Shown here in pieces: positions 1-64,000 of a stretch of 64,000 nucleotides of DNA. The notes beneath the pieces are model-generated. The model was not told the origin of the DNA and searched no databases. It was given only the letters and a program-made list of their open reading frames with translations. Numbering within the stretch: position 1 is the first letter of the stretch; every line of letters starts with the position of its first letter. The position numbers were made by a program, and so were the translations under genes. Location: contig DATCRI010000006.1 in NCBI GenBank assembly GCA_036569045.1, positions 1 to 64,000 of the forward strand, written 5' to 3'. The DNA is from Chthoniobacterales bacterium (GTDB lineage: Bacteria > Verrucomicrobiota > Verrucomicrobiia > Chthoniobacterales > JAATET01).

Positions 1-810
1 CGCGTCGAGCTCGATGGCGAAGCGCGATGGGTCGCCCGCCTCTTCGGCGCCCGCACGGGCGAACTCGGGATCGACCGCGAGGTCGAGTTTCACGCGATCT
101 CCGCTGCCGCCGCCCAGGGTTTCGCCCCGCAGGTAGTCGCCTGGTGGCCCGACGACGGCATGCTCGTCACCACGTTCGTCGCGGGCGAAACCCTGTCCCC
201 CCTCACCGCGAGCGAGCCCGCGGCGCTCATGGAGATCGCTGCCGCGCTTCGTCATCATCACGAGGGCCCTCCCTGCGGCGGCCGCTTTCTCGCGGCGGAA
301 ATCGTCGATGACTATCTCGGACGATGCCGCGCCGCGGGGGTGAAGCTCCCCGCCGAGATCGGGGCCGCGCTCGCCCGCATCCGCGCGATCTCCGGCGCCA
401 CCGCCGCACGACGTGAGGCGGACGGCCTGCGCTCCTGCCACAATGATCTTCTGCCGGGAAATTTCCTCCGCACGAACGACGGCGCCATCTGCATCATCGA
501 CTGGGAATACGCCGGCATGGGCGACCGATTTTTCGATCTGGGCAATCTCGCGGTGAATCTCGAGTTCGACGAGGCGGCCTGCGAGAATCTCCTCGCGGCG
601 TATTTCGGCGAATACTCGGCCGCCGACCGCGCGCACCTTCACCTCATGCGCGTCGCCTCCGATCTGCGCGAGGCGATGTGGGGCTTTCTCCAGACCGCAA
701 TTTCCGACCTCGACGAGGACTTCGAGACCTATGGCCGCAGGCATCTCTATCGATTCCTCGCGAACGCTTCCGACCCACGCTTCGCCCGCTGGCTGGTCAC
801 CCTGCGCTGA
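1..810 (+). CDS. Choline/aminoglycoside kinase-like phosphotransferase (5' end outside window)
   Basis: The frame is open from the first base, so the gene begins upstream of the window. The visible C-terminal part carries the kinase catalytic loop HNDLLPGNF followed by the metal-binding IDWEYAG stretch. These are hallmarks of the APH / choline-ethanolamine kinase superfamily (LicA-like), which transfers phosphate from ATP to a small hydroxylated or amino substrate in the cytoplasm. It ends 6 bases before a sarcosine/dimethylglycine-dehydrogenase-like oxidase, so a choline- or amine-related substrate is plausible but not shown. An aminoglycoside or homoserine kinase role cannot be excluded. 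Confidence 0.8.
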   Translation, partial: RVELDGEARWVARLFGARTGELGIDREVEFHAISAAAAQGFAPQVVAWWPDDGMLVTTFVAGETLSPLTASEPAALMEIAAALRHHHEGPPCGGRFLAAEIVDDYLGRCRAAGVKLPAEIGAALARIRAISGATAARREADGLRSCHNDLLPGNFLRTNDGAICIIDWEYAGMGDRFFDLGNLAVNLEFDEAACENLLAAYFGEYSAADRAHLHLMRVASDLREAMWGFLQTAISDLDEDFETYGRRHLYRFLANASDPRFARWLVTLR

Positions 811-816
811 GATCTC

Positions 817-2025
817 ATGAGCCATCGTTACGACGCCATCGTCATCGGCAGCGGCATCTGCGGCACGAGCCTCGCATTTCATCTCTCCCGCCGCGGCGCG
901 GAGCGCGTGCTGGTCCTCGAACAGGGCGCCCTCTGCAGCGGCACCACCTCCCACGCCCCCGGCCTCGCCGGGCAACTCCGCGCCGACCTCGCGCTCATGC
1001 GCATCCTGCGGGAGAGCATCGGCGTCTATGCGGAGTCTGGCGGGGGCGGCTATCAGGCCGTTGGCAGCCTGCGCCTTGCCTCGTCACCGGCCCGATTGCG
1101 CGAGCTCGAACGTCAGAAGATTGCGGCCGACGAGGCCGGGCTCGGCAACGCTTTGCTCTCCACCGCCGAGGCGCAATCGCGATTTCCGCTGCTCGATCCG
1201 ACCGGCGTCGAGGGCGCACTCTGGATTCCTTCCGACGGTTCCGCCGATGCGGTCGCGCTCACGACGTCGCTCCGCCACCACGCGGAATCCCTCGACGTGG
1301 AGTTCTGCGCCGGTCTGCGCGTCACCGGCCTGCCGCCGGGAGTGGTCGAAATCGGCGCGGAACGTCTGGAAGCCCCGGTGATCGTGCTCGCGACGGGCAT
1401 CTGGTCCGGCCCGCTCGCGCGTCTCGCCGGCGTGCATTTGCCGGTCGTTCCGATGCAGCATCAGGTCGTGTGGACCGAGGAGCTCGACATCCTCGATGCC
1501 GACAATCCCCTGCCGAACCTCCGCGATCCCGACCACCTCGTGTATTTCCGCCAGGACGGCCGCCGGTTTGTGCTCGGCGGCTACGAACGCAGCCCGCGTC
1601 CGCTCGATCCCGCGCTCATCGGCGCTGGCCCCAACCCCAGCGTGCGCTCCTTCGACGCCGCGCACTTTGCGCCGCTCCTCGCCGGCGGGCAGGCCCGCGT
1701 CCCGCTCTTCCGCGAACCGGCGGCCCCGTTTTCGAGGACCCTCAACGGCCTCGAGTCCTTCACGCCCGACGGGCACTTTCTCCTCGGCCGCTTCCCGCAA
1801 CGCCCGGACCTCTGGGCCGCATGCGGATTCTGCGCGCACGGCGTCTCGGGGTCCGGCGGCGTCGGCAAATACGTCGCCGACTGGATCACCGACGGAGCGC
1901 CCCCCTTCCCGGCCGATCACATGGATGTCTCGCGTTACCAGGCGCAGCCGCTGTCATTCGCAGAGGCCGCGGAGGCCGTCTGCGGCATCTATTCGACCTA
2001 CTACGACATCGACCGCAGCGTTTAG
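817..2025 (+). CDS. FAD-dependent amine oxidoreductase (DAO / dimethylglycine-dehydrogenase type)
   Basis: A 402-residue DAO-fold flavoprotein. The N-terminal dinucleotide site is IVIGSGICGTSLAFHL, with an acidic residue after the second strand (VLVLEQG). The stretch TSHAPGLAGQLR is typical of dimethylglycine, sarcosine and N-methyl-amino-acid dehydrogenases. It lacks the folate-binding GcvT half of roughly 800-residue family members, so it is a single-domain oxidase or dehydrogenase. Likely reaction: FAD-linked oxidation of a secondary or tertiary N-methylamine to imine/aldehyde. The stop codon overlaps the stop of the convergent copper amine oxidase by 4 bases. The substrate is inferred only. 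Confidence 0.8.
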   Translation: MSHRYDAIVIGSGICGTSLAFHLSRRGAERVLVLEQGALCSGTTSHAPGLAGQLRADLALMRILRESIGVYAESGGGGYQAVGSLRLASSPARLRELERQKIAADEAGLGNALLSTAEAQSRFPLLDPTGVEGALWIPSDGSADAVALTTSLRHHAESLDVEFCAGLRVTGLPPGVVEIGAERLEAPVIVLATGIWSGPLARLAGVHLPVVPMQHQVVWTEELDILDADNPLPNLRDPDHLVYFRQDGRRFVLGGYERSPRPLDPALIGAGPNPSVRSFDAAHFAPLLAGGQARVPLFREPAAPFSRTLNGLESFTPDGHFLLGRFPQRPDLWAACGFCAHGVSGSGGVGKYVADWITDGAPPFPADHMDVSRYQAQPLSFAEAAEAVCGIYSTYYDIDRSV

Positions 2026-3084
2026 CCGCAGCCGCACTTCGAAATTTCCACGCTGCTCCTGGAAACCGCCGGTGGGAGGTGAATGGTGGGGTTGCGGTCG
2101 AAGAACCCCACCGGCTTGAGGTGGAAGCCGATGTAGCTGCACGGCATAACGGGCCAGTCTTCCGGGCGCGGGATGTGATGCGCGTTCAGCGTGATCCAGC
2201 AGACGACATTCGTGCTCTCGATGGAGCGCTTTTTCTCGATCCACGCAGGCAGGCCATCGATGACCTCGGGAGAACGCTGGTTCGGATAATCGCCTACGGC
2301 GTAACGCTCGGCGGCGTCGTAGGGCGTGACCCACAGGTGGTGGTCCATGAAGCCCGCGCGGCGGCGCACCGTCGCCTGTGGCGAGACGAAGGGAAAGGCG
2401 TTTTCCGCAAGCATGATCTTGTAGGCCGTCGGCTCGCCGAGAGCGTTGCGACTGCTCGGATTCACCACCTTCCAATACCGCGCGCTCTCGAGGTTCATGT
2501 CACGCGCGCATTCCGTGGTGAGCGGCATCGACTCGGCATAGAACGCGTTGCCGTAGGGGTTCGCGTCGCCAGGGGGCTCGCTGCGCGTGTTGACCTCGTG
2601 GACGGTGTTCGTCGCACCGTCGAGAAGCATGTCGAGACGCACGGAGAAAATGTGCTGGTGAATCGGCGCGTAGAGACCGGGCGCGACGAGCGTGCCGTAG
2701 GGACGCTTCTCACCGGGCGGACGCGCTCCGGTATTGATGATACCGGTGAGCTTGATCTCGTGCTGGATCGTGCCGTCGAGATAGAAATACCAGAAGAAGC
2801 CGTATTCGTAATTGCCCACCGTCGAGACGAAGGAAATGACGAGCCGGCGGGAACGGCGAAGCTCGGTCTCGTTCGTGCGCCAGTCGACGTGTTTCCACAG
2901 GAAGCCGTAGTCCTCCTCGTGGAGACAAATGGCGTTCTTGATCGTCATCGGTTCGCCCCGACTCGTGACGAGATGCGCGTCGAAATAACGAATCACCCCG
3001 AGGCAATCGCAGCCGAGCGCGAGGGAGTTCGCGAGCATGCCGATGCCGTATTCGCCACAGTCGAAGGCGTTCTTGCGGGCGTGA
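2022..3084 (-). pseudogene. Copper amine oxidase, C-terminal fragment cut off by the prophage
   Basis: This is the C-terminal 352 residues of a copper/topaquinone amine oxidase (RCH2NH2 + O2 + H2O to aldehyde, NH3, H2O2). It includes the catalytic base in AFDCGEYGIG (Asp ~293 of the restored protein), the topaquinone precursor Tyr ~377 in VGNYEYG, copper ligands in PIHQHIFSV, and the third ligand in IGFHLKPVGF. The Asp-to-Tyr spacing of 84 equals that of Arthrobacter amine oxidase. The frame is open rightward to the phage end at 3085, with no start there. The missing N-terminal half is at 39421-40278. Joining the two with one copy of GTGA gives one uninterrupted 638-residue frame. Confidence 0.93.
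3081..3084. repeat. Target-site duplication, left copy (GTGA)
   Basis: The host bases GTGA abut the TG that begins the prophage and recur immediately after its terminal CA at 39421. If the ambiguous T is assigned to the host, the duplication reads GTGAT, the 5 bp usual for Mu-like transposition. Deleting the prophage plus one copy restores the amine oxidase frame. Confidence 0.85.
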
Positions 3085-3110
3085 TGTAACCGCGCGAAAA
3101 GTTTGAAATG
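3085..3110 (+). repeat. Prophage left terminal inverted repeat (attL)
   Basis: The first 26 bases of the element start TGTAACC and end AAGTTTGAAATG. They match the reverse complement of the last 26 bases of the prophage at 20 of 26 positions. This is presumably the terminal MuA-type transposase site. A related CCGCGCGAAA stretch recurs about 30 bases further in. Confidence 0.85.
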
Positions 3111-3143
3111 GGTCAGCGGACCCCGCGCGAAAGGGTCGCGGCG

Positions 3144-3902
3144 CTATCGCGAATCTCTCGCGACTCTCGGTCGGATTTTGGTGACCGGGGTGGCGTTTGC
3201 CCCGAGGTTCATCAGGCGCTTCATGCCGTCCTCGCGGATCCAGAAGATTTGCGGGCCTTCGGGGAGGACGTCGAAGGGGGCGTAGCCGAGCCAGCTCTGC
3301 TGCCCGTAGTAGCGGGCGGGGAGGAGCACCTTGCGCCCGCGCAGGAGCACGCGCTCCTCGGGGCGATACCACAGCGCCGGCCAGGCGTGGCCGCCGCGCA
3401 GGGCGCTCGCCGGGTCGACCGTCACCTCTCCGGTCGCCTCGTCGGGAGCGTCCATCGACCGCAGCCAGGGGCCGCCGATCACGGCGGGCCCGACGAGGGC
3501 GACGCGGGCGTAAAGCTCGCGCTCCCAGAGCAGGTCGAGCGCGGGCGGGCGGGCGATGTAGCCCTTGCGTGCAAGCCAGCGGCAGGCGGTCCACACGTCG
3601 GTGCCAGCCTCGGGGTCGTTGTCGTTGCGGCGATCGGCATCGTGGCCGACGGCCCAGTCCCACAACCGATCGGCGAAGGCCTCGCCGAGGTCGCCGTAGG
3701 TGGGCGCGGGCGTGGCGCGCAGGATGTGCGTGAGGCTGTAGCCGACGCAGTGCGTCGTCATACGCTGGGAGATCGGGCGGCCTGGCTTGATGATGACGGG
3801 ATTTCGCGTGCGTGGCGCGCTGGCGGCGGCGGGCTCCTGCGCCCGCGGGCTGGCCATTGGCTTGACGAGCCGCGCGAGCGGCATGAGGGGCGGGAGCGTC
3901 AT
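3144..3902 (-). CDS. Papain-like cysteine peptidase, last gene at the prophage left end
   Basis: A 252-residue protein at the end of the tail operon, 58 bases from the prophage terminus. The sequence ISQRMTTHCVGYS places a Gln six residues before a Cys, as in papain (Gln19/Cys25). A later GGHAWPALWY supplies a plausible catalytic His, and QSWLGYAPF could supply the third residue. Papain-fold (C1/C39-like) peptidase activity is inferred. It could be a tail-tip or DNA-injection-associated hydrolase, or a cargo gene. The start ATG overlaps the preceding gene (ATGA). The N-terminal ~45 residues are Pro/Ala rich and look like a linker. Confidence 0.65.
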   Translation of the reverse strand: MTLPPLMPLARLVKPMASPRAQEPAAASAPRTRNPVIIKPGRPISQRMTTHCVGYSLTHILRATPAPTYGDLGEAFADRLWDWAVGHDADRRNDNDPEAGTDVWTACRWLARKGYIARPPALDLLWERELYARVALVGPAVIGGPWLRSMDAPDEATGEVTVDPASALRGGHAWPALWYRPEERVLLRGRKVLLPARYYGQQSWLGYAPFDVLPEGPQIFWIREDGMKRLMNLGANATPVTKIRPRVARDSR

Positions 3903-4591
3903 GGCGTGGGCAGGGTGATGGCTGCGACTTCCTCGGGCGTGGTCGCGGCGCCGACGGCGGCGAGCGCGGCGGCGGCGCAGACCTCGAGCGCCTGGATTTG
4001 CTGGCCGTAGCTCACGAGCGCTGCGAGCAGGGCGGAGTTTGCGAGCGTGTGGAGGGTGCCGTCCTGCGCGACGAGCGGCGTCTCGGCCGCGAGGATCGCG
4101 GCCTTGGCCGTGTCGTCCGCCGCGCCCAGGAGCGCCGTCTGAATGATCGTGGCAAGCCCGGTAAATTTGTTCCGCCATGCGGGCACTCCAGAGAGCGCAA
4201 ACTCCGCACCGGCGGGCGTGATGCCGGCGGCGAGGGCCTCGGAGAGCGCGGTGTTGATCTCGCGCACCTTGGCGGCCTTCGCCCTGGCAAGCTTTTGCTC
4301 GGCGCTGATCGGCGCGAGCACGTAGGCCGCGATCTCGGCGGCGACGGCCTCGGGCGTCTCGCCACTGGCTGGGCAGCCGAGCGTGCGCGAGTCGAGCGGG
4401 TAGTCGCCGGAGTCCTCGTCGGCCGGGCCGGAGGCAAGCTGGAACACGGCCTGCCCGCCCTCGACGCGGAGGATGCGCACGGCGGGCGTTTCCCAGGTGA
4501 GGACCGAGCCGACGAGCGCGGCCGTGGAGACTGGCGCGGCGAAAGCGACGGTCGTCGGGTAGAGAGGAGGAGTGGAGACGAAATCAGACAT
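3899..4591 (-). CDS. Tail fibre-adjacent structural/assembly protein, unrecognised
   Basis: A 230-residue Ala-rich protein following the fibre gene with an 8-base overlap. The N-terminal ~90 residues look like a small beta domain. Residues ~110-160 (SAEQKLARAKAAKVREINTA) and the C-terminal third are helical and resemble the Ala-rich helical region of phage tail-fibre-assembly or baseplate-wedge-associated proteins. Position suggests a fibre chaperone or fibre-attached protein. No specific family is recognised. Confidence 0.6.
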   Translation of the reverse strand: MSDFVSTPPLYPTTVAFAAPVSTAALVGSVLTWETPAVRILRVEGGQAVFQLASGPADEDSGDYPLDSRTLGCPASGETPEAVAAEIAAYVLAPISAEQKLARAKAAKVREINTALSEALAAGITPAGAEFALSGVPAWRNKFTGLATIIQTALLGAADDTAKAAILAAETPLVAQDGTLHTLANSALLAALVSYGQQIQALEVCAAAALAAVGAATTPEEVAAITLPTP

Positions 4592-6617
4592 CGAAGTGGA
4601 AAATGATTTTTCCCGTGCCGCTGAAGTCGGGGATCCAGCCCCAGATCTCGCCGGTCGTGTTGCGCGGGACTGACTGGAAGCAAAAGTCGCTGCTCGGGTC
4701 TTGCGGCGTTAGAACGAAGAGGCCGAAGTAGTCGTTGGCGTAAGGCCAATTGTAAAATTGGGCCGTGCCCGAGCTGTTCCAGGCAAGTTGCATGCCCGAC
4801 TCCCACTCGCCGTCGGAGAAAATCTCGATGCGCGACAGACGCGCGCCGATCGGCAGGCGGGCGAGAAGCATCGCCGAGACGCTGCCATTGAGGGCAACCT
4901 CGCAAGATCCGCGCGAAGCAGGATTGACGATCTCGACGCCGGTCGCCTGAAGATTGAGGCCGTAGGCCGTGCCTGGCCGCGGGCCGATCTGGTAGCCGGC
5001 GCATTGGTCGGCATCCATCGGCGCCGCGAGCACGCCGAGCGGGATCAATTCCGCGTCGTCAATGAGGACATCGAGATTCGCGGACGGGAACCCCACATTG
5101 AAATTGAGGACTGATCGCTGAGCGACGAACTCTAACGTGTATTTTGCCCACGCCCCGGTCAGGACAATTGTGGCGTAAGTCGTGGAGTTGATGTTGTCGC
5201 CGATCTGCACGGCGTTTCCTGCGAGCGACTTCGCCCAAAAGGTGAGGCGATACCGTTTTCCGGCCGTCAATGGGCCTGCGCCCGAGGTGCCGTAATAGGC
5301 CCACGCGCCATTGGCTCCAGAGGCCGCAGTCAGGCGCAGAGCGCGGCCGCCGGTGTGGACATCGGAGGTCGATTGAGCAACCGATCCTCCGCCATAGGTA
5401 TCAGTTGACCAGCCGGTAAACGCCGCGCCGCTGCCCGTCTCGAAGCCGCCGTTGGAGAGCAGGCTCGTCATGCTCACGCCCAGCTCGCTCGGCAGAGGGA
5501 GGCCGGCGCGATTGTAGAGCGCGAGGACTTCGTCGGCTGACAGGGCGCGGTTGAAGGGGAATGGCCGCGCGAGCAGGCCGGCAAAATAGTAGCCAGAGCC
5601 GGTAGATCCCACATTCAGCGTGGCGACGCTGTAGTTGCTCGCATCGACGGTCGTCCCCGCTGCGATACGGTCGATGTAATACGTGCCCGTCGTGCCGTTT
5701 CGCACGTAAGCGACGTGGTGCCACGCTCCAGTGCTGACGGTCGCGGTCGAGGCGGTCAGATTTGCGACGCCGCTAAATACTGCCTGCACGGCTCCCGATG
5801 TCGTGAGTTTTAACCCAAACCCGTTCGCCCCGCCGGGCCACAGAATGACCGCGTCTGCGCTCGGCAGAGCGCTGATTTCCAGCCACAGCGCAACGGCGAA
5901 ATCGCCTGTCCCGACCGCCGGGATGCCGCCTCCCGAAAACGTCGCATATCCCGTCCCGTCGAACGAGATCGCCTTCCCGGCGATGTGCGCGGCGTGGGCG
6001 GCGGCGCGAGCGGTGGCCTCGGCGGCGAGCGAGGCTGCCGTGGCGAGCGAGCTGGGCGCGGGATATTCGGGGCCGGCGGGGTCTGGCGCGCCCTCGCCGT
6101 TGTAGACCTGGCGACGGAGGAGGCAGGCATGCTGGAAGCTGGTGCGCTGGGTATTGTCCGCGTTCTGGATCTCGACCTCGTTGACCGTGGCGATCGTGGT
6201 CTTGGTCGAAGAAAGTGCGGTGAAAGCCGCGGCGACCTCTTCGGTGTTCGTGTCGAGGTCGGCGATGTAATACCAGCCAGCCTCATCGTTGCCCTGCTCC
6301 TCGAAGGCGTCGGAGTAATAGAGGAGGGTCGAGCCGCCGAGGACGCTGGCGAGCTTTCCCGAGAAGACGATGGTGCTGCCAGGCTCGAGGCGGACGACCT
6401 CGACGGGAGCCGAGGGGTTGCCGGTCTCCTGCACGAAGATGAGGCGCAGGGGGAAGGCGTCGTTCTGGACGAAGTCGGCCTGGCGCAGGGCCGTCAGCCC
6501 GCTTTGGCTGGCGAGCGCGGTATTCGCGCCGCGCTCGGAGAGGTTGATGATGATTTCGAGGTAGCGGTCCCAGGCCATGTCGTAAGCGGGAGATTGGTGA
6601 GTTTGCACGCCGGCCAC
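4584..6617 (-). CDS. Tail fibre / tip protein with LamG-like lectin and carbohydrate-binding modules
   Basis: A 677-residue protein read from a GTG; an ATG at 6578 is an alternative start. The N-terminal ~165 residues are a phage-specific domain, followed by an Ala-rich helix. About 218-370 is a concanavalin/LamG-like module (SFDGTGYATF ... GAWHHVAYVRNGTTGTYYID). About 385-530 is a jelly-roll carbohydrate-binding module (SNGGFETGSG ... GKRYRLTFWAKS). A C-terminal beta domain of ~120 residues completes it. This layout suits receptor binding to surface glycans. It is separate from the two DGR-diversified proteins, so the phage may carry both fixed and variable adhesins. Confidence 0.8.
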   Translation of the reverse strand: MAGVQTHQSPAYDMAWDRYLEIIINLSERGANTALASQSGLTALRQADFVQNDAFPLRLIFVQETGNPSAPVEVVRLEPGSTIVFSGKLASVLGGSTLLYYSDAFEEQGNDEAGWYYIADLDTNTEEVAAAFTALSSTKTTIATVNEVEIQNADNTQRTSFQHACLLRRQVYNGEGAPDPAGPEYPAPSSLATAASLAAEATARAAAHAAHIAGKAISFDGTGYATFSGGGIPAVGTGDFAVALWLEISALPSADAVILWPGGANGFGLKLTTSGAVQAVFSGVANLTASTATVSTGAWHHVAYVRNGTTGTYYIDRIAAGTTVDASNYSVATLNVGSTGSGYYFAGLLARPFPFNRALSADEVLALYNRAGLPLPSELGVSMTSLLSNGGFETGSGAAFTGWSTDTYGGGSVAQSTSDVHTGGRALRLTAASGANGAWAYYGTSGAGPLTAGKRYRLTFWAKSLAGNAVQIGDNINSTTYATIVLTGAWAKYTLEFVAQRSVLNFNVGFPSANLDVLIDDAELIPLGVLAAPMDADQCAGYQIGPRPGTAYGLNLQATGVEIVNPASRGSCEVALNGSVSAMLLARLPIGARLSRIEIFSDGEWESGMQLAWNSSGTAQFYNWPYANDYFGLFVLTPQDPSSDFCFQSVPRNTTGEIWGWIPDFSGTGKIIFHFDV

Positions 6618-6714
6618 GAACGGCCGTGCGGACGGTGCGAGCAGAGCAGGGCGCGAGCGGCGCGACTAACAAGGCTGCGGAGCCTGCAAGGACTCCAATT
6701 TGCCCGCGGCCGGA

Positions 6715-7113
6715 TCACCAAAGGCCGCGCGGGCAGGCCGTCGAGCGCCAGGTCACTTTCCGCGGGAGGAAGCAGCCGCACGCGGCGCACGTCTTGTCTG
6801 CCTGTCGATACTGGCCGCAGCGGTCACTCTGGCAGATCTCGAGCCGCCGGGCTGCCTCGGCGCTCGAGGGTGGTCGCTGGCCCTTCACCGTGGCGCCGGC
6901 CTCGGCAACGAGCTGGCGAGCGAACGTCGCGGTCCGTTCCGGGATGCCAGGCAGCGGCGGGGTGAGGATCTCGGCCGGCGGAGCGAGCCTCCAGCGGTTA
7001 AGGGGGCAAGTTTCGAGCGGGCCGCCGAAGTCGAGCGAGCCTGCCCGGCGCGCCTCACACGGGGCGGGACAGGCCCGGCAAATGGCGGCGCGATGATCGG
7101 CAAGGGTCTTCAT
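6715..7113 (-). CDS. Cysteine-rich zinc-ribbon-like phage protein
   Basis: A 132-residue protein with clustered Cys pairs: CRACPAPC near the start, CPLNRW, then CQSDRCGQ and CAACGCFL near the end. This pattern suggests two zinc knuckles or disulfide-bonded loops. It lies in the tail-tip block, its ATG overlapping the stop of the upstream gene (ATGA). Function unknown; a small tail-tip component or assembly factor is most likely from position. Confidence 0.65.
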   Translation of the reverse strand: MKTLADHRAAICRACPAPCEARRAGSLDFGGPLETCPLNRWRLAPPAEILTPPLPGIPERTATFARQLVAEAGATVKGQRPPSSAEAARRLEICQSDRCGQYRQADKTCAACGCFLPRKVTWRSTACPRGLW

Positions 7114-7937
7114 GCCGGGAATCCGTTCGGCCCGCCGTCCGCGACTGGGTCGTAGTCCGGGAGAAAGCTATAGGCGAGGATCGCGATGGTTCGAGCCCCC
7201 GTTTCAGCAGGGAGTTCAATATCCTCTTCGCCCGTCTCGATTGGCGTCTCCCATTCCTCGACAGGCACGCAAGGATTGCTAGTCGCCTGCCACACATAAG
7301 GAGTTAAGTTCGTGACAACAGGATCGCCATAGCCCGGGGTATACGTCTCTTGTAGCCAGACCTTCAGATAACATGTTGGCGAAGGCGGGTGGACGATTTT
7401 GTATTGAGCTTTCGTTGCCGAGAACGAAGCAATCCCGAACCTTGCAAAACTTGCACTTGCCTCCCCGTCCCCCCAAGCGCCGAAGTCTGGAAAGTGCTCC
7501 TCTGCCTCGGCCTTCACACTCGCCAAAGTCACTTCCTCGGAAAAGACGACGGATTCACTACCATAGTCGTAAGCACCAAATTCATCGCTCCAGTCCCATT
7601 CATAACCCCATGAGGTTGCGGTGACTATGCGCGGGCCTTTAATGGGAGTGGGGCCGCGGGAAGAAGTTAATGCCCCTCCGCAATCTTCGTCGCAAGTCGG
7701 CTCTTCCCCCGACCAGTCTATAGCAGTTTCACAAGTTCCGCCTCCTGAGTCGCTGTCAGAACCAGAGTCGGGTCCTCCACCGCCAAAAGCCCATGACCAG
7801 ACGCCCACTTGCTTCCGGAAGGCGGCGCTTCCGTCATACCAAATGTTTCGATAATAGCACCCCGGCACATAGAGGTAGCTCGATCTCGAAAGGAGCGTCG
7901 GGACGCAGGCTGGAGTATCGCAGCAGTTACAAGACAT
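7110..7937 (-). CDS. Cys-rich tail-tip-region protein, unrecognised
   Basis: A 275-residue protein starting MSCNCCDTPAC, with a Gly/Ser/Asp-rich linker (residues ~55-70) and further Cys pairs. Composition is aromatic and acidic, with many Trp and Tyr, as in beta-rich virion proteins. It has lower GC than its neighbours, notably around 7370-7700. It sits between small tail proteins and overlaps the downstream gene by 4 bases. No family recognised; a host-recognition or tip-module protein acquired separately is possible. Confidence 0.6.
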   Translation of the reverse strand: MSCNCCDTPACVPTLLSRSSYLYVPGCYYRNIWYDGSAAFRKQVGVWSWAFGGGGPDSGSDSDSGGGTCETAIDWSGEEPTCDEDCGGALTSSRGPTPIKGPRIVTATSWGYEWDWSDEFGAYDYGSESVVFSEEVTLASVKAEAEEHFPDFGAWGDGEASASFARFGIASFSATKAQYKIVHPPSPTCYLKVWLQETYTPGYGDPVVTNLTPYVWQATSNPCVPVEEWETPIETGEEDIELPAETGARTIAILAYSFLPDYDPVADGGPNGFPA

Positions 7938-7939
7938 TG

Positions 7940-8524
7940 TTAGCTCCCCCCCTCCGAAGTGATCGTGAACACAAATTCCATCGGATTGCTGAACCAGACC
8001 GGGCAGAGCGTCCCTTCGATCGGGCCGTAGCGCGTGTTGAATACAGTGAGCGCGGGCGAGGTGTAGTTGTATTCTCCGATTTTGAGGAAAATCGTCTCCT
8101 CGTCGTTCTCCGGCATTTCTGCCCCGTGATCGATTGCGATCTCTGTGATCGCACCCCCGTCGAGAGTCATCTCCGCCCACACGATATTGTCGCCTGCTTT
8201 CGGCGTAAGGAGTAATGGCGGGTCGTCCATTTCCGAAAATCCGGTCGGCTCGATGAACATGATCTCGCTCTTGACGACTCGGACGCGTGGCAACGGCGGG
8301 GTGCCTGGCTGCGAGGTGGCGACCAGCTCGAAACCGCGTCGCACGCGCGAAATTGGAATGGTCGCAGGCGGCGGCGAGCCGGCGAGCCGCGCGATCGTGA
8401 CTCCGTTCGGCCCCTGCCGGACGCCGGTGCCGCGCACGCGCAGGCTGCGGAGGCAGCTGGTCACGCCCTGCGCCCAGGCAAGGATGTCGTCACCACGGCG
8501 GGGTGTGTCGGGGATCGAGGGCAT
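7940..8524 (-). CDS. Tail-region structural protein, unrecognised
   Basis: A 194-residue protein. The N-terminal part (IPDTPRRGDDILAWAQGVTS) is the kind of helical segment seen in phage tip proteins that pack against a coiled-coil fibre. The rest appears beta-rich. The start ATG shares a base with the preceding gene's stop, and it ends 2 bases before the next gene, so it is part of one translational block. No domain identified. Confidence 0.6.
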   Translation of the reverse strand: MPSIPDTPRRGDDILAWAQGVTSCLRSLRVRGTGVRQGPNGVTIARLAGSPPPATIPISRVRRGFELVATSQPGTPPLPRVRVVKSEIMFIEPTGFSEMDDPPLLLTPKAGDNIVWAEMTLDGGAITEIAIDHGAEMPENDEETIFLKIGEYNYTSPALTVFNTRYGPIEGTLCPVWFSNPMEFVFTITSEGGS

Positions 8525-9321
8525 TAGCCGTAGACGAGGCCGTAGAGAGTGGCGTCGCTGCCGCGGCGGCCCTCCCATTCCTTGGATTGCCGGAAGCGGC
8601 CGTTCTCACGGGTGGAGCGGTCGGCGGCTTTGAAATAAGTCCACCCGCCGGAAGGGACACCGCAGGACGAGGGCGGGGCCTCAACGTTCAAAATACTCGT
8701 CGCCCCGTTCGGGCGCTTTGCAGTGTAGGTGGTCGCCCGGGCGATCGGGAAGACGTGCTCGTAGTCGTTCCAGCCGGATTCCTTGAGGGACTTGTAGTTC
8801 GACAGGCTCCACGTGCCTCCGTTGACATCCTGCACATCGAGGGCGGCCCAGTGGTCCCACGTGCGCTGGGCCACGGTCTTGTCGCCGGCATCGTCGGGGG
8901 ATTCGAACCGCGGGTTGCTGGTCGAGTTGTAGGCCTTGTCGGGAAACTCGTAATATGGGCGATCTTCCTTGAGATTCGGGCACTTCGGGTGCCGCTCGAT
9001 CGGTCGGCTCTCGGTGCCCCAGTCGCGTTCGTAGATTGCATCGTCGCCGCCGGCCGGCGTCGCGGGGGGGCCGCTGAAGTAGAGCGTCATCTTTCCCTCG
9101 TTGGACTGGCCGGGCTCGAGCGTAATGCGGGCGATCGTAAGGCCGCCGGCGACCTTGGGATGCGCCGCCGCGAGACTCGGCAGATTGCGACGCAGGGCTT
9201 CGTAGAGGCCGGTGGCTTCGATCTTCGCCGTCGTGCCGTCGAGCGTGTAATCGTAAAAGGGCCGCTTCCATTCGATGCGGTCCTTGTTGTTGTTCTTCCC
9301 GATCTTGGTGACTGGAGGCAT
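8524..9321 (-). CDS. Tail protein downstream of tape measure, unrecognised
   Basis: A 265-residue protein immediately after the tape-measure gene, the usual place of distal-tail or tip proteins in siphoviruses. It has a charged N-terminus (KIGKNNNKDRIEWKRPFYDY) and a C-terminal half rich in Trp and Tyr, suggesting a beta-sheet virion protein. No recognisable catalytic motif. A distal-tail-protein role is inferred from gene order only. Confidence 0.6.
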   Translation of the reverse strand: MPPVTKIGKNNNKDRIEWKRPFYDYTLDGTTAKIEATGLYEALRRNLPSLAAAHPKVAGGLTIARITLEPGQSNEGKMTLYFSGPPATPAGGDDAIYERDWGTESRPIERHPKCPNLKEDRPYYEFPDKAYNSTSNPRFESPDDAGDKTVAQRTWDHWAALDVQDVNGGTWSLSNYKSLKESGWNDYEHVFPIARATTYTAKRPNGATSILNVEAPPSSCGVPSGGWTYFKAADRSTRENGRFRQSKEWEGRRGSDATLYGLVYG

Positions 9322-9323
9322 GG

Positions 9324-10922
9324 CTAGAATACGGAGCCGGCGTTCGCGCCCTGCTGGTTGATGATCTGCACGGGAATGGGCTTTTGCGTGAGCTTGCGCA
9401 CGTCGCTGGCGATCGTGCTGCCGAGCTGGCCGCGCTCCGCCGTGGTGTCGAATACCTTCGGGGCTGCCGCGTAGGCGGCGCTGAATTGGTTCTTCGCCTC
9501 GAGTGCCGCGCCGGCGATCGTCTTGAGCGCCGCGCCGAAGTCGAAGCTCGTCGGCACGTTCTCCGCGACGCCGCCGAGCGCGCGGCCGATGCGGGAGTTC
9601 GAGTTGCCGAGGATGATGCCGGCCTGGATGCCCTGAGCGCTGGCGAGGTTGCGGTTGCTGCCGGCGAGGGCCTGCATCTCCTTGCCGAGCGCGCCCTTGC
9701 CGGGGATGTTCCCGAGGATCTGGCCGAAGACATCGAGCAGCTCGGCCTTGACGGCGGTGATGATGGCGAGGAACGAGACCTTGAAGCCCTCGAGCGTCTG
9801 GGGATCCGTGAGCGCCTCGAGCACGAGCGCGATGCCTTTACCGAGGCCACTGAGGATGCCGGAGAAAATGCCGGCGAAGCCTGCGCCCAGCGCCGGAAGC
9901 GCCTTGCCAAGGAAGCCGATCCCGATGCCGAGCACCTTCTGGAGCAGCGGGCCGAAGCTCGTCGTTCCGGCGGTGAAGGCGGCGACGTAGTTGTTCACCG
10001 CCTCCTTGAAGGCGATGGTGAGCGAGAGGCCGATCACCTTGCCGAGGTCGCCTCCCTTGATGACAGCGAACGCCGCAGTGAGGCCGCCGGCGAGATTCTC
10101 GCCGATGCTTCCGGCGATGGGGGCAAGCCTGCCGAGGAGGTCTGTGGCCTCGATCAGGACCGGCTTCAGCGCGCTCGCGACGGGTGCGCCGAAGCGCCGC
10201 AGGAACTCGTCCCAGGCGTCGCCGAGAGTCGAGGCGAGGCCGGCGAAGACACGGCTCTGCGCGGAGGTGTTTCCGAAGAAGCGCCCGCCGGCCGACGTGG
10301 CCGAGCGGAAAGCGGCGGCCATCATGTCGGCAGTGATGTTGCCCTTCTCCATGTCCTCGCGGAGGTCGACCATGGAGCGGCCGGTCGTGCGTGCCATCTC
10401 CTGGAGCGGGTTGAACCCGGCGTTGATGAGCTGGAGCAGATCCTGCCCCTGAAGCTTGCCGGCGCTCGTCGCCTGGGAAAACGCGAGCGTGAGGCTGTCG
10501 AGCTTCTCCTGCGACGTGCCGGCGATGTCGCCGAGCATCTTGAGCGTGGGCACGACTTGATCGCTGGCGACGCCGAACGCGAGCAATGTCTTCGCATTCG
10601 AGGCGAGCCCGGCAGTGCCGAAGGGCGTGACATTCGCGAACTGCCGAAGCTCGCCGAGCAGGGCCTTGGCCTTCGCGCCGCTGCCGAGCATCACGGCGAA
10701 CTCGGCATTCATACTCTCCATGTCCGCCGCGAGCGTGATGGGCCGCTTGAGTGTGTCGACGATGCCGTCGAGGATGCCCTTCGCACTGGCGAGACCGGTG
10801 AGCACGTTCCCGGCCTGGCTGCCCACGGAGAGCAGCCCGCGCAATGCGCCCTGGGCGGCCTTGAGCGGGTTGATGAACCCGCCGGCGCCGAGCTGGAGTG
10901 TGTAGGAGAGGACGGTGGCCAT
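9324..10922 (-). CDS. Tail tape-measure protein
   Basis: A 532-residue protein with the typical tape-measure N-terminus: the ADMESMNAEFAVMLGSGAKA and NVTPFGTAGLASNAKTLLAF segments, then long Ala/Gly-rich and hydrophobic helical stretches (about 250-400). It occupies the lumen of the tail tube and sets its length. At 532 residues it predicts a short tail of roughly 80 nm if the usual ~1.5 angstrom per residue holds. It follows the frameshifted chaperone pair, the standard order. Confidence 0.88.
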   Translation of the reverse strand: MATVLSYTLQLGAGGFINPLKAAQGALRGLLSVGSQAGNVLTGLASAKGILDGIVDTLKRPITLAADMESMNAEFAVMLGSGAKAKALLGELRQFANVTPFGTAGLASNAKTLLAFGVASDQVVPTLKMLGDIAGTSQEKLDSLTLAFSQATSAGKLQGQDLLQLINAGFNPLQEMARTTGRSMVDLREDMEKGNITADMMAAAFRSATSAGGRFFGNTSAQSRVFAGLASTLGDAWDEFLRRFGAPVASALKPVLIEATDLLGRLAPIAGSIGENLAGGLTAAFAVIKGGDLGKVIGLSLTIAFKEAVNNYVAAFTAGTTSFGPLLQKVLGIGIGFLGKALPALGAGFAGIFSGILSGLGKGIALVLEALTDPQTLEGFKVSFLAIITAVKAELLDVFGQILGNIPGKGALGKEMQALAGSNRNLASAQGIQAGIILGNSNSRIGRALGGVAENVPTSFDFGAALKTIAGAALEAKNQFSAAYAAAPKVFDTTAERGQLGSTIASDVRKLTQKPIPVQIINQQGANAGSVF

Positions 10923-10958
10923 CAGGTGTCGAGAGGCGAGAGTCGAGAGACGAGAGCT

Positions 10959-11659
10959 TTACGCGCGAAGCGCATCGAGCACGTCGAGATCGGCGTAGGT
11001 TGGCCCGCGCAGTTCGCGGCCTTCTCGGGCCATGGCCGCAGCCTCGAGGCACCACAGCTCGGCCAGCGGCACTTCCCACCAGATCTGTTCCCGAGTGAGG
11101 CTCGGGTAGCGGTGGAGCACGCGCTCATAGAGCTGGAGGATCCAGCCTAGGCCGGCGTCGCGGGGGCCAAGGTGTCCAAAGGGTCCTTCCCGGCGACCTC
11201 CGGCGCAGCGTTGAGATCCACGCCCGGCATCGTCGCGAGACCGTCGCGGATGAGCTGCGTGACCTTCGCTGTGATCTCGGCGAGGGCAGCGACCGTCATG
11301 CCCGACGTGGCCTCGAAGGCCGCGTCGTCGAACTTGTCCATGCCCTGGGCGATCAGCCCGCGCGCCTGGCGCGGGAACGCGAAGATGTAGAAGGCGCGCT
11401 GCTGATCGGCGATCTTCACCTCGCGATCCTCCTTGCCGAGCATCACGGCGATGAGCGGGTGGTCGATCGCCTCGAGCATGCCGAGGATGCCGAGGCCGCA
11501 CTGCGAGACCTCGTAGCCGCAGATCGTGATGTTCGCCGGGTAGAAGGTCTTGAGCACGCGGGAGGGCGTGCGTCCGGCGCCCTTCGCGAGGGCGCCTTGC
11601 GTGTTGAGCACGAACTTTTCCTGCTCGGGCGTGAGTTTGGGAAGGTCGGTTTTGGCCAT
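10959..11659 (-). CDS. Tail assembly chaperone, frameshift-extended form (GT type)
   Basis: Predicted -1 ribosomal frameshift product of about 233 residues: 161 codons of the short form, then a shift at the CCCTTTG heptamer (11177-11183) into the -1 frame, which stays open to 10959. The added ~72 residues include LYERVLHRYPSLTREQIWWE and end LDVLDALRA. In lambda-like tails the G and GT products chaperone the tape measure. The downstream frame has no good start of its own and sits between the short chaperone and the tape measure, as expected. Confidence 0.75.
11147..11659 (-). CDS. Tail assembly chaperone, short form (G type)
   Basis: A 170-residue protein from ATG at 11659, placed between the tail-tube and tape-measure genes. 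It contains a segment like phage tail-assembly chaperones (NITICGYEVSQCGLGILGML) and ends in a Pro/Ala-rich tail encoded just past the slippery site. Most ribosomes should terminate at the TAG at 11147, giving an excess of short over long form. Confidence 0.78.
   Translation of the reverse strand: MAKTDLPKLTPEQEKFVLNTQGALAKGAGRTPSRVLKTFYPANITICGYEVSQCGLGILGMLEAIDHPLIAVMLGKEDREVKIADQQRAFYIFAFPRQARGLIAQGMDKFDDAAFEATSGMTVAALAEITAKVTQLIRDGLATMPGVDLNAAPEVAGKDPLDTLAPATPA
11177..11183 (-). promoter_or_regulatory. Programmed -1 frameshift heptamer CCCTTTG
   Basis: On the minus strand, frame-0 codons GAC CCT TTG contain C CCT TTG, a perfect X XXY YYZ slippery site. It lies about 10 codons before the short chaperone's stop codon, and the -1 frame is open on both sides. 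Position and frame relation match the conserved G/GT arrangement of dsDNA phage tails. Confidence 0.75.
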
Positions 11660-11664
11660 AGAAT

Positions 11665-12003
11665 TTAGCTGAGGGCGCGGTATTTCGTGGCGCGGATGGA
11701 GACGCGCTGGGCGTCCTTGTTCGCCCAACGCAGCTCGCACTCGTCGACGAGCGCGTCGACGACGCCGGCGATGGTGATCTCGTCGCCGCGCGCGGGCAGG
11801 TCCACGCTCGACTGCATGAGCGCCTCGAACTCGCACTCGTCCTTGTCGTCGAAATAGATCACGCAGAACGTCTCGCCGTCCTCGTCCTGAAGCTCGACCT
11901 TCTCGCCGCCGAGCTTCGTGCTGGCGCTCTGAATGACGCCGAGGCCGGCGACGTCGCCGGTGCCCCACGTGATAAGATTGTTACCTTTGATGACTGCGGC
12001 CAT
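11665..12003 (-). CDS. Tail tube protein (short)
   Basis: A 112-residue, beta-rich, acidic protein lying between the head-tail connector genes and the chaperone pair, exactly where siphovirus tail-tube genes lie. It has an N-terminal Gly/Asn-rich start (AVIKGNNLITWGTG) and alternating strands (GETFCVIYFDDKDECEFEAL). The assignment rests on position and predicted fold. It is small for a tube protein, so a tail-completion role is an alternative. Confidence 0.6.
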   Translation of the reverse strand: MAAVIKGNNLITWGTGDVAGLGVIQSASTKLGGEKVELQDEDGETFCVIYFDDKDECEFEALMQSSVDLPARGDEITIAGVVDALVDECELRWANKDAQRVSIRATKYRALS

Positions 12004-12007
12004 GGGA

Positions 12008-12520
12008 TCAGATTGCGACGGGTTGGATTTCAGGCTCGGGGAGAGCGGTGTAAATTTGGAAGGTGAGGCGGTAGGCGTGCAGTGGCGCGCCGTCGGTATC
12101 GAGCACGGCCTGCCGGCCGGTGTATTCGAAGCGCTCGCTCGTCAGCTCTGCTGGAAGCGAGAGGCCGCGGACGTGGTCGCGCACGTCCTGGCATTTCACG
12201 AGCAGGGCAGGCTTGCCGTGTTTGCCGAGCCACGCGCCGGCCTTGGCTTTGCCGGGCAGGCCCGCGCTCATCGCGGCGTAGATGGCGATCGTCTGCTTGA
12301 TGATGCCGGTCTCGGGCTGGTCCTCATTCGCTGGGGCGTCGCCTTCGTCTGAAAGGACGAGGCGCAGGGCGTTCGGCGCGCTGGAGAGCATCTCGAGCAC
12401 CTGAGCGAGATCGCCCGCGACGGAGATGTCGGCGCGGTCCTCGGTGCCGAGGCCGAAGCGCGCCTCGAGCGACTCGAGCAGGAGGCGGAGAAGGTCGACA
12501 TTATTAATGGCGACGCTCAT
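12008..12520 (-). CDS. Head-tail joining / tail terminator-type protein (Mu gp37-like position)
   Basis: A 170-residue protein directly after the gp36-like gene and before the tail tube. In Mu-like phages this slot is occupied by gp37, a tail-completion or tail-terminator protein. The sequence has a helical N-terminus (INNVDLLRLLLESLEARFG) and a C-terminal half ending in beta strands (AYRLTFQIYTAL). The start overlaps the previous stop (ATGA). The assignment is positional. Confidence 0.6.
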   Translation of the reverse strand: MSVAINNVDLLRLLLESLEARFGLGTEDRADISVAGDLAQVLEMLSSAPNALRLVLSDEGDAPANEDQPETGIIKQTIAIYAAMSAGLPGKAKAGAWLGKHGKPALLVKCQDVRDHVRGLSLPAELTSERFEYTGRQAVLDTDGAPLHAYRLTFQIYTALPEPEIQPVAI

Positions 12521-12939
12521 ACCGCGAGACTCCGGCTGGCCGTGCGCGAGGGCTCGGCAATGATGACGGCGCCGAGCTTCGCGACGGTCGGGAAATCCGT
12601 GGGCGCGGGCGAGAGGTTCGAGCCGATCGCCTGGAGCTGTTTTCGCAGGGCGTTTGCCTGGGCGGCCCAGGGGTTCTTGTCGTCCTCGACCCCGCGGCGC
12701 TTGTAGATCAGCTCACACGCGAATGTGCGCGCCGCGAGCGAGACGAGCGAAGGGAGCGGCGCAGCGAACGGCACCGTGAAACGCGCGGAGAGAAGGCCGT
12801 CGATCTGCTCGCCCGCCTGGGCGGCGACGAGGTCGAAAATGCCCGCGTCCTCGGCGCCGTCGTTGTCGTCGTCGAGCGCCTCGAGCAAATGCGCCGCCGG
12901 AATGGCGCCGCGCAGATTGTCGAGAGTGAGGTAGGGCAT
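12517..12939 (-). CDS. Mu gp36-like protein (DUF1320 family)
   Basis: A 140-residue protein with the family start MPYLTLDNLRGAI, an acidic loop LLEALDDDNDG, and a helix containing AGEQIDGLLSARFTVPF. These match Mu gp36 / DUF1320, a head-completion adaptor between portal and tail. It is the first gene after the major capsid gene and two hairpins. Confidence 0.8.
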   Translation of the reverse strand: MPYLTLDNLRGAIPAAHLLEALDDDNDGAEDAGIFDLVAAQAGEQIDGLLSARFTVPFAAPLPSLVSLAARTFACELIYKRRGVEDDKNPWAAQANALRKQLQAIGSNLSPAPTDFPTVAKLGAVIIAEPSRTASRSLAV

Positions 12940-12963
12940 CGGAGAAGTGGCTTGGCTGATTTG

Positions 12964-13009
12964 AGGCCCGCCCTTGCCCGGGCGAGCCTCCCTATCAACC
13001 GGGGTTGAT
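12964..13009 (-). terminator. Two tandem hairpins after the capsid gene
   Basis: On the minus strand, just after the gpT stop at 13021, there are two stem-loops. The first has 7-bp arms ATCAACC/GGTTGAT around two bases (12994-13009). The second has 10-bp arms with one G-T pair around a 6-base loop (12964-12989). Neither is followed by a T-run, so partial termination or mRNA 3'-end protection of the capsid transcript is more likely than strict intrinsic termination. Confidence 0.5.
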
Positions 13010-13020
13010 TTGGTTGAGAA

Positions 13021-13947
13021 TTAGGCGAGGGCGTCCGCGCCGGTGGAGCCGTAGGCAAACTCCGGAAGGCCGTAACCGACGTTGTAGCGGCCGTAGGCCT
13101 GGTAGAGGTATTCGCCCTTGAGGAGCACATGGCTGTCGTTGTCGTTCGTCACCATGTTGGTCGAGGGCTGCAGTTCGGTCTGCACGATCACGGGTTTGAT
13201 CTGCTTGCCGGCTTCGATGAGGAACCAGGCCGTGTCGCTGTAGGAGGCCAACTCGGGAATCACGAGCGGCCGAGCCGTGCCCTTGTTCACGTTGGTCTGC
13301 GACGCGGTTCCCTCAGCATTGGGGATCGTGTCGGCGATGAGGATCTCGCGAGCTTTCGCTTCCAGGGCGGGAGGCACGACGAGCACGAGGTCCGCACCGA
13401 GACGCATCGCGCGGCCCTCGGCATTCAGGCGGCCCTTGAGATTGGCGCGGGCCGTTTCGAAGGTGGAAGCGGCGAGGACGTGCGTGTCTTTGTTCGTGAA
13501 CTTAACCGCCTTCGCGTGGGCCTTCTTGTCGGTGTCGAAGAAGTTTTTGCCGGTGTAGTCCTTGCTTGCAAATCCCTCCGAGAGGAGTTTCGCGACGAGC
13601 TCGCCGGGGTGCATTCGAGCCGCCTCGCCCATCGTGGTGACGAGCGGCGTGTAGACGCCGAGCTTGTCCCGCTGGATGTCGACGCGCTTCACAGGAATGG
13701 TGTCGTGCCACTCCTTGTTTTTGATCGTCCAACCGTGGCGGACGAGGTTCTTGAGCGTGACCTCGCCCAGGAGTTCCTCCATACCCGGAATGGCGCCGAG
13801 CCAGTGGTATTCCTCCTCCGCGCCAGTGGAGGACGACTCCATGGCGAGTTGAAGGAACCAGGGGTCGGGGATGCCCTGGTAGGCTTTGTCGAAAAGTTTC
13901 TGGAACCCTTTTTTAACGGAGTTCAGTGCTGCGGTGCTGATTTCCAT
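13021..13947 (-). CDS. Major capsid protein, Mu gpT family
   Basis: A 308-residue protein clearly of the Mu-like major head subunit T family. It begins ISTAALNSVKKGFQKLFDKA and has the conserved PDPWFLQLAM and EEEYHWLGAIPGMEE segments. The C-terminal part (HVLLKGEYLYQAYGRYNVGY) matches the HK97-fold end of this family. It forms the icosahedral head shell. It follows the decoration-protein gene, and paired hairpins lie downstream. Confidence 0.92.
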   Translation of the reverse strand: MEISTAALNSVKKGFQKLFDKAYQGIPDPWFLQLAMESSSTGAEEEYHWLGAIPGMEELLGEVTLKNLVRHGWTIKNKEWHDTIPVKRVDIQRDKLGVYTPLVTTMGEAARMHPGELVAKLLSEGFASKDYTGKNFFDTDKKAHAKAVKFTNKDTHVLAASTFETARANLKGRLNAEGRAMRLGADLVLVVPPALEAKAREILIADTIPNAEGTASQTNVNKGTARPLVIPELASYSDTAWFLIEAGKQIKPVIVQTELQPSTNMVTNDNDSHVLLKGEYLYQAYGRYNVGYGLPEFAYGSTGADALA

Positions 13948-13986
13948 GGCGGTGATTGATGTCGGTGTGAGTGAGTGGGGTGAGGG

Positions 13987-14490
13987 TTATTTGACGAGCC
14001 CCTGCGCCTGAAGGATCGCGAGGAGAGCGGTCTTGAGCGCAGCGAGGTCGGCCGCGCCGGTAATGGTGTCGGCGCTGGGCACGCGAGCTGCGAACCGCGT
14101 ATCGACCCAGACCCCGTCGCTTGCGACGGCGACCACGCGGCCGGCAACGACCTTGTGCGTGCTGGTCTCGGCGACCGTCTGAAAGTCCTCGACGAAGCAG
14201 TCCTTGCCGATGTCGTCCGCGTCGACGGCGTTCGTCGCGGAGTTCGCGTATTTGAAGATGCCCTTCTTGACATCCGCGGAGACGTCGCCAGCGGAGCCGC
14301 TGGAATTATCGACATCGGCTTCGCATCGGCCTGCCACCCGCAAGCCGGCGGTGTCTGCGGCCTGGACAAGATAACCACTGCTGTTCGTGGCGAGGAGGAT
14401 CCCTGCGTAGAGCGCAGTGGCAGCGGCGACAGGAAGAGTGGTGACGAGGCCCGGACGCTCCGGGGTGTTGATGGCGGAAGTAGCAGGCAT
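13987..14490 (-). CDS. Capsid decoration/cement-like protein
   Basis: A 167-residue beta-rich protein between protease/scaffold and capsid genes, the usual slot of DUF2190-type cement proteins. The sequence contains ALYAGILLATNSSGYLVQA and VAGRVVAVASDGVWVD, typical of small beta-barrel decoration proteins that treat coordinates as parameters (value, label, origin). Likely trimerises on the outer capsid. The family match is inferred from pattern and place. Confidence 0.68.
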   Translation of the reverse strand: MPATSAINTPERPGLVTTLPVAAATALYAGILLATNSSGYLVQAADTAGLRVAGRCEADVDNSSGSAGDVSADVKKGIFKYANSATNAVDADDIGKDCFVEDFQTVAETSTHKVVAGRVVAVASDGVWVDTRFAARVPSADTITGAADLAALKTALLAILQAQGLVK

Positions 14491-14524
14491 GGCGATTTAG
14501 GCGATTGGTGCTTTGAGTTGAGGG

Positions 14525-15511
14525 TTAGGCGGCCTTGTAGTCCGCCTCGGTGAGGCCGAGCTGCTCGGCAACGGCTTTATCTTCGGCGCTCATGGCGACG
14601 ACCTTGTCGGCGGCATTGGCGAGGCCGGAGGGCGTGCGCTGGGCGAGCGGGACGACGCCCTCGGGGAGGTCGGCGATGACCTTGGCGAGGTGCTCGAGCG
14701 GCAGGTCCTTCACAGACTGCGGGACGAGCTTTCCTGCGCGGAGGGCGGCATCGAGCAGGGAGTCGCGCTGACCGGCCTCCATGAGCTTCGTAAGTTTCTC
14801 AACGGAGAGCGAAAGCGCCTCGACCTTCGGATCTGCGGCGCCCTCCTCCTTCTTGCTGAATTTCTCGGCGGCGGCGTTGATCTCGTCGTCGGTCGCCGTG
14901 GCGGGATCGAGGCCGAGGATGGTGCAGAGGAGCTTTTTGGGATCCATGGATTTTTCGGATTTGGCGGGTTCGTTGGTGATGGAGAGAGGGGCGAGGAATT
15001 GCGCGGAAAGCGCGGCGACGAAAGGGGAGGACTTCAGCTTGCCTTGCGTGCAGAGGGCGACGCTGTGAACGAGGACAACTTCGTTGTTCTCGTCGAGGAG
15101 CGGCGTGGGCGAGATGTCGGGGTAGTTGCGGGCGTTCGCCTCGCCGGAAGGAGTCCAGGCAAGGCCTGTGAAATAAACGCCGTCGCCCTCGATCACCTCG
15201 ACAGCGCCGAAGGCGGCATGCTCGCGGGGGTCGGCCTTGAAGTTCGGGTGACCCTTCAGCGATTGATGATTGTAGTCGAAAACGATCTGGTCGAAGCCGA
15301 GGGCCTCCTGATTCGCCTTCAGGCTGGAAAGGGTCTTGGCGCCAACGAGAATCGGCTTGCCGTCGATCTGCTCATTCGCGCCCCAGTTGAAGAGCTTGAT
15401 GCGACTCGGAAGGGTCTCTCCAGGGAGCGCGCTCTCCGCGGCGCGGCAAGGGACGAGCCGACCCTTTGCGGCGAGAGATTTGGCGAGCGCTGTGTTTGGC
15501 ACGGCGCGCAC
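14525..15511 (-). CDS. Head maturation protease with scaffold domain (Mu gpI/Z type)
   Basis: A 328-residue protein from a GTG. Residues 1-~190 match the Mu-like prophage protease I (RIKLFNWGANEQIDGKPILV; DYNHQSLKGHPNF; ARNYPDISPTPLLDE). From ~190 onward it is a charged helical scaffold (FSKKEEGAADPKVEALSLSV). The internal ATG in SMDPKKLLCTILGL, at the domain border, could start a separate scaffold, as gene Z nests in Mu gene I, but no strong ribosome-binding site precedes it. The product is cleaved during head maturation in relatives. Confidence 0.85.
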   Translation of the reverse strand: MRAVPNTALAKSLAAKGRLVPCRAAESALPGETLPSRIKLFNWGANEQIDGKPILVGAKTLSSLKANQEALGFDQIVFDYNHQSLKGHPNFKADPREHAAFGAVEVIEGDGVYFTGLAWTPSGEANARNYPDISPTPLLDENNEVVLVHSVALCTQGKLKSSPFVAALSAQFLAPLSITNEPAKSEKSMDPKKLLCTILGLDPATATDDEINAAAEKFSKKEEGAADPKVEALSLSVEKLTKLMEAGQRDSLLDAALRAGKLVPQSVKDLPLEHLAKVIADLPEGVVPLAQRTPSGLANAADKVVAMSAEDKAVAEQLGLTEADYKAA

Positions 15512-15517
15512 CTTGGC

Positions 15518-15537
15518 AGAGGCCGCAGTCGGCCTCT
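15518..15537 (-). promoter_or_regulatory. Perfect 8-bp hairpin upstream of the protease start
   Basis: An inverted repeat AGAGGCCG / CGGCCTCT with a 4-base loop lies 6 bases upstream of the GTG start of the protease gene and downstream of gpG. It could modulate translation or act as a weak terminator; no T-run follows. Confidence 0.45.
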
Positions 15538-15562
15538 AGTATGGCTGCGGAGCCTGCGAAAA

Positions 15563-16009
15563 CTACGAAATGCCGAGCTTTCGACGGAGCGCCGCCTCCA
15601 CGCGGTCGCGGCCGAGCGGGGTCAGGCGGCCACGTGTGTCGAATGGAAAGAACGGGCGATACATGCGCCCCTTGCCGGCCTGATGATAGACGGCGTAGGA
15701 GCGATCCGTGCCGATGGTGACGGCGCGATTCGAGAGCGATGTGATGCGCGGCGACCGCGCGAGGACGGCATCGCGAATGAGAACGGCCAGGCTCTTGCGG
15801 CGGCGGGCCTTGTCCTTGATCGTGGCCGGCGAGAGCGACGCCCAGGGCGCGGGGCGCACGGCGGACTCCCGGAAGGCCCGCTTGGCAAGACTCTCGATCA
15901 CAAGCCCGGCGGCCTGGAGTGCGGGCGCGGCATCCTTCGCAGCTTTGAGCTTGCGCACGATGTCTGGCGAGATCTGGTCGCTGTCGCGGCGGAGTGTGAA
16001 GAAGGGCAT
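15563..16009 (-). CDS. Phage virion morphogenesis protein (Mu gpG family)
   Basis: A 148-residue protein matching the gpG / Phage_tail_S virion-morphogenesis family: basic, helical N-terminus, the WASLSPATIKDKARR segment and the C-terminal HQAGKGRMYRPFFPF. In Mu, gpG is needed in head-tail morphogenesis and is found bound to capsids. The order MuF - small genes - gpG - protease - capsid is conserved here. Confidence 0.82.
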   Translation of the reverse strand: MPFFTLRRDSDQISPDIVRKLKAAKDAAPALQAAGLVIESLAKRAFRESAVRPAPWASLSPATIKDKARRRKSLAVLIRDAVLARSPRITSLSNRAVTIGTDRSYAVYHQAGKGRMYRPFFPFDTRGRLTPLGRDRVEAALRRKLGIS

Positions 16010-16215
16010 CAGATCTCGATCTGTGGATAGACCTTCACAAAAACCCTGTGAATGGCCTGCCGATCGGCATATCCCGAGTCCACTTGAATCACATCCGCTG
16101 ATCCGAGAAAGACGACTGTCTTGCCGGCGTGATCGGCCGCGGGAGACTCAACCCGATCTCCAGGCTTGTAGGGCGACGAAGGGCCGCGGAACGTTAACGT
16201 GAAATCCGATTTCAT
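16009..16215 (-). CDS. Small phage protein (68 aa), unrecognised
   Basis: A 68-residue beta-rich protein with an SH3-like flavour (SPYKPGDRVESPAADHAGKT ... DRQAIHRVFVKVYP). It shares a base with the gpG start and overlaps the upstream small gene by 4 bases. The KPGDRV turn followed by alternating hydrophobics is reminiscent of small capsid-portal adaptors, but no family is recognised. Confidence 0.5.
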   Translation of the reverse strand: MKSDFTLTFRGPSSPYKPGDRVESPAADHAGKTVVFLGSADVIQVDSGYADRQAIHRVFVKVYPQIEI

Positions 16216-16421
16216 TTCGAGATGCGCTCAGGAGCGTCCCCATGCGTCTTCTCCAAATTGGGACCCCACTCGCCAAGAATCACGAAAACGCTCGCGCCGG
16301 CGGGCACGAAATACGCTCCAGCTTCCTCCCGGTCGTAGCCATCATCCCAAACAAAAGTGACGTCAGAGGCGCCGGAATTTTTCAACTCGTCGAGCTTTTG
16401 GATCAAGCGATCAATTTTCAT
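16212..16421 (-). CDS. Small phage protein (69 aa), unrecognised
   Basis: A 69-residue protein starting MKIDRLIQKLDELKNSG, then TFVWDDGYDREEAGAYFVPA. It is an acidic single-domain protein of one helix plus sheet. It overlaps the downstream small gene (ATGA) and starts 7 bases after the stop of the 53-residue gene upstream. Function unknown. Confidence 0.5.
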   Translation of the reverse strand: MKIDRLIQKLDELKNSGASDVTFVWDDGYDREEAGAYFVPAGASVFVILGEWGPNLEKTHGDAPERISK

Positions 16422-16428
16422 TTTCAGG

Positions 16429-16590
16429 TTATTCCATCTCGACCACGTCACTCTCGCCGTCGATCTGGCCGAGGATCTCGGCGGCGACTTCTTCGTTGCC
16501 GTGCAGGAGCGCGAGCGCGGATAGGGCGTCGTGGCGCTCCATCTGGCCGGCGGCATACGCATTTTGAATGTCGAGGGATTGCTCGTTCAT
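16429..16590 (-). CDS. Short helical phage protein (53 aa)
   Basis: A 53-residue frame from ATG at 16590, which overlaps the MuF stop as TGATG. It begins MNEQSLDIQNAYAAGQMERH and ends ILGQIDGESDVVEME. It is acidic and wholly helical in appearance. Tight coupling to both neighbours supports it being real. Role unknown. Confidence 0.5.
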   Translation of the reverse strand: MNEQSLDIQNAYAAGQMERHDALSALALLHGNEEVAAEILGQIDGESDVVEME

Positions 16591-18149
16591 CAGGCCCATC
16601 CTTTCGCGGTGAAAAATGCGTCCATCGCCTGGGCGATCGGCGCGAAATCATGCTCGTCCCATTGCCGCCAGGATTCAAGACTCTGACTGACGGCATCGAG
16701 ATCGCGGAGCAGTTCCTTGTCGCCGGAGCGCAGGGCGATCCATTGCGCGTAGGCGCGGGCGAAGATTTCGTGGCGCTGGAGGAAGTAGGCCTTCCGCTTC
16801 ATCGGCAGGTGACTGGCGATGATCTCGCCGACGGCCTGCGACTTGCCGGCGGCGGCCATAATGCCGGCCAGCCCGCCCGCGTCGGAAGCGAATCGCCCGG
16901 CCTTTCCGAGCACCTGATGATCGAGAAAATGCCCGATCTCGTGCGCCGCCGTGAGGCGTGGCCACGGGCCGGAGATCCGCACGCCAATGCCGCCGGCCGA
17001 GCCGTCGTGGCGGAAGCGGTATTCGCCGAGGGCGGTCTTCCCCGTCTTCGCGTCGACCGCGATCTTCGGCAGCGCGCCGTCGTCGTGCACGGCATCGATC
17101 GCGGCGAGCGTGGTCTTCACGATCTGGCGGATCTGAGGGCCGCCCTGGACGGAGAGCGCGGCGCTCACGGGCGCGGAGCGCTGCCGGCCGGGCACGGCGC
17201 CGGGCGCCGGCGTGGCCCCGGCGGCGGTCTTTGCCAGCTTGCCGGAGGCGACCAGCGCCTTGCCGCCGAGCCACTCCCAGACGGTGGCACCCGCCTCGGG
17301 AATGCCGGTGGCCTGCGCCCACTTCTCAAACTTCGCCCACACGTCCGCATCATAGCGAGCCCGAAGCGTGTCGAGCGGGATGCGCAGTTCGCTCGGGCTC
17401 CATTCGTAACCGTCGGCCTTGCCCTTCTCGCGCTGGGTGCGGAGGTCGAAGATCTGGTTCGGACCGAGCACGAGCTTGCGCTCCTGTTCGACCTTTGCAA
17501 GGGCGGGGCCGTCGAGCACGTCGCGCTCCTCGAGCGGCCGCTTCGCCTCGGCGCGGCGCAGGTCATCGACTTCATCTTCCATCATGGGGACGACCTGGCA
17601 CCGGCAGCCCCATTCCCACGGCGGGAAGTGATTCTTCCAAAACTCCGAGTTTGCTGGCAACACCTTACCGTCGAGCGCGGCGTGCGTGTCGCGCACTTTC
17701 GCGTCGCCCATCGATTGATATTTCCAGAACGGGAACACGTCGCGCTGTGCATCCATCGTGCGATAGCTGGCGGCGGCATAGGCTTGGAAGCCGTGAATCC
17801 GCAGGAGGAGCTCCGCCCGGCCCTCGGCGTGCCGGCGGGCGTCGTCCTTGGTCATATAGATCGGGTTTCCGTTCTCGTCGTAGCCGGCGCGCTTACCGAC
17901 GAACGATGGCGCGATCTCGTCGACAATCTGCCGCTTTTGCTGATCCCAGTCCGCCCCCGCCGGAATCTCGGCGACGAGATCGCGAACGCGCTGGAGCGTG
18001 TCGTGATGCTCGATTCCCGCCATTGTGAAGGCGCGGGCGCGCAGCTCCGGGAGCAGCTCGCCGAAGATCTTCGCGGCGATTGCAGGCTTCGCCTTGATAA
18101 AGGCAATGGCCTCGTCGTGCGGCGTTGGCTCGAGCAGGAAATCAGGCAT
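16590..18149 (-). CDS. MuF head-morphogenesis protein fused to a zincin-like metalloprotease domain
   Basis: A 519-residue protein. Residues ~100-195 are the MuF domain (SMGDAKVRDTHAALDGKVLP ... FPPWEWGCRCQVVP), which binds the portal and enters the head. The C-terminal ~220 residues add a domain with HEIGHFLDH at about residue 400 and RHEIFARAYAQW about 50 residues later. These are an HExxH zinc site and a plausible third-ligand helix. Mu gp30 lacks such a domain, but MuF proteins with C-terminal toxin/effector domains are known in other phages. It may be ejected into the host cell or act during assembly. It starts 2 bases after the RT stop. Confidence 0.85.
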   Translation of the reverse strand: MPDFLLEPTPHDEAIAFIKAKPAIAAKIFGELLPELRARAFTMAGIEHHDTLQRVRDLVAEIPAGADWDQQKRQIVDEIAPSFVGKRAGYDENGNPIYMTKDDARRHAEGRAELLLRIHGFQAYAAASYRTMDAQRDVFPFWKYQSMGDAKVRDTHAALDGKVLPANSEFWKNHFPPWEWGCRCQVVPMMEDEVDDLRRAEAKRPLEERDVLDGPALAKVEQERKLVLGPNQIFDLRTQREKGKADGYEWSPSELRIPLDTLRARYDADVWAKFEKWAQATGIPEAGATVWEWLGGKALVASGKLAKTAAGATPAPGAVPGRQRSAPVSAALSVQGGPQIRQIVKTTLAAIDAVHDDGALPKIAVDAKTGKTALGEYRFRHDGSAGGIGVRISGPWPRLTAAHEIGHFLDHQVLGKAGRFASDAGGLAGIMAAAGKSQAVGEIIASHLPMKRKAYFLQRHEIFARAYAQWIALRSGDKELLRDLDAVSQSLESWRQWDEHDFAPIAQAMDAFFTAKGWA

Positions 18150-18151
18150 GG

Positions 18152-19153
18152 TCAGTTGAGATGAGGCTTGGCGGATTCGACGAGTCCCAGACTCCGGAAG
18201 AGGTTGCGGGCGTTGGCGTGGCCGGCGTGGCCGCGCCAGGCGGGCAGGAAGCGGTCGATGGCGGCCTGATCGCCGCGCGCGCGGAGGATGCGTAGCGTGC
18301 GTTTGGCGCGCTTCACGCTGTCGCGCCGCAAGAGGCGGTGGGTGGGCCACATGCGGAAGCCGAGGAAATTCACGCCCCGGCTGATCGGCTGAATACTCCA
18401 TTTGGAGAAGCGCAGGCCCATGACGTCGGAAACGACGCGGTCGATGTGGCCCTTGAGGAAGTGCAGCTCGTCGAGGCTGCTCGCGAAGATGACGGTATCG
18501 TCCATGTAGCGCGTGGCCGTGGTGACGCCGGCTTCGTGGACGAGGAATCGGTCGAGAATGTGGCCGTAAAGATTGGCGAAAAGCTGGCTCGTGAGATTTC
18601 CGATGGGCAGGCCGCGCCCTTCGGTGGGGACGATCGCTTCGATGAGGCGAAGCGTGCGTGCACAGGTGATCTTGCGGCGAATCTCCCGGTGCAGGACGGC
18701 CCGGTCGATGGAGGCGAAGTATTTCGAGAAGTCCATCTTGAGGCAGAAGACGGGGCCGCGCTCGGCGAGGCGGCGCATGTGCATCTGGGCGCGATTCGCG
18801 CCGTAGTGCGTGCCCTTCCCTTTCCGGCAGGCGGCGGCCATCGGGAGCAGCATGGCGTCGAAGATGGGCTCGATGACGTTGCAGAGCGCGTGCTGGACGA
18901 CGCGGTCGTAAAACGGCAGAGCCATGATCTCGCGGGCCTTTGGCTCGAAAACCGTGAATGTGTGGTAGGGCGGCACGACGTAAGTCTCCGCCTCCAGCGC
19001 CCAGGCGATGCGCGAGAGATTTGCCTCGGCGTGCTCTTTGAACTGGAGATGGCCGGGCGTCATGCGCTTGTCGCGACGGGCACGGCGGTAAGCCTCGCGA
19101 AGATTGTCCGCGTCGATGATCTGCTCGAAGAGATTGCGGTGTTTCTTGCCCAT
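18152..19153 (-). CDS. DGR reverse transcriptase
   Basis: A 333-residue reverse transcriptase. Motifs: DFSKYFASID at 141 (catalytic Asp), IGNLTSQ at 184-190 (the IGxxxSQ signature that separates DGR RTs from retroviral and group-II-intron enzymes) and YMDD at 216-219. It has no maturase or endonuclease domain. It copies TR RNA into cDNA with errors at adenines, which then replaces the VRs. The chosen ATG overlaps the methyltransferase stop (TAATG), implying coupled translation. An upstream in-frame extension to 19285 lies inside the methyltransferase gene and was not used. Confidence 0.95.
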   Translation of the reverse strand: MGKKHRNLFEQIIDADNLREAYRRARRDKRMTPGHLQFKEHAEANLSRIAWALEAETYVVPPYHTFTVFEPKAREIMALPFYDRVVQHALCNVIEPIFDAMLLPMAAACRKGKGTHYGANRAQMHMRRLAERGPVFCLKMDFSKYFASIDRAVLHREIRRKITCARTLRLIEAIVPTEGRGLPIGNLTSQLFANLYGHILDRFLVHEAGVTTATRYMDDTVIFASSLDELHFLKGHIDRVVSDVMGLRFSKWSIQPISRGVNFLGFRMWPTHRLLRRDSVKRAKRTLRILRARGDQAAIDRFLPAWRGHAGHANARNLFRSLGLVESAKPHLN

Positions 19154-20058
19154 TACGCGGCCTTGAGTGCGTTGATAATGTCGGTCGCGACAGGCGGACA
19201 AACGGCGTTTCCGAGCATCATGAGCGCGTCCTTCTGTCGAGTTGGGAGTTTGTAGACGGCAGGGAACCCCATGGCTTTGCGGCATTCCTCTATGGAGAAC
19301 ATCCGCATCCGATCTCCATCAACAATGGCCCATCGATCACGGGTTGTGATTGTGCCGACAGGCCGCTGGAGCGAGCGGCCGCCACGCTCGTTCCCGTAGT
19401 AAGCAGTGAGGAACCGTGCACCATGAGTGGCGCGCCCGGCCTCGACTCGAGTGAGCGTTGCGCTTGAGCGACCCGGCTTGTCGACCGACGACCAGCGTCC
19501 GGAATTGAAATCGACGATATTTTCCGCGCCGACGTGCTGCCGAATTGGAAGCTTGAGTTGCAGCGGCGAAGCGCTGCGCGTGCCAATAATAAAGACTCGG
19601 CGGCGATGCTGCGGCACGCCGAAATCGGCAGCGTCCACAATGTGAGGTGAGAGCGAGTAGCCGAGCGCCTGCAAGGCGATGGACCATGCCGGGTAGAGAG
19701 CCCATTTTAAAAACTCGGGAACATTCTCAACGACGATGTGGTCCGGTTTGTGGAACTCGGCGCAGGATACAACAGCCCACGCGGTGGAGCGCTGTTTGTC
19801 GTGATGGGGCCGGTCCTTTCCCCGCGCGCGCGTGTGTCCTTGGCAGCATGGCGAGGCCAGAAGGACATCGTGCTTCGGAACGGCCGACCAGTCAGCTTGA
19901 TGAAGATCCTGACACGAATGTCGGGCATGCGGGTGATTGGCATGGTGATATTCCACGGCGGCCGGCCAGTGGTTGGCCGCCCAGACGACTTGAACTCCGG
20001 CAGCGCTTGCGCCAGCGGTGAAGCCGCCGAGGCCGGAAAATAGATCGATCGCGGTCAT
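19153..20058 (-). CDS. Cytosine-5 DNA methyltransferase, inserted between DGR template and RT
   Basis: A 301-residue C5 methyltransferase: SAM motif IDLFSGLGGFTAG at 4-16, catalytic motif SPCCQGH at 69-75 (variant of PCQ with two adjacent Cys), ENVPEF (motif VI) and QHRRRVFIIG (motif VIII). No endonuclease gene is nearby, so it is an orphan enzyme, likely an anti-restriction or regulatory modification of phage DNA. TTG at 20067 is an alternative start. Its stop overlaps the RT ATG. The target sequence cannot be read from the protein. Confidence 0.9.
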   Translation of the reverse strand: MTAIDLFSGLGGFTAGASAAGVQVVWAANHWPAAVEYHHANHPHARHSCQDLHQADWSAVPKHDVLLASPCCQGHTRARGKDRPHHDKQRSTAWAVVSCAEFHKPDHIVVENVPEFLKWALYPAWSIALQALGYSLSPHIVDAADFGVPQHRRRVFIIGTRSASPLQLKLPIRQHVGAENIVDFNSGRWSSVDKPGRSSATLTRVEAGRATHGARFLTAYYGNERGGRSLQRPVGTITTRDRWAIVDGDRMRMFSIEECRKAMGFPAVYKLPTRQKDALMMLGNAVCPPVATDIINALKAA

Positions 20059-20344
20059 TTCGGGCAAAGCGAGGCGCGAGATTCGACGACGGCTTTCGCC
20101 GCGCTACTCCTCGTTTTCCTCATGGGGTTGGGTGTTTGCCGAAGCGGGATGAACGGGCTGACCACCTGATTTTTCAGAAGTCGGCCCCGGTGGCCTGGAG
20201 TTGACCGGGCCGGGAGCGAGAGACCTGTTGACGTGGAAGTCACAGCGGCCGCGAGCGCCGATGTTGTCGTTGGAGTTGTTGGCGTTGTCGTTGTTGAGCC
20301 GGCGAGGGCCAGCGTCGGACGTCCTCCAATTGCCGCTACCCCGT
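20059..20344 (-). ncRNA. Putative DGR template RNA region (TR plus ~180-nt downstream spacer)
   Basis: The interval between the Avd stop and the methyltransferase start has no supported protein frame. It holds the TR (20239-20337) and a 180-base spacer downstream on the minus strand. In the Bordetella DGR the TR is copied from an RNA that also includes flanking avd and spacer sequence needed for RT priming. The equivalent RNA here should be transcribed leftward. The exact ends are unknown. Confidence 0.6.
20239..20337 (-). repeat. DGR template repeat (TR)
   Basis: A 99-base sequence that, read on the minus strand in the target frame, is rich in AAC codons (CTC AAC AAC GAC AAC GCC). It is 84-90% identical to the two variable repeats. 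Sixteen differences to VR1 and ten to VR2 all fall at TR adenines (counting the first codon, where the boundary is uncertain). The adenine-poor 3' end (GGCGCTCGCGGCCGCTGTGAC) is identical in all three. It lies outside any credible coding frame, as a template should. Confidence 0.95.
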
Positions 20345-20737
20345 TCATCCCTTTTTCGCGGCCTCCCTCGCCGTTTTGATCCACGCGCCGAGCATTTTGC
20401 CGACCTCCGCCAAGTGAACGGCGGCCGTCTTGTGCTGGTTCTGCGAAATCAATTCCCGTTTGGGAGCGGCGAGGAACCGCAAATAGAACCGCAGGAGGCC
20501 GAGGCCGGCGTCTGCGGTGTAAAGTCGTGAGAGTTGCCTGGATTTGCCGGCCTCGACGAAAAGCTCGACCTGACCGAAGGCCGCTCGCTGCACGGCGTCG
20601 CGCAAGATGGCATGCTTGCGCGGGATGCCGAGCAGGATCGGATAGACGTAGTCCAGGAACGTCTCGTAGCGCTCGACGATGGCGAGCTGCTGGTTGCAGA
20701 CGTATTCGTCCTGGATGAGTCGGGAGTCGGGTTTCAT
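20345..20737 (-). CDS. avd: DGR accessory variability determinant (Avd-like)
   Basis: A 130-residue, basic, all-helical protein (VERYETFLDYVYPILLGIPR ... RAAFGQVELFVEAGKS ... RFYLRFLAAPKREL). Size, composition and position directly upstream of the TR match Avd, the pentameric four-helix bundle that binds RT and template RNA and is essential for retrohoming. The gene starts 29 bases after the target-1 stop, just past the hairpin, and ends 7 bases before the TR. Confidence 0.85.
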   Translation of the reverse strand: MKPDSRLIQDEYVCNQQLAIVERYETFLDYVYPILLGIPRKHAILRDAVQRAAFGQVELFVEAGKSRQLSRLYTADAGLGLLRFYLRFLAAPKRELISQNQHKTAAVHLAEVGKMLGAWIKTAREAAKKG

Positions 20738-20744
20738 TTTTCGT

Positions 20745-20809
20745 CGCGCTTCGCTTTCGCTACGCGCTAGGCAAGGATCAGGTGGTCACAGCGGCCGCGA
20801 GCGCCGATG
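20745..20809 (-). repeat. 65-bp direct repeat downstream of VR1: hairpin, stop codon and homing-initiation region
   Basis: Identical over 65 bases to 21612-21676. On the minus strand it holds the adenine-poor 3' end of the VR, the last codons HLILA, the TAG stop, then an imperfect hairpin (GCGCGTAGC, loop GAAA, GCGAAGCGC). In the Bordetella DGR a GC-rich IMH and a GAAA-loop hairpin/cruciform just after the VR mark the acceptor. The TR lacks both the CACCTG continuation and the hairpin. Confidence 0.8.
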
Positions 20810-21582
20810 CCGCCGTAGGAGACGCTGGCGAAGACGTAGAAGAGCCGGCGAGGGCCAGCGTCGGACGTCCGCCAATAGCCGCCCAGGATGGCGATCCATC
20901 CCGAGGGGCGGATGTCGCGACTCCAGGTCCACATGCAGCCGGTCACCTGTTCGACGCCGACCGTGCTGCGCAGGCCCTTGATGTGACCGGTCTTTTTCGG
21001 GTCCTTGCCGGCAGACTGATTTTCGACGACGCCGATCGCGGCCAGCTCGAACTCGGCGGCGCTGAGGAGCTGCTTGCCATGAGCGGCGAGCAGATCCCGA
21101 GCGGTCCAGAAATTGAACCGTTCAGCGCGGATGCCAGGGCCGACGAGCGGCGGATTGTCGCCGTCCGCGATGACTGCTCCGGCTCGACTGGTGCCCTCGG
21201 TGAAGGCGTTCGCGCCGGTGAGGTAGATGTCGACCCAGAACGTGTCGCCGACGAGCACCATGCCGCGCGGGTCGGGTGCGGAGGGGCGGAACGCGGCGTC
21301 CCAGATGGAAGCCTCGACGATCTTGCCGTCGAGGCCCACATGGAACCCGCCAGCGGCGTGCTCCGTGACAAAGTCCTCGTCGTAAGGCGCGGCCTCCGCC
21401 CGGAGTTTCCCGGCCTTTTCGACGAGGAGGTAGTCGGTGCCTTTGGCGAGAACCTTCGGAACGATGATCTCGGCGGCTCCGGGAATATCTTCGATTTCGA
21501 CGCCGGGATTCACGGCGAGGTTGCCGCTATCGTTCACGTAGAACGCGCGGGCGTGAGTGTTTGGTTTCGTGAGTGTTTTCAT
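20767..21582 (-). CDS. DGR target protein 1 (C-type-lectin/FGE-fold variable protein)
   Basis: A 271-residue protein ending in the variable repeat (VR residues ~234-266), then HLILA. Upstream of it are SIWDAAFRPSAPDPRGMVLV, DIYLTG and GLRSTVGVEQVTGCMWTWSR, typical of DGR targets with a formylglycine-generating-enzyme-like C-lectin fold that displays variable side chains on a stable scaffold. Probably a phage tail-tip or fibre-head adhesin. In VR1 nearly all TR Asn codons have become F, Y, V, S or G, so this copy is strongly diversified. It is paralogous to the next gene upstream. Confidence 0.92.
   Translation of the reverse strand: MKTLTKPNTHARAFYVNDSGNLAVNPGVEIEDIPGAAEIIVPKVLAKGTDYLLVEKAGKLRAEAAPYDEDFVTEHAAGGFHVGLDGKIVEASIWDAAFRPSAPDPRGMVLVGDTFWVDIYLTGANAFTEGTSRAGAVIADGDNPPLVGPGIRAERFNFWTARDLLAAHGKQLLSAAEFELAAIGVVENQSAGKDPKKTGHIKGLRSTVGVEQVTGCMWTWSRDIRPSGWIAILGGYWRTSDAGPRRLFYVFASVSYGGIGARGRCDHLILA
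20785..20883 (-). repeat. DGR variable repeat 1 (VR1)
   Basis: The last 33 variable codons of target 1. Relative to the TR it has 16 substitutions, every one at a template adenine (for example AAC to TTC, TAC, AGC, GTC, GGC). No substitution lies at G, C or T of the template. The invariant last ~24 bases should form the IMH. Confidence 0.95.
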
Positions 21583-21611
21583 GGAATTGGATTTTTGGAA
21601 TTTGCGGCGGA

Positions 21612-21676
21612 CGCGCTTCGCTTTCGCTACGCGCTAGGCAAGGATCAGGTGGTCACAGCGGCCGCGAGCGCCGATG
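21612..21676 (-). repeat. 65-bp direct repeat downstream of VR2 (second copy)
   Basis: Second copy of the 65-bp VR 3' end / stop / hairpin block, identical to 20745-20809. Perfect identity of non-coding bases beyond the stop suggests recent duplication of the target gene end, or selection on the acceptor structure. Confidence 0.8.
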
Positions 21677-22377
21677 AAGTCGTTGGAGTAGTAGGCGAAG
21701 TCGAAGTCGAGCCGGCGAGGGCCAGCGTCGGACGTCCTCCAATTGCCGCCCGAAAGGAGTGCGTAGCGGTCGCTGTCGATGTCGCGCGTCCACGTCCACA
21801 TGGCGCCCGTGACCTGCTCAAGGCCTACGGTGCTTCGCAGGCCGTCGACGTGAGCAGTCAGCTCGGGGCGCTCGCCGCAGGTCTTGCCTTCGGTCGCGCC
21901 GGCCGCCGCGACCGAGAACTCGCCCGCGCTCAGGAGCTGCTTGCCCTGGGCGGCGAGCAAAGCGGTCGCGGCCCACCAGCTGATGTCTCGCGCGATCTTC
22001 GCGCCAGGGCGGCTCGTGCCGTCCTCGGCCGTGAGGTAGATGTCCACCCAGCCGACGCCGGGCACGAAGACCATGCCGCGCGGATCGGGCGCAGACGGGC
22101 GGAACTTCGTGTCCCAGATCGAGGCCGGCACGATCGCACCGTCAAGGCCGACGTGGAAGCCGCCGACCTCACCAGGGATGCGAGCCATGCTGGCCGCCAG
22201 ATCGCCGGAGTCGGTGGGGTGAATCGAGTAATCGACGCCTGGCGCGAGCGCGGGCAAGGCGACGAAGGGATTGATCGGCGGGATGTCGTCGAAGGTGACG
22301 CCGTCTTTAATGACGAGGCCGCCGCCTTTGACCTCGAAGGCGGGGGTGAATGGGTCTGCTTTTGATGTGATTTTCAC
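21634..22377 (-). CDS. DGR target protein 2 (C-type-lectin/FGE-fold variable protein)
   Basis: A 247-residue paralogue of target 1, read from a GTG start. The shared core is VGGFHVGLDGAIVPASIWDT, FRPSAPDPRGMVFV, DIYLTA and GLRSTVGLEQVTGAMWTWTR. The C-terminal VR (residues ~210-242) is followed by the same HLILA end. The N-terminal ~80 residues differ more, suggesting a different attachment point. VR2 keeps some template Asn codons, so it is less changed from the TR than VR1. It is first in the DGR transcript. Confidence 0.92.
   Translation of the reverse strand: MKITSKADPFTPAFEVKGGGLVIKDGVTFDDIPPINPFVALPALAPGVDYSIHPTDSGDLAASMARIPGEVGGFHVGLDGAIVPASIWDTKFRPSAPDPRGMVFVPGVGWVDIYLTAEDGTSRPGAKIARDISWWAATALLAAQGKQLLSAGEFSVAAAGATEGKTCGERPELTAHVDGLRSTVGLEQVTGAMWTWTRDIDSDRYALLSGGNWRTSDAGPRRLDFDFAYYSNDFIGARGRCDHLILA
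21652..21750 (-). repeat. DGR variable repeat 2 (VR2)
   Basis: 99 bases, ten substitutions from the TR, all at adenines (AAC to GAC, TTC or TAC; AGC to GGC). The flanking constant parts are identical to VR1 and TR. Tyr, Phe and Asp replace Asn, the residues DGR targets typically favour in binding sites. Confidence 0.95.
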
Positions 22378-22425
22378 TGGTATGGTGTTGGTTGCTCCCG
22401 ACGCACCATGCCGCCGGGAAATTGG

Positions 22426-22986
22426 TTACTCTCGGCAGCCTTCGCGACAGGCGCGCTGGAGCTGGCCAGGGAGTTCGTTGAAGGTTTTGTCCCGATAATC
22501 GGCAGCGTGGTCGGGGTATTGGTCTTCCAAATAGGCGCGCCACCCGGGCGGAGCGGCGTCTACTGTTTTACTGGCGCCGGCGGCTTTTCGCGCGCCCTTG
22601 CCGCGCATCATGCGTGCCTCGGCGACATCGCTCTCGAATTGGTCGGGCTGGAGGAGATTCACCAGGCGAAGCGCTCCCGGATTGCGCTTGTCGCGCTCTA
22701 TCTGGCTGCGGAGATAGACGCAGACGATGCGGACATCCTCGCCGATGGCATCCGCATCGCGGCCGCGGTCGACGTAGAGATCCCACCACAGGCGTTGGAA
22801 CTCGGGACGGAGCGCGAGCGGCAGGCCGGAGTAGCGGCAGAACTTCGCATGGAGCCCGGCGACGATTGCCGGGCCGTCCTCAACGTGGCTCTCGCCGCGC
22901 TTCGCCGCGGCCTGTAGCGCGTTTTCCGGCGCTAGGTGCCGCTGGACAGCGGAGGCAGCGGCTTCTGCGGAATTTCGGGGCTTCAT
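22426..22986 (-). CDS. Phage protein upstream of the DGR, unrecognised (186 aa)
   Basis: A 186-residue, basic, mostly helical protein (RIVCVYLRSQIERDKRNPGA ... PGWRAYLEDQYPDHAADYRD). It ends 48 bases before the first DGR target and starts 12 bases after the HTH gene upstream. No family recognised. Position between replication-type early genes and the DGR suggests an early or transition function. Confidence 0.55.
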   Translation of the reverse strand: MKPRNSAEAAASAVQRHLAPENALQAAAKRGESHVEDGPAIVAGLHAKFCRYSGLPLALRPEFQRLWWDLYVDRGRDADAIGEDVRIVCVYLRSQIERDKRNPGALRLVNLLQPDQFESDVAEARMMRGKGARKAAGASKTVDAAPPGWRAYLEDQYPDHAADYRDKTFNELPGQLQRACREGCRE

Positions 22987-22998
22987 GGAATTGTTGAT

Positions 22999-23433
22999 TC
23001 AGCTCCAGGGCGCGCGGAATTTCTGGACGCGCTCGGGCGTCCAAAAATCGGGATCCTTGGTGGCCTCGAGATGAGCGAAGAGAGAGTCAATGCTCACAAG
23101 GATCCTCCCAGGCGAAGGCTGAGAGCCGTCGACGAAGCCGGCCGTGATGAGGCGGCGGATCGTGTCGTAGCTGATACCGACGAGCTTCAGGATCTCACTG
23201 ATCGGGACCTGGGTGTCGTAGATCCGGACAACTGGCGCAAAGGTGCCGTCGCCAAGTTTCTGCCAGGTGAAGACCCCGGAGCGTCGCGACTCCGGCGCCT
23301 CGGTAAGATAGACCGCCTTTTCGCCAGGCGCGGCGGAGACAGTCGTTAGAGACTCCCCTCGCCGAAAACACGGCGTCTTCCCGGTTCCGTTGGCGCGAGC
23401 GGGCATGTTGATGATCGCGACGTCGTTCTTCAT
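22999..23433 (-). CDS. Helix-turn-helix DNA-binding phage protein (144 aa)
   Basis: A 144-residue protein whose residues ~75-115 (YDTQVPISEILKLVGISYDT, then IRRLITAGFVDG) form an excisionase/MerR-like winged HTH followed by SPGRILVSIDSLFAHL. A likely transcription regulator. As it precedes the DGR and head/tail genes in the same direction, it is a candidate middle/late activator, like Mor/C in Mu by position though not by sequence. The start overlaps the previous stop (ATGA). Confidence 0.65.
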   Translation of the reverse strand: MKNDVAIINMPARANGTGKTPCFRRGESLTTVSAAPGEKAVYLTEAPESRRSGVFTWQKLGDGTFAPVVRIYDTQVPISEILKLVGISYDTIRRLITAGFVDGSQPSPGRILVSIDSLFAHLEATKDPDFWTPERVQKFRAPWS

Positions 23434-23792
23434 AGGAGGTTGAGCTGGCGGGGGACGGCTTCGGCTTTGCGGCGGTTGAACTCGTGACGAGCCTCGACCC
23501 ACGAGAGCGCCTCGTAGGTGCCCTCCCGGCTGGAGGCATGTCGGTCGGAATCTTCGACGGGGTGGGCACTGCCGCCTGCGGCGGATCGAGGAGCGAGGGT
23601 GACAAACCCGATCTGGCAAAGCTCCGTCACGCGCGGGCGGACGTTGAGGATGTCCCAGCCCATCGCCTTCGCGAGGTCGCGCGTGGTCGCCGGGCCATGG
23701 CGAAGCAGGGCCATGTAGACGGCGTTCCGGTCTTTATTGAGCCGGCCGGCAATGTCCTCCCAGGTCGCGTTGCGGTAGTCGATGGGCTGCAT
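23430..23792 (-). CDS. Winged-helix DNA-binding phage protein (120 aa)
   Basis: A 120-residue protein with an N-terminal winged helix: AVYMALLRHGPATTRDLAKA, then MGWDILNVRPRVTELCQIGF, the pattern of MarR/replication-terminator-type wHTHs. The C-terminus is a basic helix (EALSWVEARHEFNRRKAEAV). A paired arrangement with the following HTH gene suggests two small regulators of the leftward operon. Confidence 0.65.
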   Translation of the reverse strand: MQPIDYRNATWEDIAGRLNKDRNAVYMALLRHGPATTRDLAKAMGWDILNVRPRVTELCQIGFVTLAPRSAAGGSAHPVEDSDRHASSREGTYEALSWVEARHEFNRRKAEAVPRQLNLL

Positions 23793-23795
23793 GGT

Positions 23796-24335
23796 TCAAA
23801 ACGGAATGTTGCTGTCGTCGACGTCGGAGAAGTCCTCGACAGGCGCGGGCAGCGGTGCGCGGCGAGGTGCGGCGGGTTTGCGGTTCCGGATGGTGAAGAC
23901 CAGACGCCAGAGCTGCTTCTCGGAGGCGTCTTCGAGCGAGCAGCGGTATTGCGTGCGGCAGATCGCGGCGGCGTAGGCTGGCGACAGACCTTTCGCGGCG
24001 CACTCGTGCATGAGCTTGTGGAGAGCGACGCGCTGCGGCTCCGTCTCGCGACGCATGTGCGCCTGCATGGCGGCGACGGGCTTGCCGGCAAGGTCGAGGA
24101 AATGGGCCTTCAGCGGCAGGTAGTCGCCTTGCGAGGCCTCGCTGATGCGCCGTCCGCAGCATTTGATGGCTTGGGCGTGCCGCCAGAGATCGAACTTTGT
24201 CTCACCGCGGACGATCTGCGGCTGTTTCGCGAAGGCCTCGCGAGAGAGCATGGCGAGGCGCTGCTTCTGCTGGCTCGAGAGCGGGGCAGCGACGCAACTG
24301 CGGTCGACGGAATCGGCTGGCACGCGGGAGTTCAC
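23796..24335 (-). CDS. Phage early-region protein, unrecognised (179 aa)
   Basis: A 179-residue basic protein. The middle has two Cys (IKCCGRRISEASQGDYLPLK) and the end is an acidic tail DFSDVDDSNIPF, similar in style to the acidic C-terminal tail of single-stranded-DNA-binding proteins that recruits partners. In Mu-like phages this part of the genome often carries GemA (gp16), but the match to GemA is not convincing. Function open. Confidence 0.55.
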   Translation of the reverse strand: MNSRVPADSVDRSCVAAPLSSQQKQRLAMLSREAFAKQPQIVRGETKFDLWRHAQAIKCCGRRISEASQGDYLPLKAHFLDLAGKPVAAMQAHMRRETEPQRVALHKLMHECAAKGLSPAYAAAICRTQYRCSLEDASEKQLWRLVFTIRNRKPAAPRRAPLPAPVEDFSDVDDSNIPF

Positions 24336-24514
24336 GGCAAGACTTCCTCCAGGGCTGCGGCGAAGCGCTCGTGCAGGCGACCTTCTTCGACCTGATCGAA
24401 CGGGCGAGGCGTGAAGCCAGCGTAGATGCCGCCGAGCGTGCGGCTAATGCGTTGCGAACGCTCGGCGTGCCAATCGCGAAGCTCCCGCAGGACGGCGATG
24501 GTTTTCTCGTCCAT
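24332..24514 (-). CDS. Small phage protein (60 aa), unrecognised
   Basis: A 60-residue amphipathic helical protein (TIAVLRELRDWHAERSQRIS), overlapping the next gene by 4 bases (ATGA). Part of the chain of short early genes. No function assignable. Confidence 0.5.
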   Translation of the reverse strand: MDEKTIAVLRELRDWHAERSQRISRTLGGIYAGFTPRPFDQVEEGRLHERFAAALEEVLP

Positions 24515-24516
24515 GG

Positions 24517-24681
24517 TCAGAACCTCCGATGCGGGGGGATGTGCTGGCCGCGCTCGCGGCGTGGGCGCCAGAGAATTGCTCCGACGGCGAGGCCGGCGCC
24601 GATCTGCACGAGCGAGAGCGCGAGCATCACGGCGTAGCCGGAGAAGGTGAACTCGGTGAGAGAGTCGAGGATCTGCTTCAT
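24517..24681 (-). CDS. Small single-pass membrane protein (54 aa)
   Basis: A 54-residue protein with one strong membrane segment (YAVMLALSLVQIGAGLAVGA) and a basic cytoplasmic tail (RPRRERGQHIPPHRRF). The ATG at 24681 overlaps the upstream stop. In the early operon such a protein could affect superinfection or host membrane functions; this is speculation. Confidence 0.5.
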   Translation of the reverse strand: MKQILDSLTEFTFSGYAVMLALSLVQIGAGLAVGAILWRPRRERGQHIPPHRRF

Positions 24682-24965
24682 GGCTGGGAGGATTTCGGGT
24701 TGCACCGGGCGACCAGCCACTCGGCGAGGTCGGCTGGACCGTGGAAGTTGCGGACGTTGAAGGCGCTCTTGATCGAGATCATCGGCGACTGGAGGTCGAA
24801 CCGGATGCTGACCGCGAAGTCGTTCGTGCCGGCATTGCCGAAGGCCGTGGCCTCGCGAATGAGCGCCTCCAGGACGAATTGCGTGACCTCGCGCTCCGAG
24901 AGCGGCTCGGCGGGCGGCAGGGTGAGGGCGCGGCGTGCGCGCACAGTGGCGCTGGCGGCGTTCAT
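24678..24965 (-). CDS. Small phage early protein (95 aa), unrecognised
   Basis: A 95-residue protein with a central helix (EREVTQFVLEALIREATAFG) and a C-terminal segment ADLAEWLVARCNP. Overlaps both neighbours by 4 bases. No domain recognised. Confidence 0.5.
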   Translation of the reverse strand: MNAASATVRARRALTLPPAEPLSEREVTQFVLEALIREATAFGNAGTNDFAVSIRFDLQSPMISIKSAFNVRNFHGPADLAEWLVARCNPKSSQP

Positions 24966-25576
24966 GCGTTTGCTAGATCGAGGTTGATCTGACGGTAGGC
25001 GCCGGCATCGTCGCGTTTGTAGATGCGGATATAGCTGCGCGTGCTGCTCACCTGAAGGCTGTCGCCAATAGCCTCCATGGCGCGTGCCCAGCGACCGTCT
25101 TTGATGTCGAGCTTTCGTAAACTCAGGATGCGAGCGGTATCGATCTTGCCCGTGCGGTCGACCTGAAAGGCGTCGCCGATGAGGGTGACGATCTCGGGAC
25201 GAGCCCCATCAGCCCATTCCTTGAGACACTCGTCGATCAAGGCCTTGGCGGCTTGCAGGCGCTCGTCGAAGACGAGCTGATCGGCGATCGCGCGGTGAAC
25301 CTTGATGCTGCCGTTGAAGCTCACGAGCGTGAGATTGCCCTTCTTTCCTCCGATGGTGGCCCCGTATTTCTCGGCGCTCAGTTCGGCGAAGGCCTCAACG
25401 TCGCCGAAGGCTTTTTGGCGGAAGGCACGGAGGCGATTGTTGATGTCCTCCGCGATTGCGAGGAGTTCCGCGAGCAGGCAGTCGCGCTCTTGGTCGATGG
25501 GCTTGATCTGTGCCTCGGGGATGAGGCGGCCTTTCGCGTCTTCCCGGTATCCGACGGGGAGTTGAGTATTTTTCAT
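24962..25576 (-). CDS. DUF3164 family phage early protein
   Basis: A 204-residue protein fitting DUF3164, a family found in Mu-like and related phages next to transposition or recombination genes: KGRLIPEAQIKPIDQERDCL, AFAELSAEKYGATIGGKKGN, LVSFNGSIKVHRAIADQLVF, TRSYIRIYKRD. Function is undefined in the literature known to me. It is co-directional with MuB and overlaps the upstream gene by 4 bases. Confidence 0.8.
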   Translation of the reverse strand: MKNTQLPVGYREDAKGRLIPEAQIKPIDQERDCLLAELLAIAEDINNRLRAFRQKAFGDVEAFAELSAEKYGATIGGKKGNLTLVSFNGSIKVHRAIADQLVFDERLQAAKALIDECLKEWADGARPEIVTLIGDAFQVDRTGKIDTARILSLRKLDIKDGRWARAMEAIGDSLQVSSTRSYIRIYKRDDAGAYRQINLDLANA

Positions 25577-25785
25577 TTGGCTTTCGGTTTAGGTTTGCGG
25601 CGGGGGTGAATAAGGCCTGCCTCAGCCAGGGCGACGGTGGCGTTCGCCAGAGCGGGGATGCAGTCGGCGCAGACGGGGCCGAGGGCGTCGTCGACGATCG
25701 GCGCGCCGTCCTTGCCGCGAGCGGCGGGTTCGTCCTCGCAGCACAGGCAGAGCGGGACGTTGGTGCCGGGGATCGTGGTCGTCAT
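25573..25785 (-). CDS. Small zinc-finger-like phage protein (70 aa)
   Basis: A 70-residue protein with CLCCEDEPAARG near the start and VCADCIPAL about 20 residues later, a CxxC...CxxC zinc-binding pattern, and a basic tail PRRKPKPKAK. Possibly a DNA- or protein-binding regulator. It overlaps both neighbours by 4 bases. Confidence 0.55.
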   Translation of the reverse strand: MTTTIPGTNVPLCLCCEDEPAARGKDGAPIVDDALGPVCADCIPALANATVALAEAGLIHPRRKPKPKAK

Positions 25786-26207
25786 GCCAGGCTCCTTTCC
25801 TCGGTGGCCGCGCGGGCGGCGAGGATACGGCGGTTCGCCTCGCGCACGCGGCGCTCGTGCTCGGCCCGGCAGCGCAGGGCGCGCTCCCAGGCGAGTTCCT
25901 TGCCGAGGGTGTCGATGTTGAACCGGCGTTTCTTCGCGCCTAGCTGCACGCAGAAGTAGCGGCGAGGCTTGCAACCGGGGCCTTTGCGCTCGCGGCTGTA
26001 GCTGATGCCGGCGACGCCGGTGCGCGACCGGACATCGGTCGAGCGCACGGTGCGCAGGTATGGCCCGCGCACGGCGACCCAGTGCCCGCCGGACTTCTTG
26101 CGACCGGCCTTCGCGCCGCGCAGGGCGTCGGGATCGGGCAGCTCGAACCGCGGACGCGTCGCCGCCTCGGCGCGGCGCTCGGGATCGTGAGCAGTCATGC
26201 TAGACAT
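25782..26207 (-). CDS. AP2-like DNA-binding phage protein
   Basis: A 141-residue basic protein. The middle (VAGISYSRERKGPGCKPRRY, then FCVQLGAKKRRFNIDTLGKE, then AWERALRCRAEHERR) has the strand-strand-strand-helix pattern of AP2/integrase N-terminal-type DNA-binding domains, with conserved Gly, aromatic and 'LG...F' positions. Such domains occur in phage homing endonucleases and regulators, but no nuclease domain is visible here. ATG at 26198 is an alternative start. Confidence 0.6.
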   Translation of the reverse strand: MSSMTAHDPERRAEAATRPRFELPDPDALRGAKAGRKKSGGHWVAVRGPYLRTVRSTDVRSRTGVAGISYSRERKGPGCKPRRYFCVQLGAKKRRFNIDTLGKELAWERALRCRAEHERRVREANRRILAARAATEERSLA

Positions 26208-26422
26208 GTCTCAAGCCCCCCCCCCCGCACGGTTTTGCGGGCGTCGTCGACAGAGGCGACGGCCTGCTGTTTCACGAACTTCTCGACGCGTTCCTCGATC
26301 TCTTCGAGGAACGCGGGCGAGACGCGATTGGCCTTGATGCCGAACTCTGCGCAGGCCGCCAGGGCGAGCCGACGAACCTCGGAGAAGCGGAGCAGGCGTC
26401 CGGATTTGGCTTCCGCGCTCAT
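26195..26422 (-). CDS. Small phage protein next to MuB (75 aa), unrecognised
   Basis: A 75-residue helical protein (RFSEVRRLALAACAEFGIKA, then AFLEEIEERVEKFVKQQAV). It starts 4 bases inside the end of MuB (ATGA) and overlaps the AP2-like gene. It resembles a short histone-like or coiled-coil protein. No function assigned. Confidence 0.5.
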   Translation of the reverse strand: MSAEAKSGRLLRFSEVRRLALAACAEFGIKANRVSPAFLEEIEERVEKFVKQQAVASVDDARKTVRGGGLETCLA

Positions 26423-27435
26423 CGGGACTCGACCTCCTGCGAGATGGCGGTAGACCAGCAATTCAGATCGGGTCCGGCGGTGCCGTCGGCGAGCTTCACG
26501 ACGCGGGAGACCACGTCGCGGACGAATGCGAGATTCCCGAAGGTCTGCACCTTGCTCTTGATGAGCTTGATGGCCTCGGCGACGCCATCGACGGCGGCGA
26601 CCTCTCGCGGCTGCATGCCGGCGAAGGCGGGCACGCGGCGAGCGATGAGTCGCAGGATGTCGTTTTCCCGGGCCGTGCCGAAGCGAAGGCGCTCGGCGAG
26701 GCGGTTGCCGGTGAGCTGGCGGGCCTCCTCGTAGGCCTCGCGCTGGAGGCGCTGCCAGAGGGTGCCGTAGGCGGCGGCGATGAACTCGCCGGGGGTGAGG
26801 TTGATGAGCGTCTTGAGCGTGTTGAGGCAACGCAGGCCCATGTGGTGGGCCTCGTCGATCGCCACGCACACGCGGGTCTGCCGCAGGCGCTGGATCACCT
26901 TTTCCATGCGATCGACGGCGAGCGTGGGCTGGTCCTTAATGCCAAGGGCGGTAAGGATCGCGCCGAGGAAGGCGTTCGGATTGTCGTTCCACACCTCCAT
27001 CGCCTCGATGAGGAGCACCCGCGCGCCGAACTTCGCCTGGAGCGCGGCGAGCGACTTCGTCTTGCCCGCGCCGGTGTCGCCCTCAATGAGGATGAATCGG
27101 GCGTTCCCGCTCTCGCGGGCGGTCTCGGCGAAGGCCCGCTTCAGCTCGAGCACGGTGGAGAAATCCTCGTAGGTTTCGTCGGCCGTGGTCTCGCTGCTGG
27201 CGAGGCTCTCGATCACCGCCCAGACGGCGCGGTAGTTGTCGAGCTGCCGGTCGAGATCGAGCTCGAGCAGGTCGTTGTTGCAGATACGTGTGTAGGTCTT
27301 CGTCGAGCCAAGCCCGGCGAATTTCTTCACCATCGCGTTGTCGGACAGCCGCTCGGCGGTCTGGTATTCGCGAATCTGGAGGCCGAGCTTGACCAGCTCG
27401 GCGGCGTCGCGGGTGTCGAGAAGCTCAGGCGCCAT
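26419..27435 (-). CDS. MuB-type AAA+ ATPase, target-DNA activator for transposition
   Basis: A 338-residue AAA ATPase with Walker A IEGDTGAGKTKS, Walker B CVAIDEAHHMG and sensor-like GEFIAAAYGT. The N-terminal ~75 residues (LSDNAMVKKFAGLGSTKTYT) match the HTH domain of MuB/ISTB-like target-binding ATPases. MuB coats target DNA, stimulates MuA strand transfer and confers target immunity. It lies downstream of MuA with one small gene between. Confidence 0.9.
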   Translation of the reverse strand: MAPELLDTRDAAELVKLGLQIREYQTAERLSDNAMVKKFAGLGSTKTYTRICNNDLLELDLDRQLDNYRAVWAVIESLASSETTADETYEDFSTVLELKRAFAETARESGNARFILIEGDTGAGKTKSLAALQAKFGARVLLIEAMEVWNDNPNAFLGAILTALGIKDQPTLAVDRMEKVIQRLRQTRVCVAIDEAHHMGLRCLNTLKTLINLTPGEFIAAAYGTLWQRLQREAYEEARQLTGNRLAERLRFGTARENDILRLIARRVPAFAGMQPREVAAVDGVAEAIKLIKSKVQTFGNLAFVRDVVSRVVKLADGTAGPDLNCWSTAISQEVESR

Positions 27436-27691
27436 GGCTGCGAGCGGAGTTGAGGGTGAAGGGAGCGCCGGTGATGAGCGCGCCCAGGCCGCGAGGCTCG
27501 ATGCTCTTCGCCGGGCGCGGCGTGGCGTGGAGCCCGGCGAGTTTTTGCAGCCGGCGGGCGTCCCGCTCGAGGCGAGAGATTTCAAATTGCTCGTGACGCA
27601 CGGCTCGCGCCAGGTCGCGGCGACGCTGGCGCGCCTGCCGGACGAGTCGCGCGGCGCGCCAGTTAAGGATGAGTCGGATGAGGGAGTTCAC
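27425..27691 (-). CDS. Small coiled-coil protein between MuA and MuB (88 aa)
   Basis: An 88-residue protein from a GTG preceded by AAGGAA four bases earlier, a good ribosome-binding site that decides the start. Residues 1-55 are a basic amphipathic helix (ILNWRAARLVRQARQRRRDL, then ARAVRHEQFEISRLERDARR) suited to coiled-coil or DNA contact. It overlaps the MuB start by 11 bases. Unknown function, possibly an accessory to the transposition complex. Confidence 0.6.
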   Translation of the reverse strand: MNSLIRLILNWRAARLVRQARQRRRDLARAVRHEQFEISRLERDARRLQKLAGLHATPRPAKSIEPRGLGALITGAPFTLNSARSHGA

Positions 27692-27728
27692 TTTTGGTTC
27701 CTTTCTTGTTGGGTTTTGGGTTGAGAAA

Positions 27729-29708
27729 TCAGACGACGAGGAACTCGCCGTTCTCCTCGGCCTCGCGCTCCATGCGCTCGACCTCGCGGCGCAGGGCCTC
27801 GTCGGCGTCGAAATCCATGCCAGGGCGGGTGCTTCGTTTCGCTGGTTTGGTCGTCTCGGGCGCAGGCGCGATGTCGCCGCCGCGCACGGACGGGGCGCTG
27901 TCGATCTGCGCGGTGCGCCCGGCGCCGTCGCTAGCGCGGGAGGCCTTCGCGATCGTGCGGCCGCCGGTGCCGAGGGCTCGGTAGTCGCTGCGCACGGCAT
28001 CTTTGAAGCCTTTCTGCCGGTCGAGCGCGCCGAGCATGGCGGTCGCGCCGCGACCATTTTCCATGTCCACGCCGAGCGCGAACTGCGGGCAGCCGTCGAC
28101 GTGCGCGGCATGGCCGAGCACCTGGTTCGCCCGGCGGCCGTCGGCATGAACGAGCGTCGCGCCGGCCTGGGCGGCCTCGCGGTCGAAATAGACGGCGAAG
28201 CGCTCGCCCTCGTGCCGCCAGAGGTCGGGATGGTGAAACCACCAGGCGCCGCGGCTCTTGTCCGGCCGGGTGAAGCGCACCATCACGTGCCCCTTGCTGG
28301 CGGTGATCTGCGTGCGGTTGCGGGAGAAAAGGTGGGTCTGCTCGGGGGTGAGGCGGCGCAGGCGCTGCTCCGCGCCGGAGGCACGCCACATCTCTTCGGG
28401 CACGCCGTGGTAGAGCGTGCCCTCGACGGGCTCGCTGTTGATGTCGTGGAGCGAGGCCTCGAGGCGGGCGAGGATTTGCTCGTGGCTGAGGAAGTAGTCG
28501 CGCGGATCGCGGTGGCCGTTCCGGCACGCAGTCCAGATCTTGTTCGTGGCCTCAAACTCGCCGCGCTTGCGCCCGATCTGGCCCTCGATGTCGCTTTGGA
28601 GCGTCTGGAGAAAATTGAAACGGTTCTCGATGATCTTCGTTGTCGGCGACTGCGAGATAATCATCTTGAGGCCGAGGGCATGCAGGCCGCCGAGGCGCTG
28701 CTCGAAGGGCGTGTGCCCCTGCTCGATCGGCTCGCCCTGGAGCTGGTGCGATTGCCAGGTGCCGCGCTCCCAGCGCTCGCCGATCATTGGCAGGCCGATG
28801 TCGCGATACGACCGGCCGACCCATTGCCAGAGGTCATCCGCACGATAGCTGTCGCGCAGACGCACGAGCAGCTCGAAGGAAAGGAACCGCAGCGAGCCGA
28901 CGTCGATCTGCGGCAGGAACTGGCCGCGCGCCAGGCGCACGCCGAAGCGGTCGCTGCACGGGTCGCCGCCCCACGGCCAGTCGATCCAGAACAGAAAGTT
29001 GGCCGACATGTCGTCGCGCTCGAAGAGGTCGCCGGGCTCGATGCGGCGCTCGCGGCCGGTGGCGTCGAGGTAGGTAAGCGTGCGCGGGCACACGAAGCTC
29101 TCGCGCACGGTGCGCGTGGGGCTGCGGTGGAAATCCATCACCGCGCCAGGAACGCGGGCCTTGAGCTGGTCGCGCAGGGTCTTTGTGAGCGTGTGCTTGC
29201 TCGCGCGCTTTTTGAGGATGGCGTCGGCCACCTCCGGCCGGCAGCGCGGATCGCGGGCCAGCTTGCGCAGGGCGGTCGTGCCGCTTTTCGTCTTCACGTA
29301 GGCCTGCCCGGCGATTTGCAGCTCCTCGGGATTCAGCACTGCGAGCGGCTTGCGCCCACAGTTCGCATAGTTCTCCTCGAGGGCCTCGGGACCGAACTTC
29401 TCGACCTTCGTCCGCCAACGCAGCTCCGTCGCGGCATCCACGCCGACCTGCCGGCAGGCCGCCGCGCGGCTAATGCCGTAGTCGCGCATGGTGTGCTCGA
29501 CGGCGGCGAGGATGGAGAGCTTCGTCTCGGCCAGGGGAGAAAGGCCGACAGCCGGGTTGGCATTATCCCCCCCGAAACTCGCCTCCCCGGCTGCCGGTGA
29601 TTCTGAAAAAGCCGCGGAGGGAGCCGCGCATGGCGTCTCGCCATCGGATCGGCCCAAGCTCTCGGGTTGGGGACGGCCCCCTCCGCAAATTTCGACGGCG
29701 CCGATCAT
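27729..29708 (-). CDS. MuA-type DDE transposase
   Basis: A 659-residue transposase. The N-terminal ~100 residues contain an HTH-like region (YGISRAAACRQVGVDAATEL). The RNase-H-fold core includes a first acidic strand NFLFWIDWPWG, LRDSYRADDLWQWVGRSY, and the Glu helix in TTKIIENRFNFLQTLQ. The Mu-type C-terminal beta-barrel follows (GHVMVRFTRPDKSRGAWWF). It joins phage ends to target DNA and drives replication by transposition. It should recognise the AAGTTTGAAATG end sites. Its start overlaps the 64-residue gene upstream. Confidence 0.9.
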   Translation of the reverse strand: MIGAVEICGGGRPQPESLGRSDGETPCAAPSAAFSESPAAGEASFGGDNANPAVGLSPLAETKLSILAAVEHTMRDYGISRAAACRQVGVDAATELRWRTKVEKFGPEALEENYANCGRKPLAVLNPEELQIAGQAYVKTKSGTTALRKLARDPRCRPEVADAILKKRASKHTLTKTLRDQLKARVPGAVMDFHRSPTRTVRESFVCPRTLTYLDATGRERRIEPGDLFERDDMSANFLFWIDWPWGGDPCSDRFGVRLARGQFLPQIDVGSLRFLSFELLVRLRDSYRADDLWQWVGRSYRDIGLPMIGERWERGTWQSHQLQGEPIEQGHTPFEQRLGGLHALGLKMIISQSPTTKIIENRFNFLQTLQSDIEGQIGRKRGEFEATNKIWTACRNGHRDPRDYFLSHEQILARLEASLHDINSEPVEGTLYHGVPEEMWRASGAEQRLRRLTPEQTHLFSRNRTQITASKGHVMVRFTRPDKSRGAWWFHHPDLWRHEGERFAVYFDREAAQAGATLVHADGRRANQVLGHAAHVDGCPQFALGVDMENGRGATAMLGALDRQKGFKDAVRSDYRALGTGGRTIAKASRASDGAGRTAQIDSAPSVRGGDIAPAPETTKPAKRSTRPGMDFDADEALRREVERMEREAEENGEFLVV

Positions 29709-29899
29709 GGCCGGCCTCCGATCCGCAAGGTGTCGATGCGGTTTTTGATCCAGCGCACGAGACCCTTTCGCGCGGCCTTCTTGGCCGACTCGACCGCGAG
29801 GACGCACCGCAGGAAGGCGATGTCGGCCTCGTCGCGGAGCTGGCGCTTCGCGGTGGCGACATCCCAGCGCAGGATCTTGCGCGCGGCGGCCTCGCTCAT
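29705..29899 (-). CDS. Small phage protein upstream of MuA (64 aa)
   Basis: A 64-residue basic helical protein (RKILRWDVATAKRQLRDEAD ... KGLVRWIKNRIDTLRIG). Overlaps both ParB-like and MuA genes by 4 bases. No family recognised. Confidence 0.5.
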   Translation of the reverse strand: MSEAAARKILRWDVATAKRQLRDEADIAFLRCVLAVESAKKAARKGLVRWIKNRIDTLRIGGRP

Positions 29900-30702
29900 G
29901 CCCGGCCTCCCGCCTTGATGGCTTTTGCGATGGCCTGCTGCACCTCTTCCGGCCACGCGAGCACGGCGCTCGCCGCCTCTTCCTGCACGGCCAGACGGGC
30001 GCTGCCCTCGAGCTTTTCCCAGCGCTGGTCGAAGCGCTTGTTCAGCGCGGAAAATGTGTCGGTGATGAGTTGGTAGGGGCTGCGGTCCTGCCGATCGCTG
30101 CCCGTCGTGGCCTCGCTGCTCGCGAGCCCGGCGACGCAGGCGCCGAGGCCGATCTCGCCGGAGAGAATGCGCGGTTCGAATTTCTCGCGGAGGTCGGGAC
30201 GGCGGGTAAAAACTTCCCACACTTTGCCGGCCTGAAAGAACAGGTCGCGCGAAAACCCGAGACGGACAGCGATCTCCTCGACAGAAATCAGAGTCGACTG
30301 AATCGACGCTGATTTTCGATCACCGCCATTTTTGGGACGGGACGAGGCCGCCAGCGGGTAGGCCAGATAGGCAAGCGCGCCTTTCCCGTAGTGGCGACGA
30401 TGGACGAGTGTGGCAAGGATGATGCCCGGCGCGTCGACCTCCTCGACTTCCTCGACGGTCACCTCGGTGAGGCCGGCGGCACGCGCCGCACGGAAGCGGT
30501 TGCGCCCATCGACGAGGTAAACATAGCCGGGCGCGCCGCCACCGTTTTCGAGAGCGGTGACGATGAGCGGCTGGTCGATGCCGCGGTCGGCAATGTCGTC
30601 AGCCAGCGCTGCGAACTCGCGAGAGTCCTCCGGCATGAGGCCGGGCAGGCCCTGCACGAGCCGGTGAAACAAAATGTGGTCGATGGGGATGGTGCGAGTC
30701 AT
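29896..30702 (-). CDS. ParB/Srx-fold DNA-binding protein
   Basis: A 268-residue protein. The N-terminal ParB-like nuclease domain has ALADDIADRGIDQPLIV and the signature VYLVDGRNRFRAARAAGLTE. The middle has an HTH-like part (ISVEEIAVRLGFSRDLFF), and the C-terminal third is helical. Many Mu-like phages carry such a protein near the transposase genes, where it probably regulates early expression or DNA organisation. A partition role is unlikely for an integrated phage. Confidence 0.85.
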   Translation of the reverse strand: MTRTIPIDHILFHRLVQGLPGLMPEDSREFAALADDIADRGIDQPLIVTALENGGGAPGYVYLVDGRNRFRAARAAGLTEVTVEEVEEVDAPGIILATLVHRRHYGKGALAYLAYPLAASSRPKNGGDRKSASIQSTLISVEEIAVRLGFSRDLFFQAGKVWEVFTRRPDLREKFEPRILSGEIGLGACVAGLASSEATTGSDRQDRSPYQLITDTFSALNKRFDQRWEKLEGSARLAVQEEAASAVLAWPEEVQQAIAKAIKAGGRA

Positions 30703-30705
30703 GAC

Positions 30706-30918
30706 TTAGTTGGCAAAAAGCTGGTCGAGGCGGAGCTGCTCGTGCTCGGCGCGCTGGAGGTGGAAAATGGCCTGCGTGGCGGTCTCGTGGAGTTCACCGC
30801 CTTCTTCGGCCAGATCGGCGACACCGCGGAGCACGCGGAGCTGATTGCTGGGAGAAAGGTCGTGCCGCGTCGCAAGGGCGCGGGCGATGACGTAGTCAAT
30901 GTCCGGGGAGCGAGTCAT
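30706..30918 (-). CDS. Small phage early protein (70 aa), unrecognised
   Basis: A 70-residue acidic helical protein (LSPSNQLRVLRGVADLAEEG). It overlaps the HTH gene by 4 bases and ends 3 bases before the ParB-like gene. Second gene of the leftward early operon. Confidence 0.5.
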   Translation of the reverse strand: MTRSPDIDYVIARALATRHDLSPSNQLRVLRGVADLAEEGGELHETATQAIFHLQRAEHEQLRLDQLFAN

Positions 30919-31121
30919 GTGAGCTGGAGTTCTTTTTCGATGGCGGCGCGCACTTCCCGGAAACGACCCTGGTTGATGGCGACCGACACCGTCGGGCGGG
31001 GGCGGTTGATGCGGCGGGCCAGCTCGGCAATGGTCATCCGATTCCGGCGGAGGAGGGCCAGAAGGACCTTGTCCCGGAAATCTTCTTGCATGCCTGAGGC
31101 AATTTGGTTAACGCCTGTCAT
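30915..31121 (-). CDS. Ner/Cro-like HTH regulator, first gene of the leftward operon
   Basis: 68 residues from the first ATG, or 58 from ATG at 31091 (MQEDFRDK). Most of it is an HTH: LALLRRNRMTIAELARRINR then PRPTVSVAINQGRF. As it is divergent from the S24 repressor across a short intergenic region, it is the expected Ner/Cro-type switch protein repressing its own and the repressor promoter. The shorter start leaves the operator-like dyad clear of the coding sequence. Confidence 0.75.
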   Translation of the reverse strand: MTGVNQIASGMQEDFRDKVLLALLRRNRMTIAELARRINRPRPTVSVAINQGRFREVRAAIEKELQLT

Positions 31122-31139
31122 CGCTTACGAGCGTCAACC
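31106..31139. promoter_or_regulatory. Candidate operator dyad in the lysis-lysogeny switch region
   Basis: GGTTAACGC (31106-31114) and GCGTCAACC (31131-31139) are inverted copies with one mismatch and a 16-base spacer, between the divergent HTH gene and S24 repressor. Two GTCA direct repeats at an 11-base period follow at 31149-31163. Both patterns suit binding by dimeric HTH repressors, but promoters could not be placed with confidence. Confidence 0.45.
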
Positions 31140-31172
31140 TTATGACCAGTCACAACTCAGTCAAACAAAAAG

Positions 31173-32084
31173 ATGTCTGAGGGAGAAAAAATTTCTGACC
31201 GAGTCCGCGAGGTCATGGAAAAGTATAACCTCAATCAGACTGAGACCGCCCAGCAACTCGGTCTGACGAGCGGCTCGTATGTGTCTCGAATCCTGTCTGG
31301 AGAAAGGAAAAATCTTTCACGCCCGTTGCTGGAGCGGCTGGAAATCCTGGAGAAACGCGGACCTGCCCAGACAATGACGCAGTCACAATCCGTGCGCGAC
31401 GTTCGAGCCGACGCTATGACTCGCAGTGCCCGCTCCCGGCTGGAACATCGTCGCGTCGAGGCGGGGTTCTCCCGACAGGCGCTCGCGGAAGCGATCGGCT
31501 CGACCGTTGGGCATATTCAGGCCCTTGAGGAAGGGAGCGCGCGAATTTCTCAACGCATGGCAGAAGCCATCGTGAAGGCCATCCCCGCCCTCGCGCTCGA
31601 GGACCTGCTCGACGGCAGCGACCATCCGCCCACGATCGGCGGAAAGGTCGGCGGTTTCGGACGGAAGCCGGATGTCGCGACACCGCCGGACGTGGTCGCC
31701 CGCTACGTGCCGCTGATCTCCTGGGCGCAGTGCGGGCACCTCACCGACTTCGAAGACATCTACGACTATGAAGGTTATGTCGCCTTCAACGTGCGCGACA
31801 CCAAGGCCATCGCCGTCACACTCAAGGGCGATTCGATGGAGCCGCGATTCCGCGAGGGCGACGTGGCGATTCTCTATCCCTCGCGCAAGCCGCAGACTGG
31901 CAATCTCGTGATCGCGAAGATTCGCGACGAGGGCGTCGTCTTCAAAAAATTCCAGATCCTTTCGCGCCAGCCCGCGCGGTTCCGCTTCATCTCCGAAAAC
32001 CCAAAATACGAACCCATCGAGCGCGCCGAGGAGGAGATCGAGTGGATCTACCCCGTCGCAAACGTCGTCAACAACACGCTATGA
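31173..32084 (+). CDS. S24-family prophage repressor with two HTH domains
   Basis: A 303-residue repressor with two XRE-type HTH domains (about 8-56: QTETAQQLGLTSGSYVSRIL; about 86-136: SRQALAEAIGSTVGHIQALE) before a LexA/UmuD-type peptidase. Ser221 in KGDSMEPRF and Lys258 in GVVFKKF are spaced 37 residues apart as in LexA and UmuD. A Cys187-Gly188 pair in SWAQCGHL is placed like the UmuD Cys-Gly cleavage site. It should maintain lysogeny and self-cleave after RecA activation. The stop overlaps the start of the next gene. Confidence 0.9.
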   Translation: MSEGEKISDRVREVMEKYNLNQTETAQQLGLTSGSYVSRILSGERKNLSRPLLERLEILEKRGPAQTMTQSQSVRDVRADAMTRSARSRLEHRRVEAGFSRQALAEAIGSTVGHIQALEEGSARISQRMAEAIVKAIPALALEDLLDGSDHPPTIGGKVGGFGRKPDVATPPDVVARYVPLISWAQCGHLTDFEDIYDYEGYVAFNVRDTKAIAVTLKGDSMEPRFREGDVAILYPSRKPQTGNLVIAKIRDEGVVFKKFQILSRQPARFRFISENPKYEPIERAEEEIEWIYPVANVVNNTL

Positions 32085-32431
32085 AAACCGCCTTCGCAGT
32101 CATTACTCTCGCATTTGCCGCCGCCGCTCCGCTGTGGGCCGCCAACCCGCTCGCTCCTGGCACTCGACTGAAGACGCAACCAAGTTCCGTATTGACGGTT
32201 AAGCAGGTCATTCCCGGTGAGGGGGTTTTGGCGGTCGTCTCTCTCAACAAGGATATTCACGGGAATGTCTCGACAAGCGGGCTGATCTTCATCGCGTGCT
32301 CGACGAACGGAGTCATCGACGGACAGACACTCAAGCCTGTTCCGCCCATCGTGGCGACGGCGGAGAGCTTCTCCTACGAGACCGTCGGCGCTGGCACGAA
32401 GACGGTGCAGAAATTCGCCTTCGCGCGGTAG
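32081..32431 (+). CDS. Small exported protein translationally coupled to the repressor (lysogenic-conversion candidate)
   Basis: A 116-residue protein with a clear signal peptide (MKTAFAVITLAFAAAAPLWA, cleavage after AA) and a small beta-rich mature domain. Its ATG overlaps the repressor TGA, so it should be made in the lysogen with the repressor. That position suits a superinfection-exclusion or envelope-modifying moron. No homologous family is recognised. Confidence 0.65.
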   Translation: MKTAFAVITLAFAAAAPLWAANPLAPGTRLKTQPSSVLTVKQVIPGEGVLAVVSLNKDIHGNVSTSGLIFIACSTNGVIDGQTLKPVPPIVATAESFSYETVGAGTKTVQKFAFAR

Positions 32432-32506
32432 CGCTTGAAAAGTCTCTCCCGCTGGCTCCGCTGCCTTAAATGACGGCGACGGTCGGGTCGGGCAGCGTGG
32501 CGGGCG

Positions 32507-32920
32507 ATGTTCGCCCACCTTCTTTTCGCCCAGGCCATCGGGGCGCAATATAACCTCGACGCGAACGGCGCGGTGCTCGTCGCCGTCTCGGTCGTGGCGA
32601 CCCTTTCCATCGCCGGAGCCGGCGCGCTGATCCTTGCCGCCTTCCGCCGCAAGCCTTCTCCTGACAAAGAGGTCTCCGACGAGATCGCCGAGGCAATCTC
32701 CGCCCTCGAAGTCCGCGTCGAGAAGCGCATGAGCGACATGGTCGCGGAGGTGCATCGGCTCAATGCCGAGAGGCGCACGACGATCGCGGGTTTGTTCACC
32801 AAATTCGACGAGCTGCGCACCGACACCGACGACCGCCTGCGCATCCAGGCAACGACGATGAGCAAGGGCTTCGAGGATCTGCACCGGTCCCTCGGCCGCA
32901 TCGAAGGAAAGGTGGGCTAA
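32507..32920 (+). CDS. Membrane-anchored coiled-coil protein, possible holin-region component
   Basis: A 137-residue protein with one transmembrane segment (AVLVAVSVVATLSIAGAGAL) then a long charged helix (IAEAISALEVRVEKRMSDMV ... TTMSKGFEDLHRSLGRIE). It lies at the start of the lysis block, 75 bases after the exported-protein gene. The layout resembles phage proteins annotated near holins, or an i-spanin-like protein with a cytoplasmic or periplasmic coil. The specific role is uncertain. Confidence 0.55.
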   Translation: MFAHLLFAQAIGAQYNLDANGAVLVAVSVVATLSIAGAGALILAAFRRKPSPDKEVSDEIAEAISALEVRVEKRMSDMVAEVHRLNAERRTTIAGLFTKFDELRTDTDDRLRIQATTMSKGFEDLHRSLGRIEGKVG

Positions 32921-33193
32921 ATGAGCGACGCTGCCCTTGCTCGCAAAGAAGAGTGCCGCCACGCGGTGCTCGCGTTCCTGGTCGATCGGCCGGTCGTTAG
33001 CCATTCCGTTGCCGCCATTCGTCGCGGCATCAATCGCGAGGGCGGCGACTTTACCGAGCCAGAGACTCGCGAGGGCGTCGAGCTGCTCGTTGGCCTCACG
33101 CTGGCGAAAGACGTTCCGGATCCGCTCGGCTCCACGCGCTACTACCAGGCAACCTCCGCAGGCGTCCTCGCGCACGAAAGGGGGCGGGCGTGA
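32921..33193 (+). CDS. Small winged-helix-like phage protein (90 aa)
   Basis: A 90-residue protein directly abutting the previous gene. The pattern EECRHAVLAFLVDRPVVSHS ... VELLVGLTLAKDVPDPLGST RYYQAT is that of a small winged helix. Mu-like phages often carry a comparable small gene (gp25/26 region) before the terminase genes. Its last bases overlap a GTG start (GTGA). Confidence 0.55.
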   Translation: MSDAALARKEECRHAVLAFLVDRPVVSHSVAAIRRGINREGGDFTEPETREGVELLVGLTLAKDVPDPLGSTRYYQATSAGVLAHERGRA

Positions 33194-33828
33194 TTCTTCC
33201 GAAAGGCCGCCTCCGCCGAGTGGTGGAGATCAACGTGAACGGCATCCTCGCCAATCCCGGCACGGCCGACGGCTGGTGCGACCGCGCCGTTACGCTCGCG
33301 CACACGAAGTTCGGCATCCACGGCGAAAAGTGGGAGCACTGGAGCGGCCTGCTCACCCGGCACGTCTGGCAGGAGAAGCGCGCGATCGGCGTGGCCGCCC
33401 TGGCGGACAAATACCTCGCGAGCGGCTGGCAGGTCTTCCTCCGTGGGCACTCGAACGGCTGCGACGTGATCTGCCGCGCGCTGCCCTACCTGCGCCACGG
33501 CGCCATCGCGGGCGCGCAGCTCGTCGCCGCCGCGTGCGAGGCGGATTTTTCCAAGAACGGGCTGAACGACGCGCTTGTCTCCGGTCGGCTCTCGCGAGTG
33601 GTGCTCTGCTGCTCTGCTGACGATCGCGCGCTGTGGGCGGCGCGCATTACTCACCCCCTCCTCAATCTAGCCGCCAATGGCTACGGCAGCCTTGGATTCA
33701 CCGGCCCGCTCGCCGTGGCCGACGCGATCGAGCACCGCGTGCGCACGCACTGGCGCCCGGGCTTTGACCACGGCACCTGGCTCAACGCCGAAAACCTCTT
33801 CGGCACGATGACGCTGCTTCACGCATGA
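33190..33828 (+). CDS. Alpha/beta-hydrolase-like enzyme in the lysis cassette
   Basis: A 212-residue protein from GTG. It has a nucleophile elbow GHSNG in WQVFLRGHSNGCDVICRAL, a candidate Asp in CSADDRALW, and a late His in GFDHGTW: a Ser-Asp-His triad in the right order for a lipase/esterase fold. It lies beside the endolysin and lipoprotein genes, so a lipolytic step in lysis (by analogy to LysB esterases) is possible. A serine-hydrolase moron is the alternative. Confidence 0.65.
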   Translation: MILPKGRLRRVVEINVNGILANPGTADGWCDRAVTLAHTKFGIHGEKWEHWSGLLTRHVWQEKRAIGVAALADKYLASGWQVFLRGHSNGCDVICRALPYLRHGAIAGAQLVAAACEADFSKNGLNDALVSGRLSRVVLCCSADDRALWAARITHPLLNLAANGYGSLGFTGPLAVADAIEHRVRTHWRPGFDHGTWLNAENLFGTMTLLHA

Positions 33829-34091
33829 ACTCGCGTCTCTTCGCCCTCATTTGCCTGCTCGCAATGGTCGTGATGTTCGTCGTCCTCTGCTTCGGCGGCT
33901 GCTCGAACCTCGACGACTACGACCGCAGTTACTCCCTGCGCTACGCCGACGGCGACGAAAGCATTGGCGCCAGCATGACTCTCCACCCGCGCAAACCCTA
34001 CGCCGACGCCCTGCGAGTGCCGCTCCCGCGGCCGACGCCCTCGCTCGATTGGAAGAATCCCGACTTCTACCCCGACTTCGCCACGCCATGA
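33825..34091 (+). CDS. Small lipoprotein (o-spanin-like candidate)
   Basis: An 88-residue protein with a hydrophobic N-terminus (FALICLLAMVVMFVVLCFGG) ending in a lipobox-like FGGC|SN, then a short Pro-containing mature part (RVPLPRPTPSLDWKNP). It sits immediately upstream of the endolysin, overlapping it by 4 bases. Size, lipid anchor and Pro content fit an outer-membrane spanin subunit, though the sequence alone does not prove it. Confidence 0.6.
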   Translation: MNSRLFALICLLAMVVMFVVLCFGGCSNLDDYDRSYSLRYADGDESIGASMTLHPRKPYADALRVPLPRPTPSLDWKNPDFYPDFATP

Positions 34092-34624
34092 CGCTCAACC
34101 CTCGATCCATTCTTGTCGACATCGCTGCCGCCGAGCTGGGAGTGCGCGAGACCTCGCGCAACCACGGTGAGGGCATCGCGAAATACTGGCTGGAAACGAG
34201 CTACGGCGGCGACGGCTACCTGAACCGCGAGCCCTACTGCTCCGCATTTGCCTGCTACCTCGTGGCCGAAGCAATTCGTCGCGGCGCAGCGCTCGGCGTG
34301 ACCGCAGCCACCCGCCCGGAGGAGGCCGCGGTGCGGAACTTCGTCGCGTGGGCGCGCAAGCCTGCCAGCGGTTGTAAGGTCTTCGCCCCGCGCGATGGGC
34401 AATTCTTTCCGCAGGCCGGCGACTTCGTCTGGTTCAGCTTCGGCGGGGATCACCCGGACCACATTGGCCTCGTCGAGGACTTCGATGGTGCGCTCGTTCG
34501 CACGATCGAGGCCAACACCGGGCCGGATGGAGGTCGCGACGGCGACGGCGTCTATCGGAAACGCCGCGCGCTCGCCCTTTGCCGCGGTTTCATCCGCCTG
34601 GCATGGAAAGCGAGGTCCGCATGA
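34088..34624 (+). CDS. CHAP/NlpC-like endolysin
   Basis: A 178-residue protein with RSILVDIAAAELGVRETSRN and NREPYCSAFACYLVAEAIRR, in which the Cys would be the nucleophile. FPQAGDFVWFSFGGDHPDHI, then GLV, supplies the catalytic His, and IEANTGPDG follows. This is the order seen in CHAP amidase/peptidase endolysins that cut peptidoglycan peptides. No signal peptide is present, so a holin is needed. It is central in the lysis block. Confidence 0.8.
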   Translation: MTLNPRSILVDIAAAELGVRETSRNHGEGIAKYWLETSYGGDGYLNREPYCSAFACYLVAEAIRRGAALGVTAATRPEEAAVRNFVAWARKPASGCKVFAPRDGQFFPQAGDFVWFSFGGDHPDHIGLVEDFDGALVRTIEANTGPDGGRDGDGVYRKRRALALCRGFIRLAWKARSA

Positions 34625-34701
34625 TCGAGATCGCCCAGCTTGTCGCCGGCCTCGGCATTGTCGGCTTCCTCCTTTGGCTCGGCCACGTCCCGCGCGCATG
34701 A
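34621..34701 (+). CDS. 26-residue membrane peptide in the lysis block
   Basis: The sequence MIEIAQLVAGLGIVGFLLWL continues for a few residues to GHVPRA and a TGA stop. It is one hydrophobic helix with a short polar end. The ATG overlaps the endolysin stop, and its own stop overlaps the next ATG. Very short, but the coupling argues it is translated; possibly a pinholin-like or holin-modulating peptide. Confidence 0.45.
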   Translation: MIEIAQLVAGLGIVGFLLWLGHVPRA

Positions 34702-34871
34702 ACCTCGAGGCGCTCCAGGCCATGTGCGAGTCGAAAAACCGCTACCCGACGAAGAAGGCAGCCCGCACGGCGATCAACGCCGCCCTGCGCCGCCGCCGCA
34801 AGCGCCCCGAGCACCTTCGCGAATACCAATGCCCCGTTTGTAACGGCTACCACCTCACCCACAAATCATGA
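34698..34871 (+). CDS. Small zinc-ribbon protein (57 aa)
   Basis: A 57-residue protein: a basic helix (NRYPTKKAARTAINAALRRR) and a C-terminal CPVCNGYHLTHK knuckle. This pattern is common in tiny phage proteins near lysis or terminase genes. It overlaps membrane-peptide genes on both sides. Function unknown. Confidence 0.55.
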   Translation: MNLEALQAMCESKNRYPTKKAARTAINAALRRRRKRPEHLREYQCPVCNGYHLTHKS

Positions 34872-34945
34872 ACTGGCCCGAATCCTTCGCAATGGTCGCC
34901 GCAAACATCGCGGCCGTCGTCATCTTGTGGCGCATCCTTAAATGA
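34868..34945 (+). CDS. 25-residue membrane peptide before the terminase genes
   Basis: A 25-residue frame starting MNWPESFAMVAANIAAVVIL, a single hydrophobic helix ending WRILK. Its ATG overlaps the zinc-ribbon gene and its stop overlaps the DUF3486 start (AAATGA). Second such micro-gene here. Its reality rests on the overlap pattern. Confidence 0.4.
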   Translation: MNWPESFAMVAANIAAVVILWRILK

Positions 34946-35607
34946 CCGATCCCGCCCCAACGCGCACCGGCAAGATTGCCTCGCTGCCTGCCCGCATCCG
35001 CGAGCAGGTGAACCAGCGCCTGCACGACGGCGCCAGCGGGCCGCAGATCCTTGCCTGGCTGCACACGCTCCCTGAAGTGCTTACTGTGCTCGACGAGAAA
35101 TGGAGCGAGCAGCCGATCAGCCCGCAAAATCTCTCGGAGTGGCGCGGCGGCGGCTATCAGGACTGGCTACGCAAACGGGAGAATATTGCCAACATCAAGC
35201 TCCTCTCCGACTACTCCCTCGAGATCGCAAAGAGCGCCGGCACGTCAATCTCGGACGCTGCCGCCGCCATCGCGGGCGGCCAGATCCTTGAGGCGCTCGA
35301 AAAAATCGGCGACGCGCCCGACGGCGAGGAGCGCCTCGTCGGTCTCTCGCTCGCCATCGCGAAACTCCGCGACGGCGACAGCAAGATCCTGCGCGCCCGC
35401 ATGAGCGAACGCGCCGCCGAGCAGAAGGACCGTCAGCTCGACCTCGACGAGCAGAAGTTTCGCTACCGTGTCGCCGAAGAATTTGTGAAGTGGGCGAAGA
35501 CTCCCGAGGCGCAGGCTATTCTCAACTCCGCCGACACGGAGGCCGTGCAAATGGAGAAACTCGTGCAGCTCGTCTTCGGCGAGCGGCCGGAAACCACGAT
35601 CGAATGA
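34942..35607 (+). CDS. DUF3486 family protein, probable small terminase subunit (Mu gp27-like)
   Basis: A 221-residue protein with GKIASLPARIREQVNQRLHD, GASGPQILAWLHTLPE and NLSEWRGGGYQDWLRKRE, then a long helical C-terminus. These match DUF3486 (Mu gp27), placed before the large terminase and thought to be the DNA-recognising small subunit. The order 27-28-29 of Mu is kept here. Confidence 0.82.
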   Translation: MTDPAPTRTGKIASLPARIREQVNQRLHDGASGPQILAWLHTLPEVLTVLDEKWSEQPISPQNLSEWRGGGYQDWLRKRENIANIKLLSDYSLEIAKSAGTSISDAAAAIAGGQILEALEKIGDAPDGEERLVGLSLAIAKLRDGDSKILRARMSERAAEQKDRQLDLDEQKFRYRVAEEFVKWAKTPEAQAILNSADTEAVQMEKLVQLVFGERPETTIE

Positions 35608-35789
35608 AGACGATGCCTCTGAGCCCGCCCGCGACCGAGGCCGAACTCGATCGAGCCTCAACGATCTGGACCGCTGCGCAAGACGCGATGGTCGAGCGCG
35701 GCTTTGGTCGCCACCTCTGGGGCGCCCAACAGCAAGCAGGGCACGAGTTCGTCGTGCTGATGCTGAGGGAGGCGGCAAAGACGCCATGA
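35604..35789 (+). CDS. Small phage protein (61 aa), unrecognised
   Basis: A 61-residue helical protein (ATEAELDRASTIWTAAQDAM) overlapping both neighbours by 4 bases, between TerS-like and terminase genes. No function assigned. Confidence 0.5.
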   Translation: MKTMPLSPPATEAELDRASTIWTAAQDAMVERGFGRHLWGAQQQAGHEFVVLMLREAAKTP

Positions 35790-36031
35790 GTGACGCCCTC
35801 TCCAATCCCATCGCCGGGATGCATTGGCAGATCGCCATCAATGGCCGTCGCTCCGCAAACGGCCGGCCGCTTTCGGAAAATCACCGAGGCGATATTGCCG
35901 AGGCCGATCAGAGCCTCTCCATCTTCGACGCCGCGCGCTCGCTGCTCGACTACGCAGAGCGCGATACATCCGTCGCGTATCCCACCGCGATTCAAATCAC
36001 TCTTGGTCGGCCGGAGGATTTTTCATCATGA
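35786..36031 (+). CDS. Small phage protein (81 aa), unrecognised
   Basis: An 81-residue protein (MHWQIAINGRRSANGRPLSE ... AARSLLDYAERDTSVAYPTA) overlapping the terminase ATPase start by 4 bases (ATGA). No family recognised. Confidence 0.5.
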   Translation: MSDALSNPIAGMHWQIAINGRRSANGRPLSENHRGDIAEADQSLSIFDAARSLLDYAERDTSVAYPTAIQITLGRPEDFSS

Positions 36032-36948
36032 ACGCCCCGCTCATCAACCTCCGCGAATATGCGAAAGAGCCATTCTGGAAGGACGACCTTGGCATCATGT
36101 TCTGGATCTGGCGCCGGCAGGCGGGGAAGTCGTTCACCGCTGCCGCAAAAGCGCTCCGTCGGATGATGGAGATCCGCGGGCTCCTCTCGGTTTTCTGTTC
36201 GGCCTCAGTGAATCTCGGCGTCGAGTTCGTTCGAAAGGAGGCGCAGATCTGGGCTCTAATGCTCGACACCTATCGCAAGGCGGTCGCCGCGCAGGGGCTG
36301 ATGTTGACGAGCTCGGCGGACAATGATCGGGGCGAGCTGCTCGACATCGACGCCATTGCCGATCTCTTCGAACACCAGAAGCTCGAAACGAAGATCTGGC
36401 ACGATCGCACAACATACTCGCGCTCGATCGTCGTAGCGCCGAATCCCGATACCGCCGTAGGCTGGACCGGCGACATCTGGTTCGACGAGGTCGGACGCAT
36501 GCCGGAGTTCAAGGATGTGCTCGAGGCTTGCCTGCCCTTCATGTCGAGCAACCCGCAATTCCGACTGCTCGGCATCACGACTCCGCCGCCCGACGACCAG
36601 CACTACTCCTGGGAAATCACGATGCCGGGCGAGCAGGAGTTCAAGACGAACCCTCGCGGAAACTGGTATCGCAGCCAGGCCGGCTACCTTTGCCATCGCG
36701 TGGATGCCTGGGATGCCCACGCGGCCGGCGTGCCGATGTATGACGACCAGACCCGCGAGCCGATCACACCCGAGGAGCATCGCCAGCGCGCTTTCGACAA
36801 GACAGCCTGGGACCGCAACTTTGGGCTGAAGTTTATCACCGGCGGCCAGGCGGCCGTGAGCCTCGGCGCTCTACAACTCGCCATGGCCGGCGGCCGCGGC
36901 CAGTGCCTCGGCATCGACGTGACGGAGGAAATCAACATCGCCGCATGA
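36028..36948 (+). CDS. Large terminase, ATPase half (separate gene)
   Basis: A 306-residue packaging ATPase: Walker A WRRQAGKS near residue 34, Walker B DIWFDEVGRM, then the coupling motif LLGITTPPP. It corresponds to the N-terminal half of Mu gp28, which continues into the nuclease domain in one chain. Here the frame ends and the nuclease starts in another frame with an ATGA overlap, so the motor and nuclease are separate polypeptides. No sign of a recent frameshift: each ORF has its own coupled start. Confidence 0.85.
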   Translation: MNAPLINLREYAKEPFWKDDLGIMFWIWRRQAGKSFTAAAKALRRMMEIRGLLSVFCSASVNLGVEFVRKEAQIWALMLDTYRKAVAAQGLMLTSSADNDRGELLDIDAIADLFEHQKLETKIWHDRTTYSRSIVVAPNPDTAVGWTGDIWFDEVGRMPEFKDVLEACLPFMSSNPQFRLLGITTPPPDDQHYSWEITMPGEQEFKTNPRGNWYRSQAGYLCHRVDAWDAHAAGVPMYDDQTREPITPEEHRQRAFDKTAWDRNFGLKFITGGQAAVSLGALQLAMAGGRGQCLGIDVTEEINIAA

Positions 36949-37670
36949 GCAAGACCCGCCGCAGCGTCCCACTTTCGGACATCCTTCCGCGCGATCTGCC
37001 GGCTTTGCTCCACGAGCACAGCCGTCTCGGGATGGGCTACGACATCGCGACCACGACGAAGGAGAAGAGCAACCCTTCCTCGCTCTCCGTGGTCGAGCAG
37101 ATTGGCCTCGACTACTACGTGCGACTCATCCTGCGCTGGAAGACGGCGGACCCTGCCGTTGCGCGCGCGGTCATTACCGCCGTCCTCATGCTCATCGCCC
37201 CGCGCCGGCCGGTGAAGCTGTGCGTCGATGCCTCGAACGAAAAATACTACGCGGCTGACCTCAAGCGCGATCTCGCCGGAATCGTCGTCACCGACCTCGT
37301 TGTCTCCGGCGAGGCGACCGAATACCTCGGCGAAAAAATGTCGTTCAAGACCTACCTCGGCAACCTCCTCGTGCATACGATGGAGGAAGGGCACCTCTTC
37401 CTGGCCGATCACGTTTGGATCAAGAACGACTTCCGCCTCGTGACGCGTGATCGCGGCGGGTTCGTCACCGAGGTCGATGCTGGCGGCAACCACGGCGACA
37501 CCTTCGACAGCACGAAGCTCGCGCTGCACGCTCTGATCGGGCCGGGCGGCCCGGTCACAGCCGCCGCGGCGGCAGTTGGAAACTTTGCCCGCCCGTCGAC
37601 GGGCGGTCGCGTGCTCCGAAATCCCTACGCGCACCTCTTCAACCGTCAAACATCCCGAGTCAATGCCTAG
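36945..37670 (+). CDS. Large terminase, nuclease half (separate gene)
   Basis: A 241-residue RNase-H-fold nuclease domain: GMGYDIATTTKEKSNPSSLS (first acidic residue), KLCVDASNEKYYA (second) and GDTFDSTKLALHAL (third), the usual acidic triad of terminase nucleases. The ATG overlaps the ATPase stop. It cuts concatemeric or transposed DNA during headful packaging. The stop is internal to the portal start region. Confidence 0.82.
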   Translation: MSKTRRSVPLSDILPRDLPALLHEHSRLGMGYDIATTTKEKSNPSSLSVVEQIGLDYYVRLILRWKTADPAVARAVITAVLMLIAPRRPVKLCVDASNEKYYAADLKRDLAGIVVTDLVVSGEATEYLGEKMSFKTYLGNLLVHTMEEGHLFLADHVWIKNDFRLVTRDRGGFVTEVDAGGNHGDTFDSTKLALHALIGPGGPVTAAAAAVGNFARPSTGGRVLRNPYAHLFNRQTSRVNA

Positions 37671-39210
37671 CCTCCGCGAGCGTCTTGCCACCTATTTCAC
37701 GAGCCTCCTGCCCGTGCGAGTGCTCACTCGTTACAACATGCGCAACGAGCCCGCTTTCGTTGCGAATCAGCTCGATGTCGACCGTCTGCACGACATCCTT
37801 CGTCAGGCGGAGGGTGGGGATACCCGCGCGCTCTTCGCGCTCTACCGCGACGTGCTCCTTTCCGACTCGCACGTGCAGACGGAGTTCGCGAAGCGCAAGC
37901 TCGCTGTGCTCGGCGAGGCCATGTCGATCACCCCTCGCGACAAGAAAGTGCCGGCGGAAGTCGAGGCAGCCAAGTTCATCGAGGGATTTCTCGACGGCAT
38001 TCCAGGCTGGCTGAAGGCCTGCTCGCATCTCCTCGACTCAGTCCTCTGGCCCGTCGCGATTCTTGAAAAGGTCTATCGTGTCGAGGGTGGCGCCTACGTG
38101 CTCGACCGCCTCGTCGTGGTGCCAGACCAACTCCTCGACTACTCGACCGGAAGCCTGCGCATCCGAGACACGGATGATGCCGGCAATGTGCTCGGCACGA
38201 CTCACGAACCGGACCGCACACGCTATATCATCCATCGCGGGCACCTTCTGACGACGGCAGACAACTGGGGCGGCCCGATGCGCTCAATCCTTTTCTGGTG
38301 GCTCCTTGGCAACATGGATCGCGATTGGTGGGCGCGGTTCCTCGATCGCTACGGCTCACCCTTCCTTGTCGGCCGCTACGACGTGGGCGACAATGATTCC
38401 CGGTCGGTGCTCGAGCGGGCGTTCTCGCTCGCGACGAAGCTGGGCGGCCTCGTCGTCACGAAGCAGACGTCGGTCGAACTACAGCAGGCGAGCACGCAAA
38501 GCGCTGGCGATGCCTTCGAGAAATTCCACGCCGTCAGCCGGCGCGAAATTTCGAAGCTCATTCTTGGACAGACCCTCTCCGCCGACGCGCAGGCCACCGG
38601 GCTCGGGAGCGGCGTCGCGAAGGAGCAGGGGAGCGTGCGGAACGACTTCAAGCAGTTCGACGCGCGGATGTTGTCGGAGACCCTCGAAGATCAGCTCATC
38701 AAACAGGGCCTGAAGATTAACGGCCGTGCCGGCGTGCGCGTGCCGCGGGTAAGCTGGGGCGGCGAATCCGCCGACGAAGCGAAAGCAACGGGCGAATTGC
38801 TCCAGAACCTCAGCCAGGCAGGACTCGAAGTTGACGACTCCGGCATCGAGACTGTCTCCGATCGGGTCGGCATTCCTCTTCGCCGGGCGAGCCGGCCGCA
38901 GGCTCCCGTTGCATTGCCGCTTACCGCGCTTTCCGCGGCGAGTCCACTTCTCGTTGCCTCCCACGATGCGACCGACGCCATCGCCCGCGCCGGTTCCGCG
39001 CCCCTTGCGCTAGCCTTCCGCGGCAGCCTCGCGCCGATCCGGCGAATGATTGAGGAGAGCACGAGCCCGGAGGACCTGAGTCGACGAATCCTGGAAAACT
39101 ACCCCGATTGGCAGGCAGGCCGAGTCGCGGCATTGGCCGAGCAGGCGCTGATCGCTTTCGCCGCCAACGGATGCGCCCGCGCGGCGCGCGACGTAACGAC
39201 ATCGACCTGA
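37663..39210 (+). CDS. Portal protein, DUF935 family (Mu gp29-like)
   Basis: A 515-residue portal of the DUF935 family: LHDILRQAEGGDTRALFALY, DVLLSDSHVQTEFAKRKLAV, FWWLLGNMDRDWWARFLDRY and SKLILGQTLSADAQATGLGS are all family hallmarks. It forms the dodecameric DNA gate at the head vertex. In other Mu-like phages MuF follows directly; here the element ends 210 bases later, and MuF is 21 kb away on the other strand. Confidence 0.92.
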   Translation: MPSLRERLATYFTSLLPVRVLTRYNMRNEPAFVANQLDVDRLHDILRQAEGGDTRALFALYRDVLLSDSHVQTEFAKRKLAVLGEAMSITPRDKKVPAEVEAAKFIEGFLDGIPGWLKACSHLLDSVLWPVAILEKVYRVEGGAYVLDRLVVVPDQLLDYSTGSLRIRDTDDAGNVLGTTHEPDRTRYIIHRGHLLTTADNWGGPMRSILFWWLLGNMDRDWWARFLDRYGSPFLVGRYDVGDNDSRSVLERAFSLATKLGGLVVTKQTSVELQQASTQSAGDAFEKFHAVSRREISKLILGQTLSADAQATGLGSGVAKEQGSVRNDFKQFDARMLSETLEDQLIKQGLKINGRAGVRVPRVSWGGESADEAKATGELLQNLSQAGLEVDDSGIETVSDRVGIPLRRASRPQAPVALPLTALSAASPLLVASHDATDAIARAGSAPLALAFRGSLAPIRRMIEESTSPEDLSRRILENYPDWQAGRVAALAEQALIAFAANGCARAARDVTTST

Positions 39211-39330
39211 CGGCCGGTGGCGGAGCGGACGTCGACCGGGCAGGCCCGAGTGAGCCAGATCTCTTTCATGTCCGTGGACGGTATCAGCCGCCCTTGAACA
39301 TTAGCGGGCAACAACCCTTTCAATCGACCC

Positions 39331-39347
39331 TTTTCAAACTTTATGCG
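39331..39347 (-). repeat. Internal right-end transposase site (R2-like)
   Basis: Its reverse complement, CGCATAAAGTTTGAAAA, matches the inner part of the terminal repeat (GCATTAAGTTTGAAATG) over 14 of 16 bases. It is in the same orientation as the terminal site. Confidence 0.7.
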
Positions 39348-39394
39348 TCTGATCCGGCTCGCGGTGCATCAAACCAAATCGCACTCTGTAAGGG

Positions 39395-39420
39395 CATTTC
39401 AAACTTAATGCCGGGTCACA
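39395..39420 (-). repeat. Prophage right terminal inverted repeat (attR)
   Basis: The last 26 bases; the reverse complement starts TGTGACC and ends AAGTTTGAAATG, matching the left end at 20 of 26 positions. The terminal CA is followed by the second GTGA(T) copy. Confidence 0.85.
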
Positions 39421-39424
39421 GTGA
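39421..39424. repeat. Target-site duplication, right copy (GTGA)
   Basis: Second copy of the duplicated host bases, immediately after the terminal CA and followed by T as on the left side. Confidence 0.85.
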
Positions 39425-40278
39425 TTCGGGTGCGGGTCACCGTAGGGGACGATCATGTCGACCATCGAGGCCCGGTGGAAGATCGGGCGCACCCTGCCAT
39501 CGTCGTCATACGCGACCTGGTGCAGGACGAGCCCCTCTCGGGGAGTGAAGCCAACGCGAAACGACCAGCCCTGCCACTCGACGCGGTGATCGTCGACGAC
39601 GAATCCCGGCCCCTCGGGCTGCGCGATCTCCAGCGGCTTTGTGCCGCAGCGCAGGCGATCGAGGAAACGCGGGGCGTAGTTGCCCGGCTCGGGCGGCAAC
39701 GGCACGACGCCGGTGTCCTCAAGGTGGACGAGTTTCATCTCATTGAGGTCAAAAAGCGCCAGCACTCCTTCGACGGGATGCGCGTAGCCGTTCTCGCCTT
39801 CGCCACCGCGCACCCACGTAAGCGCGCGCACGAGCCGACGGCCCGCGTGGGCGGGATCGTCGCTGTGATACGAGCCGGCCGACCAGGGATCGATCATGAG
39901 CAGGCCGAAATCGGTGATGCCACGCCGGCGCATCGCATCCTGAAATCGCGGATCCTTGCGCAGCTCCTCCTCGCACTCGAAAAACTCATCCAGCATCACC
40001 GGCGGCTGCACTCCGGGCCGATGCACCCAGCCAGTGACGAGGCCCAGCCCGAGATCAACCGCCGCCTCGTAAGTCTGCGCGGTGGCATTGTCGAGCAGGA
40101 TGGCGAAGGCTTCTCGCGGCATCGCCTCGCCGGCGAGCAGGGAGGCTTTGTCCGGCTCGCGGAGAGTGACCATTACGAAACGTGTCGTCGGCGTGACGTG
40201 ACCCGACTCCCGCAGGATGGTGACGGCCTGCGCGATCTCCCCGGCACTGAGCGGCGTGAGCGGATGAACCGTTCTCAT
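39421..40278 (-). pseudogene. Copper amine oxidase, N-terminal fragment cut off by the prophage
   Basis: 286 codons from ATG at 40278: an N2/N3-type region (HPLTPLSAGEIAQAVTILRE, VTLREPDKASLLAG) and the start of the catalytic beta-sandwich (WSFRVGFTPREGLVLHQVAY, MVDMIVPYGDPHPNH). The frame then runs into the prophage for ~29 codons to a stop at 39334. The fragment lacks the catalytic base, topaquinone Tyr and all copper ligands, so it is non-functional. It begins 1 base after the SDR stop, as the last gene of the amine operon. Confidence 0.93.
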
Positions 40279-40279
40279 C

Positions 40280-41053
40280 TCAGAGGATCGCGGCCTCGGT
40301 CTCGGGAATGACCTGCCCGCCGTCCACGACGAGCGTCTGCGCGGTGATGAACTTTGCCTGCGGCGAAGCGAGGAACAGCGCCGCGTAGCCGATGTCCTCG
40401 ACGTCGCCAAGTCGCTTCGCGGGAATGGCCTTCGACATCGCGGCGGAATACTCCGGTCCAAGCGCGGCAATCCCCTCGGTCACGATGTTTCCTGGCAGCA
40501 CGGCATTCATCGTGATGCCGAACGGCGCAAGCTCGAGCGCGGCGGTGCGCATGAAGCCGAGCTGCGCGGCCTTTGTCGCGCCGTAGTGCGACCAGCCGGG
40601 ATAGCCGGTGATCGGTCCCGTGATCGACGACGTGAGCACGATGCGACCGTAGGTTGCTTTCTTCATCTCGGCGGCGGCGGCCTTTACGCAGAACGCGGTG
40701 CTGCGAACATTCTGCGCCATGAGCGTGTCCCAGGATTCCTCGGTCATTTCCGCGAGCGTGCAGGATGGAAACGCGCCGGCGTTCGCGCAGAGGATATCGA
40801 GTTTTCCGAAGAGTTTCACCGCTTCGACGACGAGCTCCTCGCAGGTAGCCGCATTCGAGACATCGGCCGCGAAAAAAGCCGCGTCTCCGCCCTCGGCGCG
40901 AATCTCCGCAGCGCAGGCTTCGCCTTCCGTGACGGTGCGGGAAGCGATGAGGACACGCGCGCCGGCTGCCGCAAGCACCCGGGCGATGCCTTTTCCGATG
41001 CCCCTGCTTCCGCCGGTGACGATCGCCGAATGACCTTTGATCGAGATGCTCAT
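40280..41053 (-). CDS. Short-chain dehydrogenase/reductase (FabG-like)
   Basis: A 257-residue classical SDR: cofactor site VTGGSRGIGKGIA, CANAGAF (NAG motif), catalytic Ser in VLTSSITG, and YGATK (Tyr and Lys four apart), then LPGNIVTEG. The Arg after the second strand (ASRT) suggests NADP(H). Inside the amine operon it may reduce or oxidise an aldehyde/alcohol released from amines. It starts 13 bases after the upstream gene. Confidence 0.85.
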   Translation of the reverse strand: MSISIKGHSAIVTGGSRGIGKGIARVLAAAGARVLIASRTVTEGEACAAEIRAEGGDAAFFAADVSNAATCEELVVEAVKLFGKLDILCANAGAFPSCTLAEMTEESWDTLMAQNVRSTAFCVKAAAAEMKKATYGRIVLTSSITGPITGYPGWSHYGATKAAQLGFMRTAALELAPFGITMNAVLPGNIVTEGIAALGPEYSAAMSKAIPAKRLGDVEDIGYAALFLASPQAKFITAQTLVVDGGQVIPETEAAIL

Positions 41054-41066
41054 GACGGCGGATCGT

Positions 41067-42464
41067 TCAGGCGGCGGCCTGCTTTGCCTCGGCGGTCGCC
41101 GCCTCGACGAGGAGTTTTTCGGCGAGGGCGCGTTTCGAGTCCGCGTCCATTTTTCTGATCTCGTTGTGAAGCACGCGCTCGTTGACATTCTGGTTCCAGT
41201 AATCGAGCGAGTCCATGCCGAGCAACGCGAGCTTGCCGACGAATTGGCGGAGCACCTCGTTCGTCGGCCCCATCACCCAGCCAGCCTTGCCGTCACGAAG
41301 CAGGCGCTCGAGCTGGAGATCCTTCTTGAAGCCAGTGCCGCCGCAGGCGTGCAACATCTTGTCGCAGACGTGCGCGACGTTTTTCGCCGCCTCGAACTTG
41401 ATCTGCCAATACCACGGCAGATAACCGGCCCGCGGCAGGGCGCCGAGGTCCGCATGGAGCGACCAATCGCAGTCGTTCGAAACCTGGTCCATCAGGCGGC
41501 CCATCTGGAAGGTGAACGCGCGACAGGCATTTGTATCCATGATCGCTTCGCCGACGTAATCCTGGATCGTCGGGTAATCCGCGACGCGCATGCCAACGTC
41601 GACGTGCTTCTTCTTCGTCGTGTGGGCCTTCGCGATGTCGATCGCGCCGAGGGCGATTCCGTTCCAGCAGGCGGACGAGCAGAGCAGAAAAAATGGATCG
41701 ACGATCTCGTCGTTCGACGCGGTGCCATCGCCCTTCGGGCCGATCATGCGCTCGAACGGCAGGGCGACGTCGGCGACCTCGAGGGTGCCGGATTGGTTGC
41801 CGCGCAGGCCGAGGGCATCCCACTTCGAAGGTTCGGCCCTGATCTCGTCCTTGAAGATGAGGAAGCACGAAAGATCGGCATAGTTGCCATCAAAATCGGG
41901 ACTTGTCGTCTGAACGACATACCAGTCGGCAAAGCCCGCCGAGGTGGTCCACGACGCCTTTTTGCGGACCTTCCAGCCCTCGGGCGTGCGCTCGGCGCCG
42001 GAGGAAATCGGATACCAGAAATGCGAGCCGGTCTCGGGGTCGGAATACGAGAGCGTGCCGATGAGCACCTCGGCGTCGATCCGCGAAAGGAGATCCTGAT
42101 AGAGCGGGCTCTCGTGCATGCGGAAGAGAAGCGCGGCGGTCGCTCCGAGGTGCATCACGTAGCACATCGCGGTGCTCGGGCAGCCGTAGCGCGCGATGGT
42201 TTCGACGACCGCGGCGGCAAACGTGTGGCTCTCGCCGAGCCCACCCAGATTCTTCGGAACGAACAGGCCGAGCAACCCGAGCGAGGCGAGCGCCTCGAAG
42301 TTCTTGCGCGGATAAACGAGGCCGGCGTCGCTCTCCAGGGCATTCGGCCGCAGCGTCGTCCCGCACAGCACGCGAAGCTGCGCGAGGAGCTCGCGCTGCC
42401 GCTCGGAAAGCAGCCAGTGCGGGTCGAACTGGTCGCTGAGGCCGTCGGCGATGGGGTCGATCAT
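41067..42464 (-). CDS. Acyl-CoA dehydrogenase-like flavoprotein
   Basis: A 465-residue protein with the ACAD fold: an N-terminal helical domain (FEALASLGLLGLFVPKNLGG), a middle beta domain with SYSDPETGSHFW and SWTTSAGFADWYVV, and a C-terminal helical domain with the usual RLLRDGKAGWVMGPTNEVLR. It is longer than the usual ~380 residues and lacks an obvious catalytic Glu near the CACGGTGF-like HACGGTGF site, so the substrate may be a non-CoA amine or nitro compound. Its ATG overlaps the DUF3445 stop. Confidence 0.8.
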   Translation of the reverse strand: MIDPIADGLSDQFDPHWLLSERQRELLAQLRVLCGTTLRPNALESDAGLVYPRKNFEALASLGLLGLFVPKNLGGLGESHTFAAAVVETIARYGCPSTAMCYVMHLGATAALLFRMHESPLYQDLLSRIDAEVLIGTLSYSDPETGSHFWYPISSGAERTPEGWKVRKKASWTTSAGFADWYVVQTTSPDFDGNYADLSCFLIFKDEIRAEPSKWDALGLRGNQSGTLEVADVALPFERMIGPKGDGTASNDEIVDPFFLLCSSACWNGIALGAIDIAKAHTTKKKHVDVGMRVADYPTIQDYVGEAIMDTNACRAFTFQMGRLMDQVSNDCDWSLHADLGALPRAGYLPWYWQIKFEAAKNVAHVCDKMLHACGGTGFKKDLQLERLLRDGKAGWVMGPTNEVLRQFVGKLALLGMDSLDYWNQNVNERVLHNEIRKMDADSKRALAEKLLVEAATAEAKQAAA

Positions 42465-43480
42465 GGTTGTCCGTCCTCGTAGGGTTCCAGGAAATCGATG
42501 ACCGTCTGCCGATAGCGCGAGAGGCCCTTGTAATCGGCGATCTCGGGGGGCAGCGACTGGAGCACGCGACGCAGGCGGTTCGCCCAGGCCGGGTTCGTGA
42601 CGAGCTCTTCGAGGCTGATCAGATACGTGCGAATCTGAAACAGCAGGCCGTTGCTGCGCGGCAGGCGCGGGAGCACCTGCACTTCGACGCGCAGGTGCAC
42701 CTTTTCGCCGACGTTCTCTGGCGTGATCGTCGTTCGGTCGATGCCCCACTGGTCGTAGGTCTCGCTCGACGTGTCCCAGCGCCGGCCGACCGTCATCGTC
42801 CAGTTGAAGCGCTGCCACGGCTCCTCCGGCGTGATGCGGAGCAGGAATTGCTTCGCCCGCTTGAAGACGCCGGCCTCGTGCGCCATCGGCACGGGGCCGT
42901 GCCATTCCTCGAACGACATGCCCATGTCGAACTTGAGCGACCAGTCGGCAGGAAAAGTGAGCATGCCGGCGTCGAGCCAGAGGTCGCCATCGCGCACGTC
43001 CAGCGCCACCCAGTCGCCCTGCGCCTGCCGGGCGATGTAATCGAGCGGCTCGCGCGGCAACGTGCGCGGATCACCGAAGGTGAAGGTGTCGCGCAGGCCG
43101 AGCAGGCGATTTTCCCACGTCCACAGGTCGCCGTCGCGCGTGAGCGAGAAGTGCTCCGGATAATCGGCGGCGTAGTGCTCCATGATGAGTTCGAGCACGT
43201 CCCACTGGTGCTCGATCATGTGGGGCAGCGAGAGGTAGCGGTCGGGATCCTGCTCGAGCACGAGGGCCCGCAGCTCCATCTCGGCGACGTAGTGCTCGTC
43301 GATGTCGAACCAATGCTCGTCGAACGCACCCGGCGCGCCCTGCCCGGCCTTCACGAGATTGACGGTGTATTCGTAGCTGTCGCCGGTGAACGGGAACGGA
43401 AATCGCGCAATGGCGACCGCGCTGTTGCGGAAGCGTTCCGCCATCGGCGGCGGTGGTGCGGAGGCGAGTTCGGAGTTCAT
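42461..43480 (-). CDS. DUF3445 haem-dependent oxidative N-demethylase subunit
   Basis: A 339-residue protein of the DUF3445 family, to which the haem-containing oxygenase subunit of dimethylamine monooxygenase belongs: SLPHMIEHQWDVLELIMEHY, RDGDLWLDAGMLTFPADW, SLKFDMGMSFEEWHGPVP, RFNWTMTVGRRWDTS. It would hydroxylate an N-methyl group, releasing formaldehyde. It overlaps the reductase gene (ATGA). Substrate (dimethylamine or another secondary amine) is by analogy. Confidence 0.85.
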   Translation of the reverse strand: MNSELASAPPPPMAERFRNSAVAIARFPFPFTGDSYEYTVNLVKAGQGAPGAFDEHWFDIDEHYVAEMELRALVLEQDPDRYLSLPHMIEHQWDVLELIMEHYAADYPEHFSLTRDGDLWTWENRLLGLRDTFTFGDPRTLPREPLDYIARQAQGDWVALDVRDGDLWLDAGMLTFPADWSLKFDMGMSFEEWHGPVPMAHEAGVFKRAKQFLLRITPEEPWQRFNWTMTVGRRWDTSSETYDQWGIDRTTITPENVGEKVHLRVEVQVLPRLPRSNGLLFQIRTYLISLEELVTNPAWANRLRRVLQSLPPEIADYKGLSRYRQTVIDFLEPYEDGQP

Positions 43481-44423
43481 AGGTCGAGGACGAGGTGGCC
43501 GTTTTTGGCCCGGGAGATGCAGGCGAGGATGCGGCGGTCGCCGGCGCGATCTTCGTCGGTCCAGCAATGGTCGCGGTGATCGACTTCTCCTTCGATGACA
43601 GCCACCTCGCACGTGCCGCAACCGCCGATCCGGCAGGAATACGGCACCGCGTGGCCGGCGGCATCAAGCGCGTCGAGCAGCGAACTTCCCCCCGAAACGG
43701 AGACATCCTGTCCGGAGCGCGCCAGCCGCGCGACAAACGGCCTCGTGGGCGCCTGCGGCCCGGCGGAAAACCGCTCGAAATGGACGTGATGGCGCGGCCA
43801 GCCAAGGGTGCGGGCGGCCGCGACCACGGCATCGATCAATCCTGCGGGACCACACACGTAGACATGCGCGCCCGTCACCTGCGCGCGGAGCAGGGCGACG
43901 AGGTCGGGACGCGCGCCGCGGCTCGTATCGTAACCGTGAAACCGGGGGCCGAGGCGCTCCCGCAATTCCGCGAGGAACGGGGCGTTCTCCGCGCCGCGAT
44001 AGCAATCGTGCAACTCGAAGGAATGCCCCCAGCGCTGCAGCGACTCGATTTGCGAGAGGAACGGCGTGATGCCGATGCCGCCGGCGATGAGCAGATGATG
44101 CCGCCCCGTATTCGCGAGCGGGAACTGGTTCACCGGCGCCGCGATCTCAAGCCGCGAACCCTCGCGCACGGACTCGTGCAGGTAGGCCGAGCCGCCGCGC
44201 GAGGCCGGCTCGCGCTTCACCGCGATCTGGAAAAACGAACGCTCATAGGGCGAGCTCGTGAGCGAATACGAATTCCGCCTCGCCGCGCCGGCGTCCGGCA
44301 ACATCACCCCAATGTGACTGCCACCCGAGAAGGCCGGCAGGGCTCCTCGCTCCGGCACGAGCGTGAACCGCCGCACGCCGGGCGTGAGTTCCTCCACGCG
44401 CCCCACTCGCACGGGTTGCGCCG

Positions 44424-44427
<4 letters not shown>
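43477..44427 (-). CDS. PDR-type flavin / 2Fe-2S reductase for the N-demethylase
   Basis: A 316-residue phthalate-dioxygenase-reductase-type protein: flavin-binding RRNSYSLTSSP, nucleotide-binding LLIAGGIGITPFLSQ and VYVCGPAGLIDAV, and a C-terminal plant-type ferredoxin with SCRIGGCGTCEVAV plus a distal RILACIS (four Cys). It carries electrons from NAD(P)H via FMN and 2Fe-2S to the DUF3445 oxygenase. It overlaps both flanking genes by 4 bases, implying a stoichiometric complex. Confidence 0.9.
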
Positions 44428-47063
<2,636 letters not shown>

Positions 47064-47072
47064 GGGAATTAT

Positions 47073-47092
47073 TGTTCGGTTATTTTCGAACA
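47073..47092. promoter_or_regulatory. Candidate operator between the ene-reductase and ArsR-type regulator
   Basis: Perfect 6-base arms TGTTCG / CGAACA around an 8-base AT-rich spacer, 10 bases upstream of the ene-reductase start. Size and symmetry suit an ArsR-family dimer. Confidence 0.5.
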
Positions 47093-47167
47093 TCACCGCA
47101 TTTTCCCGGGCGTCAAATTGGAATGGGCATTTTCGTCCGCGACTTCCGTGCTATGTTGGGAAGTTCG

Positions 47168-47482
47168 ATGAAAAGCTACCGTCATCCCCCGCTCCGCTCC
47201 ATCACGCTCCCCACCGTGATGCAGGCCCTGTCGGACCCCTGGCGGCTGAAAATCGTGCGTCAGTTGCTCGACGCGGGCGAGCGGGAGTTCACCTGCAGCG
47301 ATTTCCCGATGGATGTGAGCAAGGCGACGCGCTCGCACCACTTTCAGGTGCTGCGCGAGGCCGGGCTGGTGCGGATGCGCAGTGCGGGAAATACCTGCCG
47401 CACGTCGCTCCGTCGCGAGGACGTCGACAAGCGGTTCCCCGGCCTGCTGGAGATCGTCGGGGCCGAAAAAGTCGGAAGCTAG
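47168..47482 (+). CDS. ArsR-family transcriptional regulator
   Basis: A 104-residue winged helix: TVMQALSDPWRLKIVRQLLD, SKATRSHHFQVLREAGLVRM, RSAGNTCRTSLRREDV. The recognition helix and beta-wing match the ArsR/SmtB family. No metal-type CxC pair is present, so the effector is more likely redox or electrophile stress via the single Cys in FTCSDFP. Divergent from the ene-reductase. Confidence 0.85.
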   Translation: MKSYRHPPLRSITLPTVMQALSDPWRLKIVRQLLDAGEREFTCSDFPMDVSKATRSHHFQVLREAGLVRMRSAGNTCRTSLRREDVDKRFPGLLEIVGAEKVGS

Positions 47483-48441
47483 GCGAGACCGACCGCCTTG
47501 CGCACGCGCGCCATCACCTTCCCGGCGATGGCGTTCGCCCTCTCCGCACCGGCGCGCAACACGTCGTCCACGAAGGCGGGATCGGCGACGATCTCGGCCC
47601 GACGCTCGCGCATCGGCGCGAAATAATCCCACGTCGCGGCGAACAGCGTCTTCTTGAAATCGCCGTAGCCCGTGCCGCCAGCCTGGAAAGCCGCGACCAT
47701 TGCCGCGTAATCCGAATCCGACGCGACCAGCTTGTAAAGCGCGAGGATGACGGAGTCGTCGGTCGGTTTCGGCGCCTCGACCGGCGTCGAATCCGTCTGA
47801 ATGCCCATGATCTTTTTGCGGAGCGGCTTCTCCTCCGTGAAAATCTCGATCGTGTTGTCGTAACTCTTGCTCATCTTCGCGCCGTCGAGGCCGGGCACCG
47901 TCGCGGTGTCGGCGCGAATGCTCGGCTCGGGCAGCTTGAAAACATCGCCGTAGAGCTCGTTGATCTTGATCGCGATGTCGCGCGTGACCTCGAGGTGTTG
48001 CTTCTGATCCTTGCCGACCGGCACGAGATCGCTGTCGTAGAGGAGGATGTCCGCCGCCATCAGCACGGGATACGCGAAGAGCCCGTGCGAAGCCCCGAAG
48101 CCACGCGCCGTCTTGTCCTTGTAGGAATGGCAACGCTCGAGCAGGCCCATCGGGGTGACCGTGCTGAGGATCCACGCCAGCTCGGTGACGGCTTTCACGT
48201 CGGACTGCCGGAAAAAGCACGCCCGCGCCGGGTCGAGGCCGCAGGCCAGAAAATCGATCGCGAGTTCGCGGGAATGCGCCCGGAGCGCCGCCGGGTCGCG
48301 AACCGTGGTGAGAGCGTGATAATCCGCAATAAAGTAAAAGGCTTCTCCCTGATCCTGCAGCTCGATGGCAGGGCGCATCATCCCGAAGTAGTTTCCGAGA
48401 TGGAGTTTTCCCGAGGGTTGAATGCCGGACAAAATACGCAT
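47479..48441 (-). CDS. trpS: Tryptophanyl-tRNA synthetase
   Basis: A 320-residue class I synthetase with GIQPSGKLHLGNYFG (HIGH-type), MGLLERCHSYKDKTARG, VPVGKDQKQHLEVTRDIA and the KMSKS loop in DGAKMSKSYDN. It charges tRNA-Trp. The ATG at 48441 is divergent from the helicase gene. It is preceded by a short shared intergenic stretch. Confidence 0.96.
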   Translation of the reverse strand: MRILSGIQPSGKLHLGNYFGMMRPAIELQDQGEAFYFIADYHALTTVRDPAALRAHSRELAIDFLACGLDPARACFFRQSDVKAVTELAWILSTVTPMGLLERCHSYKDKTARGFGASHGLFAYPVLMAADILLYDSDLVPVGKDQKQHLEVTRDIAIKINELYGDVFKLPEPSIRADTATVPGLDGAKMSKSYDNTIEIFTEEKPLRKKIMGIQTDSTPVEAPKPTDDSVILALYKLVASDSDYAAMVAAFQAGGTGYGDFKKTLFAATWDYFAPMRERRAEIVADPAFVDDVLRAGAERANAIAGKVMARVRKAVGLA

Positions 48442-48463
48442 GGCGACTGAGGAATTAATCACA

Positions 48464-50908
48464 GTGCCCAAAGGCGGCACAGGGGAAAGTCCCGCCGCCC
48501 GCGTAGAGGCCTGGTTTGCTGCCCGGGGCTGGGAAATCTTTTCCTTCCAGCGCGAGGTGTGGGACGCGTTCGCTCGCGGAGAATCCGGCCTTCTCCATTG
48601 CACGACGGGCGCAGGCAAGACCTATGCCGTGTGGTTCGCCGCGCTGAGGGACGCCCTCGCGGAGCCCGGCGCCGGTCTGCAGGTGCTGTGGATCACGCCG
48701 TTGCGCGCGCTCGCCGCGGATACCGAGGCCGCTCTCGCTGCTCCGCTCGAAGAGCTTGGCCTGTCGTGGACCGTCGCCCGTCGCACCGGCGACACCTCGA
48801 GCCACCAGCGCCGCAGGATTCTCGAACGCCCTCCCCACGCACTCGTCACCACGCCGGAGAGCCTCGCGCTGCTTCTCAGCCAGCCGGCCTTCCTGCCGCA
48901 CTTCACTTCGTTGCGGCTGGTCGTGGTGGACGAATGGCACGAGCTACTCTCGACCAAGCGCGGCGTGCTCACGGAGCTGGGACTCGCCCGGCTGCGAAGC
49001 CTCGCGCCCGCCGCTCCCGTGTGGGGACTTTCCGCAACGCTCGGGAATACCGAGGAAGCCGCCGCGACCCTTGGCGGCGTCAGCCGTCCGATGCGGATCG
49101 TTCGCGGAAGAACGCCGAAACGCGTGCAGATCGAGACGCTCCTTCCGCCGGCGGACAGGCATTTTCCCTGGGGCGGCCACCTCGGCCTGCATCTCCTCCC
49201 GCAGGTCGCCAAACGGCTGCGCGCGAATCGCACGAGCATCGTTTTCACGAACACGCGCTCTCAGGCGGAGCTATGGTATCGCGCCCTCGTCGAGGCGATG
49301 CCCGACATTCCGCTGGGACTCCATCACGGCTCGCTGTCCGACGAAGTTCGCCACGCGGCCGAGGAGGGATTGCGCACCGGATCGCTGCGGGCCGTCGTCT
49401 CGACCTCCAGCCTCGACCTCGGTGTGGACTTCGCGCCCGTCGACGGCGTCTTTCAGATCGGCAGCCCGAAAGGCGTGGCCCGCTTGCTCCAGCGTGCCGG
49501 CCGCAGCGGCCACCAACCCGGCGCGGAGAGCGCCATCTTCTGCGTGCCGGCAAATACCTTCGAACTCGTGGAAATCGCCGCAGCTCGCGACCTCGCCGCC
49601 GCCGGCACCGTGGAATCGCGCGCGCCCTTGCGCGCGCCGCTCGACGTCCTTTGTCAGCACATCGTCACCGTTGCCGCCGCGGGCGGATTCCGCGCCGACG
49701 CGCTGTTCCGCGAGGTCCGCACCAGCCATGCCTACCGTGATCTCGCGGAGGACGAATGGCGCTGGGCGCTGGAATTTGCGGCGACCGGTGGAGAAACGCT
49801 GCGGGCTTATCCCGAGTTTGCGCGGCTCGTGCAGACGGACGGACTCTACGCTCTCCGCGAGGAACGCGTCGCGAAGCAGCACCGGATGAATATTGGCACG
49901 ATCACGAGCGACGCCTCGGTCACGGTCGCCTTCCAAAACGGCGCGCGCCTCGGCTCCATCGAGGAATCCTTCATCGCAAAGCTGCGGCCCGGCGATCGCT
50001 TCCTCTTCGGCGGCCGGAATCTCGAACTCGTCCGCGTGCGCGATCTGCGCGCGATCGTTCGTCTTGGCGGCAAACGCCCCACGACCGTTCCGCGCTGGAT
50101 GGGCGGCAAGATGCCGCTCTCGAGCTGCCTCTCCCTCGGCGTGCGCCGCCGCCTCGACGCGGTCGAACGAAACGCGCCCGCCGATACCGAGGAAATGCGC
50201 CGCCTCGCCCCGATTCTCGCCGTGCAGAAGCGACTCTCCCGCGTTCCCGCCGCCGGCGAACTCCTCATCGAGCGTCTGCGCACCCGCGAAGGCCACCACA
50301 TCTTCTTCTATCCACTCGAGGGACGCCTCGTGCACGAGGGACTCGCCGCGCTCTTCGCGTTTCGCATCGCCCGTCGCGAACCGCTTACTTTCTCCCTCGC
50401 CGTGAACGACTACGGATTCGAGCTGCTCTCGGCAAAGCCCGCCCCGCTGGAGGACGCCCTCACCGGAGGCCTCTTCGCGGAGGAAAATCTGCTCGCCGAC
50501 ATCCTCGGCAGCATTCATTCCGCCGAGATGGCTCGCCGCCGTTTCCGGGAGATCGCCCGCGTCGCCGGCCTTGTGAACGAAGGCGTCGGCCGCGCCCGCA
50601 AATCCGCCCGGCAGCTTACGATTTCCTCGTCGCTGCTTTACGACGTCTTCGCCAGATACGATCCCGGGAACCGCCTCCTCGCCCAGGCCACGCACGAAGT
50701 CATGGAGAGCGAGCTCGAGCAGACCCGTCTCCGCGAGACTCTCGCCCAGCTCCGCGAGCGCGCCCTGGTGATCGTCGACGCCGAAGCGCCCACCCCCTTC
50801 GCTTATCCACTCTTCGTTGCCCGGTTTCGCGAACAATTATCCACCGAGGAGCTCGCGACGCGCGTGTCCCGCATGGAGGCCGCCATGGAAAAGGTGGTCG
50901 CATCATGA
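48464..50908 (+). CDS. Ligase-associated DEXH-box helicase (Lhr-like)
   Basis: About 814 residues. Walker A TTGAGKTYA, DEWH box in VVVDEWHELLS, GLSATLGN, FTNTRSQAELW, and QRAGRSGHQPG. The C-terminal half is the Lhr-type winged-helix and core-associated region. The GTG at 48464 follows GAGG by 11 bases and avoids overlap with divergent trpS; ATGs at 48422 and 48440 are in frame alternatives. It is the large partner of PdeM in the ligase-associated DNA repair cassette, although ligase and exonuclease genes are not adjacent here. Confidence 0.9.
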   Translation: MPKGGTGESPAARVEAWFAARGWEIFSFQREVWDAFARGESGLLHCTTGAGKTYAVWFAALRDALAEPGAGLQVLWITPLRALAADTEAALAAPLEELGLSWTVARRTGDTSSHQRRRILERPPHALVTTPESLALLLSQPAFLPHFTSLRLVVVDEWHELLSTKRGVLTELGLARLRSLAPAAPVWGLSATLGNTEEAAATLGGVSRPMRIVRGRTPKRVQIETLLPPADRHFPWGGHLGLHLLPQVAKRLRANRTSIVFTNTRSQAELWYRALVEAMPDIPLGLHHGSLSDEVRHAAEEGLRTGSLRAVVSTSSLDLGVDFAPVDGVFQIGSPKGVARLLQRAGRSGHQPGAESAIFCVPANTFELVEIAAARDLAAAGTVESRAPLRAPLDVLCQHIVTVAAAGGFRADALFREVRTSHAYRDLAEDEWRWALEFAATGGETLRAYPEFARLVQTDGLYALREERVAKQHRMNIGTITSDASVTVAFQNGARLGSIEESFIAKLRPGDRFLFGGRNLELVRVRDLRAIVRLGGKRPTTVPRWMGGKMPLSSCLSLGVRRRLDAVERNAPADTEEMRRLAPILAVQKRLSRVPAAGELLIERLRTREGHHIFFYPLEGRLVHEGLAALFAFRIARREPLTFSLAVNDYGFELLSAKPAPLEDALTGGLFAEENLLADILGSIHSAEMARRRFREIARVAGLVNEGVGRARKSARQLTISSSLLYDVFARYDPGNRLLAQATHEVMESELEQTRLRETLAQLRERALVIVDAEAPTPFAYPLFVARFREQLSTEELATRVSRMEAAMEKVVAS

Positions 50909-51555
50909 TCGTCGACCTCGCCGGCGAATCCGTCACCCTCGACGCGGACCGCGCCCTCGTCTGGCGCGACATCGTCGTCGTGGCCGATCCGCATTTCGGC
51001 AAGGACGCATCTGCGCGCGCCCACTCCATTGGGATCCCACCCGGCACCACGAGTGATGATCTGGTGCGGCTCGACGCCCTGCTCGCTCGGCACACCGCCC
51101 GAGAACTCTGGCTGCTCGGCGACGTCTTCGACTCCGAATTCGCCAGCGAACCCGCAACCATCGACGCCCTTGCCGCATGGAGGACGAGGCACGACCGCAT
51201 CGCGATGCGCATGGTCGCGGGAAACCACGATCGCCGCGCCCTTGCGCTGACGGAAGCCGCTGGATTCGAGCTGCTACCGGACCTTGCCGCGATCGGTCCG
51301 TGGCGACTTTCCCATCACCCGCAGGAGGCCCCGGCCGGGCACGTGCTGTGCGGTCACATTCACCCCGGTCTGCTGCTGAAAGGCCCCGGTCGCGAGCGGC
51401 TACGACTCCCCGCATTCATCCTCGGAACTCGCCGCAGCATCCTGCCGGCCTTCGGAGGAATGACGGGGCTCGCCTCCTGTGAACTCAAAAAAGATGAACG
51501 CGGATTCGTCATCGCCGGTCGAATACTAGGTCCGCTTCACACGTCTTGGACGTAG
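50905..51555 (+). CDS. pdeM: Ligase-associated metallophosphoesterase PdeM
   Basis: A 216-residue calcineurin-like phosphoesterase: VVVADPHFGKDASARA (D-x-H), LWLLGDVFDSEF (GDxxD), VAGNHDRRA (GNHD) and VLCGHIHPG (GHxH). Its ATG overlaps the helicase stop, the usual coupling of this pair. Probably a nucleotide or DNA phosphodiesterase in DNA damage response. Confidence 0.9.
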   Translation: MIVDLAGESVTLDADRALVWRDIVVVADPHFGKDASARAHSIGIPPGTTSDDLVRLDALLARHTARELWLLGDVFDSEFASEPATIDALAAWRTRHDRIAMRMVAGNHDRRALALTEAAGFELLPDLAAIGPWRLSHHPQEAPAGHVLCGHIHPGLLLKGPGRERLRLPAFILGTRRSILPAFGGMTGLASCELKKDERGFVIAGRILGPLHTSWT

Positions 51556-51573
51556 ATTCTAGGGGAGGACATT

Positions 51574-52305
51574 ATGAACGAGACTTTGCTCATCGCGGCG
51601 CTGGCCTTCACTCCGCTCACGGCAGTGACCGCCACGAACGCCCGCCGCACAACCGATCACCTGCGCCTGGGGCAGCGCGAAATTCGCGTGGAATTCTTCG
51701 CGCCGCACGACGCGCCCGCCTCGCGCACCGTCCTGCTGTTCCACGGAGTCGGCGGCCTGCTCGGGGATGGCGCACTCATGCGCCGGACGGCGCGCGCCCT
51801 CGTGGCCATGGGCTTCCGGGCCGGCATCGTCCACTACTTCAACGCCACCGGCACGCTCTTCGCAACACACGCAAATGTCCGTGATCATGCCGGCGACTGG
51901 CGGACCGCCATCGAGTTCGTTGCCCGGCACTACGCGGCCGAGGACGGCGCCCCGGTGGGCCTCTTCGGGTATTCGCTGGGCGGCTTTCTCGCCGTCGGCG
52001 CCGCGCCGGAGCTGCCGCAGGTCGGCGGCATCGTCGTGCTGGCGGGAGGGATTCTTTCCGAACACGAGTCCGCCGTGCCCGGTCACCTGCCGCCGCTGCT
52101 CATCCTGCACGGCGGGGCGGACACCCGCGTGCCGCCGGAACGAGCCGAAGCCCTCGCCCGCCTCGGGCGACTGGCCGGCGCGCCGGTCGAGGCCGTGATT
52201 TATGCCGGAGAAGGCCACACGTTCAGCACGCGGGCGGAACGCGATGCCCTCGAGCGGAGTGGCCGGTTCTTCGCCGAGCGGCTTCAAGCTGGCGCCGGGC
52301 GCTGA
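51574..52305 (+). CDS. Dienelactone-hydrolase-family enzyme, possibly exported
   Basis: A 243-residue alpha/beta hydrolase: oxyanion-type LLFHGVGG, nucleophile elbow GLFGYSLGGFLA (Ser), HGGADTRVPPE (Asp) and GEGHTF (His). The N-terminus (ETLLIAALAFTPLTAVTA) looks like a short signal or membrane anchor. Substrate unknown, typically small esters. Ends 29 bases before a tRNA gene. Confidence 0.8.
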   Translation: MNETLLIAALAFTPLTAVTATNARRTTDHLRLGQREIRVEFFAPHDAPASRTVLLFHGVGGLLGDGALMRRTARALVAMGFRAGIVHYFNATGTLFATHANVRDHAGDWRTAIEFVARHYAAEDGAPVGLFGYSLGGFLAVGAAPELPQVGGIVVLAGGILSEHESAVPGHLPPLLILHGGADTRVPPERAEALARLGRLAGAPVEAVIYAGEGHTFSTRAERDALERSGRFFAERLQAGAGR

Positions 52306-52333
52306 TTTTGGCTACCCCTTCCAGCCAGCCTAC

Positions 52334-52406
52334 GGGGGTATAGCTCAATGGTCAGAGCAGCCGGCTCATAACTGGTTGGTTCTCGGTTCGAATCCGTGTG
52401 CCCCCA
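52334..52406 (+). tRNA. tRNA-Met (CAT)
   Basis: 73 bases: acceptor arms GGGGGTA and TGCCCCC with discriminator A, D arm around TAGCTCAATGGTCAGAGCA, anticodon CAT at 52367-52369, and T-loop GTTCGAATCC. The CCA end is not encoded. Anticodon CAT fits elongator Met; an initiator is excluded because the acceptor end pairs. Ile2 (lysidine) is possible but the G-rich acceptor stem argues against it. Confidence 0.9.
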
Positions 52407-52464
52407 ATTTTTTCATTTGGTCGCGGGTTGAGCGCATCCGGGAAGCGCAGTAGAAACTTCGGCG

Positions 52465-53541
52465 ATGATCTCCTTCCTCCGCTGGTTCGGCCGCGTGGTG
52501 TTTGCGCTGCTCGTGGTGGTGCTGCTCGCCGGCATCTACGTCGCGGTGCAGTTCGAGGATTGGAAGAAGGGCCGCCTTGCCGAGCTCGACGCCGGCTCGA
52601 AGATCGTCGCCACCGCCGCTGGCGACGTCGAATACGCCGAGCGCGGCGCCGGCCCGCCCGTGCTCGTGATTCACGGCGCTCCGGGCGGCTACGACCAGGC
52701 CCTGCTCATCGGCGACACCCTCGCGAAGGATGGCTTTCGCGTGATCGCGCCCTCCCGCCCCGGCTTCCTGCGCACGCCGTTTACGACGGGTTTTCTTTTC
52801 GAAGACCAGGCCGACGCCCTCGCCGCGCTGCTCGACACGCTCCAGGTGCCACGCGTCGCCGTGCTCGGCTTTTCGACCGGATCGCCGGTCGCGGTGCAGT
52901 TCGCCCTCCGCCATCCGGACCGCACTTCCGCCCTTGCCCTCCTTTCTCCGGTCGCGGTGATCTACGATCGCGCGTTTCCCCACGAGCCGAGCCCTCTCCT
53001 TTCCGAGGCCGCCCTCCTGAACACCACCGGCGACATGGGCTCGTGGTTCTTTCTCGAGCAAATGCGTCGCGACCCGCGCTGGATGCTCGACGCCACGTTC
53101 TCGGTCGACACCGACCTCGGCCCCGCCGCCCGCGGCCGCCTCGTCGACTTTGTCCTCGGCAACCCGTCGCAACTCACCTTCCTCCGCGGCCTGCTGAACT
53201 CCCAGGCCCCGTTGAGTCTCCGCGAAAGCGGCACCCGTAACGACATCCTTCAGCTGCGGAGAATGTCGCCGGTGCCCTACGACAAACTCACCGTCCCCAC
53301 GCTTGTCGTCACCGGCAGCGCCGACGGCGGCCGAAAGTGGGTCGACCCGAAGGCCATCACCACCGCCCTTCCCTCGGCGAGGACTCTTGCCGTTGCCGAC
53401 GCCGGCCACCTTGTCTGGTTCGGCCCGAACGCCGCCGCGGCCCAACAGGCCGTCGTCGATTTCCTCAAAGCCCCGCCGCCGCTACCGACCCCCACGCCCC
53501 CGCCGGCATCATCTCCGACCCCGGCGTCGCCCGCACCCTGA
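52465..53541 (+). CDS. Membrane-anchored alpha/beta hydrolase
   Basis: A 358-residue protein: N-terminal transmembrane helix (VVFALLVVVLLAGIYVAVQF), hydrolase core with VIHGAPGGYDQ, nucleophile elbow LGFSTGSPVA, Asp in VTGSADGG and His in ADAGHLVWFG. The C-terminal ~25 residues are Pro-rich (PTPTPPPASSPTP), likely an exposed linker or envelope tether. Stop TGA is 4 bases before the next gene. Confidence 0.82.
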   Translation: MISFLRWFGRVVFALLVVVLLAGIYVAVQFEDWKKGRLAELDAGSKIVATAAGDVEYAERGAGPPVLVIHGAPGGYDQALLIGDTLAKDGFRVIAPSRPGFLRTPFTTGFLFEDQADALAALLDTLQVPRVAVLGFSTGSPVAVQFALRHPDRTSALALLSPVAVIYDRAFPHEPSPLLSEAALLNTTGDMGSWFFLEQMRRDPRWMLDATFSVDTDLGPAARGRLVDFVLGNPSQLTFLRGLLNSQAPLSLRESGTRNDILQLRRMSPVPYDKLTVPTLVVTGSADGGRKWVDPKAITTALPSARTLAVADAGHLVWFGPNAAAAQQAVVDFLKAPPPLPTPTPPPASSPTPASPAP

Positions 53542-53545
53542 CCCC

Positions 53546-55357
53546 ATGGATTTCTTCGAAAGCCAGGCCCGCGCCCATCGGAAGACCAAGTGGCTGCTCG
53601 TCTATTTCGGGCTCGCTGTCCTTGGCATCATCGCGACGCTTCAGGCGATCGCCGCCTACACGACCAGCGAATCGTTCTTCGATCCCGGCCTGCTCGGCCT
53701 CGTTTCTCTCGGAGTCATCGCCGTCGTCTCCCTCGGCGCCACGTATCGCATCGCCGAACTTTCCCGCGGGGGCGGCGGGGTCGTCGCGCTGATGCTTGGC
53801 GGCCGCCAGCTCGCCCCCACCACCGCGGATTTCCGCGAGCAACAGCTCCGTAACGTCGTCGAAGAGATGTCTCTCGCCTCGGGCGTGCCGGTGCCGGACA
53901 TCTACGTGCTCGACGACGAGACCGCGATCAACGCCTTCGCCGCCGGCAACACGCCCGGTGACGCCGTCGTCGCCGTCACGCGCGGCACGCTCGAGAAGCT
54001 CGACCGCGACCAGCTCCAGGGCGTCGTTGCCCACGAGTTCAGCCACATCCTCAACGGCGACATGAAGCTGAACATCCGCCTCATGGGCGTGCTCAACGGC
54101 ATCCTGCTTCTCGCCATCCTCGGTCGCATCATTTTTGAAATCAGCGCCCGCGCCGGCGCCGGCAGCCGGCGCGACGACGACGGCAAATCCCGCCTGCCGC
54201 TGTTCGCCATTGGCGCCGCGCTCTGGCTCGTCGGCTCGATCGGCGTTTTCTTCGCGAACCTCATCAAGGCCGCCGTCAGCCGCCAGCGGGAATTTCTCGC
54301 CGATGCCTCCGCCGTGCAGTTCACCCGCAATCCCGACGGCATCGCCGGCGCCCTCTGGAAGATCGGGCAGGATGGCTCGAAGCTGGACTCCGCCCGCGCG
54401 AACGAAGCCAGTCACATGTTTTTCGGCAACGGTCTCGCGAAGCCGCACTTCGACCTGTTTGCGACGCATCCGCCGCTCGAGGAGCGGATCAAGGCCATCG
54501 ATCCCGGCTTCGACTCCGGCTCCATTCGCGAATCCACGCCACCCCCGCTCGAGCCATCGGCTCGCCCCACCCGGGACAACATCGCGGTCGCCACGGCCGT
54601 GCTCGCTGCCCTTCCCACCTTTGCCCGCGATGGCGCCCGGGAGACCGCCAGCGCCGTCCCGCTGATCTACGCCCTGCTTCTCAGCAACGACGGCGCCACC
54701 CGCGAACGCCAGCTTGCCGCGATCGAGCTCCGCGCCGAGGAACGCGCCGAAGTCGATCGCGACATCCGCCGCGCGGGCGACATTCGCGACGCCCTCGCCG
54801 TAATGGATCTCTGCCTGCCCGCCCTCCGCAACCTTTCCTCCACGCAATACGCGACCTTCCGCGAGAACGTCCGCCGCCTGGTCGCCTGCGACGGCAAGGT
54901 CGACCTCTTCGAGTTCGTCATGCACCAGGCCCTCGTGCGCCACGTCGATCACTTCTTCACGAAAAGCGCCGGCCCCACAGTGCGCTACCGTTCCCCGGTC
55001 CCGCTCCTTCCCGACATTTCCGTCGTGCTCTCCGCGCTCGCGTGGTTTACCGACGAGGCCCCCGCCACTCGCGACGCCGCCTACGCCGCCGGCGTGGCCG
55101 CCCTCATGCTCAAGCCGGAGGCCTTCCCCATGGCGCGCACGGATGCCTGCGACTTCCCGGCCGTCGAAACGGCGCTCGAGCACCTCGCCGAGGCCGATCC
55201 GCCGACGAAACAGAAAATCTTCAACGCCTGCGCCCAGGCCGTCCGGCACGACGGGGTCGTTCGTCCCCGCGAGGCCGCCCTCCTGCGCGCCGTCGCGGAC
55301 GTGCTCGGCTGCCCGTTGCCCGTGCTCAATCACCTCGATCCGGAGAACGTCGCGTGA
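53546..55357 (+). CDS. M48-family membrane metalloprotease (HtpX-like)
   Basis: A 603-residue protein: two N-terminal transmembrane helices, the zinc site AHEFSHILNGD (HExxH), further membrane helices (NGILLLAILGRIIF; LWLVGSIGVFFANL), and the third ligand in REFLADASAVQF. About 250 extra C-terminal residues form a helical domain that HtpX lacks. Probably degrades damaged inner-membrane proteins. The GTG start of the next gene overlaps its stop. Confidence 0.9.
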   Translation: MDFFESQARAHRKTKWLLVYFGLAVLGIIATLQAIAAYTTSESFFDPGLLGLVSLGVIAVVSLGATYRIAELSRGGGGVVALMLGGRQLAPTTADFREQQLRNVVEEMSLASGVPVPDIYVLDDETAINAFAAGNTPGDAVVAVTRGTLEKLDRDQLQGVVAHEFSHILNGDMKLNIRLMGVLNGILLLAILGRIIFEISARAGAGSRRDDDGKSRLPLFAIGAALWLVGSIGVFFANLIKAAVSRQREFLADASAVQFTRNPDGIAGALWKIGQDGSKLDSARANEASHMFFGNGLAKPHFDLFATHPPLEERIKAIDPGFDSGSIRESTPPPLEPSARPTRDNIAVATAVLAALPTFARDGARETASAVPLIYALLLSNDGATRERQLAAIELRAEERAEVDRDIRRAGDIRDALAVMDLCLPALRNLSSTQYATFRENVRRLVACDGKVDLFEFVMHQALVRHVDHFFTKSAGPTVRYRSPVPLLPDISVVLSALAWFTDEAPATRDAAYAAGVAALMLKPEAFPMARTDACDFPAVETALEHLAEADPPTKQKIFNACAQAVRHDGVVRPREAALLRAVADVLGCPLPVLNHLDPENVA

Positions 55358-56235
55358 ACGGTCGCCTGGTCACTCCCGCTCAGCTCGACGCCTTCACCGC
55401 CGAGCACACGACCGCCCATCGCTTCTGGACCGGCGCCGACGGCTGGGTCGAGCGGTTCGACGCCGACTACCTCGTGAGCGCCACCGACGACGGCGCTCGC
55501 ATTGCCGCCGCCCTGCCCGACTGGCTCGCCGCCGTAGGCCTCACCGCGCGTCGCACTTTCGTCCGCCGGCTCGTCAAGCAGCCCGGCGAAGACGACAAGC
55601 CCCGCCTGCTCGCCGGACCGGAGCTTCCGCCGGAAGCGATCGTGACCGAGCGCGGCCTGCGGTTCGCCATCGACTTCTCCGCCGGCTACTCCGTCGGCCT
55701 CTTCTGCGACCAGCGCGCGAATCGCGCCTTCCTCGAATCGCTTCGCCCGAAGCGCGTGCTGAACTGCTTTGCCTACACCTGCGCCTTCTCCGCCGCCGCC
55801 GCCCGCGTCGGCGCCGAGACCCTCAGCCTCGATCTGTCGCGAAGATCCCTCGACCGCGGCCGTGCCAATCTCGCACTCAACGACCTTTCCGGCGACGGCC
55901 ATCGCTTCCTCGCCGACGACGTCTTCGCCGTGCTTCCGCGACTGGCTCGGCGCGGGGAGAAGTTCGATGCGATCATCCTCGATCCGCCCACGTTTTCCCG
56001 CGGCGCAAAGGGCCACGTCTTCCGCGCCGAACGCGACCTCGGCAGCCTCCTCGCGCAGGCCCTCGCCCTCGCGACCCCCGGCGCCCACGTCCTCCTCTCG
56101 ACGAACGCCCGGGAGCTCGATGTCGCCGCCCTCGCGGATCTGGCCCGGGGCTTGGAGACATTTGCCGTGCGGCCGCCGGACGAATACCCGCCCGGCGCGG
56201 CCTCGGCGACGTTATGGATCACCGCGCCGATTTGA
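55354..56235 (+). CDS. Class I SAM methyltransferase, RlmI/RlmK-like rRNA type
   Basis: A 293-residue protein from GTG (overlapping the previous TGA). SAM-binding and catalytic parts: VGLFCDQRANRAFLE, VLNCFAYTCAFSAAAAR, LSLDLSRRSLDRGRANL, and IILDPPTFSRGAKG, as in 23S rRNA methyltransferases. The N-terminal PUA-like domain of RlmI is reduced. Specific rRNA base not determined. Confidence 0.85.
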   Translation: MNGRLVTPAQLDAFTAEHTTAHRFWTGADGWVERFDADYLVSATDDGARIAAALPDWLAAVGLTARRTFVRRLVKQPGEDDKPRLLAGPELPPEAIVTERGLRFAIDFSAGYSVGLFCDQRANRAFLESLRPKRVLNCFAYTCAFSAAAARVGAETLSLDLSRRSLDRGRANLALNDLSGDGHRFLADDVFAVLPRLARRGEKFDAIILDPPTFSRGAKGHVFRAERDLGSLLAQALALATPGAHVLLSTNARELDVAALADLARGLETFAVRPPDEYPPGAASATLWITAPI

Positions 56236-56410
56236 GCCGCTCGCGCAGCCGCACGATCTCCGACCGGCGCAGCGCGTAGCCGCACTGGCGCACGCATTAG
56301 CTCAAGACGCGATACGACACTTTCGCCAATGCTATTCCGTTAACTGGTTCTAATCCTAAAGGCTCTCGGTTATCGGCAAGGCGCGACTCGCGAACTTGGC
56401 GAACCCGTAA

Positions 56411-56854
56411 ATGCCGGATCCGATACACTTTGGTGGAAATGGACCGCTCCCAGCACGGGAACGACGATTTTTTTCTACGGTTGGCAGCGAATCCGTCGCC
56501 GCGACTTTGCTTGTGGATCGAGGATCTTCCATCGTCAACTTAGATTACAGATACGACGAATCTCGATTTTCGTTCGAAACCCCCGCAAATCTGACTCTCT
56601 CGGCGACAGCAGGCACAACATATTACATCGCCATCGGCGACTATGAAGCTGCAGCGATTCTCTCGATCATTCATACACCAAAAAACGGCGACGGTGGAGT
56701 CGCCACCAAGGCTGTCTTAAAAAGACAGATAGCCTCCCTTAACCGCCAGCTCTCGAAAGCGAGCCACATTCAAAACGACGCAAAACGCGCGAAGAGAATC
56801 AAACGGCTCAAGAAGCAAATCTCCCGACTTAAGAAGCAGCTCAAACAACTTTGA
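56411..56854 (+). CDS. Unclassified ORF with coiled-coil C-terminus, possibly a remnant
   Basis: A 147-residue frame in a patch of lower GC than the surroundings. Residues ~45-90 (ANLTLSATAGTTYYIAIGDY) resemble part of a bacterial pre-peptidase (PPC) beta domain. The C-terminal 45 residues are a Lys-rich coiled coil (KRIKRLKKQISRLKKQLKQL). No signal peptide and no clear ribosome-binding site. It may be the tail of a decayed larger exported protein. The rest of 56236-57019 shows nothing else. Confidence 0.4.
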   Translation: MPDPIHFGGNGPLPARERRFFSTVGSESVAATLLVDRGSSIVNLDYRYDESRFSFETPANLTLSATAGTTYYIAIGDYEAAAILSIIHTPKNGDGGVATKAVLKRQIASLNRQLSKASHIQNDAKRAKRIKRLKKQISRLKKQLKQL

Positions 56855-57019
56855 GCCCTCGACCCCGGTTTCACGAAGCGTTGCCGGTGTTTCGCAAGTT
56901 TGGGCCTCCGGGATTGCCGTCGAGGACACGCCTTTGCGGTTTCGAGGCCAACGCTATGACGTGACAGCCCGTGGGCCATGCTTGCCGGGGCGGCGGTTGT
57001 GCTTTAGTTTTTCCCGGCA

Positions 57020-57247
57020 ATGACGCACCGGGAGGCCAAATCGATCGCGCGGGCGTGGCGGAAATCCCGCATCGCCGCGCGAATACTTTTGCGCGCGGAC
57101 GTCGGCCGGTTGACGGCCCGGGACGTTCGCGTGGGCCGCGCGCTCGGGCAGGATCCCGCCGTGACGCCCCGGCTTATTCAGCAGGCTTTCCATGGATTTC
57201 ATCTCCGCCATACCCGATTGGAACGCGCCCGCCGGGCGGTTGCTTGA
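57020..57247 (+). CDS. Small basic protein overlapping the nucleotidyltransferase gene
   Basis: A 75-residue, Arg-rich helical protein (SIARAWRKSRIAARILLRAD, VGRALGQDPAVTPRLIQQAF). Its last 56 bases overlap the next gene in another frame. A small helical partner ahead of a nucleotidyltransferase-like gene resembles a toxin-antitoxin-like pair, but this is not established. Confidence 0.45.
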   Translation: MTHREAKSIARAWRKSRIAARILLRADVGRLTARDVRVGRALGQDPAVTPRLIQQAFHGFHLRHTRLERARRAVA

Positions 57248-57863
57248 CCGTCTCGCCTCGGCATTCGGCGAGACGCCGAAACGAACGATCGTAGTTTTTG
57301 GATCGTCACCGCTCCAAATCTTCCTGGACCCATCCTTTCTGAGCCAGGACTGCGATGTCGTCGGCGAGCGGGATTTAGAGGCAATTTGCCAGCAGATCAC
57401 TTTGCCGACGGCTAATGGCGATCTTGCCTTTCAGGTCTGCGATGCGCTGACATTCCGCACGGCGCAGGGGTGGGAGACGCGGGCGCGGCGGGAAGTTCGC
57501 CAAGGACACACGTTCGTGTTTCCGCATCCGTGGGACATCCTCGTGAGCAAGATTGGGCGGCTGGAGGAGAAGGACCTCGAGGCATTTCGCCTCGTGATCC
57601 GCAAGACGGGCGGCCCGACGGCGGAGGAGCTCAAACGGCATCTCCAGCTCGCGGTGGATTTGTTCCGTCCGAATTTCGACGAGGAACGCGGGGCGGATTA
57701 CACGACGCAGACACGAGTGCTTTGGCGGACGATTTACGGCGCGGAGATCGACGTGCGGACGGAGATCATCCGGCCCGCGCTGGCGCGACGGCAGGCACAA
57801 TACGATGCGGATGCTGGCGATCCCGCGTGGAAGGAACGGCTGCGGCAGCTGGGGGAGAATTAA
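57192..57863 (+). CDS. Nucleotidyltransferase-like protein
   Basis: A 223-residue protein. TIVVFGSSPLQIFLD followed by SQDCDVVGERD resembles the GS...D-x-D pattern of nucleotidyltransferase-fold proteins (AbiEii/DUF6036-type), and PHPWDILVSKIGRLEEKDLE is the segment typical of that fold. Substrate unknown. It may act with the 75-residue protein upstream. It ends 55 bases before the mlaE-type gene. Confidence 0.55.
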   Translation: MDFISAIPDWNAPAGRLLDRLASAFGETPKRTIVVFGSSPLQIFLDPSFLSQDCDVVGERDLEAICQQITLPTANGDLAFQVCDALTFRTAQGWETRARREVRQGHTFVFPHPWDILVSKIGRLEEKDLEAFRLVIRKTGGPTAEELKRHLQLAVDLFRPNFDEERGADYTTQTRVLWRTIYGAEIDVRTEIIRPALARRQAQYDADAGDPAWKERLRQLGEN

Positions 57864-57918
57864 ATCTCTCTGGTCACGATCTGGACGGCCGGAGACGGGA
57901 TCGCTTACGAATGTAGCG

Positions 57919-59007
57919 ATGCCATCCGAGTCCGCCGAAATTTCCGTCGAGGGTTCGCGCATCCGCCTGAAAGGCCGGCTCGATGCGCCGGGCACGGCGA
58001 AGGTCTGGAATCGCGCGGTGAAGGCCGCGGACAAAGGCGCCATCGTCGATGCCTCCGGCGTCACGTATTGCGACTCCGCCGGAGCGGCCCTGTTCTACGA
58101 GCTCGAGCAGGGGCGCGGCGCGAAGATCGAGAATCTCTCGGAGGATACCCGCAGCCTGCTGAAACCCTACGGGGAGGACGCTTTTCCCAAGCTCGATGGC
58201 GGGAAGCAAAGGCACGAGTCCGCGCCGGTCGCGATCGGCCGCGTCGCCGTTGCGCTTGCCGCCGACCTTCGCGAGCAGCTCACCTTCACTGGTCAGGCGT
58301 CCGTGGCCCTGCTCGCCGGCGTGATGAATCCCGGCCGCGTGCGCTGGGGCGACATGTGGCACACGGTCGAGACGGCCGGCGTGAACGCCCTCGTGATCGT
58401 CGGGATGATCGGCTTCCTCACCGGCATGATCATGGCGTTCCAATCCACCGTGCCGCTGCAGCAGTTCGGCGTGGATATCTTTGTCGTGAACCTCGTTGCG
58501 CTCGCGATGCTGCGCGAGCTGGGCGGCATCATGACGGCGATCGTCCTCTCGGGCCGCTCGGGCTCCGCCTTCGCCGCGGAAATCGGGACCATGAAGGTGA
58601 ACGAGGAGGTGAACGCCCTCACCACGATGGGCATCGATCCCGTGCGTTTCCTCGTCGTGCCGAAGGTGATGGCCGCCATCATCGTCACGCCGCTTCTCAC
58701 GATCTACGCGAATGTCATCGGCATCGCGGGCGGCCTGATGGTCGTGATGATCTTCGGCCACCCGTGGGCCGCCGTTTACAACCAGCTCCTCGGCGCGGTA
58801 ACGATGAACGATATCTTCGCCGGCCTCATCAAATCATTCTTCTTCGGCGCACTCGTCGGCGGCATCGGCTGTCTGCGCGGGTTGCAAACCAAGTCGGGCG
58901 CCAGCGCGGTGGGCGAGTCGACCACGCGCGCCGTCGTGAGCGGCATCTTCCTCATCATCCTCGTGGACGCCATTTTTGCAGTCGTTTTCTATGCCATCAA
59001 ACTCTGA
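57919..59007 (+). CDS. mlaE: MlaE-family ABC transporter permease with N-terminal STAS domain
   Basis: A 362-residue fusion: residues 1-~90 are a STAS domain (AIVDASGVTYCDSAGAALFY), normally a separate protein MlaB, and the rest is the MlaE permease (IGFLTGMIMAFQ, GIMTAIVLSGRSGSAFAAEI, GTMKVNEEVNALTTMGIDP). It moves phospholipids across the envelope with MlaF and MlaD. First gene of a four-gene operon. Confidence 0.93.
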   Translation: MPSESAEISVEGSRIRLKGRLDAPGTAKVWNRAVKAADKGAIVDASGVTYCDSAGAALFYELEQGRGAKIENLSEDTRSLLKPYGEDAFPKLDGGKQRHESAPVAIGRVAVALAADLREQLTFTGQASVALLAGVMNPGRVRWGDMWHTVETAGVNALVIVGMIGFLTGMIMAFQSTVPLQQFGVDIFVVNLVALAMLRELGGIMTAIVLSGRSGSAFAAEIGTMKVNEEVNALTTMGIDPVRFLVVPKVMAAIIVTPLLTIYANVIGIAGGLMVVMIFGHPWAAVYNQLLGAVTMNDIFAGLIKSFFFGALVGGIGCLRGLQTKSGASAVGESTTRAVVSGIFLIILVDAIFAVVFYAIKL

Positions 59008-59773
59008 GGCGCCCGCCAACATCATCGAGGTGCGCGACCTGACGGTCGGCTACGGGGACGTGGAAGTGCTCAAGGACATTTCCTTCGACGTGCGGCGCGG
59101 CGAGGTATTCGTGATTCTCGGCGGCTCGGGCTGCGGCAAGAGCACGCTGCTGAAACACATGATCGGCCTCTTCCCTCCGATGAAGGGCTCGGTGAAAATC
59201 GAAGGCCGCGATCTCGTTACCGCCGAGGGCCGGGAGCGGCAGGACATCCTCAAGCGCATCGGCGTCTCCTACCAGAGCGGCGCGTTGTTCGGCTCGATGA
59301 CGCTGGCGGAGAACGTGCAACTGCCGCTCACGGAATACACCGACCTTCCGCCCGCCGCCCTGGATCTCCTTGCGTGGATGAAGCTCCGCCTTGTCGGCTT
59401 GGAAAAATCCCGCGCGAAGCTCCCGAGCGAGCTGAGCGGCGGCATGCAGAAGCGCGCCGCCATCGCACGGGCCATGGCGCTCGACCCCGCCGTCGTCTTT
59501 CTCGACGAGCCCTCCGCCGGGCTGGATCCGATCACTTCCGCGGACCTCGACGCGCTCATTTTGCGCCTGCGGGAAACGGTCGGAACGACATTCGTGATTG
59601 TCACCCACGAGCTGCCCAGCATTTATGCGGTGGCAGACCGCGTGATCATGCTCGACAAGGAAACCAAAGGAATCATCGCCGAAGGCCGGCCCGAAGACCT
59701 GCGCGATCACTCCGACGTGCCCTTCGTGCGGCAGTTCTTCCATCGTGAAGCCACCGAGGAGGCCGCGGCGTGA
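58991..59773 (+). CDS. mlaF: MlaF-type ABC transporter ATPase
   Basis: A 260-residue ATPase: Walker A LGGSGCGKSTLLKH, signature ELSGGMQKRAAIARAMA, Walker B VVFLDEPSAGLDP, H-loop VTHELPS. It powers the MlaE permease. The gene starts 17 bases inside the end of mlaE and overlaps mlaD by 4 bases. Confidence 0.94.
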   Translation: MPSNSEAPANIIEVRDLTVGYGDVEVLKDISFDVRRGEVFVILGGSGCGKSTLLKHMIGLFPPMKGSVKIEGRDLVTAEGRERQDILKRIGVSYQSGALFGSMTLAENVQLPLTEYTDLPPAALDLLAWMKLRLVGLEKSRAKLPSELSGGMQKRAAIARAMALDPAVVFLDEPSAGLDPITSADLDALILRLRETVGTTFVIVTHELPSIYAVADRVIMLDKETKGIIAEGRPEDLRDHSDVPFVRQFFHREATEEAAA

Positions 59774-60726
59774 AAGAGGCGAGCTACTTCCGCATCGGCC
59801 TGTTCATCATCGTCGGCCTGCTGCTGCTGGCCGGCGGTCTCGTGATTTTTGGCGTCGGCCAGTTCTTCAAGCCGAAGATCACGCTCGAGACCTACGTCGA
59901 CGCCACGGTGCAGGGCATCGAGATCGGCTCACCGGTGAAATTCCGCGGCGTGACCGTCGGCAAGGTAAAGAGCGTGGGCTTCCTCTTCACGGAGTATCCC
60001 GAGGTCGACCGCAGCACCGTCGCCAACTACGTCGTGATCCTCATGGAGATCGAGACCGAGATTTTCCCTGGCATGTTCCAGGAAGAAAATCTCCAGCCGC
60101 TGCTCGACCGCAGCATTGCCCGCGGATTGCGCGTGCAGATCGAGCCGCAGGGCATCACCGGGCTCAACTACATGGAGATCAACTACCTTCCGCCCGACCG
60201 ATTCGCCCCGATCAAGATCAACTGGAAGCCGCGGAACTACTTCCTGCCCTACGCCCCGGGCGAACTTACGAACATGCTCGATTCCGTGAACAGGATGATG
60301 AAGGAGGTCGAGAACCTGAACATCAAGGGCATCAGCGACAATCTCGAGACGCTCCTCAAGAACGTGAACCAGGTCGTCACCGACGCCCAGATCGAGAAGC
60401 TCAGCCGCGACGCGCAGGATCTTTTCAGCTCCGTCGCGAAGGCCGTCGAGGACGCGAAGGTGAAGGAGTTGAGCGCCGACACGCGCGCCCTGCTGGCCGA
60501 GGTGCAGAAGTCCAACGACCAGGTGCGGAACATCCTCACAAACGTCGAGCCGGCCTCGCGCCTGAACGCCGACGACATCGCCGCCACGCTCGCGAACCTG
60601 CGCATCATTTCCGAAAACCTGCGCGCCGCCAGCGCCGACCTCGCGCGCGATCCCTCGAAGCTGATCTTCAGCAAACCCCCCAAACCTTCGAAGGTGATGG
60701 AGCCCGAACCCGCCCGCAAACGATGA
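59770..60726 (+). CDS. mlaD: MCE-domain lipid-transport protein (MlaD type)
   Basis: A 318-residue protein from GTG. N-terminal anchor helix (IGLFIIVGLLLLAGGLVIFG), MCE domain 35-140 (TVQGIEIGSPVKFRGVTVGK), then a long helical tail (LDSVNRMMKEVENLNIKGIS) that may form a periplasmic coiled-coil tube. It binds substrate lipid beside MlaEF. Longer than E. coli MlaD (183 residues), more like PqiB/YebT-type tails. Confidence 0.92.
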   Translation: MKEASYFRIGLFIIVGLLLLAGGLVIFGVGQFFKPKITLETYVDATVQGIEIGSPVKFRGVTVGKVKSVGFLFTEYPEVDRSTVANYVVILMEIETEIFPGMFQEENLQPLLDRSIARGLRVQIEPQGITGLNYMEINYLPPDRFAPIKINWKPRNYFLPYAPGELTNMLDSVNRMMKEVENLNIKGISDNLETLLKNVNQVVTDAQIEKLSRDAQDLFSSVAKAVEDAKVKELSADTRALLAEVQKSNDQVRNILTNVEPASRLNADDIAATLANLRIISENLRAASADLARDPSKLIFSKPPKPSKVMEPEPARKR

Positions 60727-61337
60727 TCCGCGCCGCTCTTCTCCCCCTGCTCGCCGGCTCCCTGCTCCTCGCGGGTTGCGGGTCGTTCACCCCGCCGCCG
60801 AAGCCCCGATATTTCACCCTCGATCCCGGCAAACCCGCGTCGCTCCGGATGCTGCGCGCCGGCGATCTGCCGGCCACGGCAGCGGTGAGCTTCGTCGACG
60901 TCGCCGCTCCATTCGCCGCCGACGGCTTCGTTTACCAGACCGGAAACCACCGCTGGGAGGTCGATCCCTACAACCAGTTCCTCGTCTCACCGGCCGACAT
61001 GATGACGTCCGTGCTACGGAGTTGGATGCGCGACTCGGGCCTCTACGGCGAAGTCGCCGTCCCCGGAGCCGGCGGCGGGCAGGATTACTTCATCGATTGC
61101 GATCTCACGGAGCTCTATGGCGACTTCCGGACGGGCTCCCCCACGGCCACGCTCACGCTCCAGGTGCAGGTCTCGCGGCAGACGGACAAGGGCCGCGTGA
61201 TCGCGCTCCGCAGGAATTTTACCAAGACAATTCCGGTGGCGCGACGCACGCCGGAAGCTCTGGTCGAAGCCTGGAACGAGGCCCTGCGCCAGGAGCTAAA
61301 CCTGCTTCTCCGCGTGCTGGGCGAGTTGCGGAGCTGA
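60723..61337 (+). CDS. ABC-type transport auxiliary lipoprotein (PqiC-like)
   Basis: A 204-residue lipoprotein with lipobox SLLLAGCGSF, then FTLDPGKPA, TGNHRWEVDPYNQFLVSP and VRVIALRRNFTK-like segments of the auxiliary component (PqiC) that holds MCE tubes at the outer membrane. It ends the Mla-type operon and overlaps the convergent pabB end by about 40 bases. Confidence 0.85.
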   Translation: MIRAALLPLLAGSLLLAGCGSFTPPPKPRYFTLDPGKPASLRMLRAGDLPATAAVSFVDVAAPFAADGFVYQTGNHRWEVDPYNQFLVSPADMMTSVLRSWMRDSGLYGEVAVPGAGGGQDYFIDCDLTELYGDFRTGSPTATLTLQVQVSRQTDKGRVIALRRNFTKTIPVARRTPEALVEAWNEALRQELNLLLRVLGELRS

Positions 61338-62561
61338 TTCCCGCTCGAGCCGCGAGGCGGCCAGCAGGATGCCCGAGGCTTTGTCGAGCGTCTCCTGCCA
61401 TTCCTGCTCCGGCTCCGAATCTGCGACGATCCCGGCGCCGACATGGAACGTCGCCTCGCCCTCGGTCATCACGACCGAGCGAATGGCGATGTTGAAGTGA
61501 CTCTCCCCGTTGTAGCCCAGAAAGCCGACCGCGCCGGTGTAAATGCCCCGCGGCGCGGGCTCCAACTCGGCAATAATCTCCAGCGCACGCTTCTTCGGAG
61601 CGCCGGAGATCGAGCCGCCCGGAAAACACGCCGCCAGCGCCTCGACGTGCGAGACCTCGGGCCGCAGCGTGCCCTCGACGGTGGAAACGAGGTGAAACAC
61701 CTGCTCGAACCGCTCGAGATGCAGCAGATCGGTGACGTGCACGCTGCCGTATTCGCAGACACGGCCGAGATCGTTGCGCTCGAGGTCGGTGATCATCACC
61801 AGCTCCGAGATTTCCTTCGGTGACGTGATCAATTCGTAGGCGGAGCGCTCGTCCGCATCGCCGGCTTCCCGTCGCGGACGGGTGCCTTTGATCGGGCTCG
61901 TCTTCATCTGCCGGCCGCTCATCCGCAGAAAACACTCGGGCGACGCCGACAGGACGGTCGTCTCGCCCAGCGCGAAATATCCGGAATACGGCGCCGGCGA
62001 ATAGTTCCGCAGCGCCGCGTAAAACGGCCACGCCTCGCCCGCCCAGTCGGCCCGAAAGCGATGCGCGAGGCACACCTGATAAATGTCTCCCGCGGCGATG
62101 TAGTCCTGCGCCCGGCGCACCATGCCGCAATACGTCTCCCGAAGAATGTCGGGCCGGAAGTCCAGAGGGGGGCCCGATGCCGGCAGCGCCCTCCCGGGCA
62201 GCACGGGATCGCCGAAGGCCAGCCAGCGATCCTCGGCATGGACATAGGCCAGCAGGTCGCGGTAGAGCCCGAACCGATACGAGCCGTCGAAGGCAAACCA
62301 GCCGATCGCCGCGCCGTGCGGCAAGCCGGAGTCGCCATGCTCGACCTCCCGGGCCGCGAGCGCCGCCTGCAGGCGCGGCCAGTCCGACGGCCCGCCCTCG
62401 AGGATTTCCTCCGGTTCACAGGCCAGGATCGACACCGCCGCCGGCCCTTCGAGCGAGGAATCCAGAAACACCATGCCGCGACGACCCGCCAGGCCGGCGG
62501 CCGCTTCCACCGGGGTCAGCGGAAGCGCAATCTCGCGAAACTGGGACGGGCGGCGGGTCAT
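61296..62561 (-). CDS. pabB: Aminodeoxychorismate synthase component I (PabB-like)
   Basis: A 421-residue chorismate-utilising enzyme: YQVCLAHRFRA, ECFLRMSGRQMKTSPIKGTR, ELVMITDLERNDLGRVCEYG and PGGSISGAPKKRALEIIAEL. It makes 4-amino-4-deoxychorismate for folate; a subgroup lacks the Trp regulatory site, as here, so PabB rather than TrpE. No PabA or PabC gene is adjacent. It converges on the Mla lipoprotein gene. Confidence 0.88.
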   Translation of the reverse strand: MTRRPSQFREIALPLTPVEAAAGLAGRRGMVFLDSSLEGPAAVSILACEPEEILEGGPSDWPRLQAALAAREVEHGDSGLPHGAAIGWFAFDGSYRFGLYRDLLAYVHAEDRWLAFGDPVLPGRALPASGPPLDFRPDILRETYCGMVRRAQDYIAAGDIYQVCLAHRFRADWAGEAWPFYAALRNYSPAPYSGYFALGETTVLSASPECFLRMSGRQMKTSPIKGTRPRREAGDADERSAYELITSPKEISELVMITDLERNDLGRVCEYGSVHVTDLLHLERFEQVFHLVSTVEGTLRPEVSHVEALAACFPGGSISGAPKKRALEIIAELEPAPRGIYTGAVGFLGYNGESHFNIAIRSVVMTEGEATFHVGAGIVADSEPEQEWQETLDKASGILLAASRLERESAPQLAQHAEKQV

Positions 62562-62638
62562 GGGTGACGGCTTGCCAAGACAGAATAAACCTGTTTCGTT
62601 TGCAAGTCCCAGTCGCCTGCCGCTGTTAACCGCGATCC

Positions 62639-63514
62639 ATGAAGAAACGCCTGCTCCCGCTCACCGCCGCCTCCCTCATTGCCATCGTGCACCCGGCGCT
62701 GTCGCAGGAACCCGCCGCCAGCGCGACGCCCACACCTCTTCCGTCGCCTACGGCGACCCCGGCTCCCTCTTCGACTCCCGCCACCGCCGGCGCGGAGGTC
62801 GCCCCGGCCGCAGCCGATTCCAGCTCGAAGGCCTCGACCGCCTCGCCGGCGGAAATCGAAGCCGCGGGAAAAGCCGACGCGAATACGGTGGCGGAGTCTC
62901 CCGAGGTGCCCGGTGATCAGGCGCCCTCGCCCGTGACGGCAACGACTTCGGACTCCGAAGCCGCCGGTAACGTCGCCGAGCCTTCGCCCAGCCCTTCCGC
63001 CTCCCCCGCCGCCGCAAGCGACGCCGATATTCTTCCCGAGCCCACCGACGCGAGCCTCGGCGCCCCGCTGGAGCCGCCGCCCGACGCTCCGCTGCCGACC
63101 AACGACGTCTCGCCCTCCGACCTGCCGAATCCCGACAGCCTCATCCCTTCCGGCGTGTCCGATTCGGATTCCGAGCTCACCCCGCCGGCCGCGCCAACGG
63201 TGCGCGAGAATAAATTCGACCAGGATCGCAAACTTCAGGTGCGCTATCAGGAAGTGAAGCTCCAGGCGCTCAAGGATCCGTCGATTCGCAGCCTGAACGA
63301 ACAGGCCGAGAAGGCGAAGACCGATGAAATGAAGCGGCAGGCGCTGCGGGAATACTACCGTCTGCTTTTCGCAAAAATGACGTCCATCGACGCGACCTTG
63401 AAAGACAAGTGCGACACGATGGAGCAGGCGTATCTCCGCCGCCTCGGCCAGTATCGCGTCTCGCCGTCGATCCCGCTCCAGCCGCCGCCCACTCCCGAGC
63501 CACTCGCGAACTGA
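62639..63514 (+). CDS. Exported Ala/Pro/Ser-rich protein
   Basis: A 291-residue protein with signal peptide (PLTAASLIAIVHPALSQ), a ~170-residue low-complexity Pro/Ala/Ser/Thr linker, and a C-terminal helical segment (QVRYQEVKLQALKDPSIRSL, then EQAEKAKTDEMKRQALREYY). The design suggests an envelope-spanning or surface-tethered protein. No catalytic domain is visible. Function unknown. Confidence 0.65.
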   Translation: MKKRLLPLTAASLIAIVHPALSQEPAASATPTPLPSPTATPAPSSTPATAGAEVAPAAADSSSKASTASPAEIEAAGKADANTVAESPEVPGDQAPSPVTATTSDSEAAGNVAEPSPSPSASPAAASDADILPEPTDASLGAPLEPPPDAPLPTNDVSPSDLPNPDSLIPSGVSDSDSELTPPAAPTVRENKFDQDRKLQVRYQEVKLQALKDPSIRSLNEQAEKAKTDEMKRQALREYYRLLFAKMTSIDATLKDKCDTMEQAYLRRLGQYRVSPSIPLQPPPTPEPLAN

Positions 63515-63542
63515 TCGCGGCGACCCGTTCGCCGGGTCGCGG

Positions 63543-64000
63543 CTATTCGCTGGCCACGACCGAGCGCACGCCCTTCAGGTTCGTCCTGAGCGGCGTGAAG
63601 TCCCACAGGAAAAAGCCGCCTCGCGGACGCGGCCCGATGCTTTTCTCGAGATCGAGCTGGCGCGAAATCATGCCGATCGAGCGTCCCTTCGAACTCAGGC
63701 GATCGATGTCGATGCCGGGATAAATCGGAATTCCCCGCGGATTGATCCCGGGATTCCGCCACCACCGGAGCAGCGCCGAGAAGCTCTGCGGCCCGCCGTC
63801 ATCCCAATAAAGCTGCGGCGCGAGGTAATCGACCCAGCCCTGCTGCAACCACGCGACGGGGTCGGAATACAGCTCGTTGAGCTGATCGAGCCCGGCTTTC
63901 ACATCCGAGGGCTGCCCCTTCGTGTAAATGCCGAACGGGCTGATGCCGAACACGCATCCTGGGCGCGAATGCGTGGCCGCGGCGAGGCGCTGCACCATGG
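63543..64000 (-). CDS. GHL10-like (DUF187) glycoside hydrolase-like protein, partial
   Basis: C-terminal ~150 residues visible; the gene continues past the window end. VFGISPFGIYTKGQP, LQQGWVDYLAPQLYWDD and FSALLRWWRN(PG)INP match the GHL10 family (YngK/DUF187), TIM-barrel enzymes acting on cell-wall or polysaccharide linkages. WDYLAPQLYW is the substrate-cleft segment. Probably exported. Confidence 0.8.
   Translation of the reverse strand, partial: MVQRLAAATHSRPGCVFGISPFGIYTKGQPSDVKAGLDQLNELYSDPVAWLQQGWVDYLAPQLYWDDGGPQSFSALLRWWRNPGINPRGIPIYPGIDIDRLSSKGRSIGMISRQLDLEKSIGPRPRGGFFLWDFTPLRTNLKGVRSVVASE

Follow-up and report, generated by a model that had tools for sequence, protein, structure and literature searches.

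A C5 DNA methyltransferase gene separates template RNA from reverse transcriptase in a BPP-1-type diversity-generating retroelement of a Mu-like prophage

The window analysed here, a stretch of 64,000 nucleotides from a Chthoniobacterales bacterium (GCA_036569045.1, contig DATCRI010000006.1), almost certainly encodes a complete BPP-1-type diversity-generating retroelement (DGR) that rewrites two Mtd-like target genes and is carried by an intact-looking Mu-like prophage. On the minus strand, from 22377 down to 18152, it comprises target 2, target 1, avd, the template repeat (TR), the spacer, a C5 DNA methyltransferase gene and the reverse transcriptase (RT). The new element in this arrangement is the methyltransferase docked between the template RNA and the RT; the occurrence of a DGR in a Mu-like transposable phage is already known. 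A sequence-only reading of the same DNA had described a complete DGR with two targets bearing variable repeats (VRs), an Avd-like gene, a TR and an RT, and we recovered every one of these parts on the minus strand; the methyltransferase gene and the true start of the RT had gone undescribed.

The RT (18152..19153, minus strand, 333 aa) displays the motifs IGNLTSQ and YMDD, in line with the IGxxxSQ and YMDD signatures noted earlier, and matches phrog_1423 (E 3e-116). Among solved structures, it matches that of the BPP-1 RT best (8UB7, E 9e-96), and it is 48% identical to Brt. The open reading frame listed for it spans 18152-19285, with the true start being the ATG at 19153 (MGKKH..., as in its relatives). 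The avd gene (20345..20737, minus strand, 130 aa) is recovered by the bAvd family PF22296 (E 5e-29), by NF033474 above its cut-off and by the structure of Bbp7 (4DWL, E 9e-34). Target gene 1 (20767..21582, minus strand, 271 aa), which ends in VR1, retrieves the Mtd structures (1YU1 etc.; E 8e-31) and the tail protein family phrog_11262 (E 2e-54). Target gene 2 (21634..22377, minus strand, 247 aa), which ends in VR2, is a Mtd-like tail/receptor-binding protein of the same family (E 8e-44) and is 50% identical to target 1. The likeness to the Bordetella BPP-1 element that had been suggested is thereby upheld in the RT, Avd and target 1, which match the solved BPP-1 RT, Bbp7/Avd and Mtd respectively. 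Judged from the sequence match to Mtd, the target that bears the VR at its 3' end is of the C-type-lectin (Mtd-like) kind, and it is by homology to Mtd that both targets are predicted to function in receptor binding.

The TR (20239..20336, minus strand) is rich in AAC codons, as had been observed before, and aligns without gaps to VR1 (20785..20882, minus strand) and VR2 (21652..21749, minus strand). Over the 98-nt core, which contains 23 adenines in the TR, all 15 differences in VR1 (hypergeometric P = 2.7e-12) and all nine in VR2 (P = 5.2e-7) fall at template adenines. The 16 and 10 differences counted previously, all likewise at adenines, are reproduced once the 5' boundary base 20337, which adds an A-to-G change to each repeat, is included. 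Totals of adenine specificity over many loci were not used as a test, because the finder that delivers them favors changes at A. A whole-genome search for further VRs returned none beyond VR1 and VR2.

Both VRs are followed by the same 3' flank (20746..20784 for VR1 and 21613-21651 for VR2, minus strand), namely an initiation-type tract CACCTGATCCTTG, a TAG stop codon after VR1 and a stop likewise after VR2, and a hairpin of the form GCGC..GC-GAAA-GC..GCGC. This combination of an IMH-like tract and a GC-GNAA-GC hairpin is absent after the TR. In most relatives, as in BPP-1 (with a counterpart in the locus L030; PMC3240598), the VRs are followed by a similar cap, and efficient retrohoming of BPP-1 requires this hairpin (PMC3240598); the stem in the present element, with two internal mismatches, is weaker than the 8-bp stem of BPP-1. 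On the template side, the TR leads directly into a structured spacer (Sp) RNA region (20071..20238, minus strand), which aligns with the BPP-1 spacer (GGTGGTCAGCC...TCCTGCTTCGGC.AACAC). RNAalifold analysis showed that its terminal helix (20121-20110 paired with 20080-20071) is covarying, with pairs changing on both sides in several relatives. In BPP-1 the spacer RNA recruits the RT-Avd complex, and cDNA synthesis is primed from an adenine within the spacer (summarised in PMC12875486). By analogy, the retained spacer should be all that priming requires in our element, and the functional RNA would not extend into the methyltransferase frame. If the element operates as BPP-1 does, the TR and spacer would be transcribed as RNA, which the RT and Avd would copy while misreading adenines; the mutated cDNA would then replace the VRs at the 3' ends of the two receptor-binding genes, with the GC-rich IMH and the hairpin beyond it marking the sites, and the TR would stay unchanged. 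The outcome would be variation in the receptor binding of the phage.

The carrier is a Mu-like prophage of 36,335 bp (3086..39420), with inverted-repeat ends sharing AAGTTTGAAATG and a 5-bp duplication, GTGAT, on its flanks (3081-3085 and 39421-39425). It is present as a single insertion copy and splits a host copper amine oxidase gene (window 2022-3085 and 39421-40279), whose two parts rejoin in frame across GTGAT (...DPHPNH-ARKNAFD..., the joint falling between PNH and ARKN). The earlier assignment to the Mu-type transposable prophages is therefore sustained by the gene set, the target duplication and the interrupted host gene. The gene set includes a MuA-type transposase (27729..29807, minus strand), which is recognized by a weak match to phrog_310 (E 5e-9) with no Pfam match and is 97% identical to its counterpart in the contig of the related locus L004, and a MuB-type transposition protein (26419..27585, minus strand; phrog_296, E 1.5e-17; AAA_22). 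Further members are a Mu portal protein (DUF935; 37576..39210, plus strand; PF06074, E 4.5e-66), a Mu-like gpT major head protein (13021..13947, minus strand; PF10124, E 1e-60), a Mu-like gpI protease (14525..15511, minus strand; PF10123, E 1.5e-25), a Mu gpF-like head protein directly after the RT (16590..18151, minus strand; PF04233, E 4e-15), a tape measure protein and a CI-like repressor. A ParB-like protein (29896-30702) adjoins the transposase gene. At the prophage's right end, the terminase-like and portal genes (35824-39210) are encoded on the plus strand and apart from gpF and the head genes, an arrangement that departs from that of Mu. The prophage also codes for a large protein with laminin-G and carbohydrate-binding domains (window 4584-6617, minus strand), which is a second candidate for host-surface binding. 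A scan with the gpI protease gave a match in L004 only. Within the order of the host, RTs of this DGR clade found elsewhere are distant ones only (33-40%), and there are none in three genomes of the same genus.

The methyltransferase gene (19153..20058, minus strand, 906 bp, ATG at 20058) encodes an orphan C5 DNA methyltransferase (PF00145, E 8e-48; TIGR00675; phrog_116). It begins 12 nt past the final base of the spacer helix (20071), and its stop codon overlaps the RT start codon at 19153 (TAATG), such that it is docked without damage to either the spacer RNA or the start of the RT. The RT consequently does not follow the spacer directly, an order that is usual but not obligatory, the relative order of TR and RT being variable among known DGRs (PMC3521204). 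The distance from TR to RT is 1086 nt both here and in L004, an IMG/VR contig from a separate metagenome (3300049574_000329), as against 116-255 nt in the other 69 of 70 BPP-1-clade loci. L004 is also the only one among these 70 distinct related DGR loci in which the gap is occupied by a methyltransferase, and we accordingly rejected the idea that this enzyme is a general DGR partner for the BPP-1 clade. In the nearest relatives (L005, with an RT 78% identical, and L006 and L007, at 74%) the spacer runs directly into the RT, with no methyltransferase. Because these relatives lack it, and the gap remains at 116-255 nt everywhere except in L004, the gene was probably inserted at the RNA/RT joint in a common ancestor of our phage and L004. 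The arrangement is rare. Literature searches, with many subscription papers outside their reach, returned nothing specific on a methyltransferase inside a DGR.

As to what the gene does there, the likely explanation is that it is an ordinary anti-restriction methyltransferase, which recombination brought into a gap where an insertion is tolerated and which leaves diversification unaffected. It belongs to an abundant mobile phage family (364 relatives), it left the spacer RNA complete, and it is absent from the closest DGR relatives, L005-L007; its most likely role is the protection of phage DNA from restriction. Less easily accommodated are the TAATG overlap, by which translation of the RT is probably coupled to, and partly dependent on, that of the methyltransferase, and the recurrence of similar genes near DGRs. 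These same observations lend themselves to an unlikely alternative, in which the methyltransferase belongs to the DGR, modulating retrohoming or co-regulating the RT, and the gap between TR and RT serves to accommodate DNA-modification genes instead of being a place where one landed by chance. The exact placement between the spacer RNA and the RT, overlapping the RT start, speaks for it, as does the situation in another clade, where a C5 methyltransferase lies directly 3' of the RT and overlaps its stop codon in L037, and within about 210 nt after the RT in several other loci. Likewise, the TR-RT interval houses a PAPS-reductase-like gene in three of that clade's 76 loci. Among the 80 best methyltransferase loci, eight, one of them L004, lie within 5 kb of an RT of the kind described here, and six of the seven others have an adenine-specific TR/VR pair. 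Weighing against such a partnership, the gap is filled only in L004 among the 70 BPP-1-clade loci, phages commonly carry this methyltransferase family, mostly with no DGR nearby (72 of 80 loci), and elsewhere the gene stands at varying positions with respect to the DGR; a control with tape-measure genes gave 0 of 15 loci with a DGR, a sample too small to provide a rate.

The C5 DNA methyltransferase genes that start where a DGR RT ends, or a little beyond, comprise those of L037 (3919-5903), L233, L217, L247, L252, L253 and L282, and most of those outside L037 are only ~30-35% identical to ours. The PAPS-reductase-family genes in the TR-RT slot of that phage DGR clade, which is unrelated to ours, are those of L055/L216 (L055 9123-9887), L223 (4865-5947) and L287 (~4854-5972). 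From the cases seen so far, the joint between spacer and RT tolerates cargo, and this cargo is of the DNA-modification or auxiliary type, perhaps by chance. It is conceivable, though unlikely, that the interval between template RNA and RT in phage DGRs represents a recurrent landing slot for genes of the DNA-modification type (C5 methyltransferase here, PAPS-reductase-like in the unrelated clade), which are translated along with the RT and may adjust retrohoming or shield newly rewritten phage DNA.

Comparison with L004 also bears on whether the element works. The two cassettes share ~90% DNA identity over 7.3 kb and their TRs are identical over 98 nt, whereas their VRs carry different alleles: VR1 differs at 16 positions and VR2 at 13, all of them TR adenines. 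The VRs of L004 differ from their own TR likewise at adenines alone (13/13 and 11/11), and outside the VR just 38 of 700 positions of target 1 differ between the two phages. Such a pattern is expected if adenines go on being mutated while the template stays fixed. The sequence-only reading had held that VR differences at non-adenine positions in other isolates, or VRs fixed across strains, would tell against a DGR; between these two phages there are no non-adenine changes and the VRs are not the same. Since the VRs differ only at TR adenines while the TR is identical, the two sequences suggest that the element has worked since the phages split and was recently active. That it was formerly active and has since decayed, with its repeats now fixed, is very unlikely given the open frames of RT and Avd and the divergence of the VRs at adenines only around an identical TR. 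The chance that DGR and methyltransferase were fused artefactually is negligible, for although the genome is a 91-contig assembly, the same junctions are present in L004 from its separate metagenome.

The pair formed with L004 offers, in a phage that has received little study, a clean natural test of DGR activity based on two alleles. With a whole gene between them and the RNA helices conserved, the template RNA with its spacer and the RT behave as separable modules, which bears on how little context DGRs need. Should the docking of modification genes turn out to be functional, it would to our knowledge connect DNA methylation with targeted hypermutation for the first time; the literature covered mentions no such connection.

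Among known systems, L004 has the same DGR, inclusive of the methyltransferase and an identical TR, but differs in its VR alleles and in its RT (94% identical) and target 2 (79%). With the BPP-1 DGR (mtd, avd, TR, brt) our element shares the order target-avd-TR-RT, the RT noted above, homologous Avd and Mtd proteins, the spacer RNA motifs, the IMH and the GAAA hairpin. Unlike BPP-1, it has two targets, a methyltransferase between spacer and RT and a Mu-like carrier, and its targets are shorter than Mtd, lacking the N-terminal part of the latter. The combination of a DGR with a transposing phage had been taken as unusual, but it was already published for the hankyphage of Bacteroides and is present in the deposited genome of Bacillus phage BalMu-1 (NC_030945). 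The hankyphage, likewise a Mu-like transposable prophage, is flanked by 5-bp duplications and has a DGR acting on a tail fibre gene (PMC6199706, PMC12135933), and activity of this DGR has been detected (PMC12135933); it differs from ours in host and phage, and a word search of PMC6199706 found no mention of a methyltransferase. BalMu-1 is similarly Mu-like, encoding a transposase, a Mu Gam-like protein, a candidate target, an Avd and an RT; its DGR, in contrast, is located at the right end after the tail genes, its RT is 41% identical to ours, and its avd and RT have no methyltransferase between them.

Follow-up and report, generated by a model that had tools for sequence, protein, structure and literature searches.

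The two target genes of the DGR in the window (the whole analysed stretch of 64,000 nt) end in a perfect 65-nt repeat, which in all likelihood serves a BPP-1-type DGR with two targets as its target-site signal, made up of the IMH and the post-VR hairpin; this is the joint best explanation of the features described below. The coding strand is slightly favoured as the strand that folds. The more specific proposal of a coding-strand fold instead of a cruciform, built on sheared purine pairs (cGNNAg loop with GA/GA or GNA/GNA below), is offered tentatively, its chances being rated a little below even.

Gene content and phage context

On the minus strand, the DGR is arranged in the order target 2, target 1, avd, TR, spacer, a cytosine-5 methyltransferase gene and the reverse transcriptase (RT) gene. 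The protein-coding features referred to in the following are:

18152..19285, minus strand: DGR reverse transcriptase (RVT_1, E 4.4e-12; phrog_1423, E 2.5e-116)
20345..20737, minus strand: avd (bAvd, PF22296, E 5.1e-29), adjoining TR
20767..21582, minus strand: target 1, Mtd homologue
21634..22377, minus strand: target 2, of the same tail-protein family (phrog_11262) as target 1
26419-27585: DNA transposition protein, Mu-like region
27729-29807: transposase, Mu-like region
29896-30702: ParB-like protein, Mu-like region

Judged by its predicted products (RT, bAvd and an Mtd-like target) and the adenine-only differences between TR and VRs, the locus is a BPP-1-type DGR. The RT shares 49.8% identity with BPP-1 brt, which ranks first among 150 matching phage records. 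Residues G229...S233 Q234 and Y260-D263 are invariant in A1 and represent the GxxxSQ and YMDD motifs of DGR reverse transcriptases. Since conservation of the RT starts only at Met45, its true start may be located at 19153. Target 1 matches solved Mtd structures (E 8.1e-31), and the VR sits at the 3' end of what this homology predicts to be a C-type-lectin target gene. The methyltransferase gene (19153-20067) is situated within the DGR between spacer and RT, unlike in BPP-1, and at E 1e-5 it has a match only in L003 among 87 other loci.

Mu-like genes surround the DGR, encoding a transposase, a DNA transposition protein, a minor head protein, a head maturation protease, a major head protein and a tape measure protein. 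Such Mu-like gene content, including head and tail genes, spans positions 4584-30702 of the window. The host element of the DGR is best explained as a Mu-like phage or prophage with two targets.

The 65-nt repeat and probable recent activity of both VRs

20239..20337, minus strand: TR, no hairpin downstream
20785..20883, minus strand: VR1, 16 differences to TR over 99 nt, all at TR adenines
21652..21750, minus strand: VR2, 10 differences to TR over 99 nt, all at TR adenines
20745..20809, minus strand: 65-nt repeat copy 1 (VR1 3' end, VR-only part of the IMH, stop codon, hairpin)
21612..21676, minus strand: 65-nt repeat copy 2, identical to copy 1
20746..20767, minus strand: hairpin behind VR1 (loop 20755-20758; opens with the G of the stop codon TAG)
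21613..21634, minus strand: hairpin behind VR2 (loop 21622-21625), identical to the VR1 hairpin

The ends of VR1 and VR2 are identical over exactly 65 nt, with 25 nt also present in TR (CATCGGCGCTCGCGGCCGCTGTGAC) and the remaining 40 nt without TR counterpart (CACCTGATCCTTGCCTAGCGCGTAGCGAAAGCGAAGCGCG). Both copies terminate 1 base beyond the hairpin, at 20745 and 21612 (minus strand). The hairpin (GCGC-GTA-GC [GAAA] GC-GAA-GCGC) consists of a 4-nt GAAA loop and a stem whose 2 + 4 Watson-Crick pairs flank an A·G, T-A, G·A element; the stem starts 16 nt past TGTGAC. The initial annotation had described a perfect 65-base repeat with a GAAA hairpin after both stop codons, as well as a TR that lacks the hairpin and diverges directly after TGTGAC, all of which was confirmed. 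Its figure of 25 shared non-coding bases needs adjustment: the identity does extend past the stop codon, but by 22 nt beyond TAG, and amounts to 25 only if TAG itself is counted.

A 25-mer spanning the hairpin occurs at just these two post-VR sites in the 3.43-Mb genome at ≤3 mismatches, which rules out a dispersed genomic repeat. An intrinsic terminator (a GC stem with a T run behind it) was likewise rejected, the window hairpin not being among the terminator-like sites; just 7 of 95 distinct hairpins have TTTT at a distance of no more than 14 nt from the sixth arm base.

The closest relative is an IMG/VR contig (L003) with the same two-target layout and an RT of 94% identity (full ORF). Its TR is identical to that of the window over 99 nt, whereas the VRs differ, VR1 at 16 positions and VR2 at 13; all of these differences fall on the 24 adenines of the TR, and the remaining 75 positions are unchanged. 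Adenine-only divergence of the VRs with identical TRs implies that both VRs were rewritten recently. Repeated rounds of mutagenic homing into both genes would leave just such a divergence, which is the strongest evidence, independent of the hairpin, that both VRs are acceptors; the earlier suggestion that both are active is thereby supported. In L003, the target-1 hairpin is followed by 6 nt (TCCGCG) that are missing from the window (20739-20745), and the exact end of the 65-nt identity at the hairpin is partly due to this absence.

Conservation of the hairpin among related loci

Loci, including 12 named phage regions, were searched by a script for TR/VR pairs differing at adenines, yielding 106 distinct post-VR tails from 88 loci. 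Tails under 55 nt and loci without a TR/VR pair (13 among those up to L164) were excluded, and tails sharing their first 45 nt were counted once. Manual steps were the anchoring of L007 and of the second L126 tail, the setting of L102 to 'no hairpin' and the addition of the window's second tail. The strict definition of the hairpin comprised a cGNNAg loop, a Watson-Crick second pair and one of three stem types: four more canonical pairs, or else two canonical pairs together with either GA/GA or GNA/GNA.

A strict hairpin is present in 84/106 VR tails (60 canonical, 19 GA/GA, 5 GNA/GNA), compared to 0/106 TR tails, 0/106 antisense reads of the tails and 39 of 20,670 random windows of 60 nt drawn from these loci (37 canonical, 2 GNA/GNA, 0 GA/GA); related sequences being non-independent, these counts refer to sequences, not events. 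The comparison across relatives that had been proposed as a check, with lack of conservation in close relatives with functional VRs as the unfavourable outcome, thus revealed a conserved hairpin with compensating pairs.

By a looser rule, a GNNA hairpin is present in 102/107 tails and absent from five (L021, L102, L168, L175 and L176); by eye, the sequence of L021 permits a GNA/GNA stem topped by an AAAA loop. Since loop-anchored counts presuppose GNNA, its frequency in them does not count as a result. When the search was run without constraint, 83/106 tails had a 4-nt loop in their best hairpin, and this loop was GNNA in 77 of the 83. A general hairpin score disregarding the loop was uninformative (mean of 18.8 for TR tails and 20.1 for VR tails; 15.1 for shuffled sequences), the high TR-tail score probably reflecting that the TR spacer is itself a structured RNA.

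A second set was generated by scanning viral contigs for the IMH pattern TGTGACCACNTGNNNCTTGNNT. Among the matches listed, 117 were usable; 17 distinct tails were already contained in the first set and 84 were new (canonical 38, GA/GA 20, other 13, none 13). Each of the 55 tails with a same-strand RT among the matches listed possesses a hairpin (33 canonical, 14 GA/GA, 8 other). The 13 hairpin-less tails among these matches all come from loci without RT, and several may therefore represent chance matches.

Both targets carry the hairpin in all 19 loci with two scored targets. Stem and loop are identical within 4 of the 19 pairs (including the window) and different in 15. Comparison of 152 stem pairs within these loci showed 121 to be the same, 10 to be changed on both sides yet pairing, 5 to be changed on one side yet pairing, and 16 to pair in at most one copy. 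Thus, the hairpin follows each VR, whatever its sequence.

Stem architecture and G·A pairs

The closing pair is C-G in 93 of 95 distinct hairpins. Their loops are GAAA (42), GGAA (23), GACA (10), GCAA (7), GGTA (6), GATA (3), GGCA (2), GAGA (1) and GTAA (1), such that the published GRNA rule fits 87/95, with GCAA and GTAA falling outside.

The stem is imperfect in a conserved manner, with GTA/GAA in the window and tandem GA/GA in other lineages. The G·A element begins two pairs below the cGNNAg loop, and its flanking pairs change in compensating fashion. Internal stem mismatches on the coding strand (63 cells) are A·G in 57 cases, G·G in 4, A·A in 1 and C·T in 1, whereas the expectation from arm composition alone would be 21% for A·G and 9% for C·T. 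A group of 18 distinct hairpins has A·G at position 3 and G·A at position 4; at positions 5 and 6, all 18 form canonical pairs, of five types at each position, as opposed to a maximum of 16/18 in 5000 shuffles of these positions, though the figure of 18/18 leans somewhat towards pairing, since the choice of candidates favours pairs. The loop-side pair also varies under tandem GA, with A-T at position 2 in L253 and L281 of the second set. In the GNA class, to which the window belongs, A·G at position 3 and G·A at position 5 enclose a free middle position (T-A, T·G, A·A, A·G).

In L121 (after 206), the tandem G·A occupies positions 5-6 rather than 3-4 (GCGAGCAC-GAAA-GTGCGAGC), indicating that the G·A element can shift along the stem. 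L062 (~2326-2353) contains two overlapping tandem GA/GA hairpins behind one VR (CGAGC GCAA GCGAGC GCAA GCGAG).

On an RT tree (quick method, SH-aLRT support only; L026 represented by a short RT fragment), the GA label requires 9 changes, with 8 imposed by starred branches, while 2 suffice for the GNA label; clustering of both labels exceeds that of all 500 shuffles. Among near-identical RTs, L019 and L025 go with perfect stems (TCGGGC-GAAA-GCCCGG in L025) and L020 with TCGAGC-GAAA-GCGAGA, from which it follows that, between close kin, two G-C pairs can stand in for two tandem G·A pairs and vice versa.

Median nearest-neighbour DNA energies are -1.1 kcal/mol for GA, -3.3 kcal/mol for GNA and -10.5 kcal/mol for perfect stems, the window hairpin reaching -5.6 kcal/mol. 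The weak values computed for G·A stems count against the hairpin reading; standard energies give G·A elements no credit. In DNA, d(GCGAAAGC), d(cGNNAg) loops and sheared G·A pairs are stable, and the G·A stems would accordingly be stable as well.

TR end, spacer box and inverted repeat

20159..20170, minus strand: TR spacer ATCAGGTGGTCA, its last part being the conserved box GTGGTCA, the pairing partner of the TR end
20340..20351, minus strand: 5' arm of a perfect inverted repeat of 12 bp, spanning the stop codon of avd
20146..20157, minus strand: 3' arm of the same repeat, just past the GTGGTCAGC box
20082..20210, minus strand: match to Rfam RF03022 Phage_DGR (44.7 bits, E 1.2e-6; gathering score 50)

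The conserved box GTGGTCAGC downstream of TR also stands in capitals in the RF03022 consensus. It was analysed in 63 distinct TR/box pairs, 16 loci being skipped for want of box or anchor. Position 4 of the box pairs with the TR end in 60/63 (shuffled mean 30.9, maximum 43). For position 5, the corresponding figure is 46/63 (shuffled mean 22.2, maximum 35). With the VR, position 4 pairs in 39/63 (shuffled mean 34.0). Since the variable box positions follow the TR end and not the VR, pairing with TR is favoured and a function of the box as a guide pairing with TGACCAC of the VR is disfavoured. The divergence of TR past TGTGAC is non-random: at the first position after TGAC, TR has G in 47/63 and C in 5/63 opposite a G of the box, and VR has C in 63/63. 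The difference between IMH and IMH* hence includes one conserved TR mismatch.

The last base of the box (20159) is A opposite T in 47/63 and G opposite C in 15/63 TR/box pairs. The last A of the box we take to be the priming adenine (A56), and in view of the 15 pairs with G some elements may prime from G. Handa and colleagues reportedly described cDNA priming (adenine 56) and RNA structure. Priming of the cDNA within IMH* by an internal spacer adenine is reported in PMC12875486.

The inverted repeat encloses TR and links the end of avd to the spacer. In relatives, a helix is present at the same offset with very different sequences, and a locus's own pairing exceeds the cross-locus mean in 62/77. 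The RF03022 gathering score is exceeded by 12 of the 13 loci given, including BPP-1; the nearest relative L003 is below it.

Comparison with known systems

The target site of BPP-1 mtd (NC_005357.1) shares with the window TGTGACCACCTGATTCTTGAG followed by TAG and a GAAA hairpin (CGGGGCC-GAAA-GGCCCCG in BPP-1), further TGTGACCACCTGATNCTTG, the stop codon at the stem base and the GAAA loop on C-G. The gene order target-avd-TR-RT and the Mtd-like target are also the same. In contrast, BPP-1 has a single target and a perfect stem of 8 bp, while the two targets of the window go with a stem interrupted by A·G, T-A and G·A; VR and TR diverge fully after TGTGAC in the window, but only by a few mismatches in BPP-1. 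According to excerpts of PMC3240598, disruption of the BPP-1 stem lowered tropism switching more than 1000-fold, re-pairing with another sequence rescued it, and both sequence and size of the loop mattered; the requirement of a hairpin downstream of the VR, to which the initial annotation had referred, is thus experimentally established for BPP-1.

Post-VR hairpins of other phage DGRs, as described in the same excerpts, agree with the window in their 4-nt GRNA loop, located 4-34 bp past the VR. They differ in their uninterrupted GC-rich stems of 7-10 bp, and G·A elements are not mentioned in these passages of PMC3240598. The window hairpin, as predicted, is therefore a variant of the published post-VR hairpin that has the GRNA loop and departs from the uninterrupted stem. 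Mention of G·A-interrupted DGR hairpins was not found in a search-level survey of the open-licence literature. The archaeal DGRs (ANMV-1 and nanoarchaeal) covered by the relevant sections of PMC4372165 likewise possess a post-VR hairpin, with GRA trinucleotide loops and a G...A closing theme; different from the window, their loops have 3 nt and the hairpin resides within the target gene. Group IIC introns, as far as portrayed in sections of PMC3240598, resemble the DGR as retroelements with a DNA stem-loop as target signal, but the loop sequence is unimportant, the stem-loops are real terminators, and the outcome is insertion, not sequence replacement.

Proposed mechanism and alternative explanations

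Mutagenised cDNA derived from the single TR would home into one VR or the other, being positioned by homology across the GC-rich VR 3' end. The hairpin just downstream would raise efficiency, most likely acting as a DNA fold of the coding strand while this is single-stranded. In this fold, a d(cGNNAg) loop would rest on two G-C pairs, followed by the G·A element (here GTA/GAA) and a GC stem. The homing complex would read such a one-strand shape when the coding strand, to which the cDNA would anneal, is exposed. By analogy, the hairpin may work here as in BPP-1, with the G·A pairs probably being sheared. GNNA loops and purine-purine mismatches sit on the coding strand, and the opposite strand has TNNC loops and C·T mismatches. 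This polarity favours a coding-strand hairpin over a symmetric cruciform, and the one-strand G·A pairs hint at the strand used by the mutation machinery. Against the target-site reading stands the uninterrupted window stem of just 2 + 4 Watson-Crick pairs, as removal of 2 bp from the BPP-1 stem already lowered activity (excerpts of PMC3240598).

A symmetric double-stranded cruciform, for which the strand would be irrelevant and G·A mismatches would be tolerated decay, is unlikely. BPP-1 DNA does form a hairpin/cruciform in supercoiled plasmids, and the BPP-1 target functions in either orientation relative to the phage genome (both from excerpts of PMC3240598); however, symmetry predicts equal numbers of C·T and A·G on the coding strand (observed 1 versus 57), the antisense strand is devoid of strict hairpins in all 106 tails, and decay would not hold G·A at the same two places across several lineages. 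Still less probable is a hairpin in the mRNA for translation coupling or stability between a target and the next gene (avd or target 1), its stem housing a purine-rich initiation region via G·A. The strand polarity would be the same, computed RNA energies exceed DNA energies in strength, and the next start codon, as called mechanically, is within 7 nt for 17/23 G·A stems versus 9/58 others (9/12 versus 18/41 in the second set, among the matches listed). Yet this link to the start codon is without significance in phylogenetically independent pairs, terminator T runs are missing, and the hairpins follow VRs, not TRs. Shine-Dalgarno matches are not enriched, leaving a Shine-Dalgarno sequence inside the stem unsupported. 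Moreover, 21/95 loops are GNYA and thus outside GNRA, the stable RNA tetraloop set, and for BPP-1 a role of the DNA was demonstrated (excerpts of PMC3240598).

A reading in which the shared hairpin merely remains, without function, from a recent tandem duplication of the target gene is highly improbable. The identical hairpins in the window and the paralogy of the two target genes would agree with it, but the genes are only ~71-75% alike where alignable, the two hairpins of L003 differ yet preserve the fold, 15/19 two-target loci carry two different hairpins, and the hairpin is conserved across 88 loci. Just as improbable is that the arms are protein-binding direct repeats of GCGAGC or AGCGAA with the hairpin being incidental: both arms read GCGAGC in several GA-class loci, but L163 (GCAAGAGC-GTAA-GCGATTGC), L117 (GGCGGAGC-GGAA-GCGACGCC) and L285 (AAGTGAGC-GAAA-GCGAACTT) pair only as inverted repeats.

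Implications for DGR target sites

How DGR cDNA enters the target is unsolved, and the passages of PMC3240598 and PMC12875486 concerned leave open the role of the hairpin and the strand on which it acts. Because G·A stems should be stable on one strand only, they could separate a one-strand hairpin from a cruciform with the loop unaltered. If the one-strand reading is true, the natural G·A variants would represent evolution's own test, with the antisense strand carrying only C·T mismatches. G·A stems also widen the definition of a functional target, as 23/95 distinct hairpins, and 14/55 in the second set among the matches listed, would escape searches for perfect inverted repeats.
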